Source of the DNA: Streptosporangium becharense
GTDB taxonomy: Bacteria > Actinomycetota > Actinomycetes > Streptosporangiales > Streptosporangiaceae
Reading direction: 5' to 3'
DNA length: 64,000 bases
NCBI RefSeq assembly: GCF_014204985.1
Contig: NZ_JACHMP010000001.1
Span: 62,001-126,000, forward strand
Shown here one piece after another: positions 1 through 64,000 of the stretch (the first letter of the stretch is position 1; each line of letters starts with the position of its first letter). Position numbers and translations under genes: made by a program. A model generated the notes under the pieces. The model was not told the DNA's origin, did no database searches, and worked only from the letters and a program-made list of their open reading frames with translations.

Positions 1-2
1 TG

Positions 3-329
3 CGCTCTCGCGGACTGTGGCAGTACTTTCCCCGAGCGCCGAGAGTCCGCTTCGAGGTCGACTTCGAGGCACCCCTGTGCTTCGGCCAGCAGGTGACCGC
101 GGTGGTCGAGCTGGAGTGCCTCGGGACCGCGTCGATGTCCTTCCGGTTCGAGATCTGGGGGGAGGAACTGCACGGCCGGCCTCGCACCAGGGCTGCGAGC
201 GGCCGCTACGTGACCGTGCACGTCGAGCCTGGCCGTGACAGTGCGGTTCCGGTCTCCAGCACTCCCTGGCCAGTCGAGTGGGTGGCCGCGCTCCAGCGCC
301 TACCGCAGGAAGAACCTCGGCCTGATTGA
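3..329 (+). CDS. hotdog-fold acyl-CoA thioesterase-like protein, 5' end outside window
   Basis: The frame is open from the window edge, so only the C-terminal ~108 residues are visible. They contain PRVRFEVDFEAPLCFGQQV and later MSFRFEIW and ASGRYVTVHVEP, a beta-strand pattern like the 4-hydroxybenzoyl-CoA/YbgC-type thioesterases (sheet strand, charged turn, then a long closing strand). Such enzymes hydrolyse acyl-CoA thioesters in the cytoplasm. The active-site region would lie upstream of the window. The family call rests on pattern recall and could also be an acyl-ACP thioesterase-like domain. Confidence 0.55.
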   Translation, partial: RSRGLWQYFPRAPRVRFEVDFEAPLCFGQQVTAVVELECLGTASMSFRFEIWGEELHGRPRTRAASGRYVTVHVEPGRDSAVPVSSTPWPVEWVAALQRLPQEEPRPD

Positions 330-642
330 GTCGGAGCCTTCTGCATGAACGGGAGGGGGGCCGCGGACACGTTCGCGTACAGCTGCCCTGGCCCCTCGCT
401 CAGTGGGTCAGGGCAGCAGCCCCGAGCCTGGGACGCACGGGCCAGTGTGCCCGGTGGCAGGTCACAACCTGAGCGGCGTCGGGTCCGTCGTCGAACAATA
501 CGAATGGGCGATAACCGGCCCAGCGAGGAATATGACACCCTCCAAGCACCAAGGTGGCAGGATCGAGGCGGATCCGAAGAGCGGTGCGGCGGGATCGACA
601 CGACCCCCGGCCGCGGTAGGACCAGGAGCGCGGTGATCAGAC
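330..642. other. 313 bp with no supported gene
   Basis: Open frames exist on both strands but none has a ribosome binding site or a recognisable domain. It separates two convergent genes. No strong terminator hairpin was seen. Confidence 0.5.
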
Positions 643-1011
643 TCAGAGTCGCTTCTGAGCGTACGCGTACATGGCATCGCCCAGAAAGTCAACCATATCG
701 GAATGGTAAGAATTATGGAATTCCTTCATGGCGGAGTCCTCCGAATAGAGGATCGCCATACCGATATAGGCATTCTTGGTCGGGGTGTAGAAACGGCAGG
801 CTATCTCGAAATGTCTCTCGATGAACAACTGGATGTGGTCATCCTCCGGTCGTGCCCCTTCTAGGCGGCTCGCCATCTCGCTGTAGAGATCATGCCAATC
901 CTTGTGGACTTGATCCTTGTTGACATGGGCCCAGCCGCCGGTGGCCGACAGGCTCCGCTCCTGCTCCTCGGCCAGGGATTTCCGGCAGATATCCGCGTAC
1001 TGTTCGTCCAT
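643..1011 (-). CDS. stand-alone TipAS antibiotic-recognition domain protein
   Basis: About 122 residues matching the C-terminal TipAS half of the MerR-type regulator TipAL: an RHFEIACRFYTPTKNAYIGM core, the LYSEDSAMKEFHNSYHSDM segment and a closing FLGDAMYAYAQ helix. TipAS domains bind thiopeptides such as thiostrepton. No MerR helix-turn-helix is fused here, so it would act as a soluble drug-binding or sequestering protein, as translated alone from tipA. The ATG at 1011 is preceded by an in-frame TTG at about 1032 with GGAAAGG upstream, so either may be the start. The gene is visibly less GC-rich than its neighbours, suggesting transfer. Confidence 0.7.
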   Translation of the reverse strand: MDEQYADICRKSLAEEQERSLSATGGWAHVNKDQVHKDWHDLYSEMASRLEGARPEDDHIQLFIERHFEIACRFYTPTKNAYIGMAILYSEDSAMKEFHNSYHSDMVDFLGDAMYAYAQKRL

Positions 1012-1235
1012 GTTCTTGATGCCTGTCAATTTATTAGCGCCTTTCCGATGAAAACGTTCCTGGAGTGGTTGCCGGATCGCCAACGATGACCGGCCACCGG
1101 GCCATGACGAACCATGGCATGGTGGAACCAGGTTGACAAACGATTTACCGGGGCGGGCTGGGTGGACATCAGGCAGCCCCCGGACGCCTCCTGAGGGGTG
1201 CTCGCGGACCCGAACGGCAGCCCGGCGGCTCGGCG

Positions 1236-1500
1236 GACCTGGGCAGCGCGACGACGCTCACGCTGGAGGAGATCGGACTCGGCTTCCAGGGTGATGAGAC
1301 GCCCAGTGACGAAGACGGGATCATCCTCGTCGGCCCCTGCGGCGCCTGGACCCTGGCGGTGCAGATCCAGTGGATGGACGTCACAGAAGAACCTCGGTTG
1401 TCGGAGCTCTCGCGCGACGGCGGCAAGGCCATCGCGATCGGCTGGCACGGTGATGGCGCGCACCGCGTGGAGTACGCGATCGAAGGAGGCCGGGCAGGCC
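1236..1500 (+). pseudogene. DUF6461-like fragment
   Basis: One frame reads EDGIILVGPCGAWTLAVQIQ, then LSELSRDGGKAIAIGWHGDG and HRVEYAIEGG. This follows the DUF6461 pattern (strand with G-x-W, then a LSRxG-A helix and a W-containing strand). The N-terminal third and the normal C-terminus are missing and no start or ribosome site is visible, so I treat it as a remnant. Function unknown. Confidence 0.4.
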
Positions 1501-1740
1501 GCCCGAGCGCGGTGTCGAGGCGGTCCTGGCGGACGGCCCATCGGCAGAAGGAGGAGACGGCGGCGCGTTTACGTTTGCGGGTCGCGGCCGAGCTGTTCGA
1601 TGATCACCGGGTCCATGACGCCGCCCATTCGCAGTCTCGGCGGGGGCTCTGTCGGAGCGCCGCAAGAGCGGACTGGTCGAGGAGGCCACGAAGGTGGTGC
1701 CGGCCGCGGCTGGGCTGGGCGAGTCTGAGGCTTTGCGGGT

Positions 1741-2043
1741 GTGAGCTGCCCGCCCTGCCGCCACGGCCTCACCCCCAAGTGCGCGACCACGACCGACAGG
1801 ACACTGGCCGCCTACGGAGCCGCGGCCGTCCACTACCTCGACTCCGACCCCGGCCGGTGCGCGATCGCCACATCGTTCGGCGCCACCGTCGTCCGGGACG
1901 TCCGCCAGGGCTACGACGTCGTCGTCGAGGTGACCTCACGCGCCTCGGGACTGCGGCGAGCACTCACGGCTTTGGCGCCCGGCGGGATCTGCACGGCCAT
2001 CGGCTACCACCTGGCCACCGGCACCCGCGTCCCGCCCGAGGGC
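1741..2043 (+). pseudogene. zinc-dependent alcohol dehydrogenase remnant with internal deletion
   Basis: The reading starts with SCPPCRHGLTPKC, the structural-zinc cysteine loop of medium-chain alcohol dehydrogenases, and jumps within a few residues to the NAD-binding half (AAVHYLDSDPGR, DVVVEVTSRASGLRRAL, APGGICTAIGYHLATGT). About 50-60 residues between these blocks are missing, as are the N-terminus and the C-terminal end, which runs into the 3' end of the convergent quinone-reductase-like gene. Not functional. Confidence 0.7.
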
Positions 2044-2808
2044 CTACGGCGTGCGCCGGCCCAGCAGACGAGAGACGACCGTCTCGGCGGGCCTGCCGAG
2101 CACCCGTTCCAGATCGGGGGTCTGCTGCTCCAGCGCGCCCGCGCGCACCAGGCCGTTGATCCAGCTCATGGGGCCCGGGCCGGTGTCCGGCACCTCTCGG
2201 TAGGTCACTCCCAGCGCCGCGGCCACCTCGGGATGGCTCCACAGCGGGCCGGTGAAGTCGTACGCCCTGCCCAGGTGCCCCTCGCCCACCAGGACATTCG
2301 CCGCCGCCTCGGCCAGATCCGAGCGGAATGCCGTGTTCAGACCGCGGCCCCCGGTGCTGCCGGTGAGCTCTCCACCGGAGATCCGCGGGACGAACGCGTC
2401 ACTGTAGAACGGATGACGCAGCATCGTGTACGGCAGGCCGCTGTCGAGTATGGCCTGTTCGGTGGCGTGGTAGGCCTCGGTCATGCCGGTGGCGACCGTA
2501 CCGGCTCCCAGGAAGCTGGTGAAGGCGATGGCGCCGACACCGACTGCTTCGGCGGCGGCCACGGCGGCCAGGTGCTGCCTGGTCTTGCGACTGGGATCCA
2601 GTTCCGGGGAGGAGATCAGAAGGAGACGACTGGCTCCGTCGAACGCCGCGCGCAGGCTCGCCGGGTCGTCGTAGTCACCGTGCCGTGCTGGGACGCCCTC
2701 GGGAGCGCGTCCGAGATCGCGTACCACCGCCACCACCTCTGTCCGGGCACGGAGATTGTCGACGACGAGACGACCGAGCGCACCGGAGGCGGCCGAGATC
2801 ACGATCAT
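2044..2808 (-). CDS. NmrA/QOR2-type NAD(P)H-binding oxidoreductase
   Basis: 254 residues. The N-terminus has the dinucleotide-binding motif SAASGALGRLVVDNL (residues ~5-19), followed by the atypical-SDR pattern of NAD(P)H:quinone reductase YtfG: LLLISSPELDPSRKTRQH, AIAFTSFLG, YHATEQAILDSGLPYTMLRH. These soluble enzymes reduce quinones or act as NADP sensors. The ATG at 2808 starts the glycine motif at the usual distance. The gene stands alone between two pseudogenes; its stop abuts the alcohol dehydrogenase remnant. Confidence 0.85.
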   Translation of the reverse strand: MIVISAASGALGRLVVDNLRARTEVVAVVRDLGRAPEGVPARHGDYDDPASLRAAFDGASRLLLISSPELDPSRKTRQHLAAVAAAEAVGVGAIAFTSFLGAGTVATGMTEAYHATEQAILDSGLPYTMLRHPFYSDAFVPRISGGELTGSTGGRGLNTAFRSDLAEAAANVLVGEGHLGRAYDFTGPLWSHPEVAAALGVTYREVPDTGPGPMSWINGLVRAGALEQQTPDLERVLGRPAETVVSRLLGRRTP

Positions 2809-2894
2809 TGAGGGACCCCCTGTAGATGATCATCCCAGTGAACTACCGGCGGATGATTCGGCGCCACCCGATTTCCGGTGGCCCGGCAGGGCCG

Positions 2895-3035
2895 GGACGA
2901 CCGGGGCGGGGCAGCCGGCGCCGGCCGGTAGGAGGTCCCCAGGAGTTCCAGGAGGCCGAAGACGAGGTCGCCGTAGGAGCCGGTGTCGGACACGACGATC
3001 TGGTGATCGAACGGCGTCTCGCGCCGCTCGCACCC
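2895..3035 (-). pseudogene. Tn3-family transposase fragment
   Basis: About 45 residues including HQIVVSDTGSYGDLVFGLLE and LLGTSYRPA, the region just after the second catalytic Asp of Tn3-family TnpA (compare TTDQASDSDMVFGIFSMLG in the larger Tn3 remnant at 48-49 kb). Neither end is intact. It shows a Tn3-type element once lay here. Confidence 0.65.
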
Positions 3036-3207
3036 CTTTGGGGCCCGGGTCAGCTTCGGGAGGAGGAAACCGGGCAGGACCGCGAACGGTGGGATGACGG
3101 CACCCGAGAAGAGGAACGTCGATGCCGCACGAGGGAACGCGGAGATCACGCTACACTAGAGCGCCCGCGAAAAATAAAACACCTCTCGTCAGGAGTCTAT
3201 CAAAGAT

Positions 3208-5508
3208 ATGGAGCTCCGTCAACACGATTCCGCGCTCGCTGAGCCCCTCCAGGCCGAGCAGGTCCATGTCACCAGGCTCTACGACCGTCTCGACACCGCC
3301 AGGAAGGAGACCGCCGCCGCCCTGCGCGCCGAGTACGCGCGCGGCGAGAGCGGAGGCTCCCACCAGGCGAGGGTCGAGCGTGAGGTCGCCGCGGGCGAGC
3401 ACGCCCGCCGCCTGGCGCAACTGTTCGGCGTCGAGCGCGACCTGTGTTTCGGCAGGATCGACGACACCGACGGCGAGACCCTCTACATCGGCCGGATCGG
3501 CCTGCGCGACGAGGACCGGGAGATCATCCTCACCGACTGGCGCGCTCCCGCGGCCCGCCCCTTCTACACCGCCACGCCCGCCACCCCGGAGTCGCTGGTC
3601 CGCCGCCGCCACCTGCACCTACGCGAACGTACCGTGGTGGGCCTCGACGACGAGGTGTTCGACCTGGAGCGCCTCAGCGAGGGCGACCGCCGGACACTGG
3701 TGGGCGAGGCCGCGCTCTTGGCCGCCCTGCGGCGGGAACGCACCGGCCGGATGAGCGACGTGGTCGCCACCATCCAGGCCGAGCAGGACCGGGTGATCCG
3801 CTCGGGCCTGGCCGGTGCCCTGGTGGTGCAGGGCGGCCCCGGAACCGGCAAGACCGTCGCCGCGCTGCACCGCGCCGCCTTCCTGCTCTACACCCACCGC
3901 ACCACCCTGGAACGGCGCGGCATCCTGGTGGTCGGCCCCAGCCCGCTGTTCTCCCGCTACATCGGTCAGGTGCTGCCCTCCCTGGGCGAGACGGACGTGG
4001 TCCTGTCCAGCCTCGGCGAGCTGTACCCGGGCGTGCGCGCCACCGCCTCCGACACCCCGGCCACCGCCGTCGTCAAGGGTGACGCGCGTATGGCCGGTGT
4101 CGTCGCCGCTGCGCTGCGCGACCGCCAGCGCGTCCCCGACGGCGACCTGTGGGTCGCGATCACCGTGCGGACATCACTGCGCGACGGGGTGGAGGTGGTG
4201 GTCGAGCGGATGACGCTCACCGTGGACCATGACACCTGCGTGCGTGCCCGCGACCGGGCCAGGACCTCGCGCCACCCGCACAACGTGGCCCGCCGCCTCT
4301 TCATGATGGACATCCTGAAGGCGCTCGCCGCGGACGAGGCCGAACAGCTCGGCTCGCCCCCGGACGAGGAGGACCTGCGCTACGCCCGCAAGGCGCTGTG
4401 GTCGCAGGACGCGGTCCGCGACGCGGTGGACGGGCTGTGGCCGTCGCTGACCCCCGAACAACTGATCGCCGACCTGCTCACCTCCTCCGAGGCGCTCGGC
4501 TCGGCCGCCCCCGATCTGTCGGAGGAGGAACGGGCCGCGCTGCTGCGACCGCCCGGCGCGCCGTGGACGGTCGACGACGTGCCCCTGCTGGACGAGGCCG
4601 CCGAACTCCTCGGCGAGGACGAGGACGCCGGTCCTCCCGCCGATGTCGTGCGGGCCACCGAGGAGGAGCGCGAGGCCGAGGAACGCTACGCCCGGGGCGT
4701 GCTGGAGTTCACCGGCCTGCTGGAGGACGAGATGATGGCGGCCGACATCCTGGCCGGACGCCACCGCGACACCGGCCCGGTCATCACCACCGCCGAACGG
4801 GCCCGCCGCGACCGCCGGTGGGCGTACGGGCACGTCATCGTCGACGAGGCGCAGGAGCTGTCGGCGATGGCCTGGCGCACCGTGATGCGCCGCATCCCGG
4901 CGCGCTCGCTGACCGTGGTGGGCGACATCGCGCAGACCGGTTCCGCGGCCGGGGCTCGTTCGTGGGAGGAGATGCTCGATCCGTACGTCAAAGGCCGGTG
5001 GCGGCAGGAGCACCTGCTGGTCAGCTACCGCACCCCGGTGGAGATCATGCGGGTGGCCGCCGACGTGCTGCGCGCGGTCGCGCCGGACCAGGAACCCCCC
5101 GAGTCGGTCCGCGACGGCGGCAGCCCGCCGCGTGCCGTCCGCCTCGACCCGGACGCCCCCGGCGGCCCCGCCGCGCTGGAGGCGCTGGTGGCGGACGAGC
5201 TGGCGGAGATCGGAGAAGGGCGTCTGGCCGTCATCGTGCCCGACGCCCGGCACGCCTGGATATCCGCGCTCTTCCCGCGGGAGGGCGACGTCCTCGACGT
5301 CCCCGTCGCGGTCCTCACCGTCACCGCCGCCAAGGGGCTCGAGTTCGACGCCGTCGTGGTCGTCGAACCGGAGGAGATCCTCACCCAGACGCCGATGGGC
5401 GGTAACGACCTCTATGTGGCGATCACCCGCGCGACCCGGCGGCTGACCGTGACGCACCGGGGAGATCTCCCGCCGATGCTGTCGAGGCTTGAGCGGCACA
5501 GGCCCTAA
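3208..5508 (+). CDS. helR: HelD/HelR-type RNA polymerase-recycling ATPase
   Basis: 766 residues, UvrD/PcrA-like superfamily 1. An N-terminal coiled coil (AEQVHVTRLYDRLDTAR) is followed by a Walker A GGPGTGKT (~209-216), the Walker B/motif II IVDEAQEL (~544), motif IV-like VSYRTP (~605), TAAKGLEFDAVVV (~706) and LYVAITRATRRLTV (~733). Actinobacterial HelR displaces rifamycin-stalled RNA polymerase and gives rifamycin tolerance; HelD generally recycles polymerase. Start: ATG at 3208 with AGGAG 12 bp upstream, and an AT-rich leader with TACACT at 3152. I could not see a clear rifamycin-associated element. Assignment to HelR rather than another HelD paralogue is inferred. Confidence 0.85.
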   Translation: MELRQHDSALAEPLQAEQVHVTRLYDRLDTARKETAAALRAEYARGESGGSHQARVEREVAAGEHARRLAQLFGVERDLCFGRIDDTDGETLYIGRIGLRDEDREIILTDWRAPAARPFYTATPATPESLVRRRHLHLRERTVVGLDDEVFDLERLSEGDRRTLVGEAALLAALRRERTGRMSDVVATIQAEQDRVIRSGLAGALVVQGGPGTGKTVAALHRAAFLLYTHRTTLERRGILVVGPSPLFSRYIGQVLPSLGETDVVLSSLGELYPGVRATASDTPATAVVKGDARMAGVVAAALRDRQRVPDGDLWVAITVRTSLRDGVEVVVERMTLTVDHDTCVRARDRARTSRHPHNVARRLFMMDILKALAADEAEQLGSPPDEEDLRYARKALWSQDAVRDAVDGLWPSLTPEQLIADLLTSSEALGSAAPDLSEEERAALLRPPGAPWTVDDVPLLDEAAELLGEDEDAGPPADVVRATEEEREAEERYARGVLEFTGLLEDEMMAADILAGRHRDTGPVITTAERARRDRRWAYGHVIVDEAQELSAMAWRTVMRRIPARSLTVVGDIAQTGSAAGARSWEEMLDPYVKGRWRQEHLLVSYRTPVEIMRVAADVLRAVAPDQEPPESVRDGGSPPRAVRLDPDAPGGPAALEALVADELAEIGEGRLAVIVPDARHAWISALFPREGDVLDVPVAVLTVTAAKGLEFDAVVVVEPEEILTQTPMGGNDLYVAITRATRRLTVTHRGDLPPMLSRLERHRP

Positions 5509-5546
5509 CCTGGGGACACTTTTTGATATCGGGGAGGAGTCTTTCG

Positions 5547-6902
5547 ATGGCGCCGGTTCTGGAGAGTACGGCTCGCGCGCTCCTGCGCAGGATCGCGGTC
5601 GAGCAGGCCGAGGGGCGGCTGCCGTCCCTGACCGCGGCGGTGGTGCGCGACGGGGAGCTCGCCTGGTTCGGCTCGCGCGGCAAGGTCGACGGCGCCGCCC
5701 CCACCACCGCCACCCAGTACCGGATCGGCTCCATCACCAAGAGCCTGGTGGCCACCGTGGTCATGCGGCTGCGCGACGAGGGCCGGATCGAGCTGCTCGA
5801 CCCGATCGGCAAGCACGTCCCCGGCACGCAGATCGGCGAGGTGACCGTCGCCCAGCTGCTGTCGCACACCTCCGGCCTGAGCGCCGAGTCCCCCGGCCAG
5901 TGGTGGGAGCGGACCCAGGGCGTGCCGGTGGAACGGCTCGTCGCCTCACTCGGCCCGGACGCCGCCAAGCACCGGCCCGGCCGCCGCTACCACTACTCCA
6001 ACGTCGGCTTCGCCCTGCTGGGCGAGCTGGTCGCCCGGCACCGGGAGATGAGCTGGGCACAGGCGGTCCGGGAGGAGATCCTGCAGCCGCTGGGCATGCG
6101 CGACACCACCGTCCGGCCGCGTGCCCCGCACGCCGTCGGCTACGCCGTGCACCCGTGGGCGGACGTGCTGCTGCCCGAGCCCGAGCACGACGCGGTCGCC
6201 ATGGCCCCGGCCGGTCAGCTGTGGTCCACCCCCGCCGACCTGGCGCGGTGGGCGGCGTTCGTCGCCGGCGACACCGGGGACGTGCTCTCCCCCGCCACCG
6301 TGGCGGAGATGCGCGAACCCGCGACCGTCGACGACGGCGACGCCTGGACCGGCGGGTACGGCCTGGGCCTGCAGCTGGCCCGCGCGGGGGGCCGCCGCCT
6401 GGCCGGCCACACCGGTTCCATGCCCGGTTTCCTGGCCACGGTGTGGGCCGACCCGTCCGACCGGGTCGGCGTGCTGTTCACCGCCAACTCCACCGCGGGG
6501 GTCAGCCGCACCCTGCTCACCGACCTGCTGGCCATCCTCGACCAGCACGAGCCGCGCCTGCCCGACGAGTGGGAGCCCGTCGCCGACACCGCGGGCCTGC
6601 TGGAGATGACCGGGCCGTGGTACTGGGGCCCCGCCCCGTACGCGCTGCGGCTGCTGCCCGACGGCGGGGTCTCCCTCAACCCGATCGGCGGAGCCGGCCG
6701 GGCCTCCCGGTTCGCCGCCCAGGCCGACGGGACCTGGCTGGGGCTGGACGGCTACTACGCGGGCGAGACGCTGCGCGCGGTGCGCCGGGCCGACGGCTCG
6801 GTCAGCCACCTCGATCTCAACACCTTCATCTTCACCCGCACTCCCTACGATCCCGAGGCGGACGTGCCCGGCGGGGTGGACGAGAACGGCTGGCGCGGCT
6901 GA
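5547..6902 (+). CDS. class C beta-lactamase-related serine hydrolase
   Basis: 451 residues from ATG 5547, chosen because GGAGGAG lies at 5533-5539. The catalytic SITK (SxxK, ~62), YSN (~150) and HTGS (KTG equivalent, ~287) motifs are all present with class C/esterase spacing. A C-terminal beta domain (~350-451) resembles the lipocalin-like tail of D-aminopeptidase-type members. There is no signal peptide, so it is probably a cytoplasmic esterase or D-amino-acid peptidase rather than a secreted beta-lactamase. It follows helR after ~38 bp on the same strand and may be co-transcribed. Confidence 0.85.
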   Translation: MAPVLESTARALLRRIAVEQAEGRLPSLTAAVVRDGELAWFGSRGKVDGAAPTTATQYRIGSITKSLVATVVMRLRDEGRIELLDPIGKHVPGTQIGEVTVAQLLSHTSGLSAESPGQWWERTQGVPVERLVASLGPDAAKHRPGRRYHYSNVGFALLGELVARHREMSWAQAVREEILQPLGMRDTTVRPRAPHAVGYAVHPWADVLLPEPEHDAVAMAPAGQLWSTPADLARWAAFVAGDTGDVLSPATVAEMREPATVDDGDAWTGGYGLGLQLARAGGRRLAGHTGSMPGFLATVWADPSDRVGVLFTANSTAGVSRTLLTDLLAILDQHEPRLPDEWEPVADTAGLLEMTGPWYWGPAPYALRLLPDGGVSLNPIGGAGRASRFAAQADGTWLGLDGYYAGETLRAVRRADGSVSHLDLNTFIFTRTPYDPEADVPGGVDENGWRG

Positions 6903-7083
6903 CCCAGGCCCCGCGGAGACGGCCGCCCGTGGGCGGAACCGGCCAGACGACGCCGCCGTCGGCACGCGTCACCCGGCCGTCGCCCCGGTGGCTCCGCGCG
7001 GGAGGCGCAGGGAGGCCGCAGCCTCGGTGACGCCGCGGGGGCTCCCGGGCGCTCCAACGGATCGCGGGCGAGGGCGAGGAGGG

Positions 7084-8088
7084 TCACGGCCTCCGCGGCC
7101 CCCCGGTGGCGGCGTCGGCGTAGCGGCGGGCCAGGCGCGCGAAGGCGTCCTTGAGCTCCGCCGGGCCGACGACCTCGATGTCGGCGTCGAACCTGCCGAT
7201 GATGGCGGCCAGGCCAGGCCATGACCACGAGCCCAGGACGAGCCGACAGCGGTTCGGGCCGAGTTCCTCGACGACTCCGTCATAGATGTGGCGGGACACG
7301 GCGGCGGCCGGCAGGTCGAGGATCACCTCGCCGCGGCAGGGCCAGCCGCCGGAGCCGCCGGAGCCCCGGAACCTGCCGGCCACGAAAGCGGCCACCTCGC
7401 CTCCGGGCAGCTCACGCGGGGTGAAGCGGGGCCCCGTGGGAGTGCGCGGGGTGATCCGATCGGCACGGAAGGTGCGCCAGTCCTCGCGGTCGAGGTCCCA
7501 GGCGACGAGATACCAGTTCCCGCCCCAGGTGACGAGATGATGGGGCTGCACCCGGCGCGGCGGGATCTGCACGCCGTCACCGTCCACCGCCGGCGGAGAC
7601 GCGGGGGTGTAGTCGAAGCGCAGCACCTCCCGGGCATGGACGGCGGCGCTGAGCGTCATGAGTACGCCGCTGTCGGCCTGCGGGGCCGGTCGAGTCGCGG
7701 ACCGCTCGACGGCGGTGACCCGGACGGTGTCGATCCGGTGGCGCAGCCGTGCGGGCATGACCTGCCGGACGGTGTTCAGCGCGCGCGCCGCGGCTTCCTC
7801 GATGCCGGCACCGGTGGTGGCGGCGATCTGGAGTGCGATGGCCAGGGCGACGGCCTGCTCGTCGTCGAACAGCAACGGGGGCAGCTCCGTTCCGGCGTCG
7901 AGCCGATACCCCCCGTCGGGACCTTTGGTGGTCGATATCGGGTAACCGAGCTCGCGCAGGCGGTCGACATCGCGGCGCACGGTACGCGGGCTGACCTCCA
8001 ACCGCTCGGCCAGCAGTGCCCCCGGCCAGTCCCGGCGTGCCTGGAGCAGGGAGAGCAAGGACAGCAGTCGCGCTGACGTCTTCGGCAT
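7084..8088 (-). CDS. HTH-WYL (YafY-type) transcriptional regulator
   Basis: 334 residues. N-terminal winged HTH (LLSLLSLLQARRDW, then LEVSPRTVRRDVDRLRELGY, residues ~5-50), a middle WYL domain (WGGNWYLVAWDLDREDWRTF) and a C-terminal WCX domain. WYL domains sense ligands or nucleic acid. ATG 8088 is chosen over an upstream GTG because it starts just before the HTH. It is divergent from the DinB-like gene at 8190, with a perfect inverted repeat between them, the usual arrangement for such a regulator and its target. Confidence 0.88.
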   Translation of the reverse strand: MPKTSARLLSLLSLLQARRDWPGALLAERLEVSPRTVRRDVDRLRELGYPISTTKGPDGGYRLDAGTELPPLLFDDEQAVALAIALQIAATTGAGIEEAAARALNTVRQVMPARLRHRIDTVRVTAVERSATRPAPQADSGVLMTLSAAVHAREVLRFDYTPASPPAVDGDGVQIPPRRVQPHHLVTWGGNWYLVAWDLDREDWRTFRADRITPRTPTGPRFTPRELPGGEVAAFVAGRFRGSGGSGGWPCRGEVILDLPAAAVSRHIYDGVVEELGPNRCRLVLGSWSWPGLAAIIGRFDADIEVVGPAELKDAFARLARRYADAATGGPRRP

Positions 8089-8105
8089 GACACCGATACT
8101 GCCCT

Positions 8106-8134
8106 GAGAAGCGGCCACAACCTGACCGCTTCTC
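8106..8134. promoter_or_regulatory. perfect inverted repeat, probable operator
   Basis: GAGAAGCGG (8106-8114) and CCGCTTCTC (8126-8134) are exact 9-bp arms with an 11-bp spacer. It lies in the 101-bp gap between the divergent WYL regulator and DinB-like gene, so it is the likely binding site of that regulator. Confidence 0.6.
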
Positions 8135-8189
8135 CTGCGACTGTGGTCCCGTGCCAAGCAACGAGAACGACCAGAAGGACCCGATCACC

Positions 8190-8768
8190 GTGACCGCCAC
8201 GACCACGCCCCCCACCGCTCTCGACGCTGAGCGGGCCGACCTGATCGCCCAGCTCGCGACCGTGCGATCCGCCCTGACCAACACCGTCCGCGGGCTCGGC
8301 GACGAGCAACTCGGCGAGCGCCCGACGGTCAGCGCGCTGTGCCTGGGCGGGCTGATCAAGCACGTCGCGTCCGTGGAGGAAGGATGGATGCGCTTCGTGG
8401 TCGAGGGCCCGTCGGCGATGCGTTACGACCTGCCCGACGGTGTCACCTGGGCCGACTTCGCGGCCGGTACCGCACGTGAGCTCCCGCAGTGGGCGATCGA
8501 CCGCCACAACGACTTCCAGATGCTGCCCGGCGAGACGCTGGCCGGGATCATCGCGCGCTACGAGCAGGTCGCCGCCCGCAGCGAGGAGATCATCGCCTCC
8601 GTCCCCGACCTGTCGGCGACGCACCCGCTGCCGGAGGCGCCCTGGCACGAGCCGGGAACGGTGTACAGCGTGCGCCGGGTGCTGACGCACATCATCGCCG
8701 AGACCGCCCAGCACGCCGGACACGCCGACATCCTGCGCGAGACGCTCGACGGCCGGACGTCGACCTGA
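8190..8768 (+). CDS. DinB-family (DUF664-type) protein
   Basis: 192 residues from GTG 8190, with AAGGA about 10 bp upstream; a GTG at 8151 is the alternative. It shows the DinB four-helix pattern: LIAQLATVRSALTNTVRGL, a conserved GLIKHVASVEEGWMR (first metal-ligand His) and a late HIIAETAQHAGHADILRE with further His ligands. DinB/YfiT-like proteins are metal-dependent thiol transferases or damage-inducible enzymes. The paired WYL regulator and shared operator suggest inducible expression. Substrate unknown. Confidence 0.8.
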   Translation: MTATTTPPTALDAERADLIAQLATVRSALTNTVRGLGDEQLGERPTVSALCLGGLIKHVASVEEGWMRFVVEGPSAMRYDLPDGVTWADFAAGTARELPQWAIDRHNDFQMLPGETLAGIIARYEQVAARSEEIIASVPDLSATHPLPEAPWHEPGTVYSVRRVLTHIIAETAQHAGHADILRETLDGRTST

Positions 8769-8778
8769 CCGATGACGG

Positions 8779-8817
8779 GCCGCCGGCCGGATCCGGGCCA
8801 CCGCCCCGGCCGGCGGC
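8779..8817. terminator. GC-rich hairpin between convergent genes
   Basis: GCCGCCGGCCGG and CCGGCCGGCGGC form 12-bp exact arms with a 15-nt loop, 10 bp after the DinB-like stop and before the 3' end of the RidA gene. No U-tract follows, as is common in actinobacteria. Confidence 0.45.
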
Positions 8818-8885
8818 GACCTGCGGCCCCCGCGCCTGCGCGGCGGCCGCAGCACGGTGCGCAAACCGGAGGCGGCGAGGCCGCA

Positions 8886-9281
8886 TCACGCGACGGCGGT
8901 CCCCTCTAGTTCGACCATCAGGTCGGGGATCGCCAACCGTGTCACCCCGAGCATCGTGGTGGACGGCGCCACCCCGGCGGCACCCAACCGCGACGCCAGC
9001 ACGCCGTAGTGCTCGAAGAGCCGATCGACGTCGGTGGTGTAGACGTTGAGCCGGACGAGGTTCGCAAGGGACATGCCGGCCGCGCCGAGCACGGCCTCCA
9101 GGTTGTCGAGGCTCAGCGCCAACTGCGCCGCCATGTCATCGGCATGCCGGGGCTTGCCGTCGCCGTTCATCGCGGTCTGCCCGGAGCAGTACAGGGTCCG
9201 GGTGTGCCCGGAGACGATCTCTCCCTGGTTGTACCCCAGCTCCACCGACCACGTCCACGGGTTGACCGCCGTTCGCTCCAT
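8886..9281 (-). CDS. RidA-family protein
   Basis: 131 residues from ATG 9281, the length of a single RidA/YjgF domain; the longer reading from 9344 lacks a better ribosome site. Family pattern: YNQGEIVSG, LYCSGQTAMNGDG, QLALSLDNLEAVLGAAG, LNVYTTDVDRLFEHY and the closing PSTTMLGVTRLAIPDLMVELE. RidA proteins hydrolyse reactive enamine/imine intermediates. The usual catalytic Arg position near ~100 is not obvious (sequence STTMLGVTRL), so the activity may differ. It is divergent from a WYL regulator with an operator between them. Confidence 0.82.
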   Translation of the reverse strand: MERTAVNPWTWSVELGYNQGEIVSGHTRTLYCSGQTAMNGDGKPRHADDMAAQLALSLDNLEAVLGAAGMSLANLVRLNVYTTDVDRLFEHYGVLASRLGAAGVAPSTTMLGVTRLAIPDLMVELEGTAVA

Positions 9282-9378
9282 CGCCACATCAGCTCCATTC
9301 GATTCGTCGACAACACGTACGTCCAGCGGCTCGATAGCCGCCATCTTTTCGGTCGTGCCGCTAAGCCTCCCGGCAAAT

Positions 9379-9397
9379 CACGACATCCTGTGTCGTG
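9379..9397. promoter_or_regulatory. CACGACA-N5-TGTCGTG operator
   Basis: Exact 7-bp arms with a 5-bp spacer, ending 21 bp before the GTG of the WYL regulator and within the RidA promoter region. The core matches the operator at 34372-34396 next to another WYL regulator. Confidence 0.6.
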
Positions 9398-9417
9398 TAT
9401 TCCTGTAGCGTTTCGGT

Positions 9418-10398
9418 GTGCGCGCCGACCGGTTGGTCTCGCTGGTGCTGCTGCTGCGGCAGCACGGCCGGTTGTCCGCGGTCGCGCTGGCCCGCGAGCT
9501 GGAGGTGTCCACCCGCACCGTGCTGCGCGACATCGAGGCGCTGTCCGCAGCCGGCGTCCCGGTCTACGCCGAACGCGGCCGGCACGGCGGTTTCGCGTTG
9601 TTGCCCGGTTTCCGGACCGAGCTCACCGGACTGAACCACGACGAGGCCCTCGCCCTGCTGATCGCCGGATCGCGGCGTGGCGCGCAGGCGTTCGGCCTCG
9701 GCTCGGCGCTCGCTTCGGCGATGCTCAAGGTGGTTGACGCGCTACCTGAAAGCTATCGGGACACCGCGGCCGGTGCGGCCGAGCGATTGCTCATCGACCC
9801 GGAGACCGACCTCCTCTCGCGCCGGCTGGTCGATGAGGAGGTGCCTGACACCGTAGTGGCCGAGGTCCGGCGCGCGGTGCTCGCCGGACACAAGCTGCGC
9901 ATCCACTACGCGGCTGCGGACCAGACCCCGCAGTGGCGCACGGTGGACCCGATCGGCCTGGTCACCGTACGCGACCGGGGCTACTTGTTGGCCACGAGGT
10001 CCGGTGCGGACCGCACCTACCGGCTGTCCCGGGTCTTGGCCGCCGAGGAACTCGCCGAACCCGCACAGCGACCGGACCGGGTCGATCTGGACCGGGCCTG
10101 GCAGGAACGCAGCACGCGGTTTCGGACCGGCGGCGACCAGGTCACCGTGCTGGTACGGGTGGACCCGGCGCGGCGGGAGGACCTGGTGGGCACCGCGCTG
10201 GCCGTCCGCGCCGAAGAAGCCGACTCAGACGGCCGGCTACGTCTGGAGGTGACCTTCCAGGATCCGAGACACGCCGAGTGGGCGCTGTGGCAGCTCGCCA
10301 CGGACGCGGAAGCTCTGGCCCCGCAGTGGTTGCGCACCCCCCTGCGCGACCGCGCCGCCGCGATCGCCACCCGGTACGAGTGTCAACCGGAGAGTTGA
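9418..10398 (+). CDS. HTH-WYL (YafY-type) transcriptional regulator
   Basis: 326 residues. HTH at the extreme N-terminus (ADRLVSLVLLLRQHGRLS, then LEVSTRTVLRDIEALSAAGV), WYL domain with RTVDPIGLVTVRDRGYLLATR (~165-185), and a C-terminal WCX part (VTVLVRVDPARREDLV). Start GTG 9418 begins the HTH directly. It is divergent from the RidA gene, so the shared operator probably controls both genes. Confidence 0.88.
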   Translation: MRADRLVSLVLLLRQHGRLSAVALARELEVSTRTVLRDIEALSAAGVPVYAERGRHGGFALLPGFRTELTGLNHDEALALLIAGSRRGAQAFGLGSALASAMLKVVDALPESYRDTAAGAAERLLIDPETDLLSRRLVDEEVPDTVVAEVRRAVLAGHKLRIHYAAADQTPQWRTVDPIGLVTVRDRGYLLATRSGADRTYRLSRVLAAEELAEPAQRPDRVDLDRAWQERSTRFRTGGDQVTVLVRVDPARREDLVGTALAVRAEEADSDGRLRLEVTFQDPRHAEWALWQLATDAEALAPQWLRTPLRDRAAAIATRYECQPES

Positions 10399-10440
10399 CC
10401 GGTGACTCGCCTGCCAGGCCGTCACGAGGCCCGCGGTAGC

Positions 10441-10515
10441 CGCACGGTCGTCGACGGCGTCCCGGTCACCGAGGCCGCCCGCACTCTCAAAATCGGCCGC
10501 TCCACCGCCTGCACG
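10441..10515 (+). pseudogene. serine resolvase C-terminal HTH scrap
   Basis: About 25 residues, VDGVPVTEAARTLKIGRSTA, match the C-terminal helix-turn-helix of Tn3-type resolvases/invertases. The catalytic domain is absent. It lies about 130 bp from a Tn3-like inverted terminal sequence. Confidence 0.5.
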
Positions 10516-10647
10516 GGCACTCGCGCGACGCTGACCGGCGGCTATTCCGCCCACATTCCGTCTCTGCCCCTCGGCGCCCTTAGCAAGATCATTCTCACGA
10601 TGACCGCTGTCCGCCGGTTCCTCGCCCCTGGGAACCCTCGGGTTTCT

Positions 10648-10713
10648 GGGGGTTGCCGTAGTACTCGCGGAAAATCGGGCTATTCCCCGATTTTCCGCGC
10701 TACGGCAACCCCC
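10648..10713. repeat. back-to-back Tn3-type terminal inverted repeats
   Basis: GGGGGTTGCCGTAG (10648-10661) and CGCGGAAAATCGGG (10666-10679) are mirrored exactly by CCCGATTTTCCGCG (10686-10699) and CTACGGCAACCCCC (10700-10713). The left copy has a 4-bp TACT insert between the two blocks. A GGGG outer end and an A-rich inner block are typical of Tn3-family ends. As RNA it would also form a strong hairpin. Confidence 0.55.
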
Positions 10714-10759
10714 GCCCGCGGGCAGGTCCGGTTCGTCATCGGGCCTGCTGTGCTGCGGC

Positions 10760-11198
10760 TCAGCTGTTCGCGCGGATGGTCTTGTTGATCCAGTCGCTGT
10801 AGGCGGGCACGTTGGTGTAGAGGCCGGAACCCTGCGCGCAGGAGGGGCCTCTTGGCGCCGGTGCCGACGCCCACGATGCTGGAGCCGCTGGTGTGGATGA
10901 GCGGCTTGCCTGACCCGGCCAGCGCGGCGATAAGTGTTTCCACTGCTCGGCGATGGTCGCTGTCGGCCGCGTTGACGACCGCGTCGGCGCGGCCGGCGTG
11001 CTCGGTGAGCGTACTCGCATCATCCAAGCTGCCCACCACCGGCTGGATGCCCAGCCGGGCGAGGTCGCCTGCCCTGGTCGCGTCCCGGGTCAGGCCGGTG
11101 ACGGTGTGACCTGCCCGAAGGAGGCGGGTGGCGACGGCGCCACCGATGTAGCCGCTCGCTCCGGTAACGAGACGTGCATCAGAGTCCTGCTTTCTCAT
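10760..11198 (-). pseudogene. NAD-dependent epimerase/dehydratase (extended SDR) remnant
   Basis: From ATG 11198 the protein reads LVTGASGYIGGAVATRLLRAG (Rossmann GxxGxxG), GSLDDASTL, DAVVNAADSDHRRAVETLI and PLIHTSGSSIVGVG. It then breaks: the expected YxxxK catalytic part is missing and a C-terminal scrap (NVPAYSDWINKTIR) follows in another frame. About half of a normal ~290-residue enzyme is lost. Confidence 0.65.
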
Positions 11199-11437
11199 GC
11201 GATTCAAGCTGGTCGTTCAGCCGAGGTCAGCGTCTTCAGTGCCGGGCTAGGCTGCAAGTTCCGTTGCCGAAACGGCAAGACCTTGGCCGCCTGGCGTGCC
11301 GACAGTGTGCGGCCAAGCCCTCTGACCAGCGCTTCTTCAACCGCTCAAAAACGGGGAGCTCGGTTGTCCTGGTGGCCCCGCGTCGGGCAGGGCAGCGTCG
11401 TTCCGGCCGGGTACGGCGGCCCGGTACGCGGTTCGGT

Positions 11438-12316
11438 TCAGCTCTGCGGCGTGTCCGGCATCGTGTGGGGGATGACGGCGACGGGTGCGCGCGCGTGGTG
11501 CAGCAGGGCGTGCACGGTTGATCCGAGGCCGAGGAGGCCCGCCCGGCGGGGAGCGCCGACGACGACCATCGCGGCGGTCTCGGTGGCGCGGATGAGCGCC
11601 TGAGCGGGATGCTCGTGGACGACCTCCTCGACCGGCTCCACGTCGGGGAACTTCTCCCGCCAGCCGCCGAGCACCTCGGCCAGCAGGCGTGCCTCTTCCT
11701 GGCCGATCCCCTCGATGTCGTAGACGAGCGGTTGCATGTCGCCGGGCGCTCGGGTGGCCGGGTGGGTCCAGGCGTGCACGGCGCGTAGCGGGGCCCGGCG
11801 TAGGACGGCCTCCTCGAAGGCGAAGCGCAGCACGGGTTCCTGGCCGGGACGCCCGGTGACGCCGACGGCGATCTCGGCCCGGTCGGCGCCTGGTTCCCTG
11901 ACGATCACCACCGGGCATGGGGACAGGGCGGCGAGATCACGGCCGACCGAGCCCAGCAGCAGTCCGGTGAATCCGCCACGGCCGCGGCTGCCCACGACGA
12001 CCAGTTGCGCGTCTGCGGCCGCGGCGGCGATCGCCGTGGCCGCGGCGCCGTCGAGGAGTTCGGTGGTCACCGTCGGGGCGGGGGCGTCGGCGCGGGCCTG
12101 TTCGGCCGCCTGGCGGAGCAGGTGGTGAGCGGCGGCCTCCGCGGCCGGACCCCAGTGTGCGGGCTGCGGGGCGAGCGGGACGTCGTGGGCCCAGCGTAGC
12201 GCGGCGTGCACGATGTGCAGCGGCGCGTCTCGTAGAGCGGCCTCCTGCGCTGCCCAGGTCACGGCCCGCAGTGACGATGCCGAGCCGTCGACGCCGACGA
12301 TGATGGGCGTTGTCAT
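11438..12316 (-). CDS. universal stress protein, two Usp domains
   Basis: 292 residues from ATG 12316, with GAGG 8 bp upstream. Each half starts with the Usp strand (IIVGVDGSASSLRAV; the second half is degraded, EIAVGVTGRPGQEP). Domain 1 keeps the ATP-binding loop GSRGRGGFTGLLLGSVG (G-2x-G-9x-G-S); domain 2 has GAPRRAGLLGLGSTVHALL. Tandem Usp proteins support survival in hypoxia or stationary phase. A DosR-like palindrome lies ~100 bp upstream (12417-12431). It is divergent from the Usp fragment/CBS-BON unit. Confidence 0.88.
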   Translation of the reverse strand: MTTPIIVGVDGSASSLRAVTWAAQEAALRDAPLHIVHAALRWAHDVPLAPQPAHWGPAAEAAAHHLLRQAAEQARADAPAPTVTTELLDGAAATAIAAAAADAQLVVVGSRGRGGFTGLLLGSVGRDLAALSPCPVVIVREPGADRAEIAVGVTGRPGQEPVLRFAFEEAVLRRAPLRAVHAWTHPATRAPGDMQPLVYDIEGIGQEEARLLAEVLGGWREKFPDVEPVEEVVHEHPAQALIRATETAAMVVVGAPRRAGLLGLGSTVHALLHHARAPVAVIPHTMPDTPQS

Positions 12317-12416
12317 GGTCATCACCTCGCGTTCTTCTCCGCCGGGCCGATGCCTCGACGCCCGCCTGCGGAGGCCGTCTGCCTTTCATCCTTCCCGGTT
12401 CTCCGTGTCATCGGAC

Positions 12417-12431
12417 AGGGGCGAAGGTCCT
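12417..12431 (-). promoter_or_regulatory. DosR-like box upstream of usp
   Basis: Read on the minus strand it is AGGACCTTCGCCCCT, differing from GGGACTTCCGGCCCT-type boxes mainly at positions 1 and 6. It lies 101 bp before the Usp start codon. Confidence 0.4.
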
Positions 12432-12530
12432 CCGGGCGTCGTGGCGCCGGCATGGGGGTGATCACGATGCGTGGGAGGCGTCTTCGCAACTGAGGCGGCT
12501 GCGTGAGCAGTACGAAGGTCTCCGCTTGAG

Positions 12531-12545
12531 GGGACCTTCCGCCCT
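12531..12545 (+). promoter_or_regulatory. DosR-like box upstream of Usp fragment/CBS-BON
   Basis: GGGACCTTCCGCCCT, 48 bp before the ATG at 12594. Part of the recurrent motif set described in the findings. Confidence 0.4.
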
Positions 12546-12593
12546 GCCGCCTCCGGGTGGCCCGGCCGAGAATGGGAGGTGGGGGTGGGGGCG

Positions 12594-12728
12594 ATGGCCG
12601 AGATCGTGCTGGGGTCGGTCGCCGGGTACGTGGCCGCGCACGCGCGCTGTCCGGTCGTCCCGGGCCTGCCGCGGGACCCGCGACCGCCCGAACCCGCCCC
12701 CGCGACCTCGAACGCCGCCGAAGGCTGA
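12594..12728 (+). pseudogene. universal stress protein C-terminal fragment
   Basis: 44 residues beginning MAEIVLGSVAGYVAAHARCP, equivalent to the G-9x-GS...HARCPVVV end of a Usp domain, followed by a proline-rich tail. The N-terminal ~100 residues are missing although an ATG and a G-rich leader exist. It is followed after 48 bp by the CBS-BON gene, so it may be the relic of a usp-CBS operon. Confidence 0.6.
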
Positions 12729-12776
12729 CCGGGAAGCGGGCGTCGCAGAGCACGCGCAACGACAGGGGGGCAGGTC

Positions 12777-13445
12777 ATGACGATGAAGGTGAAGGACGTC
12801 ATGGGTGCGGTGGCCGTCGCGGCTCACCCGGAGGCGACGTTCGCCGAGCTGGTGGCGACCATGCGCCGTTTCAAGGTGAACGCCGTCGCCGTGGTCGACG
12901 CCGACGGTGTCCCCGTCGGGGTGGTGTCGGAGGAGGACCTGCTGCTGAAGGAGACCGGCACCGCCCGGAGCGGGAGCCTTGCGGCGGGCCGCGGGCGACA
13001 CCGGGACCGGGACAGGGCCGCCGGGATGACCGCTGGGCGGATCATGAGCAGCCCGGCGCTGACGGTCACCCGGGAGACATCGGTGCGGGAGGCGGTCCGG
13101 CTGATGCACGACAACCGGATCAAGCAGTTGCCGGTGGTGGACGCGGTCAGCGGGAGGATCGTCGGCACCGTGCACCAGGGCGACCTGCTGAAGATCTTCG
13201 CCAGGCGGGCACCGGTCATCCTGGCGGAGGTGGCGGCGGCCGTCGCGCGCCTGCGCCTGGACTGTCGGTCGTTGGCGATCAGCGTGGAGGACGGTGTGGT
13301 GCGCATCGGCGGACGGGTGGCCAGGCGCTCCCAGCTCGCCCGGCTCGCCGAGGCGGCCTGGGAGGTCGAGGGGATCGTCGAGCTGCGCGTCGAGGCCGCC
13401 TACGACGAGGACGACCTGGCGGAGATCCCGCACCCGCGCAGGTGA
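12777..13445 (+). CDS. CBS-CBS-BON protein
   Basis: 222 residues. CBS1 (~3-60: KVKDVMGAVAVAAHPEATF, AVAVVDADGVPVGVVSEEDLL), an Arg-rich linker, CBS2 (~84-145: IMSSPALTVTRETSVREAV, IKQLPVVDAVSGRIVGTVHQGDLL), then a BON domain (~150-215: LAISVEDGVVRIGGRV). CBS pairs bind adenosyl ligands; BON domains attach to phospholipid or membrane partners. The ATG has GGGGGG-rich sequence upstream. It has the same architecture as 41543-42232 and is probably in the same stress regulon. Confidence 0.85.
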   Translation: MTMKVKDVMGAVAVAAHPEATFAELVATMRRFKVNAVAVVDADGVPVGVVSEEDLLLKETGTARSGSLAAGRGRHRDRDRAAGMTAGRIMSSPALTVTRETSVREAVRLMHDNRIKQLPVVDAVSGRIVGTVHQGDLLKIFARRAPVILAEVAAAVARLRLDCRSLAISVEDGVVRIGGRVARRSQLARLAEAAWEVEGIVELRVEAAYDEDDLAEIPHPRR

Positions 13446-13664
13446 CAGGGCCATGCGACAGGGACGCGACAGGAGAGGATGGGACTACGGGGCTTTGCCC
13501 GACCGGGGCACGCGTCCAGGCACGGACGCGGGGAAGCGAATCGTCCCTCGCGGTCCGGCGTGCCGCAGGAGACCGGCGTGATCTGCCCGCACGCAGGGGC
13601 CGCCGCCCGGTTCCGGACCCGGCGCGCTGAGGGTGAAGGGCCCGGCACGTACCACAGGGGGCGG

Positions 13665-14549
13665 TCAGTCACCGGTGGTGAGGAAGTCGCGGATCTGGGC
13701 GGCGATGGCCGGGTAGTCGGGGCTGAACCACACGAAGTGGCTGTCGGCCTCGCTGACGGCCAGGCGGGCGCCCGGGATGGCCGCGGTCAGAGACTCGGCA
13801 TGCGCGAGCGGGACGGAGGCGTCGTGCCGGCTGGCGATGATCAGGGTGGGCTGGGTGACCTGGGCGGTGAGGTCGGGCACGGCACGCAGGTCGGCGGTGA
13901 AGCCGTGCCCGGAGCGCATGAGGGTGAACAGCTCGACAAGCGTGACCCGGTCCTTCTCCGACAGGGCGCAGACGACGTCGGCGGCCGGGTGCGTCGACAG
14001 GTCGCTCAGCATCAGGCGCAGCCCGGCCGACGGTGCCAGACGCATGAGCAGGCGTACCGCACCCCAGGTGAGCGCTTGGGTGGCGGGGATGAACGCGATG
14101 CCGGCCGCGATGCGGGTCCGCCGGTCGGGCCAGGGCAGGAAGGCGACCGCGCTTTGCAGGATCAGCCGGTGTACCCGGTGGGGATGGCGGGCGGCCATGG
14201 TGACCGCGGTTCGCCCTCCAGCGGATATGCCCACCACTGCGGCGAGATGCTCGATGCCGAGGTGGTCGCACAGGTCAGCGGTGACGTCGGTGAAGGCGGC
14301 GGCGGAGCCTTTCCCGGTACGTGGCGGGGTGCGGCCGTAGCCGGGGCGCGAAGGCACCAGGACGCGGTAGCCCGCCTGGATGAAGACCTCCTCGCCCAGG
14401 GGCAGCCCGGCTCGCATGTGACCGCCGTGGAAGACCAGGACGGTGCCCTTGCCTGTGCTCTGAGCGCCGTTGCCGGTGCCGTCCAGGCGGTACTCCACCG
14501 GCCCGGCGGCCAGCTCGGCGATACGGGTGGGGCGCTGCAGTCCAGGCAT
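13665..14549 (-). CDS. alpha/beta hydrolase
   Basis: 294 residues. Oxyanion HGG in VLVFHGGHMRAG (~38-49), nucleophile elbow GISAGG (~102-107), a cap region rich in hydrophobic helices (~130-200), catalytic acid near SRHDASVPLAHAE (~238) and His in EADSHFVWF (~266). This set is typical of the epoxide hydrolase/haloperoxidase-like hydrolases. Substrate unknown. Its start lies 126 bp from a TetR fragment on the other strand. Confidence 0.85.
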   Translation of the reverse strand: MPGLQRPTRIAELAAGPVEYRLDGTGNGAQSTGKGTVLVFHGGHMRAGLPLGEEVFIQAGYRVLVPSRPGYGRTPPRTGKGSAAAFTDVTADLCDHLGIEHLAAVVGISAGGRTAVTMAARHPHRVHRLILQSAVAFLPWPDRRTRIAAGIAFIPATQALTWGAVRLLMRLAPSAGLRLMLSDLSTHPAADVVCALSEKDRVTLVELFTLMRSGHGFTADLRAVPDLTAQVTQPTLIIASRHDASVPLAHAESLTAAIPGARLAVSEADSHFVWFSPDYPAIAAQIRDFLTTGD

Positions 14550-14674
14550 GGCCCGTCATCGTCGCACAGTTGGTCATCGGTGGTCCGCGGGGGCCTGTTC
14601 CGGTGACGGGGCCTGCGCGCACAGCGTGGACATAACGGCGTACCCGCCGGCCCGGATCTCACTCCGACGAACCG

Positions 14675-14857
14675 GATAGGGGACGACGTAAGCGGCTGAT
14701 CGCCCTCCTGCTCGGCCCCGTCCCTTCGAGCGCTGCGCAGATCCACACGACCGTGGCGCTCGGTGGCCTGTCGGGCTGCGTGATGGGGCACGCCGTCCCG
14801 TTCGACGAGGTCAGGATCGCCGTGGTGGAGGCCGCGCTGGGCGCCCTCGCCTCCTGA
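14675..14857 (+). pseudogene. duplicated C-terminal piece of a TetR regulator
   Basis: 60 residues, RRKRLIALLLGPVPSSAAQI ... VALGGLSGCVMGHAVPFDEV ... VVEAALGALAS, followed by TGA. They align without gaps except one residue to the C-terminus of the intact TetR protein encoded at 15448-15972 on the opposite strand (GRKRLVALLLGPDSSTAAQI, VALGGLADCVMEHATVPFDEV). It is therefore a remnant of a paralogue or of an inverted duplication. Confidence 0.75.
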
Positions 14858-15068
14858 ATACCCGGCCATGTCGATCGCGGACTGCCTGGCCGCGTCATCG
14901 CTGAAACGCGGGGCAGTCAGCACGGTCAGGCTCTGCGGGTAGCCGGTGACCTGCCCGATCGCCGTGCCATCGATGTAACGGCCGTGGCTGACCGACCCGC
15001 TTGCCGCCAGGCCACCCACCAACGCATCCCGGCCGTGGGTGGTTGGACGGATCTGTGAGGGATGTACT

Positions 15069-15320
15069 TCATAGGGTCTCCAGGATCCTGACGGCCTGCG
15101 CGGCGCCGTTTCCGGCGCGGGCGCGTTCTGCGAGCGCCGCGGCGGCACGGGCCATGGACAGGTCGCTGGTGGCCTGGCCAATGGCGTCGGCGAGTCTTTC
15201 AGCAGACAGGCGCCGCTGCGGCTGAGGCCGTGGGGCGACGCCTGCGGCGTACATGCGGGCGGCCCGGAACGGCTGGTCGGCGACAAACGGGCCCATCATC
15301 CCCGCGGCGTCGCCGGGCTC
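15069..15320 (-). pseudogene. GT1-type glycosyltransferase C-terminal remnant
   Basis: The frame gives GPFVADQPFRAARMYAAGVA, then RLSAERLADAIGQATSD and ALAERARAGNGAAQAVRILE. This matches the C-terminal sugar-nucleotide-binding end of macrolide/UDP-type glycosyltransferases (aDQPFwA...G...L...rLa.AI). The upstream two thirds are gone. Confidence 0.6.
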
Positions 15321-15447
15321 GTCACGGTTGCGATGCCCTCCTGCCCGATCAACAGCAGCCCGGCGGCCGAACAGGCCCGCCGGGTCTTCGAGACCCGCGC
15401 CACCGGAAGCGCCGGTCGGCCGGTTCCATGGGACCCCGGTCATGTCC

Positions 15448-15972
15448 TCAGAGGGCGAGCGCGTTCAGCGCGGCCTCCACGGCGATGGTCCTGACCTCGT
15501 CGAACGGAACGGTGGCGTGCTCCATCACGCAGTCCGCCAGGCCGCCGAGGGCCACAGTCGCGCGGATCTGTGCGGCGGTGGAGGAATCGGGGCCGAGCAG
15601 GAGCGCGACCAGTCGCTTGCGTCCTTCCCAGATCCGATCCATCAGGTTGAGCTCGACCAGCGTGGCCGAGGCCTGCAGGAAGACCGTGAACACGTCACGG
15701 TGGCGCCAGATGACGTCGAAGTACTCCTCGAGCAGTTGCCGCCGGCCGGTGGGCTCACGGTCGGTCAGGAACGCCTCCATGTCGTCCAGGAACGGCTGGA
15801 CGATGCTCTTGAGTAGATCGTCCCGTGACGCGAAGTGGTAGTACAGGGCCGGTTTGGTGATGCCGAGCCGATCAGCGATGTGCTTGAGGCTGGTGTTCTG
15901 CACGCCCTGCTTCAGGAAGAGCTCGCGCGCCACCTCCTGGATGCGCGTCCTGGTGTCCGGAGCCGTCGTCAT
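15448..15972 (-). CDS. TetR/AcrR-family repressor
   Basis: 174 residues. N-terminal HTH: RTRIQEVARELFLKQG, then TSLKHIADRLGITKPALYYHF (residues ~8-50), the classic TetR signature. The ligand domain ends with a segment duplicated at 14675-14857. Divergent from the FAD monooxygenase gene, with three copies of a TTAyCT...AGTAAG operator in the 113-bp gap, so it very likely represses that gene and itself. Confidence 0.9.
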   Translation of the reverse strand: MTTAPDTRTRIQEVARELFLKQGVQNTSLKHIADRLGITKPALYYHFASRDDLLKSIVQPFLDDMEAFLTDREPTGRRQLLEEYFDVIWRHRDVFTVFLQASATLVELNLMDRIWEGRKRLVALLLGPDSSTAAQIRATVALGGLADCVMEHATVPFDEVRTIAVEAALNALAL

Positions 15973-15989
15973 GAGCTCGAGGATAGCCC

Positions 15990-16076
15990 TTATCTACCGT
16001 TAAGTAAGTTCTTGCACCCGGCGGTGAAGCATGCTTACCTATCGTTCAGTAAGGAATTTACCTTCCGTTAAGTAAG
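15990..16076. promoter_or_regulatory. three TetR operator copies
   Basis: TTATCTACCGTTAAGTAAG (15990-16008), TTACCTATCGTTCAGTAAG (16035-16053) and TTACCTTCCGTTAAGTAAG (16058-16076) share TTAyCTwnCGTTmAGTAAG, an imperfect dyad (TTAC...GTAA). They fill the gap between tetR and the monooxygenase; the last copy ends 9 bp before its ATG, with AGTAAGGAG doubling as ribosome binding site. Confidence 0.8.
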
Positions 16077-16085
16077 GAGCGGCCC

Positions 16086-17324
16086 ATGCGGGTTCTCATC
16101 TCGGGCGCCAGCATCGCCGGTCCCGTCCTGGCCTACTGGCTCAACCGGTACGGCTTCACCGTCACCGTGGTCGAACGGGCACCGGCCCTGCGCAAGGCCG
16201 GTGGCCATGCGGTCGACCTGTTCCGCCCGGCCATGCAGATCGTCGACAGGATGGGCCTGATCGAACCGATCCAGGCCAGGAAGACCGGAACCGAGTGGCT
16301 CACGATCCGCCCCGAGAACAGCGACCGCGTCCACAAGGTACAGGTCAGCAAGCTGATAGGCGCCGTGTCCGACCAGCACGTCGAGATCATGCGCGACGAT
16401 CTGAGCGAGATCTTCTACGACGCCACCCGCCACGATGTGGAATACCTGTTCGGCGACTCCATCGCCGCCATGACCGAAACCGCCGGCGGCATCGACGTCG
16501 CCTTCGAGTACACCCCCGCCCGCAGGTTCGACCTGGTGATCGGGGCCGACGGACTGCACTCCAACGTCCGGCGCCTGGTGTTCGGCCCCGAATCCCGCTT
16601 CGCCACCTGGATCGGCGCCTACCTGGCGGTCATGTCCATCCCCGACTATCTGGGCCTGCGCGACCGCATGGACGGAATCATGGGAGTGAACCGGGTGGTG
16701 GGCGTCTACAGCGGGGCACAGATGGACGACGCCCGCGCGGTCTTCATGTTCCGCCCCGCCGCCGAACTCGGCTACCACCATCGCGACATCGACCGGCAGA
16801 AGGAACTCCTCCGCCGGCACTTCGCCGGACTGGGCTGGGAAGTGCCCCGCCTGCTGGATCAGGAGATGGACCGCGCGTCGGCGTTCTACTTCGACTCGAT
16901 CACCCAGCTGCGCATGGACACCTGGTCCCGGGGACGGGTGAGCCTGGTCGGTGACGCCGGCTACTGTCCGGGGCCCGCCGTCGGCGGCAGCACCAGCCTG
17001 GCCGTCTTCGGCGCCTACGTCCTGGCCGGTGAGCTGGCCGAGGCCGGAGGCGACCACACCCGCGCGTTCCCCGCCTACGAACACCGGATCGGCGAGTACG
17101 TACGGCGCAACCGTGCCTTCGCCGTCAGCGCCGCCAAGCAGCTCATCCCCGCCACCCGTCTGAACCTCTGGGGCCTGATCCAGGGAACCCGGGTGATCAC
17201 CAGTATCCCCACGCCGATCGCCCGGACTCTGACCGGTCTCGGCAGCAGAGGCCTGCGGCTGCACAACGAGATCACCCTGAAGAACTACCCGCAGGAAGCC
17301 GTCGTGGGAGGAGACCCCACATGA
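16086..17324 (+). CDS. FAD-dependent aromatic-type monooxygenase
   Basis: 412 residues, class A flavoprotein hydroxylase family (PHBH/TetX-like). FAD motif 1 ISGASIAGPVLAYWL (~5-19), VVERAPALRKAGGHAVDL, motif 2 DLVIGADGLHSNVR (~154), and motif 3 LVGDAGYCPGPAVGGS (~288). Such enzymes hydroxylate aromatic or polyketide substrates with NAD(P)H, and some inactivate antibiotics. AAGGAG lies 5 bp before ATG 16086. Controlled by the divergent TetR through three operators. Substrate cannot be told from the sequence. Confidence 0.88.
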   Translation: MRVLISGASIAGPVLAYWLNRYGFTVTVVERAPALRKAGGHAVDLFRPAMQIVDRMGLIEPIQARKTGTEWLTIRPENSDRVHKVQVSKLIGAVSDQHVEIMRDDLSEIFYDATRHDVEYLFGDSIAAMTETAGGIDVAFEYTPARRFDLVIGADGLHSNVRRLVFGPESRFATWIGAYLAVMSIPDYLGLRDRMDGIMGVNRVVGVYSGAQMDDARAVFMFRPAAELGYHHRDIDRQKELLRRHFAGLGWEVPRLLDQEMDRASAFYFDSITQLRMDTWSRGRVSLVGDAGYCPGPAVGGSTSLAVFGAYVLAGELAEAGGDHTRAFPAYEHRIGEYVRRNRAFAVSAAKQLIPATRLNLWGLIQGTRVITSIPTPIARTLTGLGSRGLRLHNEITLKNYPQEAVVGGDPT

Positions 17325-17599
17325 AGGCCTGACCGGGTCCTGGTCATATCCGGTCGGTCCCGCCGTCGAGACAGCAGAGTCAGGGCGGTGCGACGAGTCG
17401 TTCGGCGTGGTCAATCGTGTCGGCGATGTCAACGCCACCAGCGTGGGGGCGAACAGCACCACGATCACGTCGGTCGAACACTCGAAGGGAGGCGCGATCG
17501 GTGCCGGTGCCGGTGCCCCCGGTGACGAAGATCCGGGCCAGGAGGCAGAAACCGGCGGCTCGGGCGAGGCTACACCGGGGCGCCCGTCTCCTTCCTGTC

Positions 17600-17825
17600 G
17601 CGTAGCCGGGCCCGTACCCGGCTGACGCGCCGTGCCAGGCGGGAGTGTCGCGTTCGTCGTCGAACCAGCGGGCCACCACGATGTCGGTGGAGGAGTGGAG
17701 CAGGACCGACAGCACGATGGTGACGGCGACCAGGGCGTCCCCGGGAGCGAGCGGGATGAGCCCGCTGACGCCCTCGCCCAGGACGAAACCGGCGATCAGA
17801 AACAGCGCGGCGGTCGACAGAATCG
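17600..17825 (-). pseudogene. cation:proton antiporter, ends joined by internal deletion
   Basis: The frame gives ALFLIAGFVLGEGVSGLIPL, which looks like the first transmembrane segment of a CPA1-type antiporter, followed directly by VTIVLSVLLHSSTDIVVARW and FDDERDTPAWHG, which look like the last transmembrane segment and tail. The ~350 residues between are missing. The sequence then loses homology, so the gene is dead. Confidence 0.5.
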
Positions 17826-17882
17826 CCCGTCAACGCACCTCCGCACCCCCTATGCGCCACGGCCGGCAGCCTGCGGCACGGC

Positions 17883-18236
17883 TCACCGCAGCCGTCCGGT
17901 GTCGACGACCGGCGATTCAGGGCCGGTCCCGCAGTAAGGACTCCTGCCGGTGGGCCCGCCAGGGCAGAGCGTCTCCCCCGAGCTGAGCAGGACCAGCAAC
18001 GCGAACAGGACCACCAGGATGACGAGGATGGCGAGCAGGCACTGAGTCTTCAATGGAGTCGGAGAGGTCTCAAACCACGCGTGATAGCCCCTCACCCGTG
18101 TGTTGCCGGTCGCCGGGACATCGAGGTCGGGCCCGTCCGACGGCCTGGCCAGCGCGGCATCGAGATCTGGATCCTCGAACGCGAGCCGCTCCTCGATCTC
18201 GGCGAGCCTTCGCCTTTCCTGTCTGGAGAGCCCCAT
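17883..18236 (-). CDS. DUF3040 membrane protein
   Basis: 117 residues from ATG 18236, preceded by GAGGAC. It begins with the DUF3040 signature GLSRQERRRLAEIEERLAFE and DPDLDAAL, then has one transmembrane helix (CLLAILVILVVLFALLVLLS, ~68-87) and a short Cys-containing tail. DUF3040 proteins are small actinobacterial membrane proteins of unknown role. Only one membrane span is seen, whereas many members have two. Confidence 0.8.
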   Translation of the reverse strand: MGLSRQERRRLAEIEERLAFEDPDLDAALARPSDGPDLDVPATGNTRVRGYHAWFETSPTPLKTQCLLAILVILVVLFALLVLLSSGETLCPGGPTGRSPYCGTGPESPVVDTGRLR

Positions 18237-19002
18237 GAAAACCGTCCTCACGCGCGTTCCGGTGATTGCCGGCCCCACGCCGCGTTGGACTGCTCCACAC
18301 GCGGAAAACAGTCCTTGAGCTGAGGGGGCGACACGTGATGGGCACCTGGTCCACGCTCCTCACCGGTCCGCGCCACGCTTGACCGGTCGCGGCGATCGTC
18401 CTGCTGGCTGATCACCGCATCCGGCGGCAGGCCGCCACCGAACCCTGTCAGAACCCCGAGTCCATCCTCGCTCTGTGCCATCACCGCCGGATCGAGCACC
18501 CGGACGAGGTCCCGGTGGAGCCGCTGACCTGCCGGATGGCCGACGGGCAGGCCCGCACGACGCTCGACCACCGCTTTGCCTGCGGGATCGGCACCGTTTG
18601 TTACAGGACGTGCCCACGCCTGTGTGGTGGGCGTCGTCTTCGGCATCTCGCCTCCACGCATCACAGCCCCTCACATCCATATTGCAGCGCGCGGCGTCTT
18701 CTCTCTACGCGCGGAAGAACGAACGTGAGCGATCAGCCGGTGAGGCACCTGCCCGAGGGGCATCCAGCGGCCGGGGCCGTGGCGAGCCGCCGGTCGCGCG
18801 CTCGTTCCGCTCGCCGCCCCAGGTCGCAACGGCCCGCCGGGGCGTCATGGTCGGATGTCGTGTCGCGGGTGGGAACCCGGATCAGGCCGCAGTAGGCGGG
18901 GCGGCCCTGCGGCTCGGCCGACACGGGTGTTGATACATTGATCCCAGGTGAGCCGGGAAGCCTGGTCGGCGCAGGTGCCAGCGACTCCGAAAGGACCGGC
19001 CG
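18237..19002. other. 766 bp without a supported gene
   Basis: Both strands have short open frames. One plus-strand frame (about 18395-18610) has some ordered look but no family, start or ribosome site that I recognise. The CBS gene promoter must lie near the end; GAAAGGA at about 18990 is its ribosome binding site. Confidence 0.4.
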
Positions 19003-19446
19003 ATGCGTGCTCGCGACCTGGTCAGCACTTTCCCGATCGTTTCCCTGGACACTCCGGTGATCGACGCGGCGCGGTTGCTCGCCGAGCAGGATCTTCCGGG
19101 CCTGATCGTCATCGACGACGACGGCTTGCCCTTGAACATCCTGCCGGGCACGCAGGTACTGCGACTGGCCGTACCCGGTTACTGCCAGGACGATCCGGCG
19201 CTGGCCCGGGTGGTGGACGAGGCGCACGCGGACGCGTTCCTGCGCTCCCTGGCCGGGCGGACTGTGCGCGAGGCCCTGCCCACCGCGCCACGCGAGTTGC
19301 CGGTCACCGATCCGGACGCCACCGTGCTGGAGATCGCGGCGCTCATGGCGCGCACCCGCAGCCCGCTGGTCGCGATCATGGATGCGGGCCACCTGCGGGG
19401 GGCGGTCACGCTGCAGGCGCTGCTGGATCGGCTGCTCGCCCCATGA
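19003..19446 (+). CDS. CBS-domain pair, transporter-coupled
   Basis: 147 residues: CBS1 (RARDLVSTFPIVSLDTPVID, GLIVIDDDGLPLNILPG) and CBS2 (VREALPTAPRELPVTDPDAT, PLVAIMDAGHLRGAVTLQAL). The stop codon overlaps the ATG of the following transporter (ATGA), so the two are translationally coupled. Stand-alone CBS pairs often gate a partner channel or transporter by binding ATP/AMP, which is the likely role here. Confidence 0.85.
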   Translation: MRARDLVSTFPIVSLDTPVIDAARLLAEQDLPGLIVIDDDGLPLNILPGTQVLRLAVPGYCQDDPALARVVDEAHADAFLRSLAGRTVREALPTAPRELPVTDPDATVLEIAALMARTRSPLVAIMDAGHLRGAVTLQALLDRLLAP

Positions 19447-20735
19447 CGGTCACCGCCTGGCTCGCGGTGGCCGTGTTCCTCGGCGCGTACACGCTGATCG
19501 CCACCGAGCGCGTCCACCGGGTCGCCGCGGCCCTCGGTGGGGCCGGGATCATGCTGGCCGTCCACGCCACCGACGCCGGGGCCGCGTTCTTCTCCGTACA
19601 GAGCGGGATCGACTGGAACGTCGTCTTCCTGCTGCTCGGCATGATGATCATCGTCGGGGTGCTCAAGCAGACCGGCGTGTTCGAATACCTGGCGATCTGG
19701 GCCGCTAAACGCGCCCGGGGGCGGCCGTACCGGCTGATGGTGCTGCTGGTCGTCATCACCGCGGGCGCCTCGGCGCTGCTGGACAACGTCACCACCGTGC
19801 TGCTGATCGCCCCGGTGACGTTCCTGGTGTGCGAGCGGCTCGCCCTGCCCACGGTGCCGTTCCTCATCAGTGAGGCGATGGCCTCCAACATCGGTGGCGC
19901 CGCCACCCTGGTGGGTGATCCGCCCAACATCATCATCGCCAGCCGGGGCGGCCTGTCCTTCAACGACTTCCTGATCCACATGGCGCCCATGGTGGTCGTG
20001 CTGATGGCGGTCTTCATCGGATTGTGCTGGCTCATGTTCCGCAGGACGTTCGTCTATGATCCCGACCTGGCCGCCGACATCATGGAGCTGGACGAGCGCG
20101 AGGCCATCGCCGACCGGAAGCTGCTGCGGCAGAGCCTGACCGTGCTCGCCCTGGTCATGGCCGCCTTCGTGCTGCACCCGGTGTTGCACTACGAGCCCTC
20201 GGTGGTGGCTCTCCTCGGCGCCGGGATCCTGGTGGCGCTCACCAAGGTCACCACCGAGCAGGCCATCGCCGAGGTGGAGTGGCCCACCCTGGTGTTCTTC
20301 GCCGGGCTGTTCGTCATGGTCGGCGCCCTGGTCGACACCGGCGTCATCGGGCAGGTCTCCCAGGCCGCGGCGGGCGCCACCGAGGGACGACTCGGGCTGA
20401 CCACCATGGTGCTGCTGTGGGCCTCGGCAGGGCTGTCAGCCGTCGTCGACAACATCCCTTACGTCGCCACCATGAGCCCCATCGTCGCCGACCTGGTCCA
20501 GGCGAACGGTGGCAACGAGTCCGCCCAGGTTTTGTGGTGGGCGTTGGCCTTCGGCGCCGACCTGGGCGGCAACGCCACCGCGGTCGGCGCCGCGGCCAAC
20601 GTCGTCATCGTCGGTATCGCCGCGCGCAACCGCACCCCGATCAGCTTCTGGGAGTTCACCCGGTACGGCCTCGTCGTCACCGTCGTGACCGTCGCCCTGG
20701 TCACGCCGTACCTGTGGCTGCGCTACCTCCTGTGA
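19443..20735 (+). CDS. SLC13/ArsB/NhaD-type ion transporter
   Basis: 430 residues with about 11-12 hydrophobic segments. Ion transporter superfamily marks: DNVTTVLLIAPVTFLV in the first half and the repeat-related SAVVDNIPYVATMSPIV in the second, plus SNIGGAATLVGDPPNIIIAS and GADLGGNATAVGAAANVVIV, the two re-entrant N/T/P motifs that bind the substrate. It could carry citrate, arsenite or Na+/H+. Overlaps the CBS gene by 4 bp, and its regulation by that CBS subunit is inferred. Confidence 0.88.
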   Translation: MTVTAWLAVAVFLGAYTLIATERVHRVAAALGGAGIMLAVHATDAGAAFFSVQSGIDWNVVFLLLGMMIIVGVLKQTGVFEYLAIWAAKRARGRPYRLMVLLVVITAGASALLDNVTTVLLIAPVTFLVCERLALPTVPFLISEAMASNIGGAATLVGDPPNIIIASRGGLSFNDFLIHMAPMVVVLMAVFIGLCWLMFRRTFVYDPDLAADIMELDEREAIADRKLLRQSLTVLALVMAAFVLHPVLHYEPSVVALLGAGILVALTKVTTEQAIAEVEWPTLVFFAGLFVMVGALVDTGVIGQVSQAAAGATEGRLGLTTMVLLWASAGLSAVVDNIPYVATMSPIVADLVQANGGNESAQVLWWALAFGADLGGNATAVGAAANVVIVGIAARNRTPISFWEFTRYGLVVTVVTVALVTPYLWLRYLL

Positions 20736-20804
20736 GGAGGGTTCGCCGTCGCCGGTCCGGTCATCGCGACCGCGGTGCTCGGCTCGTGTTCGGCAGTGGT
20801 CGCG

Positions 20805-21285
20805 CTAACCGGTGGCGTCGGCCCTTTCCCGAAGAGGCGCGCGGGAGGGCCGGGCACCGGTGAGCCGTGTGATGAGGGGCCCGGCGACGGCCAGGACGAA
20901 GACGTAGGCGGCCACCAGGGGGCCGAGCTTGTCGTACTGGGCACCGAGCAGGCCGATGATGACGATGGAGAACTCGCCACGGGCGATGAGCGCGGTCCCG
21001 GCCCGCAACCGGCCGCGCCTTCCCACACCGTCGCGGGAGGCGGCGTAGCGACCGGTGACCAGTTTCGTGACGGCGGTGACCGCGGCCAGCGCGAAGGCGG
21101 CCGGTAGCAGCGGCAGGAGTTCCTACAGGCTGACGGACAGGCCGATGGCCAGGAAGAACGCCGCGGCGAACAGATCCCGCAGCGGGGTCAGGACGGCGCG
21201 GGCCCGGTCGGCGATCTCGCCGGTGAGCGCGAGCCCGACGAGGAAGGCGCCGATCGCCGCGGAGACGCCGTCCTCGGCGGGATGC
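20805..21285 (-). pseudogene. KefB/CPA2-type antiporter, C-terminal part with in-frame stop
   Basis: Downstream part: GTALIARGEFSIVIIGLLGA and VAAYVFVLAVAGPLITRL; upstream part: SAAIGAFLVGLALTGEI and DLFAAAFFLAIGLSVS. The two parts are in one frame separated by a TAG at 21123-21125 where a glutamine (CAG) would be expected. The 5' half is cut off at ~21285, exactly where the oppositely oriented PEP-utilising gene begins. It is the footprint of a large deletion. Confidence 0.75.
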
Positions 21286-22322
21286 CGTACAACGTGACCA
21301 CGGAGATGGACCTCGCGCTCTGGAGGGTCGCGGTGCGCGCGCGGGACCATCGTGACCTGTTCCTCACCACCCCGCCGGAGCAGCTCGCCGACCGGTACCG
21401 CGCGGGGGACCTTCCCGACATCGGCATGGCCGGCTTCCTCGACGCCTACGGCATGCGCGCGGCCGCCGAGATCGACGTCGGCATGCCTCGCTGGGAGGAG
21501 GCCCCGGCTCCCCTGTTCGCCACGATCGCCAACTACCTGCGCGTGGACGACCCCGAGCAGGCGCCCGACCGGCGGTTCGCCCAGGCCGCCGAGAGAGCCG
21601 AAAGAATGATCGAGACGCTGGCGCAACGGTCACGGCGCAGCAGACCGGTACGCGGCCGGCTGGCGACGTTCCTGATGCGCCGCTCGCGTGAGCTCACCGG
21701 GCTCAGGGAGATCGGGAAGTTCGCCTGGCTGTCGGCGCTGCAGGCGGCGCGCCGCCAGCTCCTGCTCGTAGGAAGCGACCTGGCCGCTCGCAGCCTGCTG
21801 GAGCGCGCCGACGACATCATGTTCCTCGACCTGTCCGAGGCCCAGGCCGCCGTGCACCACAAAGCCGACCAGCGGGGTCTGGTGGCGGCGCGCCGCGCGG
21901 CGTACGAGCGGGAGCTGCGGCGACCCGCCGTCCCGGGAGCCCTGCTGTCGGACGGGACCGATGTGGAGGCGCTCGCCCCGCAGGGGCCCGTGGAGGACGG
22001 GGTGCTGAAGGGGATGGCGGGTGCCGCCGGCCGAGCCACCGGCAGGGCACGGGTGATCCGCGACCCGGCCGACGCGTACATCGAACCGGGCGAGATCCTC
22101 GTGGCCCCCACGACCGATCCCGGCTGGACCCCGTTGTTCCTGACGACGGCGGGGCTGGTCACCGAGACCGGATCACCGGTGGCGCACGGCCCCACCGTCG
22201 CCCGTGAATACGGTATCCCCGCCGTCATCTGCGTCCGCGACGCCACCCACAGGATCAGGACCGGGCAGCTGATCACGATCGACGGGAGCGCGGGCACGGT
22301 ACGCCTGGAGGAGGACGGCTGA
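21282..22322 (+). CDS. PEP-utilising enzyme, C-terminal half (rifampin phosphotransferase-like)
   Basis: 346 residues. The end matches the mobile phospho-histidine domain of PEP synthase/rifampin phosphotransferases: VAPTTDPGWTPLFL, GLVTETGSPVAHGPTVAREY, GIPAVICVRDATHRI, with the swinging His in PVAHGPT. The part before it resembles the linker/RIF-binding region. The ~480-residue N-terminal ATP-binding domain is missing, so the ORF probably starts by chance inside the KefB/enzyme junction and is not a working kinase. A helR homologue lies 16 kb away. Rifamycin as the original substrate is inferred. Confidence 0.65.
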   Translation: MPYNVTTEMDLALWRVAVRARDHRDLFLTTPPEQLADRYRAGDLPDIGMAGFLDAYGMRAAAEIDVGMPRWEEAPAPLFATIANYLRVDDPEQAPDRRFAQAAERAERMIETLAQRSRRSRPVRGRLATFLMRRSRELTGLREIGKFAWLSALQAARRQLLLVGSDLAARSLLERADDIMFLDLSEAQAAVHHKADQRGLVAARRAAYERELRRPAVPGALLSDGTDVEALAPQGPVEDGVLKGMAGAAGRATGRARVIRDPADAYIEPGEILVAPTTDPGWTPLFLTTAGLVTETGSPVAHGPTVAREYGIPAVICVRDATHRIRTGQLITIDGSAGTVRLEEDG

Positions 22323-22442
22323 CGGCTCCGCCTGTCACGGGGGCGATCCACGACCACGACCACGAACAGCCCAGCACCGCATAGCGCGTAGACGCGAAAA
22401 CGCGTTGCCGTAGATGCTCTCAAAACGTATGGTGCTGCGCTC

Positions 22443-23669
22443 GTGATCACAGTGATGGAGCGATTCCTGCCTGCCCGGCTGGGGACAGGATTCCGGTGGT
22501 TGCTGGCCTCGAGCTGGCTGACGAATCTCGGTGATGGGGTCGCGGCCGCGGCGGGCCCACTGCTGATCGCGACGTTGACTGGTGACCCGCTGATGATTTC
22601 ACTGTCGGCCCTGGTGGGCTGGGCGCCTCCGCTGTTGTTCAGCCTGTATGCGGGCGTGCTGTCGGATCGGTATGACCGGCGCAGGATCGTGCTCGTCGCG
22701 AACGCGATGCGGGTCGTGGTGCTGGCGGCGCTTGTCGCGCTCATGGTGACCGGCACCGTGACCGTGGCGACGGCGCTGGTGGCGCTCACGCTCCGGTCCA
22801 TCGCCGAGGTCTTCGCCGACAACGCGACGGCCACGCTGACTCCCATGATGGTCAGCAAGGACGATCTCGTTATCGCCAACGCCCGCTTGGGTACGGGGTT
22901 CATCACGCTCAATCAGCTCGCCGGGCCGCCGATCGGCGCGGCACTGTTCGGCCTCGGCTTGACCTGGCCGTTCGCGGGCCAGCTGCTCCTGGTGGTGGCG
23001 GGGATCGTCCTGGTCTCCCGGATCACGTTGCCGCCGGACGGCCGACAGGCCGACGATCTCATGCCTAACACCGTACGGGAATTGATCGCTGGGTTCAGCT
23101 GGACCATCCAGCACGCGGCGGTCCGCACGCTGGCGCTCACAGTCCTGATCTTCAACTTCACGTTCGGCGCGGCCTGGTCGGTTCTCGTCCTCTACACCCA
23201 GGAACAGCTCGGGCTCGGCGCCCTGGGCTTCGGCCTGATGACCACCATCGGCGGGATCGGCGGATTGATCGGCACCGGCCTGTACGGGGCCATCACCCGC
23301 AGGGTGAGCCTCGGCGTCCTGATGCGGATCGGACTCATCATCGAAACCTTCACCCATCTGGGCTTGGCCCTGACCCATTCGCCGTGGATCGCCGGGGGCA
23401 TCTTCCTGGTCTTCGGCGCGCACGCCTTCATATGGGGCACGACCTCGGTCACCGTCCGCCAGCGCGCGGTCCCGCGCGAACTGCAGGGTCGAGTGGGCAG
23501 TGTCAACACCGTCTGCGTCTACGCCGGTCTGGTGGTCGGCTCGTTGATCGGCGGTGTCCTGGCCACCCGCCTCGGTGTCGCAGCGCCCTTCTGGTTCGCC
23601 TTCGCTGGTTCCGCGGTGTTCGTGGTACTGCTGTGGCGGCAACTCATGCTCATCACCCACGACGACTGA
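22443..23669 (+). CDS. MFS transporter
   Basis: 408 residues, about 11-12 transmembrane segments. The loop 2-3 motif A is clear (GVLSDRYDRRRIVLVANAMR, ~72-91). The pattern WLLASSWLTNLGDGVAAAAG ... NATATLTPMMV ... LGTGFITLNQLAGPPIGAALFG is that of the enterobactin-exporter/macrolide-efflux (MFS_3) group. Start GTG 22443, or ATG 22455; no convincing Shine-Dalgarno is seen. It likely exports a drug or siderophore. Confidence 0.85.
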   Translation: MITVMERFLPARLGTGFRWLLASSWLTNLGDGVAAAAGPLLIATLTGDPLMISLSALVGWAPPLLFSLYAGVLSDRYDRRRIVLVANAMRVVVLAALVALMVTGTVTVATALVALTLRSIAEVFADNATATLTPMMVSKDDLVIANARLGTGFITLNQLAGPPIGAALFGLGLTWPFAGQLLLVVAGIVLVSRITLPPDGRQADDLMPNTVRELIAGFSWTIQHAAVRTLALTVLIFNFTFGAAWSVLVLYTQEQLGLGALGFGLMTTIGGIGGLIGTGLYGAITRRVSLGVLMRIGLIIETFTHLGLALTHSPWIAGGIFLVFGAHAFIWGTTSVTVRQRAVPRELQGRVGSVNTVCVYAGLVVGSLIGGVLATRLGVAAPFWFAFAGSAVFVVLLWRQLMLITHDD

Positions 23670-23698
23670 GATGTTCGGTGGGGGTGAACGCTCGATCT

Positions 23699-23854
23699 GG
23701 TCGACGACACCGCGACTCCGCGCCTGACCGGGGTGTTCACCAGCGACTTCGATCTCCTCGTGGAGGATGCCTCCATTGCCGTCGCGGCCACGGCGCTGCG
23801 CCGTGGCCACGACTTCCTGACCTACGACGGCCCGGACCAGGTGCGGGCGTTCAT
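23699..23854 (+). pseudogene. alpha/beta hydrolase (FrsA-like) fragment
   Basis: About 50 residues, SDFDLLVEDASIAVAATALR and GHDFLTYDGPDQ, resemble the GG(F/Y)DS...EEL...A...RGYDVLTFDGPGQG region before the nucleophile in FrsA-type hydrolases. It is cut at 23854 by the miniature IS element. Confidence 0.35.
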
Positions 23855-24178
23855 CCCGAGGTGTGGCACCGGTTGTCATGCGGCGAGCAGTGCCCTATCG
23901 ATGGTCTGCTGCTCGTAGTCGATCGGGCTGAGGTAGCCGAGGGCTGAGTGTCTACTGCGGGTGGTGTAGCGGGTGATCCACTTGAAGACGGCCGGGCGGG
24001 CCTCATGCGCCGAGGACCAGCGCTTGGCGCCTTGCAGCGTCGCGCGTTTGAGGGTGGCGTTGCGGGCCTCCGCGGCGGCGTCCGCCTTGCACTCCGGCGG
24101 GCAGGACGTCATCGCCATGTGGAACTCCTTGTCTCCGGATCTCCAGCATCCGGTACTCAAGGCGTCCACGCTTCAGGG
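23855..24178 (-). mobile_element. internally deleted IS3-family element
   Basis: A 324-bp deletion derivative of the IS3 element at 51420-52725. Its minus strand encodes the first ~14 residues of OrfA (MAMTSCPPECKADAA) joined in frame to the last ~70 residues of OrfB (LKRATLQGAKRW ... HSALGYLSPIDYEQQTIDR). The outer ends match that element's inverted repeats with a few mutations (CCCGAGGTGTGGCACC; GGCGTCCACGCTTCAGGG). Confidence 0.75.
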
Positions 24179-24440
24179 CGAGGGCCCGAGGTCGGGTAGT
24201 TAGGGTTTCTGGCCTGCTGGCAAGGGGCCGGGGGAAGCCGTGGTCGCGGTGTAGATGCCGTGGCCGATCTTGCGGATGAGGCCGCGTTCGGCCCAGCGAG
24301 ACAGCTGCCGGTACATCGTGTTCAGGGTGATGTCGCCGAGGTGGAGGGCGATGTCGCGGGGGTGCCAGAGCCGGTCGGGATGTTCGTGGATGAACCGCTC
24401 CGGCTTCGATGGAGACTTGTTCTCTTGAGAGGATCGAGTC

Positions 24441-24767
24441 ATGGCAGCCAAGTCCCCCTATCCGGCGGAGCTGCGTAAGCGCGCGGTGCGGATGGTCGCG
24501 CAGGTCCGCCCGGACTACCCGACCGAGTGGGCCGCGATCAACGCAGTCGCAGCCAAACTCGGCATCGGCACCGCCGAAACGCTGCGCAAGTGGATCCGTC
24601 AGGCCCAGATCGACGAAGGACAGCGACCGGGTACCACCAGCGATGAATCGGCCGAGCTCAAGCGGCTGCGGCGGGAGAACGCCGAGCTGCGCCGGGCCAA
24701 CGAGATCCTCAAAGCCGCTTCAGCTTTCTTCGCGGCCGAGCTCGACCGGCCACACACGCACTCGTGA
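24441..24767 (+). CDS. IS3-family transposase OrfA
   Basis: 108 residues: an HTH (YPAELRKRAVRMVAQVRPDY ... LGIGTAETLRKWIRQA) followed by a leucine-zipper-type coiled coil (LKRLRRENAELRRANEILKA). OrfA supplies DNA binding and dimerisation; the OrfAB fusion made by -1 frameshifting is the active transposase. The stop overlaps the orfB start region (GTGA at 24764). Confidence 0.9.
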   Translation: MAAKSPYPAELRKRAVRMVAQVRPDYPTEWAAINAVAAKLGIGTAETLRKWIRQAQIDEGQRPGTTSDESAELKRLRRENAELRRANEILKAASAFFAAELDRPHTHS

Positions 24768-25684
24768 CCTTCATCGACGAACACCGCAAGGTGTTCGGTG
24801 TCGAGCCGATCTGCCGCGTCCTGACCGAGCATGGCCTGTTGATCTCTCCCAGCACCTACTACGCCGCCAAGAGCCGGCGGCCCTCGGCCCGCACCGTTCG
24901 CGATGCCGAGCTGGACGGGCACATCAGGCGGGTTCACGCCGCCAACTACGGCGTCTACGGTGCCCGGAAGGTGTGGCGGCACCTGCTGCGTGAGGGCCAC
25001 CAGGTGGCCCGGTGCACGGTGGAGCGGCGGATGCGTGCCCTGGGCCTGGCAGGGGCCCGCCGCGGAAAGAAGATCCGCACCACCACAGCCGATCCCGGCC
25101 ACCAACGGGCATCAGACCTGCTCAAGCGGGACTTTTCCGCGCCCCGCCCGAACATGGTCTGGGTCGCCGACTTCACCTACGTTCATGCCTGGTGCGGGAT
25201 CGTCTACGTCGCCTTCGTCATCGACGTCTACTCCCGCGCGATCGTCGGCTGGTCGGCAGCCACCTCCAAGCGTGCCGGGCTGGTGCTGGACGCCCTGGAC
25301 ATGGCGTTGTGGCGGCGCGGCCGTACCGGGCGTCCCGTCGGGCCGCGCCTGATCCATCATTCGGACGCGGGAAGTCAGTACACCGGTTTCCGCTTCACCG
25401 CCCATCTGATGGGCGCAGGTATCGACGCGTCCATCGGGACGGTCGGGGACGCGCTGGACAACGCGCTGATGGAGTCGCAGATCGGCTTGTACAAGACCGA
25501 GCTGATCAAACCCCGCGGCCCCTGGCGCACCCTGGCGGAGGTGGAACTGGCCACCGCCGAATGGGTCGAGTGGTTCAACACCACCCGCCTGCACTCGGCC
25601 ATCGGCAACGTCCCACCGGAGGAATACGAAGCCCTCTACTACGCTCAGCACCAGCCCAGCGAGACCATTGGAATCAACCCCTGA
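24764..25684 (+). CDS. IS3-family transposase OrfB
   Basis: 306 residues with the rve/integrase core: VWVADFTYVHAW (first Asp), LIHHSDAGSQYTG (second Asp) and DNALMESQIGLYKTELI (Glu), then the WFNTTRLHSAIGNVPPEEYE tail typical of IS3. The DDE triad is intact, so the element may be active. It ends 27 bp before the right inverted repeat. Confidence 0.92.
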   Translation: MTFIDEHRKVFGVEPICRVLTEHGLLISPSTYYAAKSRRPSARTVRDAELDGHIRRVHAANYGVYGARKVWRHLLREGHQVARCTVERRMRALGLAGARRGKKIRTTTADPGHQRASDLLKRDFSAPRPNMVWVADFTYVHAWCGIVYVAFVIDVYSRAIVGWSAATSKRAGLVLDALDMALWRRGRTGRPVGPRLIHHSDAGSQYTGFRFTAHLMGAGIDASIGTVGDALDNALMESQIGLYKTELIKPRGPWRTLAEVELATAEWVEWFNTTRLHSAIGNVPPEEYEALYYAQHQPSETIGINP

Positions 25685-25715
25685 GGTCTCCATCGAAGTC
25701 GGGGCGGTTCATGGA

Positions 25716-27096
25716 TCAGTGTCAGGACGCGGTGGTGGCGGCGCTTGTTCGGGGTGGTGTGCCGGTCGTCGCGGGAGGCGGTGGGGAGTGTGGGCGGGGG
25801 ATCGAGGAGGGTGATATCGAGGCTGGTGACGGCGCGGCTGCGATCGGGTCTGCCGTCGGGGCGGCGTTCTTTGTAGCGGGACATGGGTGACTTGACCTTG
25901 CGGGTGCTCACGCGCGGGCGGCGCGGTGGGAGCAGGGCGGTCAAGGTGGCGTGGCCGATGGCGCCGACCAGGTCCGTCCCGTCGGTGATCACACCGGTGG
26001 CCTGGAGGACTTGGTCGCGGGCGGTCTGGAAGGCGATGGTGAAGGAGCAGCGGTCGGGGTCGGTGCCGGGGCGGGACTCGGCCGCGTCCACCATCACCGT
26101 GCGCAGCAGTTGGTAGAGCGTGAGCAGGGCCCACATCTCCTGTTCCAGGCCAGGGCGGTCGCCGGAGCGCAGGACGCGGCCGTTCATGATCGTGTGACGG
26201 AGAGCGTAGTAGGCCGATTCGTGTTCCCACCGCTGGTGGTAGAGGTCGACCAGGGCCGCGGCCGGGTAGCGGTCGGCGTCGACCAGGCTGCTGGCCAGCC
26301 GGTAGGAGCCGACAAAGACGGTTCCGTCCGCGCAGGTCACGGTGATGCGCGCCTCGATGATGCGCATCTGGACAGCGCCGATCACCGACAGATAGGAGCC
26401 GTCGCCAAGCCGGCGCAGGATGGGAGTGCGCCGGTTACCGCGCAGCCGGCCCAGGACCTGCGCGCCGGTGGCCCTCACCTCGGCCAGGAAGTCGTTGCTG
26501 TCGAAGCCCTTGTCCCACAACACCAGCATGTCCGGGGTCAGTAGGTGCAACAGCCGCCGGGCATAGCTCGTCTCGCCCTCGCTGGTCGGGCCGAAGACCG
26601 CGCCGATCACGGCGCGGGTGCCGGTCTCCACCAGCGTCATCAGCTCCAGCAGGGGGTAACCGCCGTGCCCGACCGAGCCTAGCCATGCCTGGTTACGGGC
26701 GGTGTCGGGGGCCTTCAGCGAGCTGCAGCCATCGAAGGAGACCGGGCGATAGGCGCCGAACCTCGCACCTGGTGTTCGACGCCCGGCCAACGGCCCGGAC
26801 ACGACCTCGAACAATCGGCGCATCGACACGCTGCCGACCCGCCGACGCAGGTCACGCAGAGCTTTGGCGGTCGGTGTCACCACCACCAGCCCGGCCAGGC
26901 CCGTCGTCAGCTTCTGCCAGACCAGCCGGTAGCCGATCTCCGGGAACAGGCACATCGCCAGCAGGAAGTAGACGCCGACCCGTGAGGGCAGGTCCCGCAG
27001 GCGGCGCTGCACGGTTCGGGTCTCGTCCAACACCGCGTCGACCAGCTCGAACGGCATCAGCGCGGTCAGCTCCCCGAGGTGCCCGGGCGCGAACAC
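25716..27096 (-). pseudogene. IS4-family transposase interrupted by the nested IS3
   Basis: Same protein as at 49662-51233 for the first ~462 residues (FAPGHLGELTALMPFELVDA, YRPVSFDGCSSLK, VLWDKGFDSNDFL, YHQRWEHESAYYAL). The remaining ~60 C-terminal residues (PDRLWHPRDIALHLGDI onward) sit on the other side of the nested IS3 at 24200-24386. The residual ORF runs into that IS. Probably inactive. Confidence 0.88.
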
Positions 27097-27285
27097 GCCC
27101 TCGGCTACCGTGACACGACGGGTGATGGCAGACTGTGCGGACAGCGGAGTCTCCTCACGAAGAGCGATCTTGGCCGAAAGCCCTTCTACCGGAGCTCCGC
27201 TCCTTCGTTCACGCCCCGTTCACTCTGTGAGACGCTCTTGCGCCGCAGCTCCAGGCTCTAACTACCCGGCCTTGGGCGAGGGCCC

Positions 27286-27810
27286 GAGGTCGAGCGGCTG
27301 CGCGCCGAGCTTGGCAAGACCCGCCAGGTGATCGAGTCCGCCGGCCTGGCCCGGCACCTCATCGGTCAGACCGTGCGCAAGGACGGCAACGACGCAGGAC
27401 CGCCCACGTTGCACGCCGACGCGGTAGCTCGATGACGTCCAAGACCCTCGCCGAGTCGCTGATCGACCTGGGCGTGGCCACGTCCCACTCCCGGCCCAAG
27501 ACCTCCAACGACAACCCGCACCTCAAGGCGAGCTTCAAGACGCTGAAGCACTGTCCCGCCTTCCCGGCCGTCTTCGGCTCCGTTGAGGACACCCGCGTCT
27601 TCTGCCAGGGCTTTTACGCCTGACAAAGCCACGAGCACTACCACCCGGGGGTGGACTATCACCATCCGGTGGATGTGTACTACGGCCGCGCCGCCATCCG
27701 TGACCGGCGTGCCGCCGTCCTGGCCGCCGCTCACGCCGCGCACCCCGAACGGTCGCCGACGGCGGCTTCCCCACTCCGCCCGACCTGCCCGGCCCGGCGT
27801 GGGTCAAAAG
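27286..27810 (+). pseudogene. second IS3-type transposase remnant
   Basis: The 5' part (EVERLRAELGKTRQVIES) is an OrfA-like coiled coil joined after a deletion to an OrfB C-terminus: MTSKTLAESLIDLGVATSHS, RPKTSNDNPHLKASFKTLKH, then HEHYHPGVDYHHPVDVYYGR. It has an internal deletion, a 1-bp frameshift before the MTSK block and a TGA replacing the usual Trp after GFYA. It differs from the two other IS3 types in the window. Confidence 0.7.
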
Positions 27811-28006
27811 CCCGCCGACACCGTTGAAGGGGGCGCCACAGAGAAGACGACACAGAATCAGCTCAGCTCAACTGCCTTGATCAAATCGACAGGTTCCGCT
27901 GGAACCTTCGCGGGGTGCTTCGTCGATCTGCGGAGAATGTGCTGGCGGTCGAGTCAGCGACCGATGAACAGGTTGCCCGGATACGCCGTGACCGGGGAGG
28001 ATCAGG

Positions 28007-28381
28007 TCATCCGAAGGCGGCCTGGGCGATGGCCAGGCCGACGAACACCGCACCCAGGCCGGCCACCACCGAGGCCACGACGTTGGCCACGGCGAGGAAG
28101 AGTGCCCCGGTCTCGGCCAGGCGCAGCGTCTCGTAGGAGAACGTCGAATACGTGGTCAGTGCCCCGCAGAAGCCGACACCGGCCAGCAGTTGCACGTTCG
28201 GACCGATCACGCCGGACAGTACGGCGCCGGTCAGAGCGCCCAGGATCAGCGAGCCGACCACGTTGACGGTGAAGGTGCCCCAGGGGAACACCGTGTCGTG
28301 GCGGGCTTGGACCGCCCGGTCGGTCAGGTAGCGCAACGGGGCGCCGATCGCACCACCGAGGAGTACCAGTAGCCAGTTCAC
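28007..28381 (-). CDS. crcB: fluoride exporter subunit CrcB/FluC
   Basis: 124 residues, four membrane spans. FluC marks: GGAIGAPLRYL, PWGTFTVNVVGSLILGAL (the conserved N of the TxxxNxxGS stretch) and GFCGALTTYSTFSYE (the Phe-box). FluC forms a dual-topology dimeric fluoride channel. GTG start at 28381 with AAGG nearby; 13 bp after the DUF190 gene. Actinobacteria often carry two crcB genes whose products form a heterodimer, and the second lies just upstream. Confidence 0.92.
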   Translation of the reverse strand: MNWLLVLLGGAIGAPLRYLTDRAVQARHDTVFPWGTFTVNVVGSLILGALTGAVLSGVIGPNVQLLAGVGFCGALTTYSTFSYETLRLAETGALFLAVANVVASVVAGLGAVFVGLAIAQAAFG

Positions 28382-28394
28382 CCTTTATGCCGCC

Positions 28395-28742
28395 TTACTG
28401 CTCGTCCTGTTGCCGGCCGCGATGGTGGATGACCTCGACCTGGTCCAGCACCGCGACTCCTTCGATGAGCAGATCTTCCAGTTGGGGCAGGAAAGCGCGG
28501 ATCCGCTCCTCGGTGTCGATGATCACCACGGCGACCGGCAGGTCGTCGGCCATTGACAGCAACCGGGTGGTGTGCACGATCTGGGTGGTGCCGAAGCCCT
28601 CCACACCGCGAAAGACCGACGCCCCGGCCAGGCCCGCGGCGTGAGCGCGATGCACGATCTCGGTGAACATCGGACGGTGATGCCAGACGTCGGTGTCATC
28701 GAGGAAAACGGTCAGCCGCAGCGCCCGCCCCGACATGATCAT
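28395..28742 (-). CDS. DUF190 protein of the fluoride operon
   Basis: 115 residues: [52 protein letters not shown]. This is the DUF190/GlnB-like fold found beside crcB genes in many actinobacteria; the role is not established but a regulatory one is likely. ATG 28742 is preceded by AAGGAG, and its ATG overlaps the stop of the upstream crcB (ATGA). Confidence 0.9.
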
Positions 28743-29251
28743 CGTGTTCTCCTTGCCTTGCGTCGCGTTGCCGCGGCCAGGATCAGGCGGGTGATCCATG
28801 CTCCGGCCGTCACCGCGGCCAGCGCGGCCACGACCGTGGCCACCAGATAGCTCAGCGCCGCGCCGGCCCGGCCGGTCGACACCAGGCGCTCGATGTCGAC
28901 GCAGTAGGTGGAAAAGGTGGTGAACCCACCGAGCACGCCGGTGGCGAAGAACGGCCGCAGCCAGGCCGGTGCGGCCCAGGCCTCGGTCAGCGTCACCAGG
29001 AACACGCCGATCACCAGGCAGCCCAGTGTGTTGACGCCCAGCGTGGTCCACGGGAACGCTCCGGCCGGGGTCGGCCACACCAGCGCCGCCGCATAGCGGG
29101 CGCCCGTGCCGAGCGCGCCTCCGGCGGCGATCACGGCCAGCACGCGGTAGTGCGAGCGGCGCAGTTCCTGGCGCTGACGCGCATCGGCGAGTTCGACATC
29201 GGGGTCGACGGGCTCGGTCACTGCCGTGCGCCTCACCTCATCCCGGCGCAT
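28739..29251 (-). CDS. crcB: fluoride exporter subunit CrcB/FluC, first gene
   Basis: 170 residues from ATG 29251, with GGGGAGG just upstream. A ~40-residue hydrophilic N-terminal extension precedes the FluC core: [50 protein letters not shown]. It is coupled to DUF190 and the second crcB, and a fluoride riboswitch-like leader precedes it. Extended N-termini are common in actinobacterial homologues. Confidence 0.92.
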
Positions 29252-29303
29252 GATCCTCCCCACACGTGGCGTGGCTCCCGGCTGTGCGGGCGCGGTCTGT
29301 CAC

Positions 29304-29365
29304 GGGCAGGGACCATTGGCGGCACACCAGCGCCACGGTTCGGGTACGGCGGGCCCCACCGCCGC
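29304..29365 (-). promoter_or_regulatory. fluoride (crcB-motif) riboswitch
   Basis: On the minus strand: GGCGGTGGGGCCCGCC (P1 with its loop, 29363-29348), then GAACCG, a TGGCG...CGCCA stem, and AATGGTCCCTGCC. GGGGCC in the first loop can pair with GGTCCC near the 3' end, the pseudoknot of the fluoride aptamer. It ends about 50 nt before the crcB start. One deviation: GGUGG where AUGG is usual. Confidence 0.78.
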
Positions 29366-29417
29366 AAGACACCCCAGGGCCGCCTGCGCGGCCGGCGAGA
29401 GCACCTTCCCACCCAGC

Positions 29418-30141
29418 CTAACGCTCAGCCAGCATGCTGACCTGCCTGCCGGTACGGCTCGCGCTCACCACCCGCGCCCCCGCCGTCGACGCCTCATCCG
29501 GCCCGGTGAGCACGAGATGCCCGTCGAGCAGCTCCTCGATGTCGCCGCTGACCTGCAGCCGACCCCCGTTCAACACGATCAGCCAGTCGCATGTCTCCTC
29601 CAGATCGGAGACGACGTGCGAGGACAGCAGCACGGTCAGATCCCGCCCGGCCACCTCCGCCATGATCGAGCACATCATGTCGTGGCGGGCGAGGGGATCG
29701 AGGTTGGCCAGCGGTTCGTCCAGCACGAGCAGGTCGGGCCGGCAGGCCATCGCCAGCGTGACCACCACCTGCGCACGCTGCCCGCCCGACAGCCGCCCAC
29801 CTTCCGCTCCAGCGGGATGCCCAGCCGAGCGAGCCGGTCGGCGGCGGCGTCATCCCAGCGGGTGTTCATACGGCGGCCGAAGGTGAGCATCTCGGCGACG
29901 GTGAAGCCGTCGTACAGCGGCTTGTCCTGCGCCACGAACGCCGCCTCGCCGGCCACGCGGACGCTTCCCAGCGCGGGCCGCAGCAGGCCGACGGCCGCGT
30001 GCATGAGCGGGGTCTTGCCCGCGCCGTTGGGCCCGACGAGCGCCGCCACACGGCCCGCAGGCACCGCCAGCGAGCAGCCACGCAACACCTACGTGCGGCG
30101 ATAGCGGCCCCCAGCCCGGTCGCCTCCAGCGCGGGACTCAC
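29418..30141 (-). pseudogene. ABC transporter ATPase with multiple lesions
   Basis: Walker A GPNGAGKT, a Q-loop (AAFVAQDKPLYDGF), LSGGQR (in a shifted frame), Walker B LLVLDEPLANLD and an H-loop LLSSHVVSDLEE are all recognisable, so it was a YtrB-type ATPase. Lesions: a 1-bp deletion after the start, a TAG where Trp is expected (near 30089), and a 1-bp deletion just before LSGGQR near 29800. The GTG start overlaps the gntR stop (GTGA), showing a former coupled operon. Confidence 0.8.
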
Positions 30142-30530
30142 GCCATGCCCTTCTTCGCGGCGTCGGCCAGGACCACGGTGAACAGCGCCCGCAGGTCCTC
30201 CTGATCGAGTCCGGCCGCGAAGGCGTCGCGCACCCACGCCTCCAGACCGCGCCGCAGCCGCGTGTGCTCGGAGAGCGTCGCCCCCGCGATGCCGTGCCGG
30301 ACGAACGTGCCCATCCCTCGCCGCCCCTCGACCAGCCCCTCGCGCTCCAGTTCCCGGTACGCCTTGAGCACGGTGTTGGGATTGATGGCCAGGCTCTCGA
30401 CCATCTCACGGGCGGTCGGCAACCGGTCGCCGGGCCGCAGCGTACCGAGCCGGAGCGCCTGTTTGACCTGGTGAACGAGCTGCAGGTACGTCGATACCCC
30501 CGAGCCGCGGTCCAGGTTGAACTCGATCAG
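30138..30530 (-). CDS. YtrA-type GntR regulator
   Basis: About 130 residues: IEFNLDRGSGVSTYLQLVHQ, LRPGDRLPTAREMVESLAIN, PNTVLKAYRELEREGLVEGR, a full GntR winged HTH, then the short YtrA dimerisation helix. No ATG or GTG fits; the family start (M/V-IEF) falls on CTG at 30530, immediately preceded in frame by a TGA, so CTG initiation or a start mutation must be assumed. It is adjacent to a perfect 16-bp palindrome, probably its own operator. Confidence 0.8.
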   Translation of the reverse strand: MIEFNLDRGSGVSTYLQLVHQVKQALRLGTLRPGDRLPTAREMVESLAINPNTVLKAYRELEREGLVEGRRGMGTFVRHGIAGATLSEHTRLRRGLEAWVRDAFAAGLDQEDLRALFTVVLADAAKKGMA

Positions 30531-30533
30531 CGA

Positions 30534-30569
30534 AACACTCTTTCACTACTCATGTAGTGAAAGAGTGTT
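30534..30569. promoter_or_regulatory. perfect 16-bp inverted repeat upstream of gntR
   Basis: AACACTCTTTCACTAC (30534-30549), spacer TCAT, GTAGTGAAAGAGTGTT (30554-30569). It starts 4 bp before the gntR start and must cover its leader or promoter. A likely autoregulatory operator; transcribed, it would also form a hairpin. Confidence 0.7.
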
Positions 30570-30768
30570 GGATCCGGCCGCCCGCTGTCAATCCGTGGTC
30601 GTCACGCGAACCGGGGGACGGAGCTGGGGGACGGAAAGGGGCGAGCCGCAGGTCAGATTTCTGCCCTGCCTTGAACGCCTGGCCGCTGAGCTGCTCGCTG
30701 ACTGCGGGTTAGGTAGGACCGCGGGTCACGGGCGAGTTCGTCGAGTTTCGACCAAGCATACGGACCCC

Positions 30769-31443
30769 CTATCGGAGGGTTGAGATTCCGGCGAGGATGA
30801 GGTCGATGCCTGCGAGGAATTGCTTGCGGTCGTCGTGCCCGGCCAGCTGGGCTGCGACCTGATGCACGAACGGATAGTCCGCGGCGTCGTACTGTGTCGT
30901 CCACTGAGCGGCGACGGTTTCGAGGAACGCGGACCGGTCGGTCTCCCCTGGCAAGGCGCGGGCGCCTGCGGCGGACTGTCCCGCGACGCCGAGAACGTAG
31001 TTCACGAGCGCGGAGGCGGCGTCGAACTGCGCTTGTTCGGGGACGCCGAGGGCTGTGAGCTGACGACCCGCGCTCTCGAAGATCTGTAGCATCGCCGTTT
31101 GCCATGGTTCGCGAGAGAGCTGCGCACCGACCCACGGGTGGGCGTGGATCGCATCGAACACGCCGAGCATGATGGCGCGGATCGCTTCGCCAGGCTCGGG
31201 ACCGGTGACCGCGCCGGTCGTCACGTGAGCGATGACCTCGTCGGTGGCGGCGCGCAGGAGCTCGTTCTTGTTGGCGACGTGGTTGTAGATCGCTCCAGGC
31301 CCGGTCGACAGGCGATTCGCGAGCACTCGGAAGGTCAGCGCGTCCTCCCCGCCCGCATCGAGGGTCTCGACCGCGGCACGAACGATGCGTTCCTTCGACA
31401 GCGCGTCCCCGCGCCGCCCTGTCCGCGGCTTCTGTGTCGTCAT
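30769..31443 (-). CDS. TetR/AcrR regulator (TetR_C_1 type)
   Basis: 224 residues from ATG 31443. HTH: LSKERIVRAAVETLDAGGED, FRVLANRLSTGPGAIYNHVA, with GPGAIYNHV replacing the usual P-ALYWH. The C-terminal domain (PWVGAQLSREPW, FDAASALVNYVLGVAGQS) is that of TetR-class C-terminal domains. Divergent from the ABM monooxygenase with two operators between. Confidence 0.9.
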   Translation of the reverse strand: MTTQKPRTGRRGDALSKERIVRAAVETLDAGGEDALTFRVLANRLSTGPGAIYNHVANKNELLRAATDEVIAHVTTGAVTGPEPGEAIRAIMLGVFDAIHAHPWVGAQLSREPWQTAMLQIFESAGRQLTALGVPEQAQFDAASALVNYVLGVAGQSAAGARALPGETDRSAFLETVAAQWTTQYDAADYPFVHQVAAQLAGHDDRKQFLAGIDLILAGISTLR

Positions 31444-31459
31444 ACGTCCATTTTGACAC

Positions 31460-31502
31460 GGATGGAACGATGTTCCATCCTGGTTCATGGAACAACGTTC
31501 CA
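31460..31502. promoter_or_regulatory. two GGAAC-N3-GTTCC operators
   Basis: GGATGGAAC-GAT-GTTCCATCC (31460-31480) and TGGAAC-AAC-GTTCCA (31488-31502), both with a 3-bp spacer and centres 25 bp apart. A TTGACA (31453-31458) precedes the first on the plus strand. Probable TetR sites controlling tetR and the ABM gene. Confidence 0.75.
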
Positions 31503-31566
31503 GCCGAGATGTGAAGGCCGGGCGGGTCCTCACCGAACGGCGTAAACGGCAGAGATTGGAGACGGC

Positions 31567-31881
31567 ATGACACTCAAGCACCAGCCCGCGTACATCATCA
31601 AGATGCGTGCCAAGCCCGGACAGGGTGACAGGCTGTTCGAACTGGCCACCGTCGGCATGGAGAAGTCGGGGGCCTCCGACCGGTTCGTCATCGCTCGCGA
31701 AGACGAAGATCCGGACGTGCTTTGGAACGTCGAGGTGTTCAGGTCCGAGGAGGCCAAAGATGCCTACGAGAACAGCCCTCTGGCCGACGAACTCCGAGAC
31801 GAGATCATCGGCCTCCTGGCCGAGCCCCCGATGCGGATTCCGGTCCACCCGTACTCCGCCCTGCCCGCCGCCCCTTCCTGA
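31567..31881 (+). CDS. ABM-family (antibiotic biosynthesis monooxygenase-like) protein
   Basis: 104 residues, a ferredoxin-like dimer fold: YIIKMRAKPGQGDRLFELAT, SDRFVIAREDEDPDVLWNVE, VFRSEEAKDAYENSPLADEL. ABM proteins are cofactor-free quinol monooxygenases or sensors. The nearby TetR and two operators imply induction by a small molecule, perhaps a quinone. Confidence 0.85.
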   Translation: MTLKHQPAYIIKMRAKPGQGDRLFELATVGMEKSGASDRFVIAREDEDPDVLWNVEVFRSEEAKDAYENSPLADELRDEIIGLLAEPPMRIPVHPYSALPAAPS

Positions 31882-32111
31882 GCAGGCCAAGCCGCCCACC
31901 GCGAACATGGTTCACGGCGGGCGGTCACATCGCCTCGCGCCACGCCGCCGGCGGTCAGGGACACGCTCGGGAGCGGAGAGTTGATCTCGGCCGCGGTGAG
32001 CTCGCGATCGTCGCCGGCCGCACCCGACAACCAGACCCCCGCCCGTTCCAAGAGCGCGATCGACCGGCTCATCGCCCGCCGCGGCCGTGAGAGCGCGACC
32101 GCGGCCGCCGG

Positions 32112-33128
32112 TCACCGGGGGTGCCCGCGGAACCGCTCGCAGAGACGTTCGAGGCCGAGGCCGCTGATGAGCAGGCGTTCCCTGGCGTCGCTGAGGAGGT
32201 CGGCGCTCCACGTGGTGAAGCCCCCGTCTCCGAGGTTGAGGTCGTCTCCGGCGGGGGTGGTCGCGCGGATCTCGAAACAGGCACCGCTGTAGTAGCCGCG
32301 TCCGGCCCCGCGCTCGTCGTCGAAGACGAACGCGGTGGCGGGGTACGCCTGCGTGAGCGGATCCAGGACGCTCTCGCGCAGGGTCCGGCGATGCCGTCCG
32401 GCGGTCAGGTCGGTGACGGACACGCGCACCGACCTGACCCGGTAGCCGAGGGTGCGGGCACTGTCCAGAATGTCGAGGTGGACGCCGATCTGTTCGGTGA
32501 GGGCCGCGGTCTCGAAGATGAACGAGCTCTCGGCGCGGCCCGCGGTGCACAGTCCCAGCAGCGCGAAGTGCGCCGTCATGCCCGGCCCGGCGAACACCTG
32601 GGCGCGCACCACCCGGTGGGTCGCCGCGAGCCGGACCCTTGCTCGCGAGCGAGGGTCGGCTCGCAGCAGCTGCCGGCGGCGCACCGCGCACTCCAGGGCC
32701 AGGACGTTGGTGGCGTCGGCGACGGCCTCGGTGTTGCGGACGGTGGTGACCACCTTGTTCTGGTCCACGGTCGCCACGGCCGAGTTGGTGCCCAGCGGGC
32801 ACAGCGGCGACAGCGCCAGAGCGGTGAAGGCGTGCCGGGCCAGCCGGTCGTGGACGAGTGCGTTCAGGCGCGTCAGCTCACCGGCGTCCAGCGGCGACGG
32901 CGCGGTGAACCGGTTGTCCTCGTAGGCCCGTAGCAGGCGGCCCGGTGTCACTGCGGCGGCGCGGCGCCGGTAGACCTCCAGCAGCAGCGTCTGCAGGTCG
33001 GTCGGCGACAGCCGTTCGGCGAGCGCGGTCAGCAACCGGGGCGTGGCACCCTCGCGCAGGACCCGGCCGAGCCATGGGTCGTGCGCCTCGGCCGGCTGAT
33101 CCGTGCCCTGCCCTGATGGACCGCTCAT
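32112..33128 (-). CDS. conserved hypothetical protein, possibly class II aaRS-like fold
   Basis: 338 residues from ATG 33128. Distinctive conserved-looking blocks: LSPLCPLGTNSAVATVDQNK, VVADATNVLALECAVRRR, AAGPGM-type FAGPGMTAHFALLGLCTAGR, FIFETAALTEQIGVHLDIL, FVFDDERGAGRGYYSGACFE. The RGYYSGACFE/GDGGFT ending resembles the histidyl-tRNA synthetase/HisZ active-site region (R-GLDYYTG-FE), so a catalytically altered relative is possible. I recognise no named family. GAGG lies very close to the ATG, so the start is uncertain. Confidence 0.6.
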   Translation of the reverse strand: MSGPSGQGTDQPAEAHDPWLGRVLREGATPRLLTALAERLSPTDLQTLLLEVYRRRAAAVTPGRLLRAYEDNRFTAPSPLDAGELTRLNALVHDRLARHAFTALALSPLCPLGTNSAVATVDQNKVVTTVRNTEAVADATNVLALECAVRRRQLLRADPRSRARVRLAATHRVVRAQVFAGPGMTAHFALLGLCTAGRAESSFIFETAALTEQIGVHLDILDSARTLGYRVRSVRVSVTDLTAGRHRRTLRESVLDPLTQAYPATAFVFDDERGAGRGYYSGACFEIRATTPAGDDLNLGDGGFTTWSADLLSDARERLLISGLGLERLCERFRGHPR

Positions 33129-33186
33129 CACCTCATTGTGGCGCGCCTCGGGGCCGTGGCCGCAAACGCGCTCCGTCCGCACGAGG

Positions 33187-34332
33187 TCAGGGCTGTACGA
33201 CCTGGAAGCTTCGCCTCGCACGTGGCGTGCCGTTGACAAGGACCTCGATCGCGTGCTCGCCGGGGTGAATTGTGCGCGTGCTCATCCCTGCGCGGAGTGG
33301 GTGAGTCTTGACGAGGGTGACCGGGTTCCCCGCCGACACGGTGAGCCTCCTGAGCTTGTAGACCTTACGCCCACCGGGACGGCCCGAGGGGCCGGCGAAA
33401 TGAACCACGTAGTCGACGATCGCCTCCGATGTCTCGACGGCATGCACGGTGATCGAGATGTCGAGGACCGCGCCGAGGTGGACCGTGGGTGGGATCATGA
33501 CGTCGGTGACGGTGACGCGTCGATCGGGATCGACGCCGAGAAGGTCCAGGGTGTCTCGGTGTCCGGCTTTGACCAGCGTGCGCGTGGCGTGGCGGACGAT
33601 GTAGTTCATCTCGCGGGGCTCCTGCCGGCCGGTGGTCCGCCACCTGCGCAACGTCTCCACGACCAGGTCCGGGTCGGACTTCGCAATGTCGTTGAGATGG
33701 TTGGCGACAGAGCGGGTCACAAAGCGGGTGCGATCATCGAAGAGGTTGTCGAGGATCGGGATCGCGGCCGACGCCGGGACCGAGAGCCTGCGGGCCCACG
33801 GCAACCGCGGCCGGGTTCCCTCGCTGCAGAGCCGGCGGACGTGATAATGCTCGTCACGCGTCCAGCCGATCAGGGTGTCCATGGTGTGGCCGGGGTAGGC
33901 GTTGATGAAGGTCCGGATGGCGTCTTCGGCGGAGAACCGAGTGGTGATCTGCTTCAGCGCGTCCAGGGAGTAGGCGAGGTCGGTGTCGGTGCAACCGCGT
34001 CGTGCGACGAAATCGGAGTACGCCGCGTAGATGAAGTCACCGAAGTCGCCATCAGACAGCGTCGGGTCGCACGGTGCCGGGAGCGACCTCAGGAGAGCGC
34101 CGACCGCGGGTCGATAGTCACCGGGCAGATGCCTCTCGAGGACTTCGGAGATCCACCTGATGCGCTGCTTCAGCTCGAGGTCCCCGAGCCGGTCCATGAC
34201 CTCGTCGATGAAATCCTCACGCCGGAACGACGCCTGGACTCGTTGGAGCCGGGTCGCGACCATGGCGACCTTGTCCACGTTGAACAGCTGATCCTTCAGA
34301 GACCTCTGCACGGGTGCTACTGCGATGCGCAT
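33187..34332 (-). CDS. AlkC/AlkD-like DNA alkylation repair glycosylase
   Basis: 381 residues from ATG 34332 (AAAGGAG 4 bp upstream). Helical HEAT-like repeats: FRREDFIDEVMDRLGDLELK, FINAYPGHTMDTLIGWTRDE, HYHVRRLCSEGTRPRLPWAR, ILDNLFDDRTRFVTRSVANH. The C-terminal ~100 residues form an Ig-like domain (TVTDVMIPPTVHLGAVLDIS). AlkC removes 3-methyladenine-type lesions. Divergent from a WYL regulator with an operator in between, so it is probably damage-inducible. Confidence 0.88.
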   Translation of the reverse strand: MRIAVAPVQRSLKDQLFNVDKVAMVATRLQRVQASFRREDFIDEVMDRLGDLELKQRIRWISEVLERHLPGDYRPAVGALLRSLPAPCDPTLSDGDFGDFIYAAYSDFVARRGCTDTDLAYSLDALKQITTRFSAEDAIRTFINAYPGHTMDTLIGWTRDEHYHVRRLCSEGTRPRLPWARRLSVPASAAIPILDNLFDDRTRFVTRSVANHLNDIAKSDPDLVVETLRRWRTTGRQEPREMNYIVRHATRTLVKAGHRDTLDLLGVDPDRRVTVTDVMIPPTVHLGAVLDISITVHAVETSEAIVDYVVHFAGPSGRPGGRKVYKLRRLTVSAGNPVTLVKTHPLRAGMSTRTIHPGEHAIEVLVNGTPRARRSFQVVQP

Positions 34333-34371
34333 GGTGCTCCTTTCGTTTCCCACTCCCGGGACGGTATTGCT

Positions 34372-34396
34372 AAATACGACAGTGGTTGTCATATTT
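34372..34396. promoter_or_regulatory. WYL-type operator between alkC and regulator
   Basis: AAATACGACA-N5-TGTCATATTT, 10-bp arms with one mismatch. The core ACGACA-N5-TGTC(A/G)T is shared with 9379-9397. It lies 5 bp upstream of the regulator's ATG and 39 bp from the alkC start. Confidence 0.65.
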
Positions 34397-34401
34397 GGCG
34401 G

Positions 34402-35142
34402 ATGAGTGAGGCTGGAGGGTCCGATCGCGGCAGAGCGCAGCGGCTCGACGCGCTCAAGGCGCTGCTGGCCGACCGTGACATCACCACCGCAGCCGAGCTC
34501 GCCGACGAGCTCGGCGTGAGCCTGCGAACCGTGCAGCGCGACCTGGCCACGCTGCGCCACTCAGGTATGCCGATCGAGGGCGACCGGGGACGCGGAGGTG
34601 GCACACGACTGGAGCGAGGCTGGTCGCTCGGCCGGGTCCACCTCAACGAGTCGGAGGCACTCGGGCTGCTGCTGAGTCTCAACATCGCCGAGAAGATCGG
34701 ATCCCCCTTGCTGCTCGGCGACCTGAGATCCATCATGCGGAAGGTCGGCAATGCCTTCGCGCCCGCGCAGACCCGCCGCATCAAAGCGCTCCGTAACCGC
34801 GTCCTCGTCGGGCAGGCGGCGTCGGCTGCCGTCCTCGCGGGCTACCGCCCACCCGAAGCGGCGGTGACCAGAGCTCTTCTCACCGCGTTCATGTACCAAC
34901 GCGTCGCGTCCCTCAGATACCAAGATCAGTCGGGCGTCACGACCGACCGTGAAATCGAGGCCCAGTTCCTGTACCACAACGTCCCCGTCTGGTATGCGCT
35001 GGCGTGGGACCGCCTCCGCGACGGCGTCCGGTTCTTCCGGATCGATCGCATCCAACAGATCACCGTGCTCGATATCGGGTTCCGCCTTCGACCGGCACAC
35101 CACTTCCTCACCGCCGGCGAGTCCGAGGCGCGGTCCATGTAG
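34402..35142 (+). CDS. HTH-WYL (YafY-type) regulator of the alkC locus
   Basis: 246 residues from ATG 34402; a longer reading from 33103 only overlaps alkC and is rejected. HTH: RAQRLDALKALLADRDITTA, LGVSLRTVQRDLATLRHSGM; WYL domain with NVPVWYALAWDRLRDGVRFF and RIDRIQQITVL (~195-230). It lacks the long C-terminal WCX extension of the two other WYL regulators here. Confidence 0.88.
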   Translation: MSEAGGSDRGRAQRLDALKALLADRDITTAAELADELGVSLRTVQRDLATLRHSGMPIEGDRGRGGGTRLERGWSLGRVHLNESEALGLLLSLNIAEKIGSPLLLGDLRSIMRKVGNAFAPAQTRRIKALRNRVLVGQAASAAVLAGYRPPEAAVTRALLTAFMYQRVASLRYQDQSGVTTDREIEAQFLYHNVPVWYALAWDRLRDGVRFFRIDRIQQITVLDIGFRLRPAHHFLTAGESEARSM

Positions 35143-35166
35143 CCGTACGGAGGCGACGCGGTCCTA

Positions 35167-35185
35167 CACCCCGGGCCCCGGGGTG
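35167..35185. terminator. bidirectional terminator-like palindrome
   Basis: CACCCCGGG-C-CCCGGGGTG between the convergent WYL regulator and coiled-coil gene. It is short and GC-rich without a U-tract. Confidence 0.45.
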
Positions 35186-35186
35186 A

Positions 35187-36383
35187 TCATCCCGCCGCTC
35201 CCCCGGCCTCCGGCCCGGTGGCCCGTACGCGCAGCTCGGCGGTGACGGCGCGCTCGCGCAGCAGGTCGGCCTCGGCGCGCAGCGCGTCCAGCTGTTCGCG
35301 CAGGTCGGACAGGCGTACGCGTTCCATGGCCAGCTGCATGCGCGCCTCGTCCCGCTCGGCCAGGGCTTCGGTCACTTTGCCCGCCGCACGTTCCTGTGCT
35401 TCGGCGATCTTCCCTGCGGCGCGCTCCTCGGCCGCCGCCAGGTGGCGGGCCGTACGCTTCTCCACCTCGGCCGCCTGTTTCTCCGCGCGCGACGCGCTCG
35501 CCCGTGCCTCCGCAGCCTCGGCCAACGCCGCCGAGCGGGCCGCCGCCTCACCGTCGGCGCGGGCGAGCGCGCGGTCCCGTTCCGCCTCGGCCGCCTCCGC
35601 GCGTGCCACCGCCGCGACGACGGCCCGTTCGGCTTCCGTCCTGGCGGCGGCGGCCGCCTCGGCCGCCTCCGTCGCCCGGTCGCGTTCGGCCTGCGCCTGT
35701 TCGGCCCGCCGCTGTTCGTGCGCGGCCCGTTCCCGGTCGTGGTGCGCCTGTGCCTCGGCAGCCTCGACCCGTTCGGCCATCTCCCGGATCGCGGCGTCCC
35801 TGGCGGCCTCGGCCCGTTGCGCGCGCAGGGTCGCCTCATGCTCGGCGTGCCTGGCCCGCCGCTCGGTGCTGGCCGCCTCGTGCAACGCGGCCAGCGCCTG
35901 TTCCCGGGCGGTTTCCGCGTCGGCCAGCGCGGTGTCCCGCTCCGTGTGGGCCTCCTCGACCTGACGCGCCATCGCCTCACGCTCACGATGGGCGTGCTCG
36001 GCCGCCTCACGTGCCAGGCGTACCTGCTCGAATGCCTGCTCTCGTTCGGTACGGGCGATCGCCACGCGCGTGTGCGCCTCAGCCTGCGCCGCGCTGATCT
36101 TGGCCTCCACCCCCGCCGGGCTCACCTCCTCGGCCAGCACCTGCGCCAGCGGCGCGATGACCGCGGCCATCCCCTTCTCCATGCGCTCGTAGAACTCCTC
36201 GGCGCGGGCCAACGCCCCTTCCAGCCCCGGCGTCGCCCGCCGCATCTCCCGCTCACGTTTCGCCACGGCCTGGCAGTCGCTTTGCGGGCAGTACTCCTTC
36301 GGTCTCCCCCTGCCGTGCCGCTGCTCGATCGGCGTCCCGCAGTGTTTACACGGCGTAACCGCTCCTGACTCTTTCACACCCAC
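35187..36383 (-). CDS. zinc-ribbon plus long coiled-coil protein (plasmid KfrA-like architecture)
   Basis: 398 residues. The N-terminus has a Cys motif CKHCG...GRPKEYC...C (~12-38), like short DNA-binding zinc ribbons. From ~55 to 390 it is almost pure heptad coiled coil rich in A, E and R (for example EAAEHAHREREAMARQVEEA). The layout resembles KfrA-type plasmid partition proteins, which pair a small DNA-binding head with an alpha-helical tail. GTG 36383 is the assumed start. An AT-rich inverted repeat lies directly upstream, and a broken coiled-coil gene and integrase lie 2 kb away, so plasmid/ICE origin is likely. Confidence 0.65.
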   Translation of the reverse strand: MGVKESGAVTPCKHCGTPIEQRHGRGRPKEYCPQSDCQAVAKREREMRRATPGLEGALARAEEFYERMEKGMAAVIAPLAQVLAEEVSPAGVEAKISAAQAEAHTRVAIARTEREQAFEQVRLAREAAEHAHREREAMARQVEEAHTERDTALADAETAREQALAALHEAASTERRARHAEHEATLRAQRAEAARDAAIREMAERVEAAEAQAHHDRERAAHEQRRAEQAQAERDRATEAAEAAAAARTEAERAVVAAVARAEAAEAERDRALARADGEAAARSAALAEAAEARASASRAEKQAAEVEKRTARHLAAAEERAAGKIAEAQERAAGKVTEALAERDEARMQLAMERVRLSDLREQLDALRAEADLLRERAVTAELRVRATGPEAGGAAG

Positions 36384-36395
36384 CAGCCTAGCAGC

Positions 36396-36423
36396 TCTGA
36401 TTTTCTAGAAAATAAAAATCAGA
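36396..36423. promoter_or_regulatory. AT-rich inverted repeat upstream of the coiled-coil gene
   Basis: TCTGATTTT (36396-36404) and AAAATCAGA (36415-36423), 9-bp arms, spacer of 10 A/T-rich bases. It lies 13 bp before the GTG start in an AT-rich island that stands out from the ~70 % GC surroundings. A likely promoter/operator for autoregulation, or a KfrA-type binding site. Confidence 0.5.
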
Positions 36424-37860
36424 AAATAAGATCTGTTGCGTCTCCCTCCGTCTGAAGTAAGTACCGGGAATGGAAATTCCCGCAAGTTACACTCCGAGAC
36501 GGAGTGACAGCAGAGGTGCATGTTGCTGCGGATTGCCGCGAAGTTGTCCTGGGGTAATGCCACCTGGTGTCAGTGGGAGTGCCACAAGGTGTCAGCAAGG
36601 TCCTTTGCATAGGCCACGTCGAAGGGGCGCCCTCGCGGCACCCAGAGGCTATTTCCGCAGGTGAACGCCATGTTCGGAGCGGAAGCCGCGTCGCAGCCTG
36701 CCTCCTGTCATCCGTCTGCCGCCTGCGCCCGTAAGCGATGACCTCGTGGTCCTGCTGCGTTTCGGCAGCGAGATCTGTACGGAGGAGACCTTCGCTCCAC
36801 TGACACGTGGTGGCACTGATGCCACCTGCTGACGATACCCATCGAGCCGATGACCTGGCGTTTTGCCATGAGATGTCAGCGGGAGGTGCCCGCCGCCGTC
36901 AGTACGGATCAAGAACACCCGACACGGACCGTATGCCCCTTCGAGAGGGGGCACTGCGTGATGTCCGTCCGCCGTGCGATGGTGGTCACCAGCGGGGGAA
37001 ACGACGATGGGCGCCCTGCGCAGGGGCTGCCCATCGGAAGTCGTGTGTCTTGGCGTGCGGGGCGGCGTGACCGGCGTTGAGGTCCTCTTGCCGGCCGTGC
37101 AGTCCGGCTAGCGGATCCTGGTCGGCCTCGTGCGGTGTCCGGGCCTGGATCAGTCGGGCGGGTAGGCGCCGGGTCTGCTGGTCGTGGCGTTGGCGCACCC
37201 GTTCGAGGTCGGTGCGGGTGGCCAGGGTCTCCTCGCGCGCCGCGGTGTCGGCCAGGGACAGCCGGCATAGCTGACAGCACATGACGTTTCCGGGAAGGCG
37301 TGATGAGGAGAAAGACACTCTGACCTGGGAGTTCGTCACCTGCTGTCAGGGGGAATCGTCATCGGGACGTCAGTGACGCCTCCCTCGACGATGGAGGGCT
37401 CCCGGCCCGGATGAGTGATCTTCCCGTCCGCCTAGGCTCGCTACCTGCGCTTTTACGCCGGGGCGAGACACACTGCCGGGAGAGGCGTTTTCCGGCATCG
37501 ATGGCCGCGGTGGCGGAAGGGGGTGAGCGTCTCAGGGACGCTCAGAGAAGTTCTCGCGAGGTGCGGTATCGCTTGAGCCCTCAGTCGATGCGCTCTGCGG
37601 AGGCGGCCGAGGGGTGCGGAGATGACTGATCGTCTGCTGGGCGGTGGCTGCGCGTTGTCCGGCGGCTCGGGCGCGGAGTTCGGCCCCTTTCAGCGCCTGC
37701 TGCAGATCTTCCAGGCCCAGTGCTCGCGAAGCCACGGCCAAGCGGCAAGTAACTCCCTGTAACCGCCGGAGCCGCACCGGAACGCGGGCTGATCGGTGCT
37801 CTGGGCGGTCAGCGCTGGACGGCGGGCTTTCGTCGTGAGGGTTGGCTCCCTGGCTCGGCT
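36424..37860. other. about 1.4 kb without a supported gene
   Basis: No frame on either strand matches a family I know. It includes an AT-rich stretch (36400-36500) and repeated TGCCAC...TGTCAG sequences. A minus-strand frame at 36986-37339 has a CCQLCRLSLAD motif and helical tail and could be a small unknown protein; another at 37532-37777 is helical. Neither has a clear ribosome site. Confidence 0.4.
36558..36832. repeat. dispersed 16-bp repeats TGCCAC(N)4TGTCAG
   Basis: Direct copies TGCCACCTGGTGTCAG (36558-36573) and TGCCACAAGGTGTCAG (36580-36595), 22 bp apart, and an inverted copy CTGACACGTGGTGGCA (36800-36815) facing a partial direct copy TGCCACCTGCTGAC (36820-36833). Could be regulatory or replication iterons. 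Confidence 0.5.
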
Positions 37861-37864
37861 GGAC

Positions 37865-38180
37865 TCACAGGCCGACGCCTCGCATGGCGTTGTCGCGCCA
37901 GCGGTCGACGGCGCGGATGTAGCGCAGCACCACCGGTGAGGCAAGGGCCCAGCGGCCGTGCTTGGCGATGACCGAGACGGGGACGCCGGCGGCGTAGGCG
38001 ACGGTGGCGCCGCCGGCGCGCAGGCTGTGCGCGGTGAAGCTTTCCCCGCCGGGCACGCGGGCGCGGACGGCCAGGTCGCGGACGATGACCTTGACGGCGT
38101 CGGTGCCCAGGCGCGGGCCGAGGGCGCCGTGGCGGGTGACGCGGCGTAGCAACCGTCCGGAGGCCTGCCCGACCTCGGCG
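37865..38180 (-). pseudogene. tyrosine recombinase C-terminal fragment
   Basis: About 95 residues: FTAHSLRAGGATVAYAAGVP, VSVIAKHGRWALASPVVLRY, IRAVDRWRDNAMRGVGL. HxLR (box II) and HGRW are kept, and the Y of VVLRYI is the likely nucleophile. The N-terminal ~250 residues including the box I Arg are absent. It is joined at ~38183 to a coiled-coil fragment on the other strand. Confidence 0.72.
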
Positions 38181-38185
38181 AGCAC

Positions 38186-38583
38186 GGCCTTCCAGCTGAT
38201 CGCGCTCACCGACCAGCTGCGCCAGGCCAACCAGCAGCTGATCGACCAGGCGGCCGCCGCTGAACAACACGCCGAGGAGGCCCGCCGCGGCCGCGGCCGG
38301 TGAGCAACGCGCCTTTGAGGCCGTCGGCGCCCGGGAGGCGGCTCAGCGTGACGCCGCCGCCGCATGGCAGGCGCAGGCCCGGGCCGAGGCCGCACGCCAG
38401 CATGAGCACGCCCAGCAGGTCGAACGGCTGACCACGCAGCGGGTCACCGACCACGAGGCGGCCCGGCAGCGGGCCGAGCAGGCCGTGCCGGTAGCGAGCG
38501 AGGCAGCCGGAGCGACGGTGTCCCGTCAGCCAACGGTGATTCCGGCCGTGGTCGTCTACGGCAGGAGGTGGCGCAGGGCGTAA
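38186..38583 (+). pseudogene. coiled-coil KfrA-like fragment, frameshifted
   Basis: Frame 1 gives LIALTDQLRQANQQLIDQAA and AEQHAEEARRG, then a stop; a second frame continues EQRAFEAVGAREAAQRDAAA, ARAEAARQHEHAQQVERLTT and ends VPVASEAAGATVSRQP. Together they form the C-terminal coiled coil of a KfrA-type protein with a frameshift near 38300. It is the partner relic of the integrase fragment. Confidence 0.6.
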
Positions 38584-39599
38584 CCGGTGATCGCCGAGGT
38601 GGTGGCCGCCATCAGCAGGCCTCCGGCGACACCGATGGTCACGGTGAGGGCCAAGGGCTGCCCTGGCTGCCACAGCGGCGTGGTGAACCCGGTGAACATG
38701 CCGAGGCCGACAGTCCAGGCCGCAGTGGTCGCGGGGATCCAGCGGGCCGCGTGCCGTACGTGACAGCGCAGGACCAGCCACTGAGCGGTGCCGATGGAGG
38801 CCAGCAGGACGGTGCCGAGGAGGGCGACCACGATGGCGAGCGGCACCGGCGGCCAGGCGGCCATCGACTCCCCGTAGATGGACGGGATCAACCCGATGAG
38901 GTAGGCCAGCGCGGCGGCGCCCGCCGTGGCGGCGATCCATCGGCGGCGACGCAGCCTGGGCAGCGCGTGACTCAGCACCGCGGCCTGCCCCCAGCCCAGC
39001 AGGCAGCCCTCGACCGCGCCCGCGACCAGCAGCGCCGGCACGGTGACCGCGGAGGTCATGCCGGCGGTGAAGGTGCCGACGCAGGCCGGTACCGCGAAGC
39101 CGGTGAACTCCGCCAGGGTGACCGTCGCGAACCAAGCCCGTGCGAGCGGCCGGCCACGAAGGGGAAGAGTCGACGGTAACGGCCCGGGGAAGGTGATCAC
39201 CACGAAGGTGGCGTCCTCGGGCAGCGCGACACGTGGATGAGCCCGCCGGTATGCCTCCGCGGCGGCGCTTTCCGGTCCGGTCACGACGACGCCCGTCCCG
39301 CCGTGCCACCGGCCGTCCAGCAGCACCTCGACCGGAGCCCGGCCAGTGAAATGGCGCCACCAGCGCTTCTTCGCGGCGTCACCGGCCAGCACCACGACCC
39401 GGTCGTCGTCACGGGCGACCTGCACCGGTAGGGCGACCCGCACGCCGGTACGCGAGGTGTAACGCAGCACGCCCATTCCACAGTCGAGCGGCGATCGCGC
39501 GGCCGAGTCGAGTAGCCGCATCACCAGCCGATTCGTCAGCGGGATCCGTGGGTTCCCCGCTCGGAGTCGTCTCTTGCCGCGCGCCGGGCCCGAAGTCAT
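38556..39599 (-). CDS. nitroreductase-like domain fused to a membrane domain
   Basis: 347 residues from ATG 39599, with AGGAGGTGACC just before it. Residues ~20-135 resemble deazaflavin (F420)-dependent nitroreductase-type split barrels (VLRYTSRTGVRVALPVQVAR, VVVLAGDAAKKRWWRHFTGR, PVEVLLDGRWHGGTGVVV). Residues ~150-345 carry about six transmembrane helices (AWFATVTLAEFTGFAVPACV, VPALLVAGAVEGCLLGWGQA, WIAATAGAAALAYLIGLIPS). Function unknown. A DosR-like box lies 41 bp upstream. Confidence 0.75.
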   Translation of the reverse strand: MTSGPARGKRRLRAGNPRIPLTNRLVMRLLDSAARSPLDCGMGVLRYTSRTGVRVALPVQVARDDDRVVVLAGDAAKKRWWRHFTGRAPVEVLLDGRWHGGTGVVVTGPESAAAEAYRRAHPRVALPEDATFVVITFPGPLPSTLPLRGRPLARAWFATVTLAEFTGFAVPACVGTFTAGMTSAVTVPALLVAGAVEGCLLGWGQAAVLSHALPRLRRRRWIAATAGAAALAYLIGLIPSIYGESMAAWPPVPLAIVVALLGTVLLASIGTAQWLVLRCHVRHAARWIPATTAAWTVGLGMFTGFTTPLWQPGQPLALTVTIGVAGGLLMAATTSAITGYALRHLLP

Positions 39600-39639
39600 G
39601 GTCACCTCCTCACTGTCGCCATCCCCGGCCCTCCGGCAC

Positions 39640-39654
39640 AGGGCCGAAAGCACC
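39640..39654 (-). promoter_or_regulatory. DosR-like box
   Basis: Minus strand GGTGCTTTCGGCCCT, 41 bp before the start of the nitroreductase/membrane fusion. Two mismatches to GGGACTTCCGGCCCT outside the central variable bases. A second, weaker candidate lies at 39664-39678. Confidence 0.4.
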
Positions 39655-39794
39655 ACCCGCGGAAGGCTTTCGGCCCCGATCACGGTGAGAACCCACGCCG
39701 GGCCCGGGAGCACGTCGGTTTCCCGGTCGACGATCCGCCCTGCGCTCTGGCCGGTTTCCTGGCCGGCGGCCCGCGCTGAGCTCTCGTCCTTGGT

Positions 39795-40510
39795 TCACCG
39801 CGACAGGGTGTGCCGATTCCAGGCGGAAGCGGCCGCGGGAATCCTGGCGCTGAGATTTTTGAGCATCCTGCGTTCGCACAGGAACGATCCCGGGTCGATG
39901 AACAGCGACCAGAAGACCTTCCGCAGGGACGAACGAGGCGGGGCCATGCGCCACCGGCTCACCAGGCGGGTGCGATCCTGGCCCGCCGCGCGCAGGGACA
40001 CACACCATGTGCCGCCCTTCTCGTCCCCGGCCACGAGCAGAGCGCCGGGGTGCAGGAGGCGGACCCCGGGCCCATGCCGGGGGTCATGAGGATCCGGTCA
40101 CCAACCCGAAGATCCTGCAGGTCGGCGACGACATGGTTCGCGCTGGGCCTGCCGTCGTTGTCGAGCCAGTCATAGCTGTACCAGCCCGCCCGGCCCCAGC
40201 CGATCTGTGCCAGCCACGGCCACACCTGCCCCGGACGGGCCTCGATGGTGACCGCCCGGGTGGTGACACCCGCGCCCGGGATCACCTCATCACCCGGCAT
40301 CACCGCGGCCACCTCGGCGTCGGTGGCACCCCAGCGGTGCTGCCAGGGCTGGAAGACCAGCCCGCCCGCCAGGAGGACCACGGCGGCGAGCACGACACCC
40401 GCGCCCAGCCCGACCCACAACCCGAGCCAGAACGCCAGCCCGGCCAGGACCGCCAGACACGAAGCCACCACCGCCAAGATGATCCCCGCGATGATCGATG
40501 CGGTGCGCAT
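39795..40510 (-). pseudogene. SRPBCC-type protein with N-terminal membrane helices, 1-bp frameshift
   Basis: From ATG 40510: two membrane helices (IIAGIILAVVASCLAVLAGL, LWVGLGAGVVLAAVVLLAGG), then START/SRPBCC-like TRAVTIEARPGQVWPWLAQI, GWGRAGWYSYDWLDNDGRPS, LQDLRVGDRILMTPGMGPG. A missing G in a GGGG run near 40064 shifts the frame; the normal ending (DEKGGTWCVSLRAAGQDRTR, RRMLKNLSARI) continues to 39795. Either a real lesion or a homopolymer error. Confidence 0.75.
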
Positions 40511-40575
40511 GCCCTCACCCCCGCCTTCCGAACTCCTCTGAACTCAGCGTCGGCCGGCGGTCCGGTCACCGGACA

Positions 40576-40590
40576 GGGACCTACGGCCCC
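40576..40590 (-). promoter_or_regulatory. DosR-like box upstream of the SRPBCC gene
   Basis: GGGACCTACGGCCCC on the plus strand, 65 bp before ATG 40510 of the minus-strand gene. Near-palindromic. Confidence 0.45.
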
Positions 40591-40743
40591 ACACCGCCGG
40601 GATCTGGTCGGCAACACCGGTCGCTCACGAGTCGTGACAGGCGGTAGGACGGCGCCCCTCTCCCCCGCCGCCTTGAGCGGGGCCGCAGGTCTTCCTCACG
40701 CGTCCGATACAGAACACAGGACACAGGCTGGTCCCTCTCACGA

Positions 40744-40758
40744 GGGCCCAACGGCCCT
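40744..40758 (+). promoter_or_regulatory. DosR-like palindrome upstream of the nitroreductase
   Basis: GGGCCCAACGGCCCT inside the 18-bp palindrome GAGGGCCCAACGGCCCTC (40742-40759), 82 bp before ATG 40841. Confidence 0.4.
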
Positions 40759-40840
40759 CCCCCTCCAGGCACAACAGCGCGCATCGTGGTGAGGGTCCGG
40801 TCCCCCGATGATCGGCCCGTGAGGAGAGGTCGAGGCTGTG

Positions 40841-41206
40841 ATGGGCAGACCAAGCCAGGCGGGCACACCACGAGGCATCGCCGGAGGGCTGTATCGCCTC
40901 AAAAGATGGATGTACCGGTCAGGGCGGCCCAATCTGCTGGCACGAGCGATGAACGCCGTCTCGGCGGTGCAGTTCTCCAGCGGGATCCTGGCGCCACGTC
41001 ACCGGGTGACGTTGCAGGTGCCCGGCCGGCACACCGGCAGACCGGTCTCCTGCCTCCTGGTGGTCGTGGACCACCGGGGTGAGCGCTATGTGGTGGCGAT
41101 GCTCGGGGAACGGGCCAACTGGGTACACAACGTACGGGCCACCGGCGGCCGGGCGGTGCTGTGCCACGGCACCCGCGAAGCGGCACACCTGGAGGAGATC
41201 AACTCC
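40841..41206 (+). pseudogene. F420-dependent nitroreductase (Ddn-like), 3' end lost
   Basis: About 120 residues: RHRVTLQVPGRHTGRPVSCL, ERYVVAMLGERANWVHNVRA, GGRAVLCHGTREAAHLEEI. This is the split-barrel nitroreductase (DUF385-type) family that uses deazaflavin F420. After HLEEI the expected C-terminal AYL...ARPHF segment is replaced by unrelated sequence that stays open into the CBS-BON gene. It may still make a truncated protein; GAGGAGAGG is the ribosome site. Confidence 0.7.
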
Positions 41207-41542
41207 TTCACCGAGATCCTCGACAGCACCGTCTGGCCCGGCTGGTCTTCGAGGTGTGACCCTCTCCCACGGCGCGGCCGGCCACATCGTCCGCCTGCGC
41301 CGGATCACCCGGTTGGGCGAGCGCCGCGGGCCGTTGGTACCGAGTTGACAACCGGTCTCCACGGTGACCCCTTCCGGCGACGGGCACGATCTCGTCGTCC
41401 GGCTCGGCGACCGGGTGCTGTGGAGACCAAGGACCCGCCGGGGCGGCGTGACATCCCGGCGACGCAGGACTTCCGGCCCTGCCCGCGTGACCGGAAGCGC
41501 AGTGAGATGAAGAAGGAACCCCCACCCCTCAAGGAGGACACG
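41207..41542. other. 336 bp of unassigned sequence before the CBS-BON gene
   Basis: Open in several frames but with no family pattern. It looks like fused debris behind the truncated nitroreductase, then the leader of the CBS-BON gene with its DosR-like box. Confidence 0.4.
41466..41480 (+). promoter_or_regulatory. DosR-like box upstream of CBS-BON
   Basis: AGGACTTCCGGCCCT within GCAGGACTTCCGGCCCTGC, 62 bp before ATG 41543. Identical over 14 bp to the box at 47045-47058. Confidence 0.55.
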
Positions 41543-42232
41543 ATGCGCGTGAAGGTCAGCGAGGTCATGACCCGCGAGGTGACGTCCGTCGGCGGCGCCA
41601 CCCCGTTCAAGGACGTCGCCGAAGTGCTCATCGCCCACGGTGTCAGCGCGGTCCCGGTCGTCGATGCCGGCAACCATGTCATCGGCGTCGTCTCCGAGGC
41701 GGACCTGCTGCACAAGGAAGAGTTCAAGGAGCAGTACTACCACGAGGGCTACCAGCCACCGCTGCGCGCCCGGCTGCGCCACCGGCTCGCCCGGAAGCAG
41801 GACCGGGGTAGGGCCAAGGCGCACGGTGACACCGCCGCCGAGCTGATGACCTCCCCCGCCGTCACCGTCCGCCCTCAGTCCGCGATCGTGTACGCGATGC
41901 GCCTGATGGACGAGCGCGGCGTCAAACGCCTGCCGGTCGTCGACGAGAACGGGGTCCTGCAGGGCATCGTCAGCCGCCAGGACCTGCTCAAGGTCTTCCT
42001 CCGCTCGGACGCGGCGATCACCGAGGAGATCCAAAAGGACATCCTGGACCGCTCCGTGTGGACTGACACCTCCCAGGTGAAGGTCTTGGTGCACCGGGGT
42101 GTGGTGACCCTGACCGGCCGGATGGAACAGCGCAGCGAGGCACGGTTCACCGCGCATATGGCGGTGCGGGTCAACGGCGTGGTCGATGTCGTCGACGAGA
42201 TCCGGTGGGACGAGGACGACTCTCCCGCGTGA
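41543..42232 (+). CDS. CBS-CBS-BON protein
   Basis: 229 residues from ATG 41543 with AAGGAGG 5 bp upstream. CBS1 (VSEVMTREVTSVGGATPFKD, VSAVPVVDAGNHVIGVVSEA), CBS2 (AAELMTSPAVTVRPQSAIVY, VKRLPVVDENGVLQGIVSRQ) and a BON domain (VKVLVHRGVVTLTGRMEQRS). Likely an adenylate-sensing, membrane-associated regulator of the stress block. Ends 23 bp before a strong terminator. Confidence 0.9.
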   Translation: MRVKVSEVMTREVTSVGGATPFKDVAEVLIAHGVSAVPVVDAGNHVIGVVSEADLLHKEEFKEQYYHEGYQPPLRARLRHRLARKQDRGRAKAHGDTAAELMTSPAVTVRPQSAIVYAMRLMDERGVKRLPVVDENGVLQGIVSRQDLLKVFLRSDAAITEEIQKDILDRSVWTDTSQVKVLVHRGVVTLTGRMEQRSEARFTAHMAVRVNGVVDVVDEIRWDEDDSPA

Positions 42233-42255
42233 ACGGACCGGTAGCGGTTCCGGAC

Positions 42256-42300
42256 CGGACGGCTCCCGCCCCGCGCTGGAAGCGGGGCGGGAGCCGTCCG
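42256..42300 (+). terminator. strong stem-loop terminator
   Basis: Exact 19-bp arms (42256-42274 and 42282-42300) with a GCTGGAA loop, 23 bp after the CBS-BON stop. No U-tract. Confidence 0.8.
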
Positions 42301-42528
42301 GCGGGGCCCGTGGTCGCCCCGGGTGGGTGATCGTCGCGGCCGACATGAGCACCGGCGATCAACGGTCACCGCGGACATGTCGCCTCCTCACCGCGGGCCT
42401 TCTACGACCCGCCACCGCGCCGGGGCCGGGCAGAGCCGCAGGACGCGCGTGCCGCCGAGGCCTTCCGACCTCTGCGACAGCCATACGGCGGGCCGGTTCG
42501 CACGGCGGGACCATCGGCGGCCGCAGTC

Positions 42529-42543
42529 GGGACCTTGGTCTCC
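42529..42543 (+). promoter_or_regulatory. DosR-like box upstream of DUF4342
   Basis: GGGACCTTGGTCTCC, a near-perfect GGGACC-TT-GGTCyC palindrome, 70 bp before ATG 42614. A second imperfect copy, GAGGCCTTCCGACCTC, is at 42457-42472. Confidence 0.5.
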
Positions 42544-42613
42544 GTCGTCGAGGTGCCGCAGCGGCCATGCTGGGGGCCGGACAGAAGACCCGGGAGCACA
42601 GGGAGGTCATGAG

Positions 42614-42874
42614 ATGACCGTCACGAAGGAAGAAGTACGGGTCCACGCGGGCGAACTCGCCGAAAAGATCAAAGAGTTCATCCACGAGGGCAACATCCGC
42701 CGGATCTTCGTGAAGAACGTTCACGGGCACACCGTGCTGGAGGTACCGGTCACCGTCGGGGTGGTGGCATTCATCGCCGCTCCCGTGGTGACCGCGGTCG
42801 GCGCACTGGCCGCGCTGGCCGCGGAATGGTCCATCGAGGTCGAACGCGACGAGCAGGGCGACGGAACCGCCTAG
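42614..42874 (+). CDS. DUF4342 protein
   Basis: 86 residues: an amphipathic helix (VHAGELAEKIKEFIHEGNIR) followed by RIFVKNVHGHTVLEVPVTVG and a hydrophobic glycine/alanine-rich helix (FIAAPVVTAVGALAALAAEW). DUF4342 proteins are small and of unknown function; the end is probably membrane-inserted. GGGAGG precedes the ATG. Confidence 0.85.
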   Translation: MTVTKEEVRVHAGELAEKIKEFIHEGNIRRIFVKNVHGHTVLEVPVTVGVVAFIAAPVVTAVGALAALAAEWSIEVERDEQGDGTA

Positions 42875-42949
42875 GGTGTCCTCTGCTCGGCCACGCGCGC
42901 GTTCTGGGGAATCCTCGCAGAGCCACTGGAGGCAGAGGTGGGCGTCACC

Positions 42950-43372
42950 ATGCCGGCAGGTCGGCCGGCCATCGCCACGCGCCGGGTCGGCTACACGATC
43001 GCCGCCGTCATCGACATGACACTGTTGCATGTCATCAACGTCCGGCCGGGCTGGCAAGCCGTACCGTTCCTCACCGAAGACGTCCGGCAAGTGCTGTGGC
43101 TGGTCAACCTCTCAGTGATCGTGGGATTCGCCGCCAACATGATCTACCTGGTCCACGATCCGAAGTGGGTGAGACACGCCGGTGAGCTGATCACCACGGT
43201 GATCAGTCTTGTCATGCTGATCCAGGTTCTGCGGGTCTTCCCGTTCGCCTTCGACGACCCTTCCGTCGACTGGGCGCTCATCACGCACACGGTGCTGATC
43301 GTGGCCGTTGTCGTCACCGCCGTGGTGGTGGTGAACCTTGCGATGCTCCCGCGGCGGGTAACCGAACGGTGA
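42950..43372 (+). CDS. four-helix membrane protein of unknown function
   Basis: About 140 residues. Four hydrophobic segments: VGYTIAAVIDMTLLHVINVR, VLWLVNLSVIVGFAANMIYL, LITTVISLVMLIQVLRVFPF, VLIVAVVVTAVVVVNLAML. No family recognised. The start may be GTG 42938 (GAGG close) or ATG 42950. It follows DUF4342 by 75 bp on the same strand and probably shares its promoter. Confidence 0.75.
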   Translation: MPAGRPAIATRRVGYTIAAVIDMTLLHVINVRPGWQAVPFLTEDVRQVLWLVNLSVIVGFAANMIYLVHDPKWVRHAGELITTVISLVMLIQVLRVFPFAFDDPSVDWALITHTVLIVAVVVTAVVVVNLAMLPRRVTER

Positions 43373-43439
43373 CCCGCGGCCCGCCCAGAGGCCGCCGCCA
43401 CGCCGCACTCCGGCTCGGGCGGCGCATCCGCCGTTAATT

Positions 43440-43625
43440 CAGCGACGCGCTCCACCGCAGCCGGGTCCCGCCTTCGGAAGGGACTCTGCGGTGAAGACGC
43501 CTCCGAGCCGCGTGGCCCGTTCCCCGGGGTCGCGCAGGCCGCTGCGGCGGCCTGGCGGTCACCCGGTCACCGACCGCGACCTCGATCACGTCTCCGGGCA
43601 TGATCTCGGCGGGCCGGGACACCGG
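43440..43625 (-). pseudogene. P-type ATPase actuator-domain scrap
   Basis: A minus-strand frame reads AEIMPGDVIEVAVGDRVTA, like the (V/M)PGDVI...GDRVPAD motif of P-type cation ATPases, then loses frame near GGVFTAESLPKAG, where LTGES would fall. Only ~55 residues. It overlaps the 3' end of the DUF6544 gene in another frame. Confidence 0.4.
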
Positions 43626-44404
43626 GTGACGCCGTGCCGTACCTCGGCCAAGGGCGTAGTGATCGGGTGAAGACCGGTGATCCGGTACCGGAAGAACTCT
43701 CCTTCGGCCCACCGGTCGGTGCCGAAGAACCACCCCACTCTCCCCACGCTGGGGAGGGTGAGCCCGTCGAAGGTGGTCCAGGCGGTGATCTCGCCGCCGA
43801 AGGGGTGCCGCCCCCATGATCCGGTGTTGTCCGGGTCTCCCCACCGGTCGAACGCGAACGACCGGATCCGGCCGTCGGCGGTGAGCTCGTAGCGGGTCCG
43901 GACCGTCTCGCCGTCGATCGTGTGACTGACGCCGATGTGCGTGTCGTCCTCGGCCGACCATGTCGCGCCGAAACGGGGCAGCAGCGACGTCGGCACCCAG
44001 CACGCCTCCGCCCCCGCCCGCTCGGCGGCCGAGCGGGAGACGTCGGTTCCCTCGGCGTGGACCAGTGGGATCAGACCGGCCACTGTCCAGTCCATACCGC
44101 CGCGTCCTTCGGCGTAGTGATCCGAGCCGGTGATGAGGCCAGCGACCCGCGCCGCCCACACGAACCCTCGGTGCGGGACGAGCACCTGGCGGGCCCGGAA
44201 CGGGAGCCATCTTCCGATCCTGATGCTGCCCCGCATGCGAAGGCGGACGGCCAACGCCAGAGGCGTGCCTGGCGCGATAGCCCCGACAAGGTGCCTGCAC
44301 ACCGGCGCGGGCAGTCCCGCGACCTCGGCCGCGGTGAAGACCGCGGGGGCTGGGAGCCGCGCCAGGAGGGTTCTTTCGATCCGTGACCACTCCGTTCTGT
44401 TCAT
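43586..44404 (-). CDS. DUF6544-type protein
   Basis: 272 residues from ATG 44404. Blocks: VCRHLVGAIAPGTPLALAVR, MRGSIRIGRWLPFRARQVLV, VWAARVAGLITGSDHYAEGR, FGATWSAEDDTHIGVSHTID, RWGDPDNTGSWGRHPFGGEI. I place it in the DUF6544/DUF6920 family from this pattern; function unknown. The last ~20 residues read out of the neighbouring P-type ATPase scrap, so the native C-terminus may be altered. ATGA overlap with the gene upstream. Confidence 0.7.
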   Translation of the reverse strand: MNRTEWSRIERTLLARLPAPAVFTAAEVAGLPAPVCRHLVGAIAPGTPLALAVRLRMRGSIRIGRWLPFRARQVLVPHRGFVWAARVAGLITGSDHYAEGRGGMDWTVAGLIPLVHAEGTDVSRSAAERAGAEACWVPTSLLPRFGATWSAEDDTHIGVSHTIDGETVRTRYELTADGRIRSFAFDRWGDPDNTGSWGRHPFGGEITAWTTFDGLTLPSVGRVGWFFGTDRWAEGEFFRYRITGLHPITTPLAEVRHGVTRCPGPPRSCPET

Positions 44405-44645
44405 GACGTCCTCCTCCCCGTACGCCTCAGAACCCGGGAGGCGAGGAGCGCTCCTGCAAGGACGATCGCATTCACGATGACGCCTGCGGTCGTCTGAGGG
44501 GGACTGACCGGCAGGAGCGGCAACGACAGGGCCGTGGCGGTGAGAGCGGCCAGACGCCAGGAGGGGTGCCTCCTCGCGTACGGATCCCATCGGCTCAGGC
44601 GTCGGATACCGGAGCAGGCGATCCCCGAGGCACCGGACCTGCCGG
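44401..44645 (-). CDS. small membrane protein coupled to DUF6544, 5' end unclear
   Basis: The last ~62 residues contain two probable membrane helices (WRLAALTATALSLPLLPV; TAGVIVNAIVLAGALLASRV) and end RRTGRRTS. The TGA stop overlaps the DUF6544 ATG, with GGAGGA as shared ribosome site, supporting real translation. The frame is open upstream into the Usp gene, so its start is unknown; it may be a truncated gene. Confidence 0.5.
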
Positions 44646-45542
44646 TCAACGGACTTCCGACCTGTTCCCCGGCCGGTCCGCCGTGAGAACAGGCGCATAC
44701 GGCGAAGGCGAGGGGTCGTCGGCTCGGTGCTTGACGACGGCCACCGGGCACCGGGCCTGACGGAGCACCTCCTGGCTCACCGAACCGAGCATTCCTCCCC
44801 TGAGGCGGCCCAGTCCTCGGGATCCCACGACCAGCAGCCGGGCCCGCTCACCGCAGGACAGCAGGGCGGGTACGGGTGACCCGTCCGGCGTGCTGATTGT
44901 GACGACCACGTCACGATGGTTCGGGGACAGCCGGGTCATGGCCTCGGCGACCCACCGCTCGGCCTCCGCCCTCTGCCGCAAGAAGGCGTCCGCCTTCGCG
45001 TGGATCACGTGGACCGGCAGCCGGTGGTTTCGGGCGTATCCGAGCGCGAACGTCAGGGCGGCCAGGGAGCAGGAGGATCCGTCGACCCCCACCACGACGT
45101 CCGCCGGCCATGCCCGCGACCGCGGGTCGACCCGTTCCGGTACGGCCAGCACAGGACAGAAAGCGTGGACGACGGCATGGGCGCTCACCGAGCCGAGCAG
45201 CAGCCCGGCGACCCTGCCGAGCCCCCGGCTGCCCACCACCAGCATCTCCGCCGTCCGGCTGAACAGGACCAGCTCGGGTCCGGGAGACCCGCGGGCCAGG
45301 ATCGACCGTACGGGCCGGCCGGGCAGCAACCGCTCGGCCAGTTGCACCCCGTCCATCAGGGTACGACCCGCGAGCCTACGCTCCTGATCGGTGATCGCAG
45401 CCTCGCGTTCGGCGTGGGGCCCGTCCCAGACGTGGCAGACGGTCAGCTCCGCCCCCCGCACCCTGGTCTCCCGCGCTGCCTGCTCGACGGCGGCACGGCT
45501 GTGAGGTGATCCGTCGAACGCCACAACCACTTCACGTCTCAT
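44646..45542 (-). CDS. universal stress protein, two Usp domains
   Basis: 298 residues. Domain 1: EVVVAFDGSPHSRAAVEQAA, GSRGLGRVAGLLLGSVSAHA; domain 2: VVVGVDGSSCSLAALTFALG, GSRGLGRLRGGMLGSVSQEV, followed by RQARCPVAVVKHR. Both ATP-binding G-2x-G-9x-GS loops are intact. 78 bp after the CBS gene on the same strand, probably one stress operon from 46966. Confidence 0.9.
   Translation of the reverse strand: MRREVVVAFDGSPHSRAAVEQAARETRVRGAELTVCHVWDGPHAEREAAITDQERRLAGRTLMDGVQLAERLLPGRPVRSILARGSPGPELVLFSRTAEMLVVGSRGLGRVAGLLLGSVSAHAVVHAFCPVLAVPERVDPRSRAWPADVVVGVDGSSCSLAALTFALGYARNHRLPVHVIHAKADAFLRQRAEAERWVAEAMTRLSPNHRDVVVTISTPDGSPVPALLSCGERARLLVVGSRGLGRLRGGMLGSVSQEVLRQARCPVAVVKHRADDPSPSPYAPVLTADRPGNRSEVR
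44650..44664. promoter_or_regulatory. weak DosR-like box
   Basis: CGGACTTCCGACCTG, inside the end of the Usp gene and upstream of the small membrane protein/DUF6544 pair. Two or three mismatches. Confidence 0.3.
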
Positions 45543-45620
45543 CGGCGAGCCTCGCGTTCAGAGTCGGTGACGAGCCGTCCGCGGGCCCGTACGGGAGCGG
45601 CCTTCGGGACGGGACGCCGG

Positions 45621-46103
45621 TCATCTCGCCGGGGCCGGGGGAAGCACCGGGACCAGGCGGAACACGCCTGTCATGAGTTCCGGCGGCTCCCGCCGCTCGG
45701 GGATCTCACCCGCCACGGCGCGCAGAACGTCGGTGACGGTCACCATTCCCACCAACCTGCCGGCCTCTCCCAGCACCGGGATCGCGTCGACCCCGGCACC
45801 GATCATGACTGCGGCGGCGTCGGCCAGGCGTGCCTCGGGGGTGGTGTGCGGACAGCGGTGTTCGGCCACCAGCGCGCGAACGGGAACCTGTGACTGCTCG
45901 ATCGGGCCGCCGGACCAGCGGGCGGTGAGGTCCTCGCGGGTCAGCACACCCCGCAAACGGCCGTCCGCCTCGACGACGGGCAGATGGTGAACGTCCGCGC
46001 GGCGCATGATCTCCCAGGCCAGCAGGGGCGATTCCTCGGGGGTGACCGCGACGAGGATCCGGCTCATCACCTGGACCACGGCGAGGTCGCGGACGTCGGT
46101 CAT
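45621..46103 (-). CDS. CBS-domain pair
   Basis: 160 residues from ATG 46103. CBS1 (VVQVMSRILVAVTPEESPLL, VHHLPVVEADGRLRGVLTRE), CBS2 (RCPHTTPEARLADAAAVMIG, DAIPVLGEAGRLVGMVTVTD). The start overlaps the stop of the upstream Usp gene (ATGA). No BON domain, unlike the other CBS proteins here. Confidence 0.9.
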   Translation of the reverse strand: MTDVRDLAVVQVMSRILVAVTPEESPLLAWEIMRRADVHHLPVVEADGRLRGVLTREDLTARWSGGPIEQSQVPVRALVAEHRCPHTTPEARLADAAAVMIGAGVDAIPVLGEAGRLVGMVTVTDVLRAVAGEIPERREPPELMTGVFRLVPVLPPAPAR

Positions 46104-46966
46104 ACCTCCCCCTTGGGACGCACCACGGCGACGGGGCAATGGGCGTGGTGCAGCACGCCGTGGCTGACCGAACCCAGCACGGCCGAACCGAGACCGCCCA
46201 TCCCCCGGGAGCCGACCACGACCAGATCCGCTGCCTCCGAGGCCTCGCGCAGGACGGCCACCGGGTGGCCGATGACCACCGTCTCCTTGATCTCCACCTG
46301 CGGGTAGCGCTCCCGCCACGGCACGAGCGTCTCGGCGGCCAGGCGCTTCTCCACCGCCAGGGTGTCGTCGATCAGCGAGGTGTAGGCCGCGGCGTACGGG
46401 CCGAGGACGGAGGCCTGCACGGCGTGGATCGCGTGCAGCCGGGCCTTGCGCAGGACGGCCTCCTCGAAGGCGTACGCGAAGGCGGCCGTCGAGCCCGACG
46501 AGCCGTCGAACCCCACGACGACCTCGTCGTGGGTCTGGTGCCGCGTCTTCTTGACGACCACGACCGGAGCGGTCACGTGCCCGGCCAGGGCAAGCGAGAC
46601 CGAGCCCAGCAACAGTCCGGCGAATCCACCGAGGCCCCGGCCGCCCAGCACGAGGTGTTCGGCGTCCTCGGCCTCACGCCGCAGGATGTCGACCGGTTTG
46701 CCCTGCCCCAGAACGGTCTCCACCTTCAGCTGAGGGAAGTGCGCACGGGCCAGGTCAGCCGCCGCCTCCAGAAGCCTCTGGCAGTGGTCGGTCATGGAGT
46801 CGCGGAACCCGGGCGGGGTGTGCAGTGGCATTTCGTAGATCCACGGCGGGCACGCGTGGACGATCCGCAGCGCGCACCCGCGCCGCACTGCGTCGTCGGC
46901 GGCCCACTCGACCGCGGCTTGGGAGGAAGGCGAGCCGTCCGCACCCACCGTTACGTGTGCTGTCAT
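46100..46966 (-). CDS. universal stress protein, two Usp domains
   Basis: 288 residues from ATG 46966. Domain 1: HVTVGADGSPSSQAAVEWAA, GGRGLGGFAGLLLGSVSLAL; domain 2: EVVVGFDGSSGSTAAFAYAF, GSRGMGGLGSAVLGSVSHGV, HCPVAVVRPK. First gene of a usp-CBS-usp run. A DosR-like box lies 78 bp upstream. Confidence 0.92.
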   Translation of the reverse strand: MTAHVTVGADGSPSSQAAVEWAADDAVRRGCALRIVHACPPWIYEMPLHTPPGFRDSMTDHCQRLLEAAADLARAHFPQLKVETVLGQGKPVDILRREAEDAEHLVLGGRGLGGFAGLLLGSVSLALAGHVTAPVVVVKKTRHQTHDEVVVGFDGSSGSTAAFAYAFEEAVLRKARLHAIHAVQASVLGPYAAAYTSLIDDTLAVEKRLAAETLVPWRERYPQVEIKETVVIGHPVAVLREASEAADLVVVGSRGMGGLGSAVLGSVSHGVLHHAHCPVAVVRPKGEV

Positions 46967-47043
46967 GTCATCCTCCTGGGTTCTCCCTTCCATCCGACCC
47001 CTCCGACAGAGTTTCGCGCAGCGGCCGGAGGACCTGACCGCCA

Positions 47044-47058
47044 GGGACTTCCGGCCCT
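47044..47058 (-). promoter_or_regulatory. DosR-like box upstream of the usp-CBS-usp operon
   Basis: GGGACTTCCGGCCCT, the best match in the window, 78 bp before ATG 46966. Confidence 0.6.
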
Positions 47059-47332
47059 CAACCTCTCCCCCTTCGGCCGGTGGGACGGGGAAGACGGCAA
47101 ACGGCCCGCGGAGGCAGGAGCCGTCAGCCTCTTGTCGGGAGGATCCCGAGGGGCGAACACATGACGACACCGGGTGACCCGGGCCGCCGGGTGGGCGGGC
47201 GGCGTGAGGGCCCGGGGTCGTCCCGCCGAGGGGAGCCGGGCCCCATGTCCGTATGAGGACGCACCGTCAACCCGCCACGGCGGCGAACCGTCTCATAGGG
47301 ACTCCATCCCCGACATCACGGAGGACCCGACG

Positions 47333-47749
47333 GTGCGTCTGTCTCAAGCTCTCGCCACCACCGCCCTCCTCACGTTCCTCACCGCATGCGGTGGAGGGAC
47401 GGACAGCGCGGCGCCGGTTGTGACCGTCACCGCAACCCAGCCGGCCCCCACCTCGCCGGCGGAGCAGCCGACCGCAGAAGACGAGGAGGAGCCGACGCCG
47501 CCAGCGGAGCAGCCGGTCGAAGCAGAGAGGAGGACCCTGCCGAACGTGGTCGGGATGAACCTGCAGGAGGGACAGGACACGATGCAGGCCGCCGGGTTCT
47601 ACATCCTCAACGACAAGGACGCCACAGGGCGGAACCGGTTCCAGATCTCCGATCGCAACTGGGTGATCACCAAGCAGACCCCGGCCGCGGGCCGGAAGGT
47701 GTCCGTTGACACGTTGGTCACCCTCTATGCGAAGAAGATCGGCGAGTAG
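47333..47749 (+). CDS. PASTA-domain lipoprotein
   Basis: 138 residues from GTG 47333 (GGAGGA 8 bp upstream). Signal peptide with lipobox LTAC (RLSQALATTALLTFLTAC), a Thr/Pro/Glu-rich spacer, then a PASTA domain (~73-137: LPNVVGMNLQEGQDTMQAAG, VITKQTPAAGRKVSVDTLVT). PASTA domains bind peptidoglycan or protein partners at the outer membrane face. Lipid-anchored, exported. Confidence 0.88.
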   Translation: MRLSQALATTALLTFLTACGGGTDSAAPVVTVTATQPAPTSPAEQPTAEDEEEPTPPAEQPVEAERRTLPNVVGMNLQEGQDTMQAAGFYILNDKDATGRNRFQISDRNWVITKQTPAAGRKVSVDTLVTLYAKKIGE

Positions 47750-47920
47750 TCCGAGCCTCCCTGCAGATGAACGCGAAACCGAAGGCGAACTCTGCGAGAT
47801 CCGGCCCCTCCCATGTAGACCGAGAATTCGGGTGGACGGAGGGCACGGCCGGAATACGCCCGGCAAGGGTCTTCCAGGTGACAGCCCTCGACGGGCCGTC
47901 ACCGAGGACTGTCTCATCTC

Positions 47921-48034
47921 TGATGAGATCACCTTTCCGGTGAAGGCGCTGATGACAGCGGCACGGCGGTGAAGGTCGCCCATTCGTACATCTGCAGGTC
48001 CCGTCCCGGCACGATCAGCTCCGCGCTGCGTATC
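47921..48034 (-). repeat. 114-bp segment repeated at 60721-60834 (copy 1)
   Basis: About 85 % identical to 60721-60834 in the same orientation. On the minus strand both encode a C-terminal peptide like RSAELIVPGRDLQMYEW. The protein family is not recognised. Copy 1 lies just before the Tn3 transposase remnant. Confidence 0.6.
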
Positions 48035-48165
48035 GGGGCAACCACAGGAGCCGCATCGACTGCGGAGCACCGTCGAGACCGGGGCCGCGGGGCCGTCCGC
48101 GTTGTCATGGGTGATCGTCACGCGGGGAGCGAAGCCGTCCGCGGGCTCGGGAACCTGCGGCCACA

Positions 48166-49649
48166 ACATCGCTGATCGCCGCGCGGATCGCGTCTCGCAC
48201 CGCTGCGGGCGAGGCGGCGATGCGGGCCGCGCTGGTCGAGAAGTACAACACCGTGCGCCCGTTCCTGCGGCTGCTGGGCGAGTCCAAGGCGCTGTCGGCG
48301 GCGCCGGGCGGGCGCCGAGCGCTGGCCGCGGTACGCCGGCTGCCGGAGCTGTCGCGACGGCAGGTCAGCAAGAGGCCGCTGCTGCCCAAGGAGATCGACG
48401 CCGCGCTGGTGGCCGCGTCGTGGAAGCGGGCGGTGTATGCCAACCCGGACCTGCCTCAAGGGCGGTGGATCGTGACGCGTACGTCGTGTGCGTGCTGGAG
48501 CACCTGATTCGGTCCCTGACGATCAGGGATGTGTTCGCCTCGCCGTCGCTGCGCTGGGCTGACCCGCGCGCGCATCTGCTGGCCGGGGCGCAGTGGGAGG
48601 CGATTGCCCAGGACGTGCTGGCCTCCCTGTCGCTTACCGATCCCGTCCAGAAGCATCTGAACGACAAGGTCTTGGCCCTGGACGCGGCCTGGAAGCAGAT
48701 GGCCGCCCGGCTGGAGGAAGCGGCGAGGACGCGCTGGTCTCGGTGGTGACCCCGGCCGGCGGCGGTCGGGCCCGGCTGTCGGTGGAGAAGCTCGGCGCGC
48801 TCGGCGAGAGCGAGTCGCTGGCATGGCTACGGGCGACCTGCCAGGCCATGCTGCCCCGCATCGACCTGCCCGAGCTACTGCTGGAAGTGCACGCCTGGAC
48901 CGGGTTCCTGGACGCCTACGTGCACCTGGCCGACATCTCCACCCGCATGAACGACCTGCCGAGATCGCTGGTGGCGCTGCTGATCAGCGATGCCTGCAAT
49001 GTCGAATTGACACCCGTGATCAAGGCCGGGGACGAGGCGCTGACCCGGGGCCGGCTCCCCCACGTGGACCAGAACTACGTCCGCGGCGAGACGCACGCCG
49101 CAGCCAACGCGATCCTGATCGAGCACCAGGGCCGGGTGCCGATCGTCGCGGCGTGGGGCGGCGGGCTGCTGGCCTCGGTGGACGGGCTGCGCTTCGTCGT
49201 CCCGGTCAAGACGATCAACGCCGGGCCCTCACCCAAGTACTTTGGCTATAAAAGGGGTCTGACCTGGCCCAACGCAGTAAATGATCAAGTGGCGGGGATC
49301 GGGCAGATGGTCGTGCCCGGCACGCCCCGCGATTCCCTCTACATCCTGGACTGCCTGATCAACCTGGATGCCGGGCCGAACCCCGAGGTGGTCACGACGG
49401 ACCAGGCCAGCGACAGCGACATGGTGTTCGGGATCTTCTCCATGCTCGGCTACCGGTTCGCGCCCCGCTTCGCCGACCTGGGCGACCAGCGGTTCTGGCG
49501 GGCCGACCTGCCCGGCGGCAGTACTGGCGACTACGGAGTGCTGGAGGCGATCGCCCGGAACAAGGTGAACACCAAGAAGGTGCTCACACAGTGGCCGGAC
49601 ATGGTGCGGGTCGCCGGGTCGCTGGTGACCAACCAGGGGGGGCTCACCC
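48166..49649 (+). pseudogene. Tn3-family transposase, frameshifted and interrupted by IS4
   Basis: Starts inside TnpA (ALVEKYNTVRPFLRLLGESK), shifts frame at ~48465 (AVDRDAYVVCVLEHL) and again at ~48722, then runs long: LGALGESESLAWLRATCQAM, VDQNYVRGETHAAANAILIE, TTDQASDSDMVFGIFSMLGY, ending NQGGLTQGR at the IS4 target site. The ~200 N-terminal residues are missing, and no continuation is visible beyond the IS elements. Confidence 0.85.
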
Positions 49650-51410
49650 AAGGCCGGGTAGTTAGGGTTTCTGGCCTGCTGGCAAGGGGCCGGGGGAAGC
49701 CGTGGTCGCGGTGTAGATGCCGTGGCCGATCTTGCGGATGAGGCCGCGTTCGGCCCAGCGAGACAGCTGCCGGTACATCGTGTTCAGGGTGATGTCGCCG
49801 AGGTGGAGGGCGATGTCGCGGGGGTGCCAGAGCCGGTCGGGATGTTCGTGGATCAGTGTCAGGACGCGGTGGTGGCGGCGCTTGTTCGGGGTGGTGTGCC
49901 GGTCGTCGCGGGAGGCGGTGGGGAGTGTGGGCGGGGGATCGAGGAGGGTGATATCGAGGCTGGTGACGGCGCGGCTGCGATCGGGTCTGCCGTCGGGGCG
50001 GCGTTCTTTGTAGCGGGACATGGGTGACTTGACCTTGCGGGTGCTCACGCGCGGGCGGCGCGGTGGGAGCAGGGCGGTCAAGGTGGCGTGGCCGATGGCG
50101 CCGACCAGGTCCGTCCCGTCGGTGATCACACCGGTGGCCTGGAGGACTTGGTCGCGGGCGGTCTGGAAGGCGATGGTGAAGGAGCAGCGGTCGGGGTCGG
50201 TGCCGGGGCGGGACTCGGCCGCGTCCACCATCACCGTGCGCAGCAGTTGGTAGAGCGTGAGCAGGGCCCACATCTCCTGTTCCAGGCCAGGGCGGTCGCC
50301 GGAGCGCAGGACGCGGCCGTTCATGATCGTGTGACGGAGAGCGTAGTAGGCCGATTCGTGTTCCCACCGCTGGTGGTAGAGGTCGACCAGGGCCGCGGCC
50401 GGGTAGCGGTCGGCGTCGACCAGGCTGCTGGCCAGCCGGTAGGAGCCGACAAAGACGGTTCCGTCCGCGCAGGTCACGGTGATGCGCGCCTCGATGATGC
50501 GCATCTGGACAGCGCCGATCACCGACAGATAGGAGCCGTCGCCAAGCCGGCGCAGGATGGGAGTGCGCCGGTTACCGCGCAGCCGGCCCAGGACCTGCGC
50601 GCCGGTGGCCCTCACCTCGGCCAGGAAGTCGTTGCTGTCGAAGCCCTTGTCCCACAACACCAGCATGTCCGGGGTCAGTAGGTGCAACAGCCGCCGGGCA
50701 TAGCTCGTCTCGCCCTCGCTGGTCGGGCCGAAGACCGCGCCGATCACGGCGCGGGTGCCGGTCTCCACCAGCGTCATCAGCTCCAGCAGGGGGTAACCGC
50801 CGTGCCCGACCGAGCCTAGCCATGCCTGGTTACGGGCGGTGTCGGGGGCCTTCAGCGAGCTGCAGCCATCGAAGGAGACCGGGCGATAGGCGCCGAACCT
50901 CGCACCTGGTGTTCGACGCCCGGCCAACGGCCCGGACACGACCTCGAACAATCGGCGCATCGACACGCTGCCGACCCGCCGACGCAGGTCACGCAGAGCT
51001 TTGGCGGTCGGTGTCACCACCACCAGCCCGGCCAGGCCCGTCGTCAGCTTCTGCCAGACCAGCCGGTAGCCGATCTCCGGGAACAGGCACATCGCCAGCA
51101 GGAAGTAGACGCCGACCCGTGAGGGCAGGTCCCGCAGGCGGCGCTGCACGGTTCGGGTCTCGTCCAACACCGCGTCGACCAGCTCGAACGGCATCAGCGC
51201 GGTCAGCTCCCCGAGGTGCCCGGGCGCGAACACGCCCTCGGCTACCGTGACACGACGGGTGATGGCAGACTGTGCGGACAGCGGAGTCTCCTCACGAAGA
51301 GCGATCTTGGCCGAAAGCCCTTCTACCGGAGCTCCGCTCCTTCGTTCACGCCCCGTTCACTCTGTGAGACGCTCTTGCGCCGCAGCTCCAGGCTCTAACT
51401 ACCCGGCCTT
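49650..51410 (-). mobile_element. IS4-family element, copy 2 (complete)
   Basis: 1761 bp, exact 16-bp terminal repeats AAGGCCGGGTAGTTAG / CTAACTACCCGGCCTT, and 12-bp target duplications GGGGGCTCACCC at 49638-49649 and 51411-51422. Inserted in a Tn3 transposase gene. Sequence appears identical to copy 1 outside the ends and the nested insert. Confidence 0.93.
49662..51233 (-). CDS. IS4-family transposase
   Basis: 523 residues. N-terminal IS4 domain (FAPGHLGELTALMPFELVDA, LRDLPSRVGVYFLLAMCLFP), DDE core with YRPVSFDGCSSLK (first D), VLWDKGFDSNDFL (second D) and the YREK-type YHQRWEHESAYYAL (E), and a C-terminal winged-helix-like end (PDRLWHPRDIALHLGDITLN). GTG 51233 is the listed start; the frame is open further upstream (VTVAEGVFAPG), so translation may begin earlier. 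Intact and probably able to move copy 1 too. Confidence 0.93.
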   Translation of the reverse strand: MFAPGHLGELTALMPFELVDAVLDETRTVQRRLRDLPSRVGVYFLLAMCLFPEIGYRLVWQKLTTGLAGLVVVTPTAKALRDLRRRVGSVSMRRLFEVVSGPLAGRRTPGARFGAYRPVSFDGCSSLKAPDTARNQAWLGSVGHGGYPLLELMTLVETGTRAVIGAVFGPTSEGETSYARRLLHLLTPDMLVLWDKGFDSNDFLAEVRATGAQVLGRLRGNRRTPILRRLGDGSYLSVIGAVQMRIIEARITVTCADGTVFVGSYRLASSLVDADRYPAAALVDLYHQRWEHESAYYALRHTIMNGRVLRSGDRPGLEQEMWALLTLYQLLRTVMVDAAESRPGTDPDRCSFTIAFQTARDQVLQATGVITDGTDLVGAIGHATLTALLPPRRPRVSTRKVKSPMSRYKERRPDGRPDRSRAVTSLDITLLDPPPTLPTASRDDRHTTPNKRRHHRVLTLIHEHPDRLWHPRDIALHLGDITLNTMYRQLSRWAERGLIRKIGHGIYTATTASPGPLPAGQKP

Positions 51411-51442
51411 GGGGGCTCACCCCGAAGTGTGGACACCGATCG

Positions 51443-52333
51443 TTATGCGGCGAGCAGCACCCTATCGACGGTCTGCTGCTCGTAGTCATTCGGGCTGAGG
51501 TAGCCGAGGGCGGAATGTCTTCTTCGGGTGTTGTAGCGGGTGATCCACTTGAAGACGGCCAGGCGGGCCTCACGTGCCGAGGGCCAGCGCTTGGCGCCCT
51601 GCAGCGTCTCGCGTTTGAGGCTGGCGTTGAACGCCTCCGCGGCGGCGTTGTCGGCGCTGGTGCCGACGGCTCCCATGGATTGGTGTACGCCGAGTTCGGC
51701 ACAGACCTTGGCGAACTCGGCCGAGGTGTACTGGGCTCCATGATCGGAGTGGAAGATCGCGCCGTCCAGGCTGCCCCGGATCGCGGCGGCGGCCCGCAGC
51801 GCGTCGGTCACCAGCTTGGTGCGCATGTGGTCGGCGATCGACCAGCCCGCCAATCGGCGTGAGCCCAGATCCAGCACGGTCGCCAGATAGAGGAACCGGC
51901 CATCGCCGACGGGCAGGTACGTGATGTCGCCGACGTAGCGCCGGTTCGGGGCCGGTGCGGTGAAGTCCCGCTGGATCAAGTCGGGCACCTTGTGATGCGA
52001 TGGCTCGGGCACCGTGGTGCGCACCTTCTTGCGCAGGTGCAGCCCGACGATGCCGGAACGGCGCATCACTCGTGCGACCCGCTTGTGGTTGACCCTGCGC
52101 CCCCGGGCCCGCAGCTCAGCGGTGACGCGTGGACTGCCGTAGGTGCCGTCGAACGCATCGTGGATCTGCTTGATCTCCTCCGCCAGCGCGGCATCGGCCG
52201 CGGCCCGCTCCGCCCGGGCTGGAGCGGCCTTGCGCCACCGGTAGAACCCCGAGCGGGACACCTTCAAGATCCGGCACAGCCGCTTCACGCCGAAGGCGTC
52301 CCGATGGTCGTCAACGAACTCGAAGCGGCTCAC
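51443..52333 (-). CDS. IS3-family transposase OrfB
   Basis: About 295 residues of the integrase core: HRDAFGVKRLCRILKVSRSG, RRYVGDITYLPVGDG (first Asp), AIFHSDHGAQYTSAEF (second Asp), DNAAAEAFNASLKRE (Glu) and RYNTRRRHSALGYLSPNDYE. No independent start is clear; it overlaps orfA in a different frame and is probably made by -1 frameshifting in the AAATATTTC region near 52355. Confidence 0.9.
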   Translation of the reverse strand: MSRFEFVDDHRDAFGVKRLCRILKVSRSGFYRWRKAAPARAERAAADAALAEEIKQIHDAFDGTYGSPRVTAELRARGRRVNHKRVARVMRRSGIVGLHLRKKVRTTVPEPSHHKVPDLIQRDFTAPAPNRRYVGDITYLPVGDGRFLYLATVLDLGSRRLAGWSIADHMRTKLVTDALRAAAAIRGSLDGAIFHSDHGAQYTSAEFAKVCAELGVHQSMGAVGTSADNAAAEAFNASLKRETLQGAKRWPSAREARLAVFKWITRYNTRRRHSALGYLSPNDYEQQTVDRVLLAA

Positions 52334-52665
52334 CAGTTCGTCTCTCCGGCGAAATATTTCGCCGCCCGGCGCAGGATGTCGCGCTCCAGCTCCAGCTCCA
52401 GCTCCCGGATCCGGGCCTTGAGCTGCTTGTTCTCCTCTTCCAGCACGTCGTCGGACGATAGCGGGCCCCGCGCTAGCCGCTTGACCGGGCCCGCCTTCTT
52501 CGCCCCGGCCGTGCCGTTCGCGCGGGCCTCCTTGACCCACAGGCGCAGCGTCTCGCGGTTGATCCCCAAGTCCCGGGCCACCGACGCGTACGTCCGCGCC
52601 GGATCAGACAGGTACAACGCGACGGCGTCCGCCTTGAACTCCGGCGGGTACGACTTCATCGCCAC
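52330..52665 (-). CDS. IS3-family transposase OrfA
   Basis: 111 residues: HTH (YPPEFKADAVALYLSDPART, DLGINRETLRLWVKEARANG) and a leucine-zipper region (EEENKQLKARIRELELELER). First 14 residues match the deleted copy at 23855-24178. Confidence 0.9.
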   Translation of the reverse strand: MAMKSYPPEFKADAVALYLSDPARTYASVARDLGINRETLRLWVKEARANGTAGAKKAGPVKRLARGPLSSDDVLEEENKQLKARIRELELELERDILRRAAKYFAGETNW

Positions 52666-52725
52666 GTGGAACTCCTTGTCTCCGGATTTCCATCATCCGG
52701 TATTCAAGGTGTCCACACCTCGGGG

Positions 52726-53143
52726 GCAGGGCCCACGGCCGGCCTGCTGTACGGGGCGGACTTGCGTGAAGGGGCCGCCGCGGCCGCCTACCAGGCGATG
52801 GTCGGCGGGTGGGAGCGCTGGAGCGCGCAGGCCGTCCGCGACGACGTCGACGGCGCCCCGGACCGGGCACGGGTCGACCCGCCGCCGCCCCGGGCCGAGG
52901 TCGCGGTAATGAGGGCCGGCGCCCTGCGGGCAGCCTGGCCGCCGCCCGCCAGGAGCTCGTGGCCGTGCGCGGGGAGGTCACGCTGCGCGGGCTCGGGGCT
53001 GAGGAACTGGCGGACAGCCGTTATCGATGAGAATGATCTTGTTGGGCAACCCAGGGCAGAAGTGGGATACGGGGTATCGGGTTGGGTCGGACCGGGGCGC
53101 CCTGCCGTGATTGCTCACGGTGGGTTTCCCTGGCCCGCCCGCC
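52726..53143. other. unassigned sequence, including the 3' end of the group II intron
   Basis: 52726-53050: short frames only (AGLLYGADLREGAAAAAYQA ... in one), no family recognised, and it is not the expected Tn3 transposase C-terminus. Beyond ~53060 lie domain VI and the 3' boundary of the intron. Confidence 0.4.
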
Positions 53144-53179
53144 GCACCCGGCGTGCGCGTCTCCACGCACCGGGCGCTC
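53144..53179 (-). ncRNA. group II intron domain V
   Basis: Minus strand GAGCGCCCGGTGCGT, loop, ACGCGCACGCCGGGTGC: a ~34-nt hairpin with an AGC near the 5' strand, an internal bulge and a GGAGAC-type tip, 20 nt after the maturase stop as expected. Confidence 0.6.
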
Positions 53180-53198
53180 CACGTGCCTTGCCCGTCGG

Positions 53199-54602
53199 TC
53201 AGCTGTCAGCAGCTGCCGGGTCCGGGGTCCATGGGGTCGCGATGTTGCCGCCGCGATAGCGGTAGCGCTTCACCGAGACGCTGGATGCGCCGGTAAAGGC
53301 GACGCCCTGGTGAGCGATCCTCCAGCCTCGATCGCAGAAGCGACGTCGGAACTCGACCATGCCGAGCCGGGCCTTGCCCGCGTATTTGCGACGAATCCAG
53401 CGCATCAACCGCCCCCAGGTGAAGGCATCGATAGCGCCGAAGATCGCCTTAGATACTCCGTGCCGGAAGTAGTTCGCCCATCCGCGTAGCATCCGGTTCA
53501 AGCTGAGAATCAGCTCGGCCAGATCCTGATTGCGGGTTGACCTGTGGGTCTTCGCCAACACCTTGTCCTTGACCGCCTGAACGGCCTTCTTGGACGGTTT
53601 GGTGTAGACGTAGTACTTCGAGGTCCCTCGTTTCCGCAGGCGGCGGATGTGGTGCCCGAGGAAGTCGAAGCCCTCGTCGATGTGGACTACGCGGGTCTTG
53701 TCCGGTGCCAGTCGCAACCCCAGTGGGGCGAGCACACTGGCCACCTCTCCACGCAGTTCTTCGGCATGGTGCCGGTCACCCGACACCATCAGGACGAAGT
53801 CATCAGCGAATCTGATGAGCCTCCAGTTGCCCTGGCCTCGGGTTCTGCGCCGGTTCCGCTGTCGCCAGGTGCTCGTCTCCTGCTGCCATTGCCGGGCGAA
53901 GTGCTCGTCCAGCGCCGTCAGGGCGATGTTGGCCAGCAGCGGGGATAAAATCCCGCCTTGCGGGGTGCCGGTCCAGGTCTCCTCCCGAGTTCCGTCAGTC
54001 GTCATGACCCCGGACTTTAGGAACGCCTTCACCAGCGCGTTCACGCGCTTGTCCTTGATCCTCGCCCGCAGGCGGTCCATCAGCGCCGTGTGGTCGATTT
54101 CGTCGAAACACGCCGTGATGTCAGCCTCCAGAACCCAGTGATAGTTGATGGGTTCGGAGGCCAAATGGTGGATCTCGGCTATCGCATCATGCGCGCGCCG
54201 GTTGGGGCGAAACCCATACGAGCACGGCAGAAACTCCGCCTCGAAGATGGGTTCGAGAACCGACTTGAGGCTGGCCTGAACCACCCGGTCAGCGACGGTA
54301 GGAATCCCGAGCTTGCGTAACTTTCCGCTTGCTTTGGGGATCATCACCTGCCGCACCTCTACCGGCGTGAACTCGCCTGACTTCAGCGAGTCGCGGATCT
54401 GGTCCAGGAACGCCTCGACTCCAATCCAGGTCTCGATCTGAACCACCGTGGCCCGATCGATCCCCGGAGTCCGCGCACCGACGTTGCTGGACACGCGCTC
54501 CCACGCGTGCATCAAGAACGCCGGGTCGTAGACGAGGTTGAACAGGTCACCGAACCGGCGGCCGAGGTCATCGGTCGCCCAACGGTGCAACTTGGTCTGC
54601 AT
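53199..54602 (-). CDS. ltrA: group II intron reverse transcriptase/maturase
   Basis: 467 residues. RT blocks: PGIDRATVVQIETWIGVEAF, IPKASGKLRKLGIPTVADRV, LPCSYGFRPNRRAHDAIAEI, VLEADITACFDEIDHTALMD, TPQGGILSPLLANIALTALD and the catalytic FADD box in RLIRFADDFVLMVSGDR (~263-275). Thumb/X domain: DFLGHHIRRLR and SLNRMLRGWANYFRHGVSKA. The C-terminus resembles the group II maturase-specific domain; no HNH endonuclease is seen. It promotes splicing and reverse-splicing mobility. Confidence 0.92.
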   Translation of the reverse strand: MQTKLHRWATDDLGRRFGDLFNLVYDPAFLMHAWERVSSNVGARTPGIDRATVVQIETWIGVEAFLDQIRDSLKSGEFTPVEVRQVMIPKASGKLRKLGIPTVADRVVQASLKSVLEPIFEAEFLPCSYGFRPNRRAHDAIAEIHHLASEPINYHWVLEADITACFDEIDHTALMDRLRARIKDKRVNALVKAFLKSGVMTTDGTREETWTGTPQGGILSPLLANIALTALDEHFARQWQQETSTWRQRNRRRTRGQGNWRLIRFADDFVLMVSGDRHHAEELRGEVASVLAPLGLRLAPDKTRVVHIDEGFDFLGHHIRRLRKRGTSKYYVYTKPSKKAVQAVKDKVLAKTHRSTRNQDLAELILSLNRMLRGWANYFRHGVSKAIFGAIDAFTWGRLMRWIRRKYAGKARLGMVEFRRRFCDRGWRIAHQGVAFTGASSVSVKRYRYRGGNIATPWTPDPAAADS

Positions 54603-55278
54603 CCTCCGTACCGCACGCTCGGCTGACCACGGGTCGGGTCAGGCGCTGGCACCGGTGTTCACCGGTGCGTCTTCGGACATTGCCGTCCCTTCGTTGTCTG
54701 GCTCGCTGCCGCCCTTCCCCAGGTGGCTGGCTCTCCCGGCCTCGGAGTACTACGGCGGCTCCGTCCCATCCGTCTGTTCGGCCGACGCCGGGCCTATCCC
54801 AGGTCGGCGCCTCTGGAGGAGGTGTGACCGGGAGTGATCACGGATGGTTCCCACGTTCACTGCTGTCCGATCGACGGGTTAGGCACCCGGCTCTGCCCCT
54901 GCGGCATCGCCACGGCTACGCCGTAGTCCTTCACCGTGGCCTCCGGGCCCAGGCTCTTAAGACCCGACCCGAAGTTCCCCGCTCCGTGATGAGGGAGTGG
55001 GTACGCACCGCCATCCAGCCCATATCCACCGGGTTGGAGCTGGCAGACACGTCAAGAGGCGTAACGACACCGGTTCCTCGCGTATACCTTCCCGTCTCGC
55101 TCACCGCGCCCGGCCCATCCGGTAGTGCTGGGCCGACGCGACTTTGTCGAGGCTGCTCCCACCCTCCCCGGCGGCTCCCGGCTCAGGCTGCCTCCAGCTT
55201 CACCTCGCCGCTACGACGGGGATGAGATGGACGGTCTTTCACCTCCATTCGGAACAGCAGCGCCTCGTGGCGCACTAA

Positions 55279-56171
55279 CAACTCCTAACAGAATGATCAG
55301 CGGGTGAGGCGTCGCCAGCAGATGATCGATGCGGCCGGCGTCATGAAGGCCTCGTGCATGTCGTCGCGGATCTCCCAGCGGATGCGCAGGCGGCGGAACC
55401 AGTGCAGCAGCGCGATCGTCTGCTCGATCACCCAGCGATGCACGCCGAGCCCGGAACCGTGCGGGGTTCCCCGGCGGGCGATGACGGGCTTCACACCCTT
55501 GGCCCAGACCAAGCGGCGGTACTTGTCGTGGTCGTAACCGCGGTCGGCGTACAGCGTCTTCGGTCGTTGCCGGGGCCGCCCGCGTCGGCCCCGGACCGGT
55601 GGGATGCCCTTGAGCAGCGGCATGAGCTGGGTGACGTCATTGCGGTTGCCGCCGGTCAGGCCGATCGCGAGGGGGATGCCGTTGCCGTCGGCGATCACAT
55701 GGTGTTTGGAGCCCGTCTTTCCCCGGTCGACCGGGCTCGGCCCCGTTTTGGGCCGCCCTTGAGCGCCCGGACGTGAGAGCTGTCGATCACCGCCTTGGAC
55801 CAGTCGAGCTTGTCGGCGGCGTGCAGTTCGGCCAGGAGGAGCTGGTGCAGTCGTTCCCACACGCCGGCGTGATGCCAGTCGCGCAGGCGCCGCCGGCAGG
55901 TCATTCCCGAGCCGAAGCCCAGTTCCTGGGGCAGGAACTCCCACGGGATCGCGGTGTAGAGCACGAACAGGATGCCGCACAGGGCCTTGCGGTCGTCCAG
56001 CCGCTTACGACCGGGGTAGCGCTGCCGTCGCTCCGTCTTCGGCAGCAGCGGCTCGATCCGTTCCCACAAGCCGTCCGAGACGATCCACGGAGGCTGCTCA
56101 CCCTTCCTCACGCGCAGATCAACGACCGTCCAGACGGACGGATACGGCCAAGGTCATTTTGTTAGGAGTTG
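55279..56171 (-). mobile_element. IS5-family element (complete)
   Basis: 893 bp. Ends CAACTCCTAACAGAATGA and TCATTTTGTTAGGAGTTG (one mismatch in 18). 3-bp target duplication TAA at 55276-55278 and 56172-56174, as expected for IS427-group IS5 elements. It stands 3 bp from the 5' end of the group II intron. Confidence 0.85.
55297..56111 (-). CDS. IS5-family transposase (two overlapping frames)
   Basis: Frame 1 (56111-55695): WIVSDGLWERIEPLLPKTER, LCGILFVLYTAIPWEFLPQE, MTCRRRLRDWHHAGVWERLH, KAVIDSSHVRALKGG. Frame 2 (to 55297): GSKHHVIADGNGIPLAIGLT, TLYADRGYDHDKYRRLVWAK, VHRWVIEQTIALLHWFRRLR. The catalytic DSS, ADRGYD and E fall in both frames, so a frameshift near 55740 (GGGG/CCCC runs) is needed to make the full ~270-residue enzyme, as in IS427-type IS5. 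Confidence 0.88.
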
Positions 56172-56225
56172 TAAGACTTGTGCAACCAGGTACACGCGAT
56201 TGAGTCCGCCCAGGTCAGTGGCGTT

Positions 56226-57158
56226 CTACTGATCGGTGGGGAGGCGTCCGACGGCGTCTTCGAGGTCGGCGTGGGCGGGCAGGGTGCAGCGGCGGGTGGT
56301 GTCCAGGCGGGCGTGACCGAGAAGTTCGGCGACGACGACGATGTCGACGCCCGCGCGCAGCAGGTTGGTGGCGAGGGTGTGCCGCAGGATGTAGGCGAAC
56401 AGGGCAACAGCGCCTGCTTCGTCGAGGATGTCGGCGTCGGTGGCGAGTTCGTCGATGAGCTGATCGACGGCCCTGGTGGTGAGACGCCCACCGCGGCGGT
56501 TGAGGAGCAGCGCGGGGTTGTCGGCCGCGCCGGGCCAGGATGCGCGCTCGGTGCGCCACTCGGCGACCGAGGCCCGGGCGGTGCCGTCCAACAGCGGGAT
56601 CTCGCGTGAGGTCTCGCCTTTGCCGGAGCGGACGATGACCTTGCCCTTGCGCGCGGAAAGGGGGACATCGTCGTCGTCCAGGGCGACAAGTTCGGCGATC
56701 CGGACGTCGGAGTAGAACAGCAGCCGGCCGATGGCGCGGTCGCGGGCGAGGGGGCGTCGTTCGACGGCGCGCAGATACCGCTTCTGCTGGCGGGCACCCA
56801 GGGCGCGGGGCGCGAGCTTGGGGGCATCGTCGCGGCGGACGATCGCGGGGCCGAGCCCGAGCTGGGCGAAGAAGTGGTCCAGGGCGGTGAGGTGGGCGTT
56901 CACGGTGTTCGATGCCCAGTGCAGGACGGTCTTCATGTGGGTCTTGTAATCGCGGACGGCGAAGTCACGGTCGTGAGCGTCGGTGAGCGGGTCGCCGTCC
57001 AGGCTGCTGCCATCCAGCCAGGCGAGGAAGGTCCGCACGCGGGAGTCGTAGGCGCGGCGGGTGTCGCTGTCCAGCGGGGCCCGTTCGAGGGCCGCGGCGT
57101 AGGCGGCGTGGACGGTGGCGTACGTCTGCGGTACCGCTTGGTACTGCCCCCCCCACAT
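56226..57158 (-). CDS. tyrosine recombinase lacking the nucleophile
   Basis: 310 residues from ATG 57158. Core-binding domain ~20-105 (RAYDSRVRTFLAWLDGSSLD, HLTALDHFFAQLG), catalytic domain ~130-305. Box I Arg is present (FYSDVRIAELVALD, though GLR has become DVR), Lys region VIVRSGKGETSREIPLL, box II YILRHTLATNLLRAG (usually HVLRH) and GH in VVAELLGHARLDTT. The catalytic Tyr position reads RRCTLPA instead of RRYTLPT. Probably inactive in strand cleavage. It lies beside the WD40 cassette and an 11-bp repeat pair. Confidence 0.85.
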   Translation of the reverse strand: MWGGQYQAVPQTYATVHAAYAAALERAPLDSDTRRAYDSRVRTFLAWLDGSSLDGDPLTDAHDRDFAVRDYKTHMKTVLHWASNTVNAHLTALDHFFAQLGLGPAIVRRDDAPKLAPRALGARQQKRYLRAVERRPLARDRAIGRLLFYSDVRIAELVALDDDDVPLSARKGKVIVRSGKGETSREIPLLDGTARASVAEWRTERASWPGAADNPALLLNRRGGRLTTRAVDQLIDELATDADILDEAGAVALFAYILRHTLATNLLRAGVDIVVVAELLGHARLDTTRRCTLPAHADLEDAVGRLPTDQ

Positions 57159-57168
57159 GCCCCTCGCA

Positions 57169-57224
57169 ATATCAGAAGTGTTTTCCCGGAGCTAAAGGTA
57201 GCCCCGGACCGCGATATCAGAAGT
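57169..57224. repeat. paired ATATCAGAAGT repeats
   Basis: ATATCAGAAGT at 57169-57179 and 57214-57224, direct, 45 bp apart, just upstream of the recombinase start and 34 bp before the left inverted repeat. They may be recombinase-binding sites. Confidence 0.5.
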
Positions 57225-57257
57225 AGCAAGATCGACCTCGAACCCGAGTGGAGGGGG

Positions 57258-57360
57258 TCCCGGACTGGCGGCAAATCCAACGGATGTGGGCCTGACCTGT
57301 ATTGATAGAGCTTGGCCCGTCGTTTCGCGGTCATGTTTCCCAAAGAGTCTCCGCAGGTCA
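57258..57360 (+). repeat. 103-bp inverted repeat, left copy
   Basis: Starts TCCCGGACTGGCGG and ends GTCTCCGCAGGTCA. Matches the reverse complement of 59645-59747 at 93 of 103 positions with no gaps. It lies 106 bp upstream of the WD40 start codon. Confidence 0.88.
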
Positions 57361-57466
57361 GCGGCAACATCGTTGGATTCACCGCGATTACTACGGGGAC
57401 TTCTATCACCGTCGGCCCGGCACTCGGTGCTCGGCCAGTGGACCACCCGTGATACCTATGGCCACC

Positions 57467-59587
57467 ATGTCTAGATCTACCGTTATGCCCCATGTCGGAG
57501 AGGCCGCACTGCACAGGTTGCGGATACGGCTGCAGGAGCTGTATCGGCACGCGGCATGCGTTGCCGAACTCACCGGTCACGGCGACGAGGAGATTCATGC
57601 GGTGGCGTTCCATCCCGATGGTCACCTGCTGGCCAGCGCGGGCGGGGACGGGACGGTGCGGTTGTGGGAGACCGCCACCGGACAGCCCGCCGGTGACCTC
57701 CTCACCGGCCACGACGGTTTCGTTTACGACGTGGCGTTCCATCCCGATGGTCACCTGCTGGCCAGTGCTGGGGAGGACGGGACGGTGCGGTTGTGGGAGA
57801 CCGCCACCGGACAGCCCGCCGGTGACCTCCTCACCGGCCACGACGGTTCTGTCTACGACGTGGCGTTCCATCCCGATGGTCACCTGCTGGCCAGTGCTGG
57901 GGAGGACGGGACGGTGCGGTTGTGGGAGAGCGCCACTGGGCAACCCGCCGGTGACCTCCTCACCGGCCACGACGGCGACCGCGTCCGTGCGATGGCGTTC
58001 CACCCCGGCGGGCGTCTCCTCGCCCTTGTCCACGACCAGAGCGTGCAGTTGCGGGACCTGGCGACCAGGCAGTCCGTTCTCACCATCTCCGCCAACAACG
58101 TCCGCGAGATCGTCTTTCACCCCGACGGCCACCTGCTGGCCGTCAGTCTCTTCTACAGGAAGCCGACTCAGCTGTTGTACAGCACCACCGGACAACCCGC
58201 CGGCGACCTCTTCAACGACCTTCCCCACACGATGAGGGCCTTCTCCCCCGACGGGCGTCTCCTCGCCTTCGCCGACGACGAGGTCGTGCGGTTGCTGGAC
58301 CTGGCGACCGGTCAGTCCGTTCTCACCGTCTTCACCGGCCACGTCGACGAGATCGCCTTCCACCCCGACGGCCACCTGCTGGCCGTCGCCATCGACTCCA
58401 CTCAACGCGACGAAGCCTCGGCAGGCGGCGGCCCGGTCGTGCGGCTGTGGGACCTGAACATCGGGCACCTCGGTGCGGGGGGCACCGCCGGCTGTACCTT
58501 CGCGCTCGAGGTGTTGCGCTGCCGCGAACTACCCCCCTGGGAGCAGGTGGCGTTCGTCGTTGAGGAACTCGGCGGCGAGGTGGCGCAGATCCGGCCGTTG
58601 TGGGAGGCCGCCCATGCCGAGTGGGTCAGCGGACACCTCGGGCTCATCAACGCGGTGGCGTTCCACCCCCACGGCCACCTGCTGGCCAGCACCGGCAACG
58701 ACGGGACGGTGCGGTTGTGGGAGACCACCACCGGACAACCCGTTGGTGACCCCCTTACCGGTCACGACGGCCCCGTCTACGGCGTGGCGTTCCACCCTGA
58801 GGGTCACCTGCTGGCCAGCAGCGGTAAGGACGGGACGGTGCGGTTGTGGGAGACCAGCACCGGACAACCCGTCGGCGATCCCCTCACCGGCCACGGCCAG
58901 TACGTCTGGACGGTGACCTTCAGTGCTGACGGTCACCTGCTGGCCAGCGCCGGTGACGACGGGACGGTGCGGTTGTGGGAGGCCGCCACCGGACGGTACG
59001 CCGGTGAAGCCGTCAACGCTTCCGGGGACCGCCCGCACAATGTGTATTCCATGGCGCTCCACCCCGACGGACGTCTGCTGGCCACGACCGACTACAAAGA
59101 CGACCACGGTTCCCTGCTGCAGTGGTGGGACGCCACCACCGGGGAGCCCGTCGGTGAAGCCCACGAATTCAACACCAAAGGCATACCGGGGCTGGCGTTC
59201 CACCCCGACGGGCACCTGCTGGCGATCGGTGGCGGGTGGGAGGTGCAGCTGTGGGACCCGGCCACCCGGCTGCCTACCGGTGAGCCCATCGCGCACCGCG
59301 GCCGCATCCAGGCGATCGCGTTCCACCCCGGTGGGCGCCTGCTGGCCAGCGCCTGCCTGTTCGACCCGGAGAAACCGTCGCTGGTGCAGCTGTGGGACCT
59401 CACCAGCAGGGAGGCCGTCGGTGAGCTCCTCACCGGTCATCACGGCCGGGTGGTGGGGCTTGCCTTCCACCCCGACGGCCACCTGCTGGCCACCACCGAC
59501 GGCCTCCTGACGGACACCGGCGAGGGGATGAGCCGGTCACGTCCCGCGCTGCTTCCCCTTTCCGAGTCCATCCGCGCCGGAAGATGA
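57467..59587 (+). CDS. 14-repeat WD40 beta-propeller protein
   Basis: 706 residues from ATG 57467 (ATG 57458 and 57485 are alternatives; none has a Shine-Dalgarno). Fourteen WD repeats are countable: seven in ~40-330, a ~45-residue helical linker (LPPWEQVAFVVEELGGEVAQ), then seven more in ~385-690, so two seven-bladed propellers. Units follow GHdg-VAFHPDGHLLASAGEDGTVRLWE. Repeats 1-3 are nearly identical at DNA level with a 126-bp period. No other domain, signal or membrane segment. Enclosed by the 103-bp inverted repeats. Protein-protein scaffold; partner unknown. Confidence 0.9.
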   Translation: MSRSTVMPHVGEAALHRLRIRLQELYRHAACVAELTGHGDEEIHAVAFHPDGHLLASAGGDGTVRLWETATGQPAGDLLTGHDGFVYDVAFHPDGHLLASAGEDGTVRLWETATGQPAGDLLTGHDGSVYDVAFHPDGHLLASAGEDGTVRLWESATGQPAGDLLTGHDGDRVRAMAFHPGGRLLALVHDQSVQLRDLATRQSVLTISANNVREIVFHPDGHLLAVSLFYRKPTQLLYSTTGQPAGDLFNDLPHTMRAFSPDGRLLAFADDEVVRLLDLATGQSVLTVFTGHVDEIAFHPDGHLLAVAIDSTQRDEASAGGGPVVRLWDLNIGHLGAGGTAGCTFALEVLRCRELPPWEQVAFVVEELGGEVAQIRPLWEAAHAEWVSGHLGLINAVAFHPHGHLLASTGNDGTVRLWETTTGQPVGDPLTGHDGPVYGVAFHPEGHLLASSGKDGTVRLWETSTGQPVGDPLTGHGQYVWTVTFSADGHLLASAGDDGTVRLWEAATGRYAGEAVNASGDRPHNVYSMALHPDGRLLATTDYKDDHGSLLQWWDATTGEPVGEAHEFNTKGIPGLAFHPDGHLLAIGGGWEVQLWDPATRLPTGEPIAHRGRIQAIAFHPGGRLLASACLFDPEKPSLVQLWDLTSREAVGELLTGHHGRVVGLAFHPDGHLLATTDGLLTDTGEGMSRSRPALLPLSESIRAGR

Positions 59588-59644
59588 CGCTCGGCCAAGA
59601 CGAGCGCCGACAGCCCAGTCGCCTGTGCGCACCTGCCCGGCGAG

Positions 59645-59747
59645 TGACCTGCGGAGACTCTTTGGGAAACATGATCGCTGAACGACGGGACCAGCTCTAT
59701 CGATGCAGGTCAGACCCACACCCGTTGGATTTTCCGCCAGTCCGGGA
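59645..59747 (-). repeat. 103-bp inverted repeat, right copy
   Basis: Reverse complement of the left copy with 10 substitutions and no indels. It starts 58 bp after the WD40 stop. Confidence 0.88.
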
Positions 59748-59817
59748 TCCCTGGAGATCGCAGTGTCAGCGACCTCACGGCCGCTTTTTCGAAGCGCCGG
59801 ACACGATGTCATCGATG

Positions 59818-59847
59818 TGACGACATATTCGTCGTCAACATGACGAC
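59818..59847. promoter_or_regulatory. TGACGAC dyad operator
   Basis: TGACGAC-ATATTC-GTCGTCA (59818-59837) followed by a third half-site TGACGAC (59841-59847). It lies 14 bp before the GTG of the HSP18-regulator-like gene, whose product may bind it. Confidence 0.55.
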
Positions 59848-59860
59848 GTGGAGGTGTCTT

Positions 59861-60290
59861 GTGCGTCCCGCTTATGACCTGACCTGACCCGCACGAGGTC
59901 GCGCGCTGGATCGAAGATCACGGTAGCGATGAGGGCGAGGCCCGTCATGCTCGGTTCCGTCCGCCCGGGGCCGAGCACATCTGGGCCGACTACCTGGCCT
60001 CGCTGGCCCAGTTCGTCCCTCGGCCAGGCCGAGTCGAGGAGCTGACCGCCGATGAGGCGTTGGCCGCGCTGACCCTGACCCGGGCGGTGCGGGCCTGGAC
60101 CACCAGCATCGAGCCGGACCTCATCGAGGCGGCCCGAGCGGCCCGAGCGGCCGGAGCCACCTGGGACGCCCTGGCCCCGTACCTGGGAGTGGCCGACCGG
60201 CGCGCGGTCCAACGCCGCTATGCCCGCCTCGCCACCCCAACGCGCCGGACTGGGCGTCTGGTGACGACTTCACCGCCGTCGCCGAGCTGA
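59861..60290 (+). pseudogene. HSP18-transcriptional-regulator-like gene, frameshifted
   Basis: GTG 59861 follows GGAGG; it reads VRPAYDLT and meets TGA. In the +1 frame the protein continues DPHEVARWIEDHG, VEELTADEALAALTLTRAVR, IEPDLIEAARAARAAGATWD, LAPYLGVADRRAVQRRYARL, an HTH-like end seen in proteins annotated as HSP18 transcriptional regulators. An extra T in the TGACCTGACC repeat explains the break. A real lesion, or a sequencing error in a short repeat. Confidence 0.55.
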
Positions 60291-60379
60291 TGGCCGTGCA
60301 CGGCTACGCCCGCCAGCCCGACACCGGCGACGGCGTCGTGCGGTGGGCCAGCACCCGCACCGACCTGGGGTCCCCGTAG

Positions 60380-60614
60380 TACTCCGCCGGCGACAACTTC
60401 GGCGAAGCCGTCTCGATCCTCGACGTCACCAGCGACGGCAAGGCCGAGGTCATCGTCGGCACCCCCGGCAAGTACGAGGGCCGCGGCATGCTCGCCATCC
60501 TGCGCGGCACCGCCACCGGCGTCTCCCCCGCCACCACCGCGCAGGTCGTCTACGGCCTCGACGTCTCCATGGGCACGCGCGGGGGGCCACTTCGGCTCCC
60601 ACCTGCTGCGTTGA
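60380..60614 (+). pseudogene. FG-GAP repeat protein, C-terminal fragment
   Basis: After a TAG at 60377 the frame reads SAGDNFGEAVSILDVTSDGK, AEVIVGTPGKYEGRGMLAIL, GVSPATTAQVV: an integrin-like FG-GAP repeat with the D-x-D-x-D calcium loop partly kept (DVTSDGKAEV). A 1-bp loss near 60592 separates the natural ending HFGSHLLR-stop. Such proteins are normally secreted. Confidence 0.6.
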
Positions 60615-60635
60615 CCGCCGGACCTTGGTTTCAGC

Positions 60636-60662
60636 GACGGCCGCGCCATTGGCGCGGCCGTC
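60636..60662 (+). terminator. stem-loop after the FG-GAP fragment
   Basis: GACGGCCGCGCC-ATT-GGCGCGGCCGTC, exact 12-bp arms, 22 bp after the TGA. Confidence 0.65.
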
Positions 60663-60720
60663 CCGCACTGGGCGGCATCCGGCCGGGCGTGCGGCCCTGA
60701 CGGCCGGTCCCGGTCGGCGC

Positions 60721-60834
60721 CGCTGAGATCATCTATCCGGTGAAGGCGATGGTGACAGCGGCACGGTGGCAAAGGTCTCCCATCCGTACATCTGCCGGTC
60801 CCGCCCCAGCACGATCAACTCCGCGCTGCGTATC
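60721..60834 (-). repeat. 114-bp segment repeated at 47921-48034 (copy 2)
   Basis: See copy 1. On the minus strand it encodes RSAELIVLGRDRQMYGWETF and ends at a TAG inside the repeat. Both copies lie next to transposon debris. Confidence 0.6.
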
Positions 60835-60915
60835 TGAGCTATCGCAGGAACAGGCCTCCGGGGAGGGTCGGTGCGGATCTTGGCGGTAGGGCTGAAGCGG
60901 TGATGATCTACTGGG

Positions 60916-61026
60916 TCAGCGGGTCGGCCACAACTTCACGCTGTTGTCGTTGCTGGCGGTGGCGAGGGTTTCGCCGTCCGGGCTGAAGGTCACCGAGGAG
61001 ACATCGTTGGTGTGGCGGGTGAGCAC
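60916..61026 (-). pseudogene. C-terminal WD40 repeat of a second WD40 gene
   Basis: 35 residues and a stop: LTRHTNDVSSVTFSPDGETL, ATASNDNSVKLWPTR, one complete WD repeat. Its wording (SPDGETLATASNDN) differs from the HPDGHLLAS style of the 57-59 kb gene, so it comes from a different protein. It is fused upstream to an IS5 transposase remnant. Confidence 0.7.
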
Positions 61027-61665
61027 CGAACGGCGATGGCAATCGTGGTCATAAGCCCGGCCAACGTACAGCGTGCTGGGCCGTTGGCGGGGCTTGCCCA
61101 CTTTGCCGCGTACCGGTGGGATCGCCTCGATCAGTGGTATCAACTGCAGGACGTCATGGCGGTTGCCGCTGGTCAGGCGCACGGCCAGCGGGATGCCGTG
61201 GCCGTCGGTGATCATGTGGTGTTTCGAGCTCGTCTTGGCGCGGTCGACCGGGCTCGGGCCGGTTTTGGGCCGCCCTTGAGCTCCCGCACGTGGGAGCTGC
61301 CAATCATCGCCGGCGTGCAACTCGGCCAGCGGTAGCTGGTGCAGCCGGTCCCAGGCCCCGGCCTGCTGCCAGTCGCGCAACCGGCGCCGGCAGGTCATCC
61401 CCGAGCCGAAGCCGAGTTCCTGCGGCAGGAACTCTCAGGGCATCGCGGTGTAGAGCACGAACAGGATGCCGCACAGGGCCTTGCGGTCATCGAGCCGTCT
61501 ACGCCCGGGATGCCGGTAGCGGCGCCGTACCTTCGGCAACAACGGTTCGATCTGCTCCCGCAGCTCATCCGAAACGATCCAGGGCAGCTGCTCACCCTTC
61601 CTCCTACCAGGAACAACAACCGATGACCTGCAAAGATGCCGTTCAGCTCATTTTGTTAGGACTTC
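61027..61665 (-). mobile_element. degenerate IS5-family copy, one end lost
   Basis: Homologous to 55279-56171: LREQIEPLLPKVRRR, LYTAMP-stop-EFLPQELGFGSG, MTCRRRLRDWQQAGAWDRLH, SKHHMITDGHGIPLAVRLTS. It has a TGA replacing Trp at ~61435, an internal deletion around the DSS motif, and stops after YDHDCHRR where the WD40 fragment begins. The right end TCATTTTGTTAGGACTTC is retained. Confidence 0.8.
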
Positions 61666-63429
61666 AAGCCTCTTCCTCGACGCACCCGGGAACACGACGA
61701 CCAGGTGCTGCTCCTCCCCTGCATCGTCGACCCGCACGTAGGCACGGAGCCGGTAGCGGCCCTTCCCCGCGATCGCCAGGTTCGGCATCGGGGCACCCGC
61801 GCCCACGTCTCCGCCCTCGCCCATCTCCGGCACGGTGAGCCGGCCGGTGCGGCTGACGATCGGCACCTCGTTGACCTGATCCCACCCGGCCGTCCGCTGT
61901 GGCGGCGCGGTGCGGAAGGCCTTCACCGTAAGGCACAGATCAACGACGTCCTCGACGTGCCCGATGAGCACCGCGCTGCCGGCCACCCCGATGAGGGCGT
62001 CGTCATCGTAGACCTTGTCTATCGCCTGCTCCGCCGCCTCGTCGACCGCTTCGTCCTGGGGGTCGTGGACCAGATAGCCGTGATCGCCGTCGGCGAACAG
62101 GAAGTATTTGGCCGTGGCCTGGACGACACCCTTCGCCCGGGGCCACGGGTCGCGGCACTTCGCGTTCTCCTCGGCGATGTGGGCGGTGTTCGCCGCCTTT
62201 CTCTCCGCGGTCGACCGCAGCAGTTCGGGATGGGTCGCGCCGATGATCTCCGGGCAGACGTAGACGAGGTCCCACGGGTCCGCACCCCACCCGGGCCGCG
62301 CGCTCCCGGCCCGCGCCAGAATCGCCTCCTGCTCGTCACGGTTCTTCGTACGGCACAGCGCCCGCCCGGACGCGAGGATCTCCTGGTCCGACAGGCTGTC
62401 CGGGAACATGGGCGGGACTCCGCCATCTGTGCTCCGTGCCCGGCACAGGAACGCGGCGTCGCGTTCCGCGGGTTTCAGGTCGCCGAAGCCGGGCCGGTCA
62501 TAGCAGTCCATCGACCAGCCGGTGTAGGTGAGGTGCGGGGTCTCCTCCGGGTGGATCAGTGCGATGATCGGCAGTACGGCCACGGCCGCCACCGCGACGC
62601 GGATCACGCGCCGCCGCGCGGGCGGAAGGTCCGCCGGACGGCCCTCGGCGGGCAGCTCACGGGCGGTCGCCGCGATCCACACGGTGCTGACGAGCCCCAC
62701 CGCGTCCATCGTGACCAGCATCGCCAGATTGCCGCCGGGGATCCTTTCGAAGAGAACGTCGAGCGGGATCACCAGCGCGTAGACGCCCACCGACAACCAC
62801 CCGGCGGCCTGCGTACCGCGGCTCCACCGGCCGTCGCGCCGCTGTCCGACGACCGTGATGACGGTCGCCGCCATTCCACCCAGCATCAAGCCCAGCCCGA
62901 CGATGCCGCCCGATCCAAGCTCTGGGAGGTCGAGTTCGTCGAGCAGTTCGTCGGCCATCCCGGCCAGTTCGACCGCGAACATCGCTCCGGCCGCCGCGCG
63001 CAACATGCGGGACCGCCAGCGGATGACGAGCAGGTAGAGGACGTCGATCGCGGTCCACAGCGCGAGCTGGGATGCCGCGTCGACCGCGTCGGAAAGCAGC
63101 ACGACCGGGTACCACAGCACGAGGGTGTACGCCACCGCCAGATACAGCAGTCGGCGCAGCGCCTTCTCCCGGCGGTCCAGCGGTCCCGGCGCGGGGGCAC
63201 GCAGGATCAGCCACAGGAACGCGGCCTTCACCAGGGCGGCCACGAGCAGCACCACAGTCGTCGGGGTGTCGAACCCATCGCGCGCGTAGAACTCCGCATA
63301 GGCCGGCGGCGACCATTCGACGGCCACCCAGAGCCAGGCGTCGTCGAGCACCAGTCCCGCAACCGCCGCCGCAAGAATCAGACCTACTAATCCAATTCTT
63401 ATAATCCGCCATAAATTATCCGAAGGCAC
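61648..63429 (-). CDS. large polytopic membrane protein, 3' end replaced by IS5
   Basis: 593 residues from GTG 63429; longer upstream starts are low-quality. Residues ~8-300 carry about seven membrane helices (IIRIGLVGLILAAAVAGLVL, PTTVVLLVAALVKAAFLWLI, GIVGLGLMLGGMAATVITVV, VIRVAVAAVAVLPIIALIHP). The rest is soluble, with four Cys (CYDRPGF, FLCRARS, ALCRTKN, YVCPEI, so possibly disulphides outside the cell). The final residues LEVLTK and the TGA are IS5 terminal sequence, so the native C-terminus is lost. No family recognised. Confidence 0.7.
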   Translation of the reverse strand: MPSDNLWRIIRIGLVGLILAAAVAGLVLDDAWLWVAVEWSPPAYAEFYARDGFDTPTTVVLLVAALVKAAFLWLILRAPAPGPLDRREKALRRLLYLAVAYTLVLWYPVVLLSDAVDAASQLALWTAIDVLYLLVIRWRSRMLRAAAGAMFAVELAGMADELLDELDLPELGSGGIVGLGLMLGGMAATVITVVGQRRDGRWSRGTQAAGWLSVGVYALVIPLDVLFERIPGGNLAMLVTMDAVGLVSTVWIAATARELPAEGRPADLPPARRRVIRVAVAAVAVLPIIALIHPEETPHLTYTGWSMDCYDRPGFGDLKPAERDAAFLCRARSTDGGVPPMFPDSLSDQEILASGRALCRTKNRDEQEAILARAGSARPGWGADPWDLVYVCPEIIGATHPELLRSTAERKAANTAHIAEENAKCRDPWPRAKGVVQATAKYFLFADGDHGYLVHDPQDEAVDEAAEQAIDKVYDDDALIGVAGSAVLIGHVEDVVDLCLTVKAFRTAPPQRTAGWDQVNEVPIVSRTGRLTVPEMGEGGDVGAGAPMPNLAIAGKGRYRLRAYVRVDDAGEEQHLVVVFPGASRKRLEVLTK

Positions 63430-63681
63430 GTGACGCGATCTTAGCGCGGCACCGCCGTACGGGCGGACACAGCGGAACGAACGTCCCATCTCGCCGATCA
63501 GATTCCGAAACGGTGACCATGTCGAGCTCCACCGGCTCTGTCGTCGCCACTGTGGAGGACTACGCCGGGAACAAGGCGACAACTCTGTTGCCAAGCAACT
63601 GATCGACGCTGCGCGGAGGCGTCGCGGTCGCCGCCACCGGCGGCCACGGCGCTCCTGCGAAGGCTCAGGTGATCTGCTCGG
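63430..63681. other. 252 bp with no supported gene
   Basis: Contains a TA-rich stretch before the membrane protein start and short frames only. Confidence 0.4.
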
Positions 63682-64000
63682 TCACTGGGAAGTTCCTTCT
63701 TTCTGAGCCCGCCGGGGCACCGTGCGTCGTTGCGCGGTGTCCTGACGGGCTTGTTCCGGGCATGTTCTCGGCGGTTGCCTCAGGCCGAGGACGCGCAGGG
63801 CGTTCTCTTTGTAAATCAGCGGTTTGACCTCTTCCCTGACGTCGAGGGCGGCGAAGTCGGCCATCCAGCGGTCGGGGGTGAGAACGGGGTAGTCGGAGCC
63901 GAAGAGGACCTTGTGGCGAAGAGGGCCGGCGGCCTGGCGGACGAGCTGGGGCGGGAAATACCTGGGCGACCAGCCTGACAGGTCGAGGTAGACGTTGGAC
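63682..64000 (-). CDS. amidohydrolase (ACMSD-type), N-terminus outside window
   Basis: C-terminal ~105 residues on the minus strand: SNVYLDLSGWSPRYFPPQLV, HKVLFGSDYPVLTPDRWM, then PLIYKENALRVLGL. FGSDYP carries the metal-ligand Asp of the amidohydrolase-2/ACMSD family, and the KENA-R-LGL helix is the usual ending. A ~30-residue Arg/Gln-rich tail follows. The enzyme hydrolyses or decarboxylates an aromatic-derived acid; substrate unknown. Confidence 0.8.
   Translation of the reverse strand, partial: SNVYLDLSGWSPRYFPPQLVRQAAGPLRHKVLFGSDYPVLTPDRWMADFAALDVREEVKPLIYKENALRVLGLRQPPRTCPEQARQDTAQRRTVPRRAQKEGTSQ

Follow-up and report, generated by a model that had tools for sequence, protein, structure and literature searches.

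We propose that positions 57254-59751 of the window (by which we mean the whole stretch of 64,000 nucleotides analysed here, C1:62001-126000 of a 7.82-Mb genome) very probably represent a non-autonomous composite element, in which two inverted 150-bp miniature elements derived from Tn3-family transposons (TIMEs) enclose a WD40 gene, and which was moved in trans. A repeat search over a 10-kb stretch gave an inverted pair at 57254-57360 and 59645-59751, 107 nt long, 90% complementary and with 2284 nt between the copies; the next-longest pair in the same stretch was 32 nt at 72%. Counted exactly, the copies are identical at 96 of 107 positions without indels, so that the 103-bp inverted repeats of the initial annotation, with their 93 agreeing positions out of 103, are borne out and extend to 107 bp. 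The left arm (57254-57403, forward strand) is a type-A miniature element whose outer end begins at 57254 and whose outer tip has a weaker inverted counterpart, a degenerate inner end, at about 57370-57403; the whole arm is predicted to fold into one hairpin. The right arm (59645-59751, reverse strand) corresponds, from the repeat and arm alignments, to the outer 107 bp of type A in inverted orientation, with the inner third missing.

Most of the DNA between the arms (57404-59644) is occupied by the cargo gene, at 57458-59587 on the forward strand, which encodes a WD40 protein of 709 aa (Pfam WD40, E = 6e-105) with 14 GxLLA motifs, counted as G[HR]LLA, in agreement with the single 14-blade gene recognised initially; the reading frame is also open from a TTG at 57302, within the left arm. 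Relatives of this protein were found neither in 15 other genomes of the genus at E<=1e-60 nor in 149 other genomes of the family at E<=1e-50 (up to seven candidates scored per genome), and a promoter scan of 57150-59900 returned no site. A Pfam scan of the WD40 ORF gave no sign of a transposase inside the unit, as had been stated before. The arms, at 150 and 107 bp, are too short to encode a transposase, which sets the unit apart from an IS-bounded composite, and it differs from an autonomous Tn3-family unit transposon in having no tnpA between its terminal repeats, the single match in the genome lying outside the unit.

Both outer tips of 57254-59751 are abutted by TGGAG, exact and in direct orientation (57249-57253 on the left, 59752-59756 on the right). 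Random pairs of 5-mers in this stretch agree by chance at a frequency of 0.002, and when flanks were paired across different arms as a control, 2 of 992 pairs agreed at 5/5 positions and 7 of 992 at 4/5. The flanks of the left arm by itself are TGGAG and TATCA. A 5-bp direct repeat is the mark expected of Tn3-family transposition, and transposition of the whole unit by a Tn3-family element would thus be expected to leave such a target-site duplication where we observe it, at the outer tips.

The arms have relatives in many other genomes. The left arm is 84% identical to a 154-bp type-A element of S. minutum (G010), and a second element with related tips, type B, is 197 bp long and has more copies than type A among the matches listed (the genus searches for both types scored 40 first-look candidates per genome, an earlier genome search 8). 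The pattern GTAATCGCGGAAAATCCAACG, with up to three mismatches, is present in 13 of 16 genus genomes; reversed as a control, it is present in none of them. In a search of 200 family genomes, with four first-look candidates scored per genome, the type-A arm was matched at E<=1e-6 in at least 35 (own genome included), representing 15 of 68 genera, many of these matches covering the tip only; a plasmid collection gave one weak type-A match, in S. roseum pSROS01. The initial annotation had suggested searching for copies of the repeat around other cargo and in the rest of the same genome: the former led to related arms in Streptosporangium and Nonomuraea, while the latter gave nothing at a comparable score besides both arms, only two chance-level matches of 16-17 bases. 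Several arms and tips, of type A as well as type B, are crowded into 15 kb at one S. minutum locus (L037, G010:C502:24000-38528).

The tips of the two window arms have in common a 4-bp gap, which is absent from the other 13 aligned type-A arms, and the arms group together (support 0.82), as do both arms of a Nonomuraea composite (0.95). From the shared gap and the grouping within each composite, the window and Nonomuraea composites each seem to have been built from a single arm that was copied. Elsewhere in the window, at 10648-10713, a tight palindrome consists of two facing ends that resemble a related Tn3-type tip, with almost nothing between them; its left end reads GGGGGTTGCCGTAGTACTCGCGGAAAATCGGGC, and its right end lacks four bases at about the place where the cassette tips have their gap.

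Similar arms enclose quite different genes in other genomes. In S. pseudovulgare (L035, G001), type-B arms lie around a heavy-metal P-type ATPase gene, with outer flanks CTCTT/CTCTT and inner flanks TGCAC/CACCA; in S. minutum (L034), type-B arms with outer flanks TCTAG/TATAG enclose a sigma factor gene and a second gene without a Pfam match; and in Nonomuraea indica (L136), inverted type-A arms, the left one shortened on its inner side, surround genes for an MFS transporter, a PF00144 serine hydrolase and a sigma factor, with outer flanks TAGTA/TAGAC. A type-B cassette carrying an AHSA1-domain gene and an MDMPI_N gene was found in four genomes (G004, G010, G012 and, from another genus, G117); in each of the six possible pairs the copies are 97-99% identical over 1.87-1.99 kb, and the compared stretches of the four genomes have no other match of at least 250 bases. 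In two of the four genomes the copy is slightly shortened at one end, and the left and right outer flanks do not match (GTGAG/CGAAG in G004, GATCC/AGGAC in G010). The presence of this cassette in four genomes and two genera suggests that such units may spread between species. The earlier proposal of a cargo cassette moved in trans thus gains support from the outer 5-bp repeat, from the same ends around other cargo, and from the AHSA1 cassette, whose homology ends at the tips; the alternative offered with it, inversion of the interior, gained none.

Exact outer repeats are present in two of the eight composites compared: the window cassette and L035 agree at 5/5 positions, L034 at 4/5, L136 at 3/5, L088 and L033 at 2/5, and L037 and L149 at 1/5, a count that includes one cassette twice (L088 and L037), a composite with one type-A and one type-B arm (L033) and one with a degenerate tip (L149). 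We also compared the flanks of individual arms, keeping those that match within 6 bases of both query ends and dropping L137, L138 and L141 as duplicates of genomes already included. In exact register, none of these 32 full-length arms, 20 of which do not belong to composites, is bounded by its own exact 5-bp repeat, and one (L034) reaches 4/5; when shifts of up to two bases are allowed, three arms reach 5/5 (L034, L051 and L095), the control value of 2 in 992 referring to the exact register. In a looser list of 23 arms, none reached 5/5 and two reached 4/5 (L034 and L097).

The ends of the arms point to Tn3-family transposons as their source. A Tn3 transposase domain is present in all 16 genus genomes. 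In another genus of the same family, an element with tips at 128 and 9258 (L150) is flanked by GGTAT on both sides and encodes a TnpA of 1020 aa (PF01526, E=5.3e-115) along with a serine resolvase and passenger ORFs. Over the outermost 52 nt, the stretch just inside the tip included, it has 85% identity to the N. indica type-A arm used as query. Arm-like ends also adjoin a transposase type that combines DUF4158 and DDE_Tnp_Tn3 domains: at L085, a tnpA-bearing element with a broken reading frame has tips at 5206 and 8867 and flanks CTCCT/CTCCT; at L083, tips at 884 and 9303 are flanked by AGGAG/AAGAG, with a tyrosine recombinase just inside one tip; and at L084 an arm-like tip lies 90 bp before the start of a related transposase gene. 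Besides tnpA, the large Tn3-type element of L083 (884-9303) carries several passengers, among them a sigma-factor-like ORF. Among 30 tnpA loci compared with 1.5 kb on either side (L053-L082), an arm-like end stood out in five (L053, L073, L075, L076 and L081) but in none of the remaining 25, which places ends of this type with a single group of the several kinds of Tn3 transposase. A transposase-bearing element whose ends are the same as the window arm was not encountered, the best match being the 85% over 52 nt; from this resemblance, transposons of the L150 type are most likely the group from which the arms came, though not necessarily their exact parent. In the window's own genome, the single Tn3 transposase match at E<=1e-10 is at 48872-49633, in a truncated gene outside the element (48593-49741, forward strand; PF01526 positions 1-249 of 389, E=2.6e-70).

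Nearer to the cassette, and likewise outside it, a decayed tyrosine recombinase gene lies at 56226-57158 on the reverse strand (PF00589, E=3.6e-22). The DNA between the two relics (49662-56175) is a dense cluster of insertion sequences and an intron, with an IS4-type transposase at 49662-51233 (Pfam) and further transposase-like ORFs; the group II intron, at 53081-54602, comprises an Rfam match at 53081-53179, which is the sole match at gathering thresholds in 52500-60500, and a reverse transcriptase/maturase ORF at 53199-54602. To the right of the cassette, the TGACGAC repeats noted initially are visible in the sequence, and the regulator gene named with them is a putative one that may not be intact. 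An empty site, which the initial annotation had proposed as a further check, was not seen in the genus genomes: the right flank matches them in pieces only, none of which crosses the joint. Among the loci compared, the left flank matches decayed recombinase copies, and the right flank and cargo have no match. The best right-flank piece near the joint (99 bases, 87%) is in G015, where the DNA to its left differs from the immediate flank in the window. In that genome, this TGACGAC region (59780-59878) and a 30-base piece from just to the right of the IS5-like element, on the 3' side of the recombinase (97%; window 56180-56209), are found within about 200 bases of each other, at L157 6112-6305, and neither a recombinase nor a WD40 gene separates them; the joint as such has not been preserved. 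The proximity of the two pieces indicates that the IS5-adjacent DNA and the TGACGAC region belong together in a genome without recombinase or cassette between them, and the recombinase itself may sit on a separate small mobile unit.

The position of the recombinase gene raises the question of whether it acts on the cassette. Its start is 95 bp from the left tip, and between the two lie paired copies of ATATCAGAAGT, at 57169-57179 and 57214-57224 on the forward strand and outside the element, which may be the binding site of the neighbouring enzyme; both the pair and the Cys nucleophile of the recombinase had been pointed out initially and are present. On this basis, the recombinase could be supposed to excise, integrate or invert the WD40 segment at the 103-bp repeats, a role that we regard as extremely improbable. 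The enzyme has Cys in place of the nucleophile Tyr, which is retained in 8 of 8 translated homologues reaching the position, and Tyr in place of the HxxR His, retained in 7 of 7. The ATATCAGAAGT sites are on one side only and absent from the repeats, the recombinase lies outside the duplication, and tyrosine recombinases do not usually produce a 5-bp duplication. Some members of the family, moreover, adjoin Tn3 transposase genes, as resolvases would: homologues lie within about 2 kb of a tnpA match at 3 of 10 places in other genus genomes (G003, G010 and G015; not at the other seven), and in Alicyclobacillus one lies 23 bp before a DUF4158 gene. One exact copy of GGACCGCGATATCAGAAG is present in another genome (G006), no more than 20 bp from the tip of a related transposon, and two further genomes have it with 1-2 mismatches. 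The closest copies of the recombinase are fragments, 76-86% identical in protein and 85-91% in DNA. Lacking the intact Tyr and HxxR His of a TnpI-type tyrosine resolvase, 56226-57158 is read here as what is left of a TnpI-like resolvase that once belonged to an older Tn3 element; the truncated tnpA at 48593-49741 may, we infer, be a second remnant of that element.

Two further explanations accept a Tn3 origin of the ends and differ in what is thought to have moved. The cassette could be a unit transposon with long terminal repeats of 107-150 bp, in which internal deletion and capture put the WD40 gene in the place of the transposase gene. In favour of this, full-length type-A arms look like polar transposon ends, with a GAAAATC-like core (a consensus drawn mainly from outer ends) in 9 of 10 outer ends, the exception being the window left arm, and in none of 10 inner ends; for type B the corresponding counts are 16 of 22 and 19 of 22. 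Likewise, 6 of 7 same-type arm pairs separated by less than 12 kb in the genus genomes stand inverted with their outer ends out, three of the six sharing AHSA1-type cargo and thus not being independent, while the seventh is direct, at 11 kb; three mixed-type pairs have outer ends in (two) or out (one). These pairs come from 39 type-B and 11 type-A places among the matches listed, with shorter tip-only matches left out. Yet the arms keep a recognisable inner tip and a predicted single hairpin and also occur outside composites, L150 resembles type A over the outer 52 nt only, and at L148, outside the genus, two type-A arms (8071-8224 and 9574-9726) 1.35 kb apart, with Tn3 transposase-like fragments nearby, have their outer ends facing each other, which counts against a strict outward rule. 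We hold a long-repeat unit transposon to be unlikely. Still less likely, in our view, is that a miniature element lay beside an ordinary chromosomal WD40 gene, that an inverted duplicate of it arose on the far side of the gene, by two insertions or one intramolecular replicative event, and that the pair never moved as a unit. This would agree with the many arms that occur outside composites in the genus, with the lack of a further copy in the same genome, and with the 11 differences in 107 positions between the arms, which indicate that the arrangement is old. It is opposed by the exact direct TGGAG at the outer tips, a trace of movement of the whole unit that is not shared by the unlike flanks of the left arm alone, and by sister composites that appear to move as units.

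We thus favour the composite of two miniature elements, for which the following course of events may be envisaged. First, before any movement of the unit, a single miniature element would have come to lie on either side of the WD40 gene by copying; such a common origin of the two arms is suggested by the 4-bp gap that they share and by their sister position. A Tn3-family transposase from another element would then have bound both outward ends and joined them to the target TGGAG, with replication of the whole cassette, and the cointegrate would have been resolved either through homologous recombination or with the help of a resolvase supplied in trans. Today the cassette is probably stranded and immobile, since its own genome gave only the truncated Tn3 transposase match; the 4-bp gap falls within the tip that a transposase would need to recognise. 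We also consider, as a tentative and rather doubtful extension, that type-A arms are polar, one-sided transposon ends, a single arm being immobile and only outward inverted pairs being able to move, because no GAAAATC-like core is left at the inner tip of any of the ten full-length copies compared. If true, the family would possess a system for cassette capture, with single genes (WD40, heavy-metal ATPase, sigma factor and AHSA1-domain genes) being carried from species to species by borrowed Tn3 transposases.

The locus can be compared with several described systems. In TnpI-type Tn3 transposons such as Tn4430 and Tn5401, as outlined in the available part of PMC7157771, a tyrosine recombinase accompanies the transposase; the window recombinase likewise has relatives beside Tn3 transposase genes, and the repeats upstream of it are placed as an irs would be. 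It differs in being decayed and outside the cassette, with the tnpA relic about 6.5 kb off, beyond insertion sequences and a group II intron. Closer in layout are the integron mobilization unit (IMU) and the IS101-bounded composites treated in the sections available of PMC13367494, which are likewise short Tn3-derived units, inverted or direct, around cargo mobilised in trans; the host phylum and cargo differ from those of the window cassette, and the likeness is one of layout, not of arm sequence.

Closest of all are the TIME-COMPs, in print since 2014 (PMC4133298; Gomi and Yano 2026, PMC13367494), so that the initial view that no element with this layout had been described does not hold. As presented in the accessible text of these two papers, they are stretches of passenger DNA enclosed by two short miniature elements that have Tn3-type ends and stand in direct or inverted arrangement; they lack a transposase, show outer direct repeats of 5 bp (sometimes 6 bp), and are moved in trans by a Tn3-family TnpA; in PMC4133298, as far as its accessible text goes, direct repeats were present in only four of 18 TIMEs, and recombination between copies was suggested. 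The window arms (150 bp and a 107-bp remnant) fall within the 50-500 bp given there for elements with Tn3-type terminal repeats around a passenger, TGGAG matches the 5- or 6-bp outermost direct repeat, and the Pfam scan saw no transposase inside. The cassette thus has the sequence features of a TIME-COMP, and the comparisons given above support its putative movement in trans. The sets are likened by layout and not by arm sequence: here the arms are of 150 or 197 bp, the hosts are Streptosporangiaceae and the type-A inner end is degenerate. The hosts treated in those papers, in the same accessible text, are Pseudomonas, other Gammaproteobacteria and Enterobacteriaceae, often with resistance genes, and the word Actinobacteria is absent from their main text. 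In a literature search, no title or abstract opening among those listed named an actinobacterial TIME, and no paper searched combined Streptosporangium with miniature inverted-repeat transposable elements; the layout, known from other bacteria, seems not to have been described before in this actinomycete group. Annotation that relies on transposase genes misses mobile cassettes of this type. Compared with the TIME-COMPs in the text of those papers, the cargo here consists of single genes or small groups (WD40, metal ATPase, sigma factors, transporter), that is, ordinary regulatory, transport and repeat-protein genes, and the present cassettes would extend TIME-bounded composites from mainly Gammaproteobacteria to filamentous actinomycetes.
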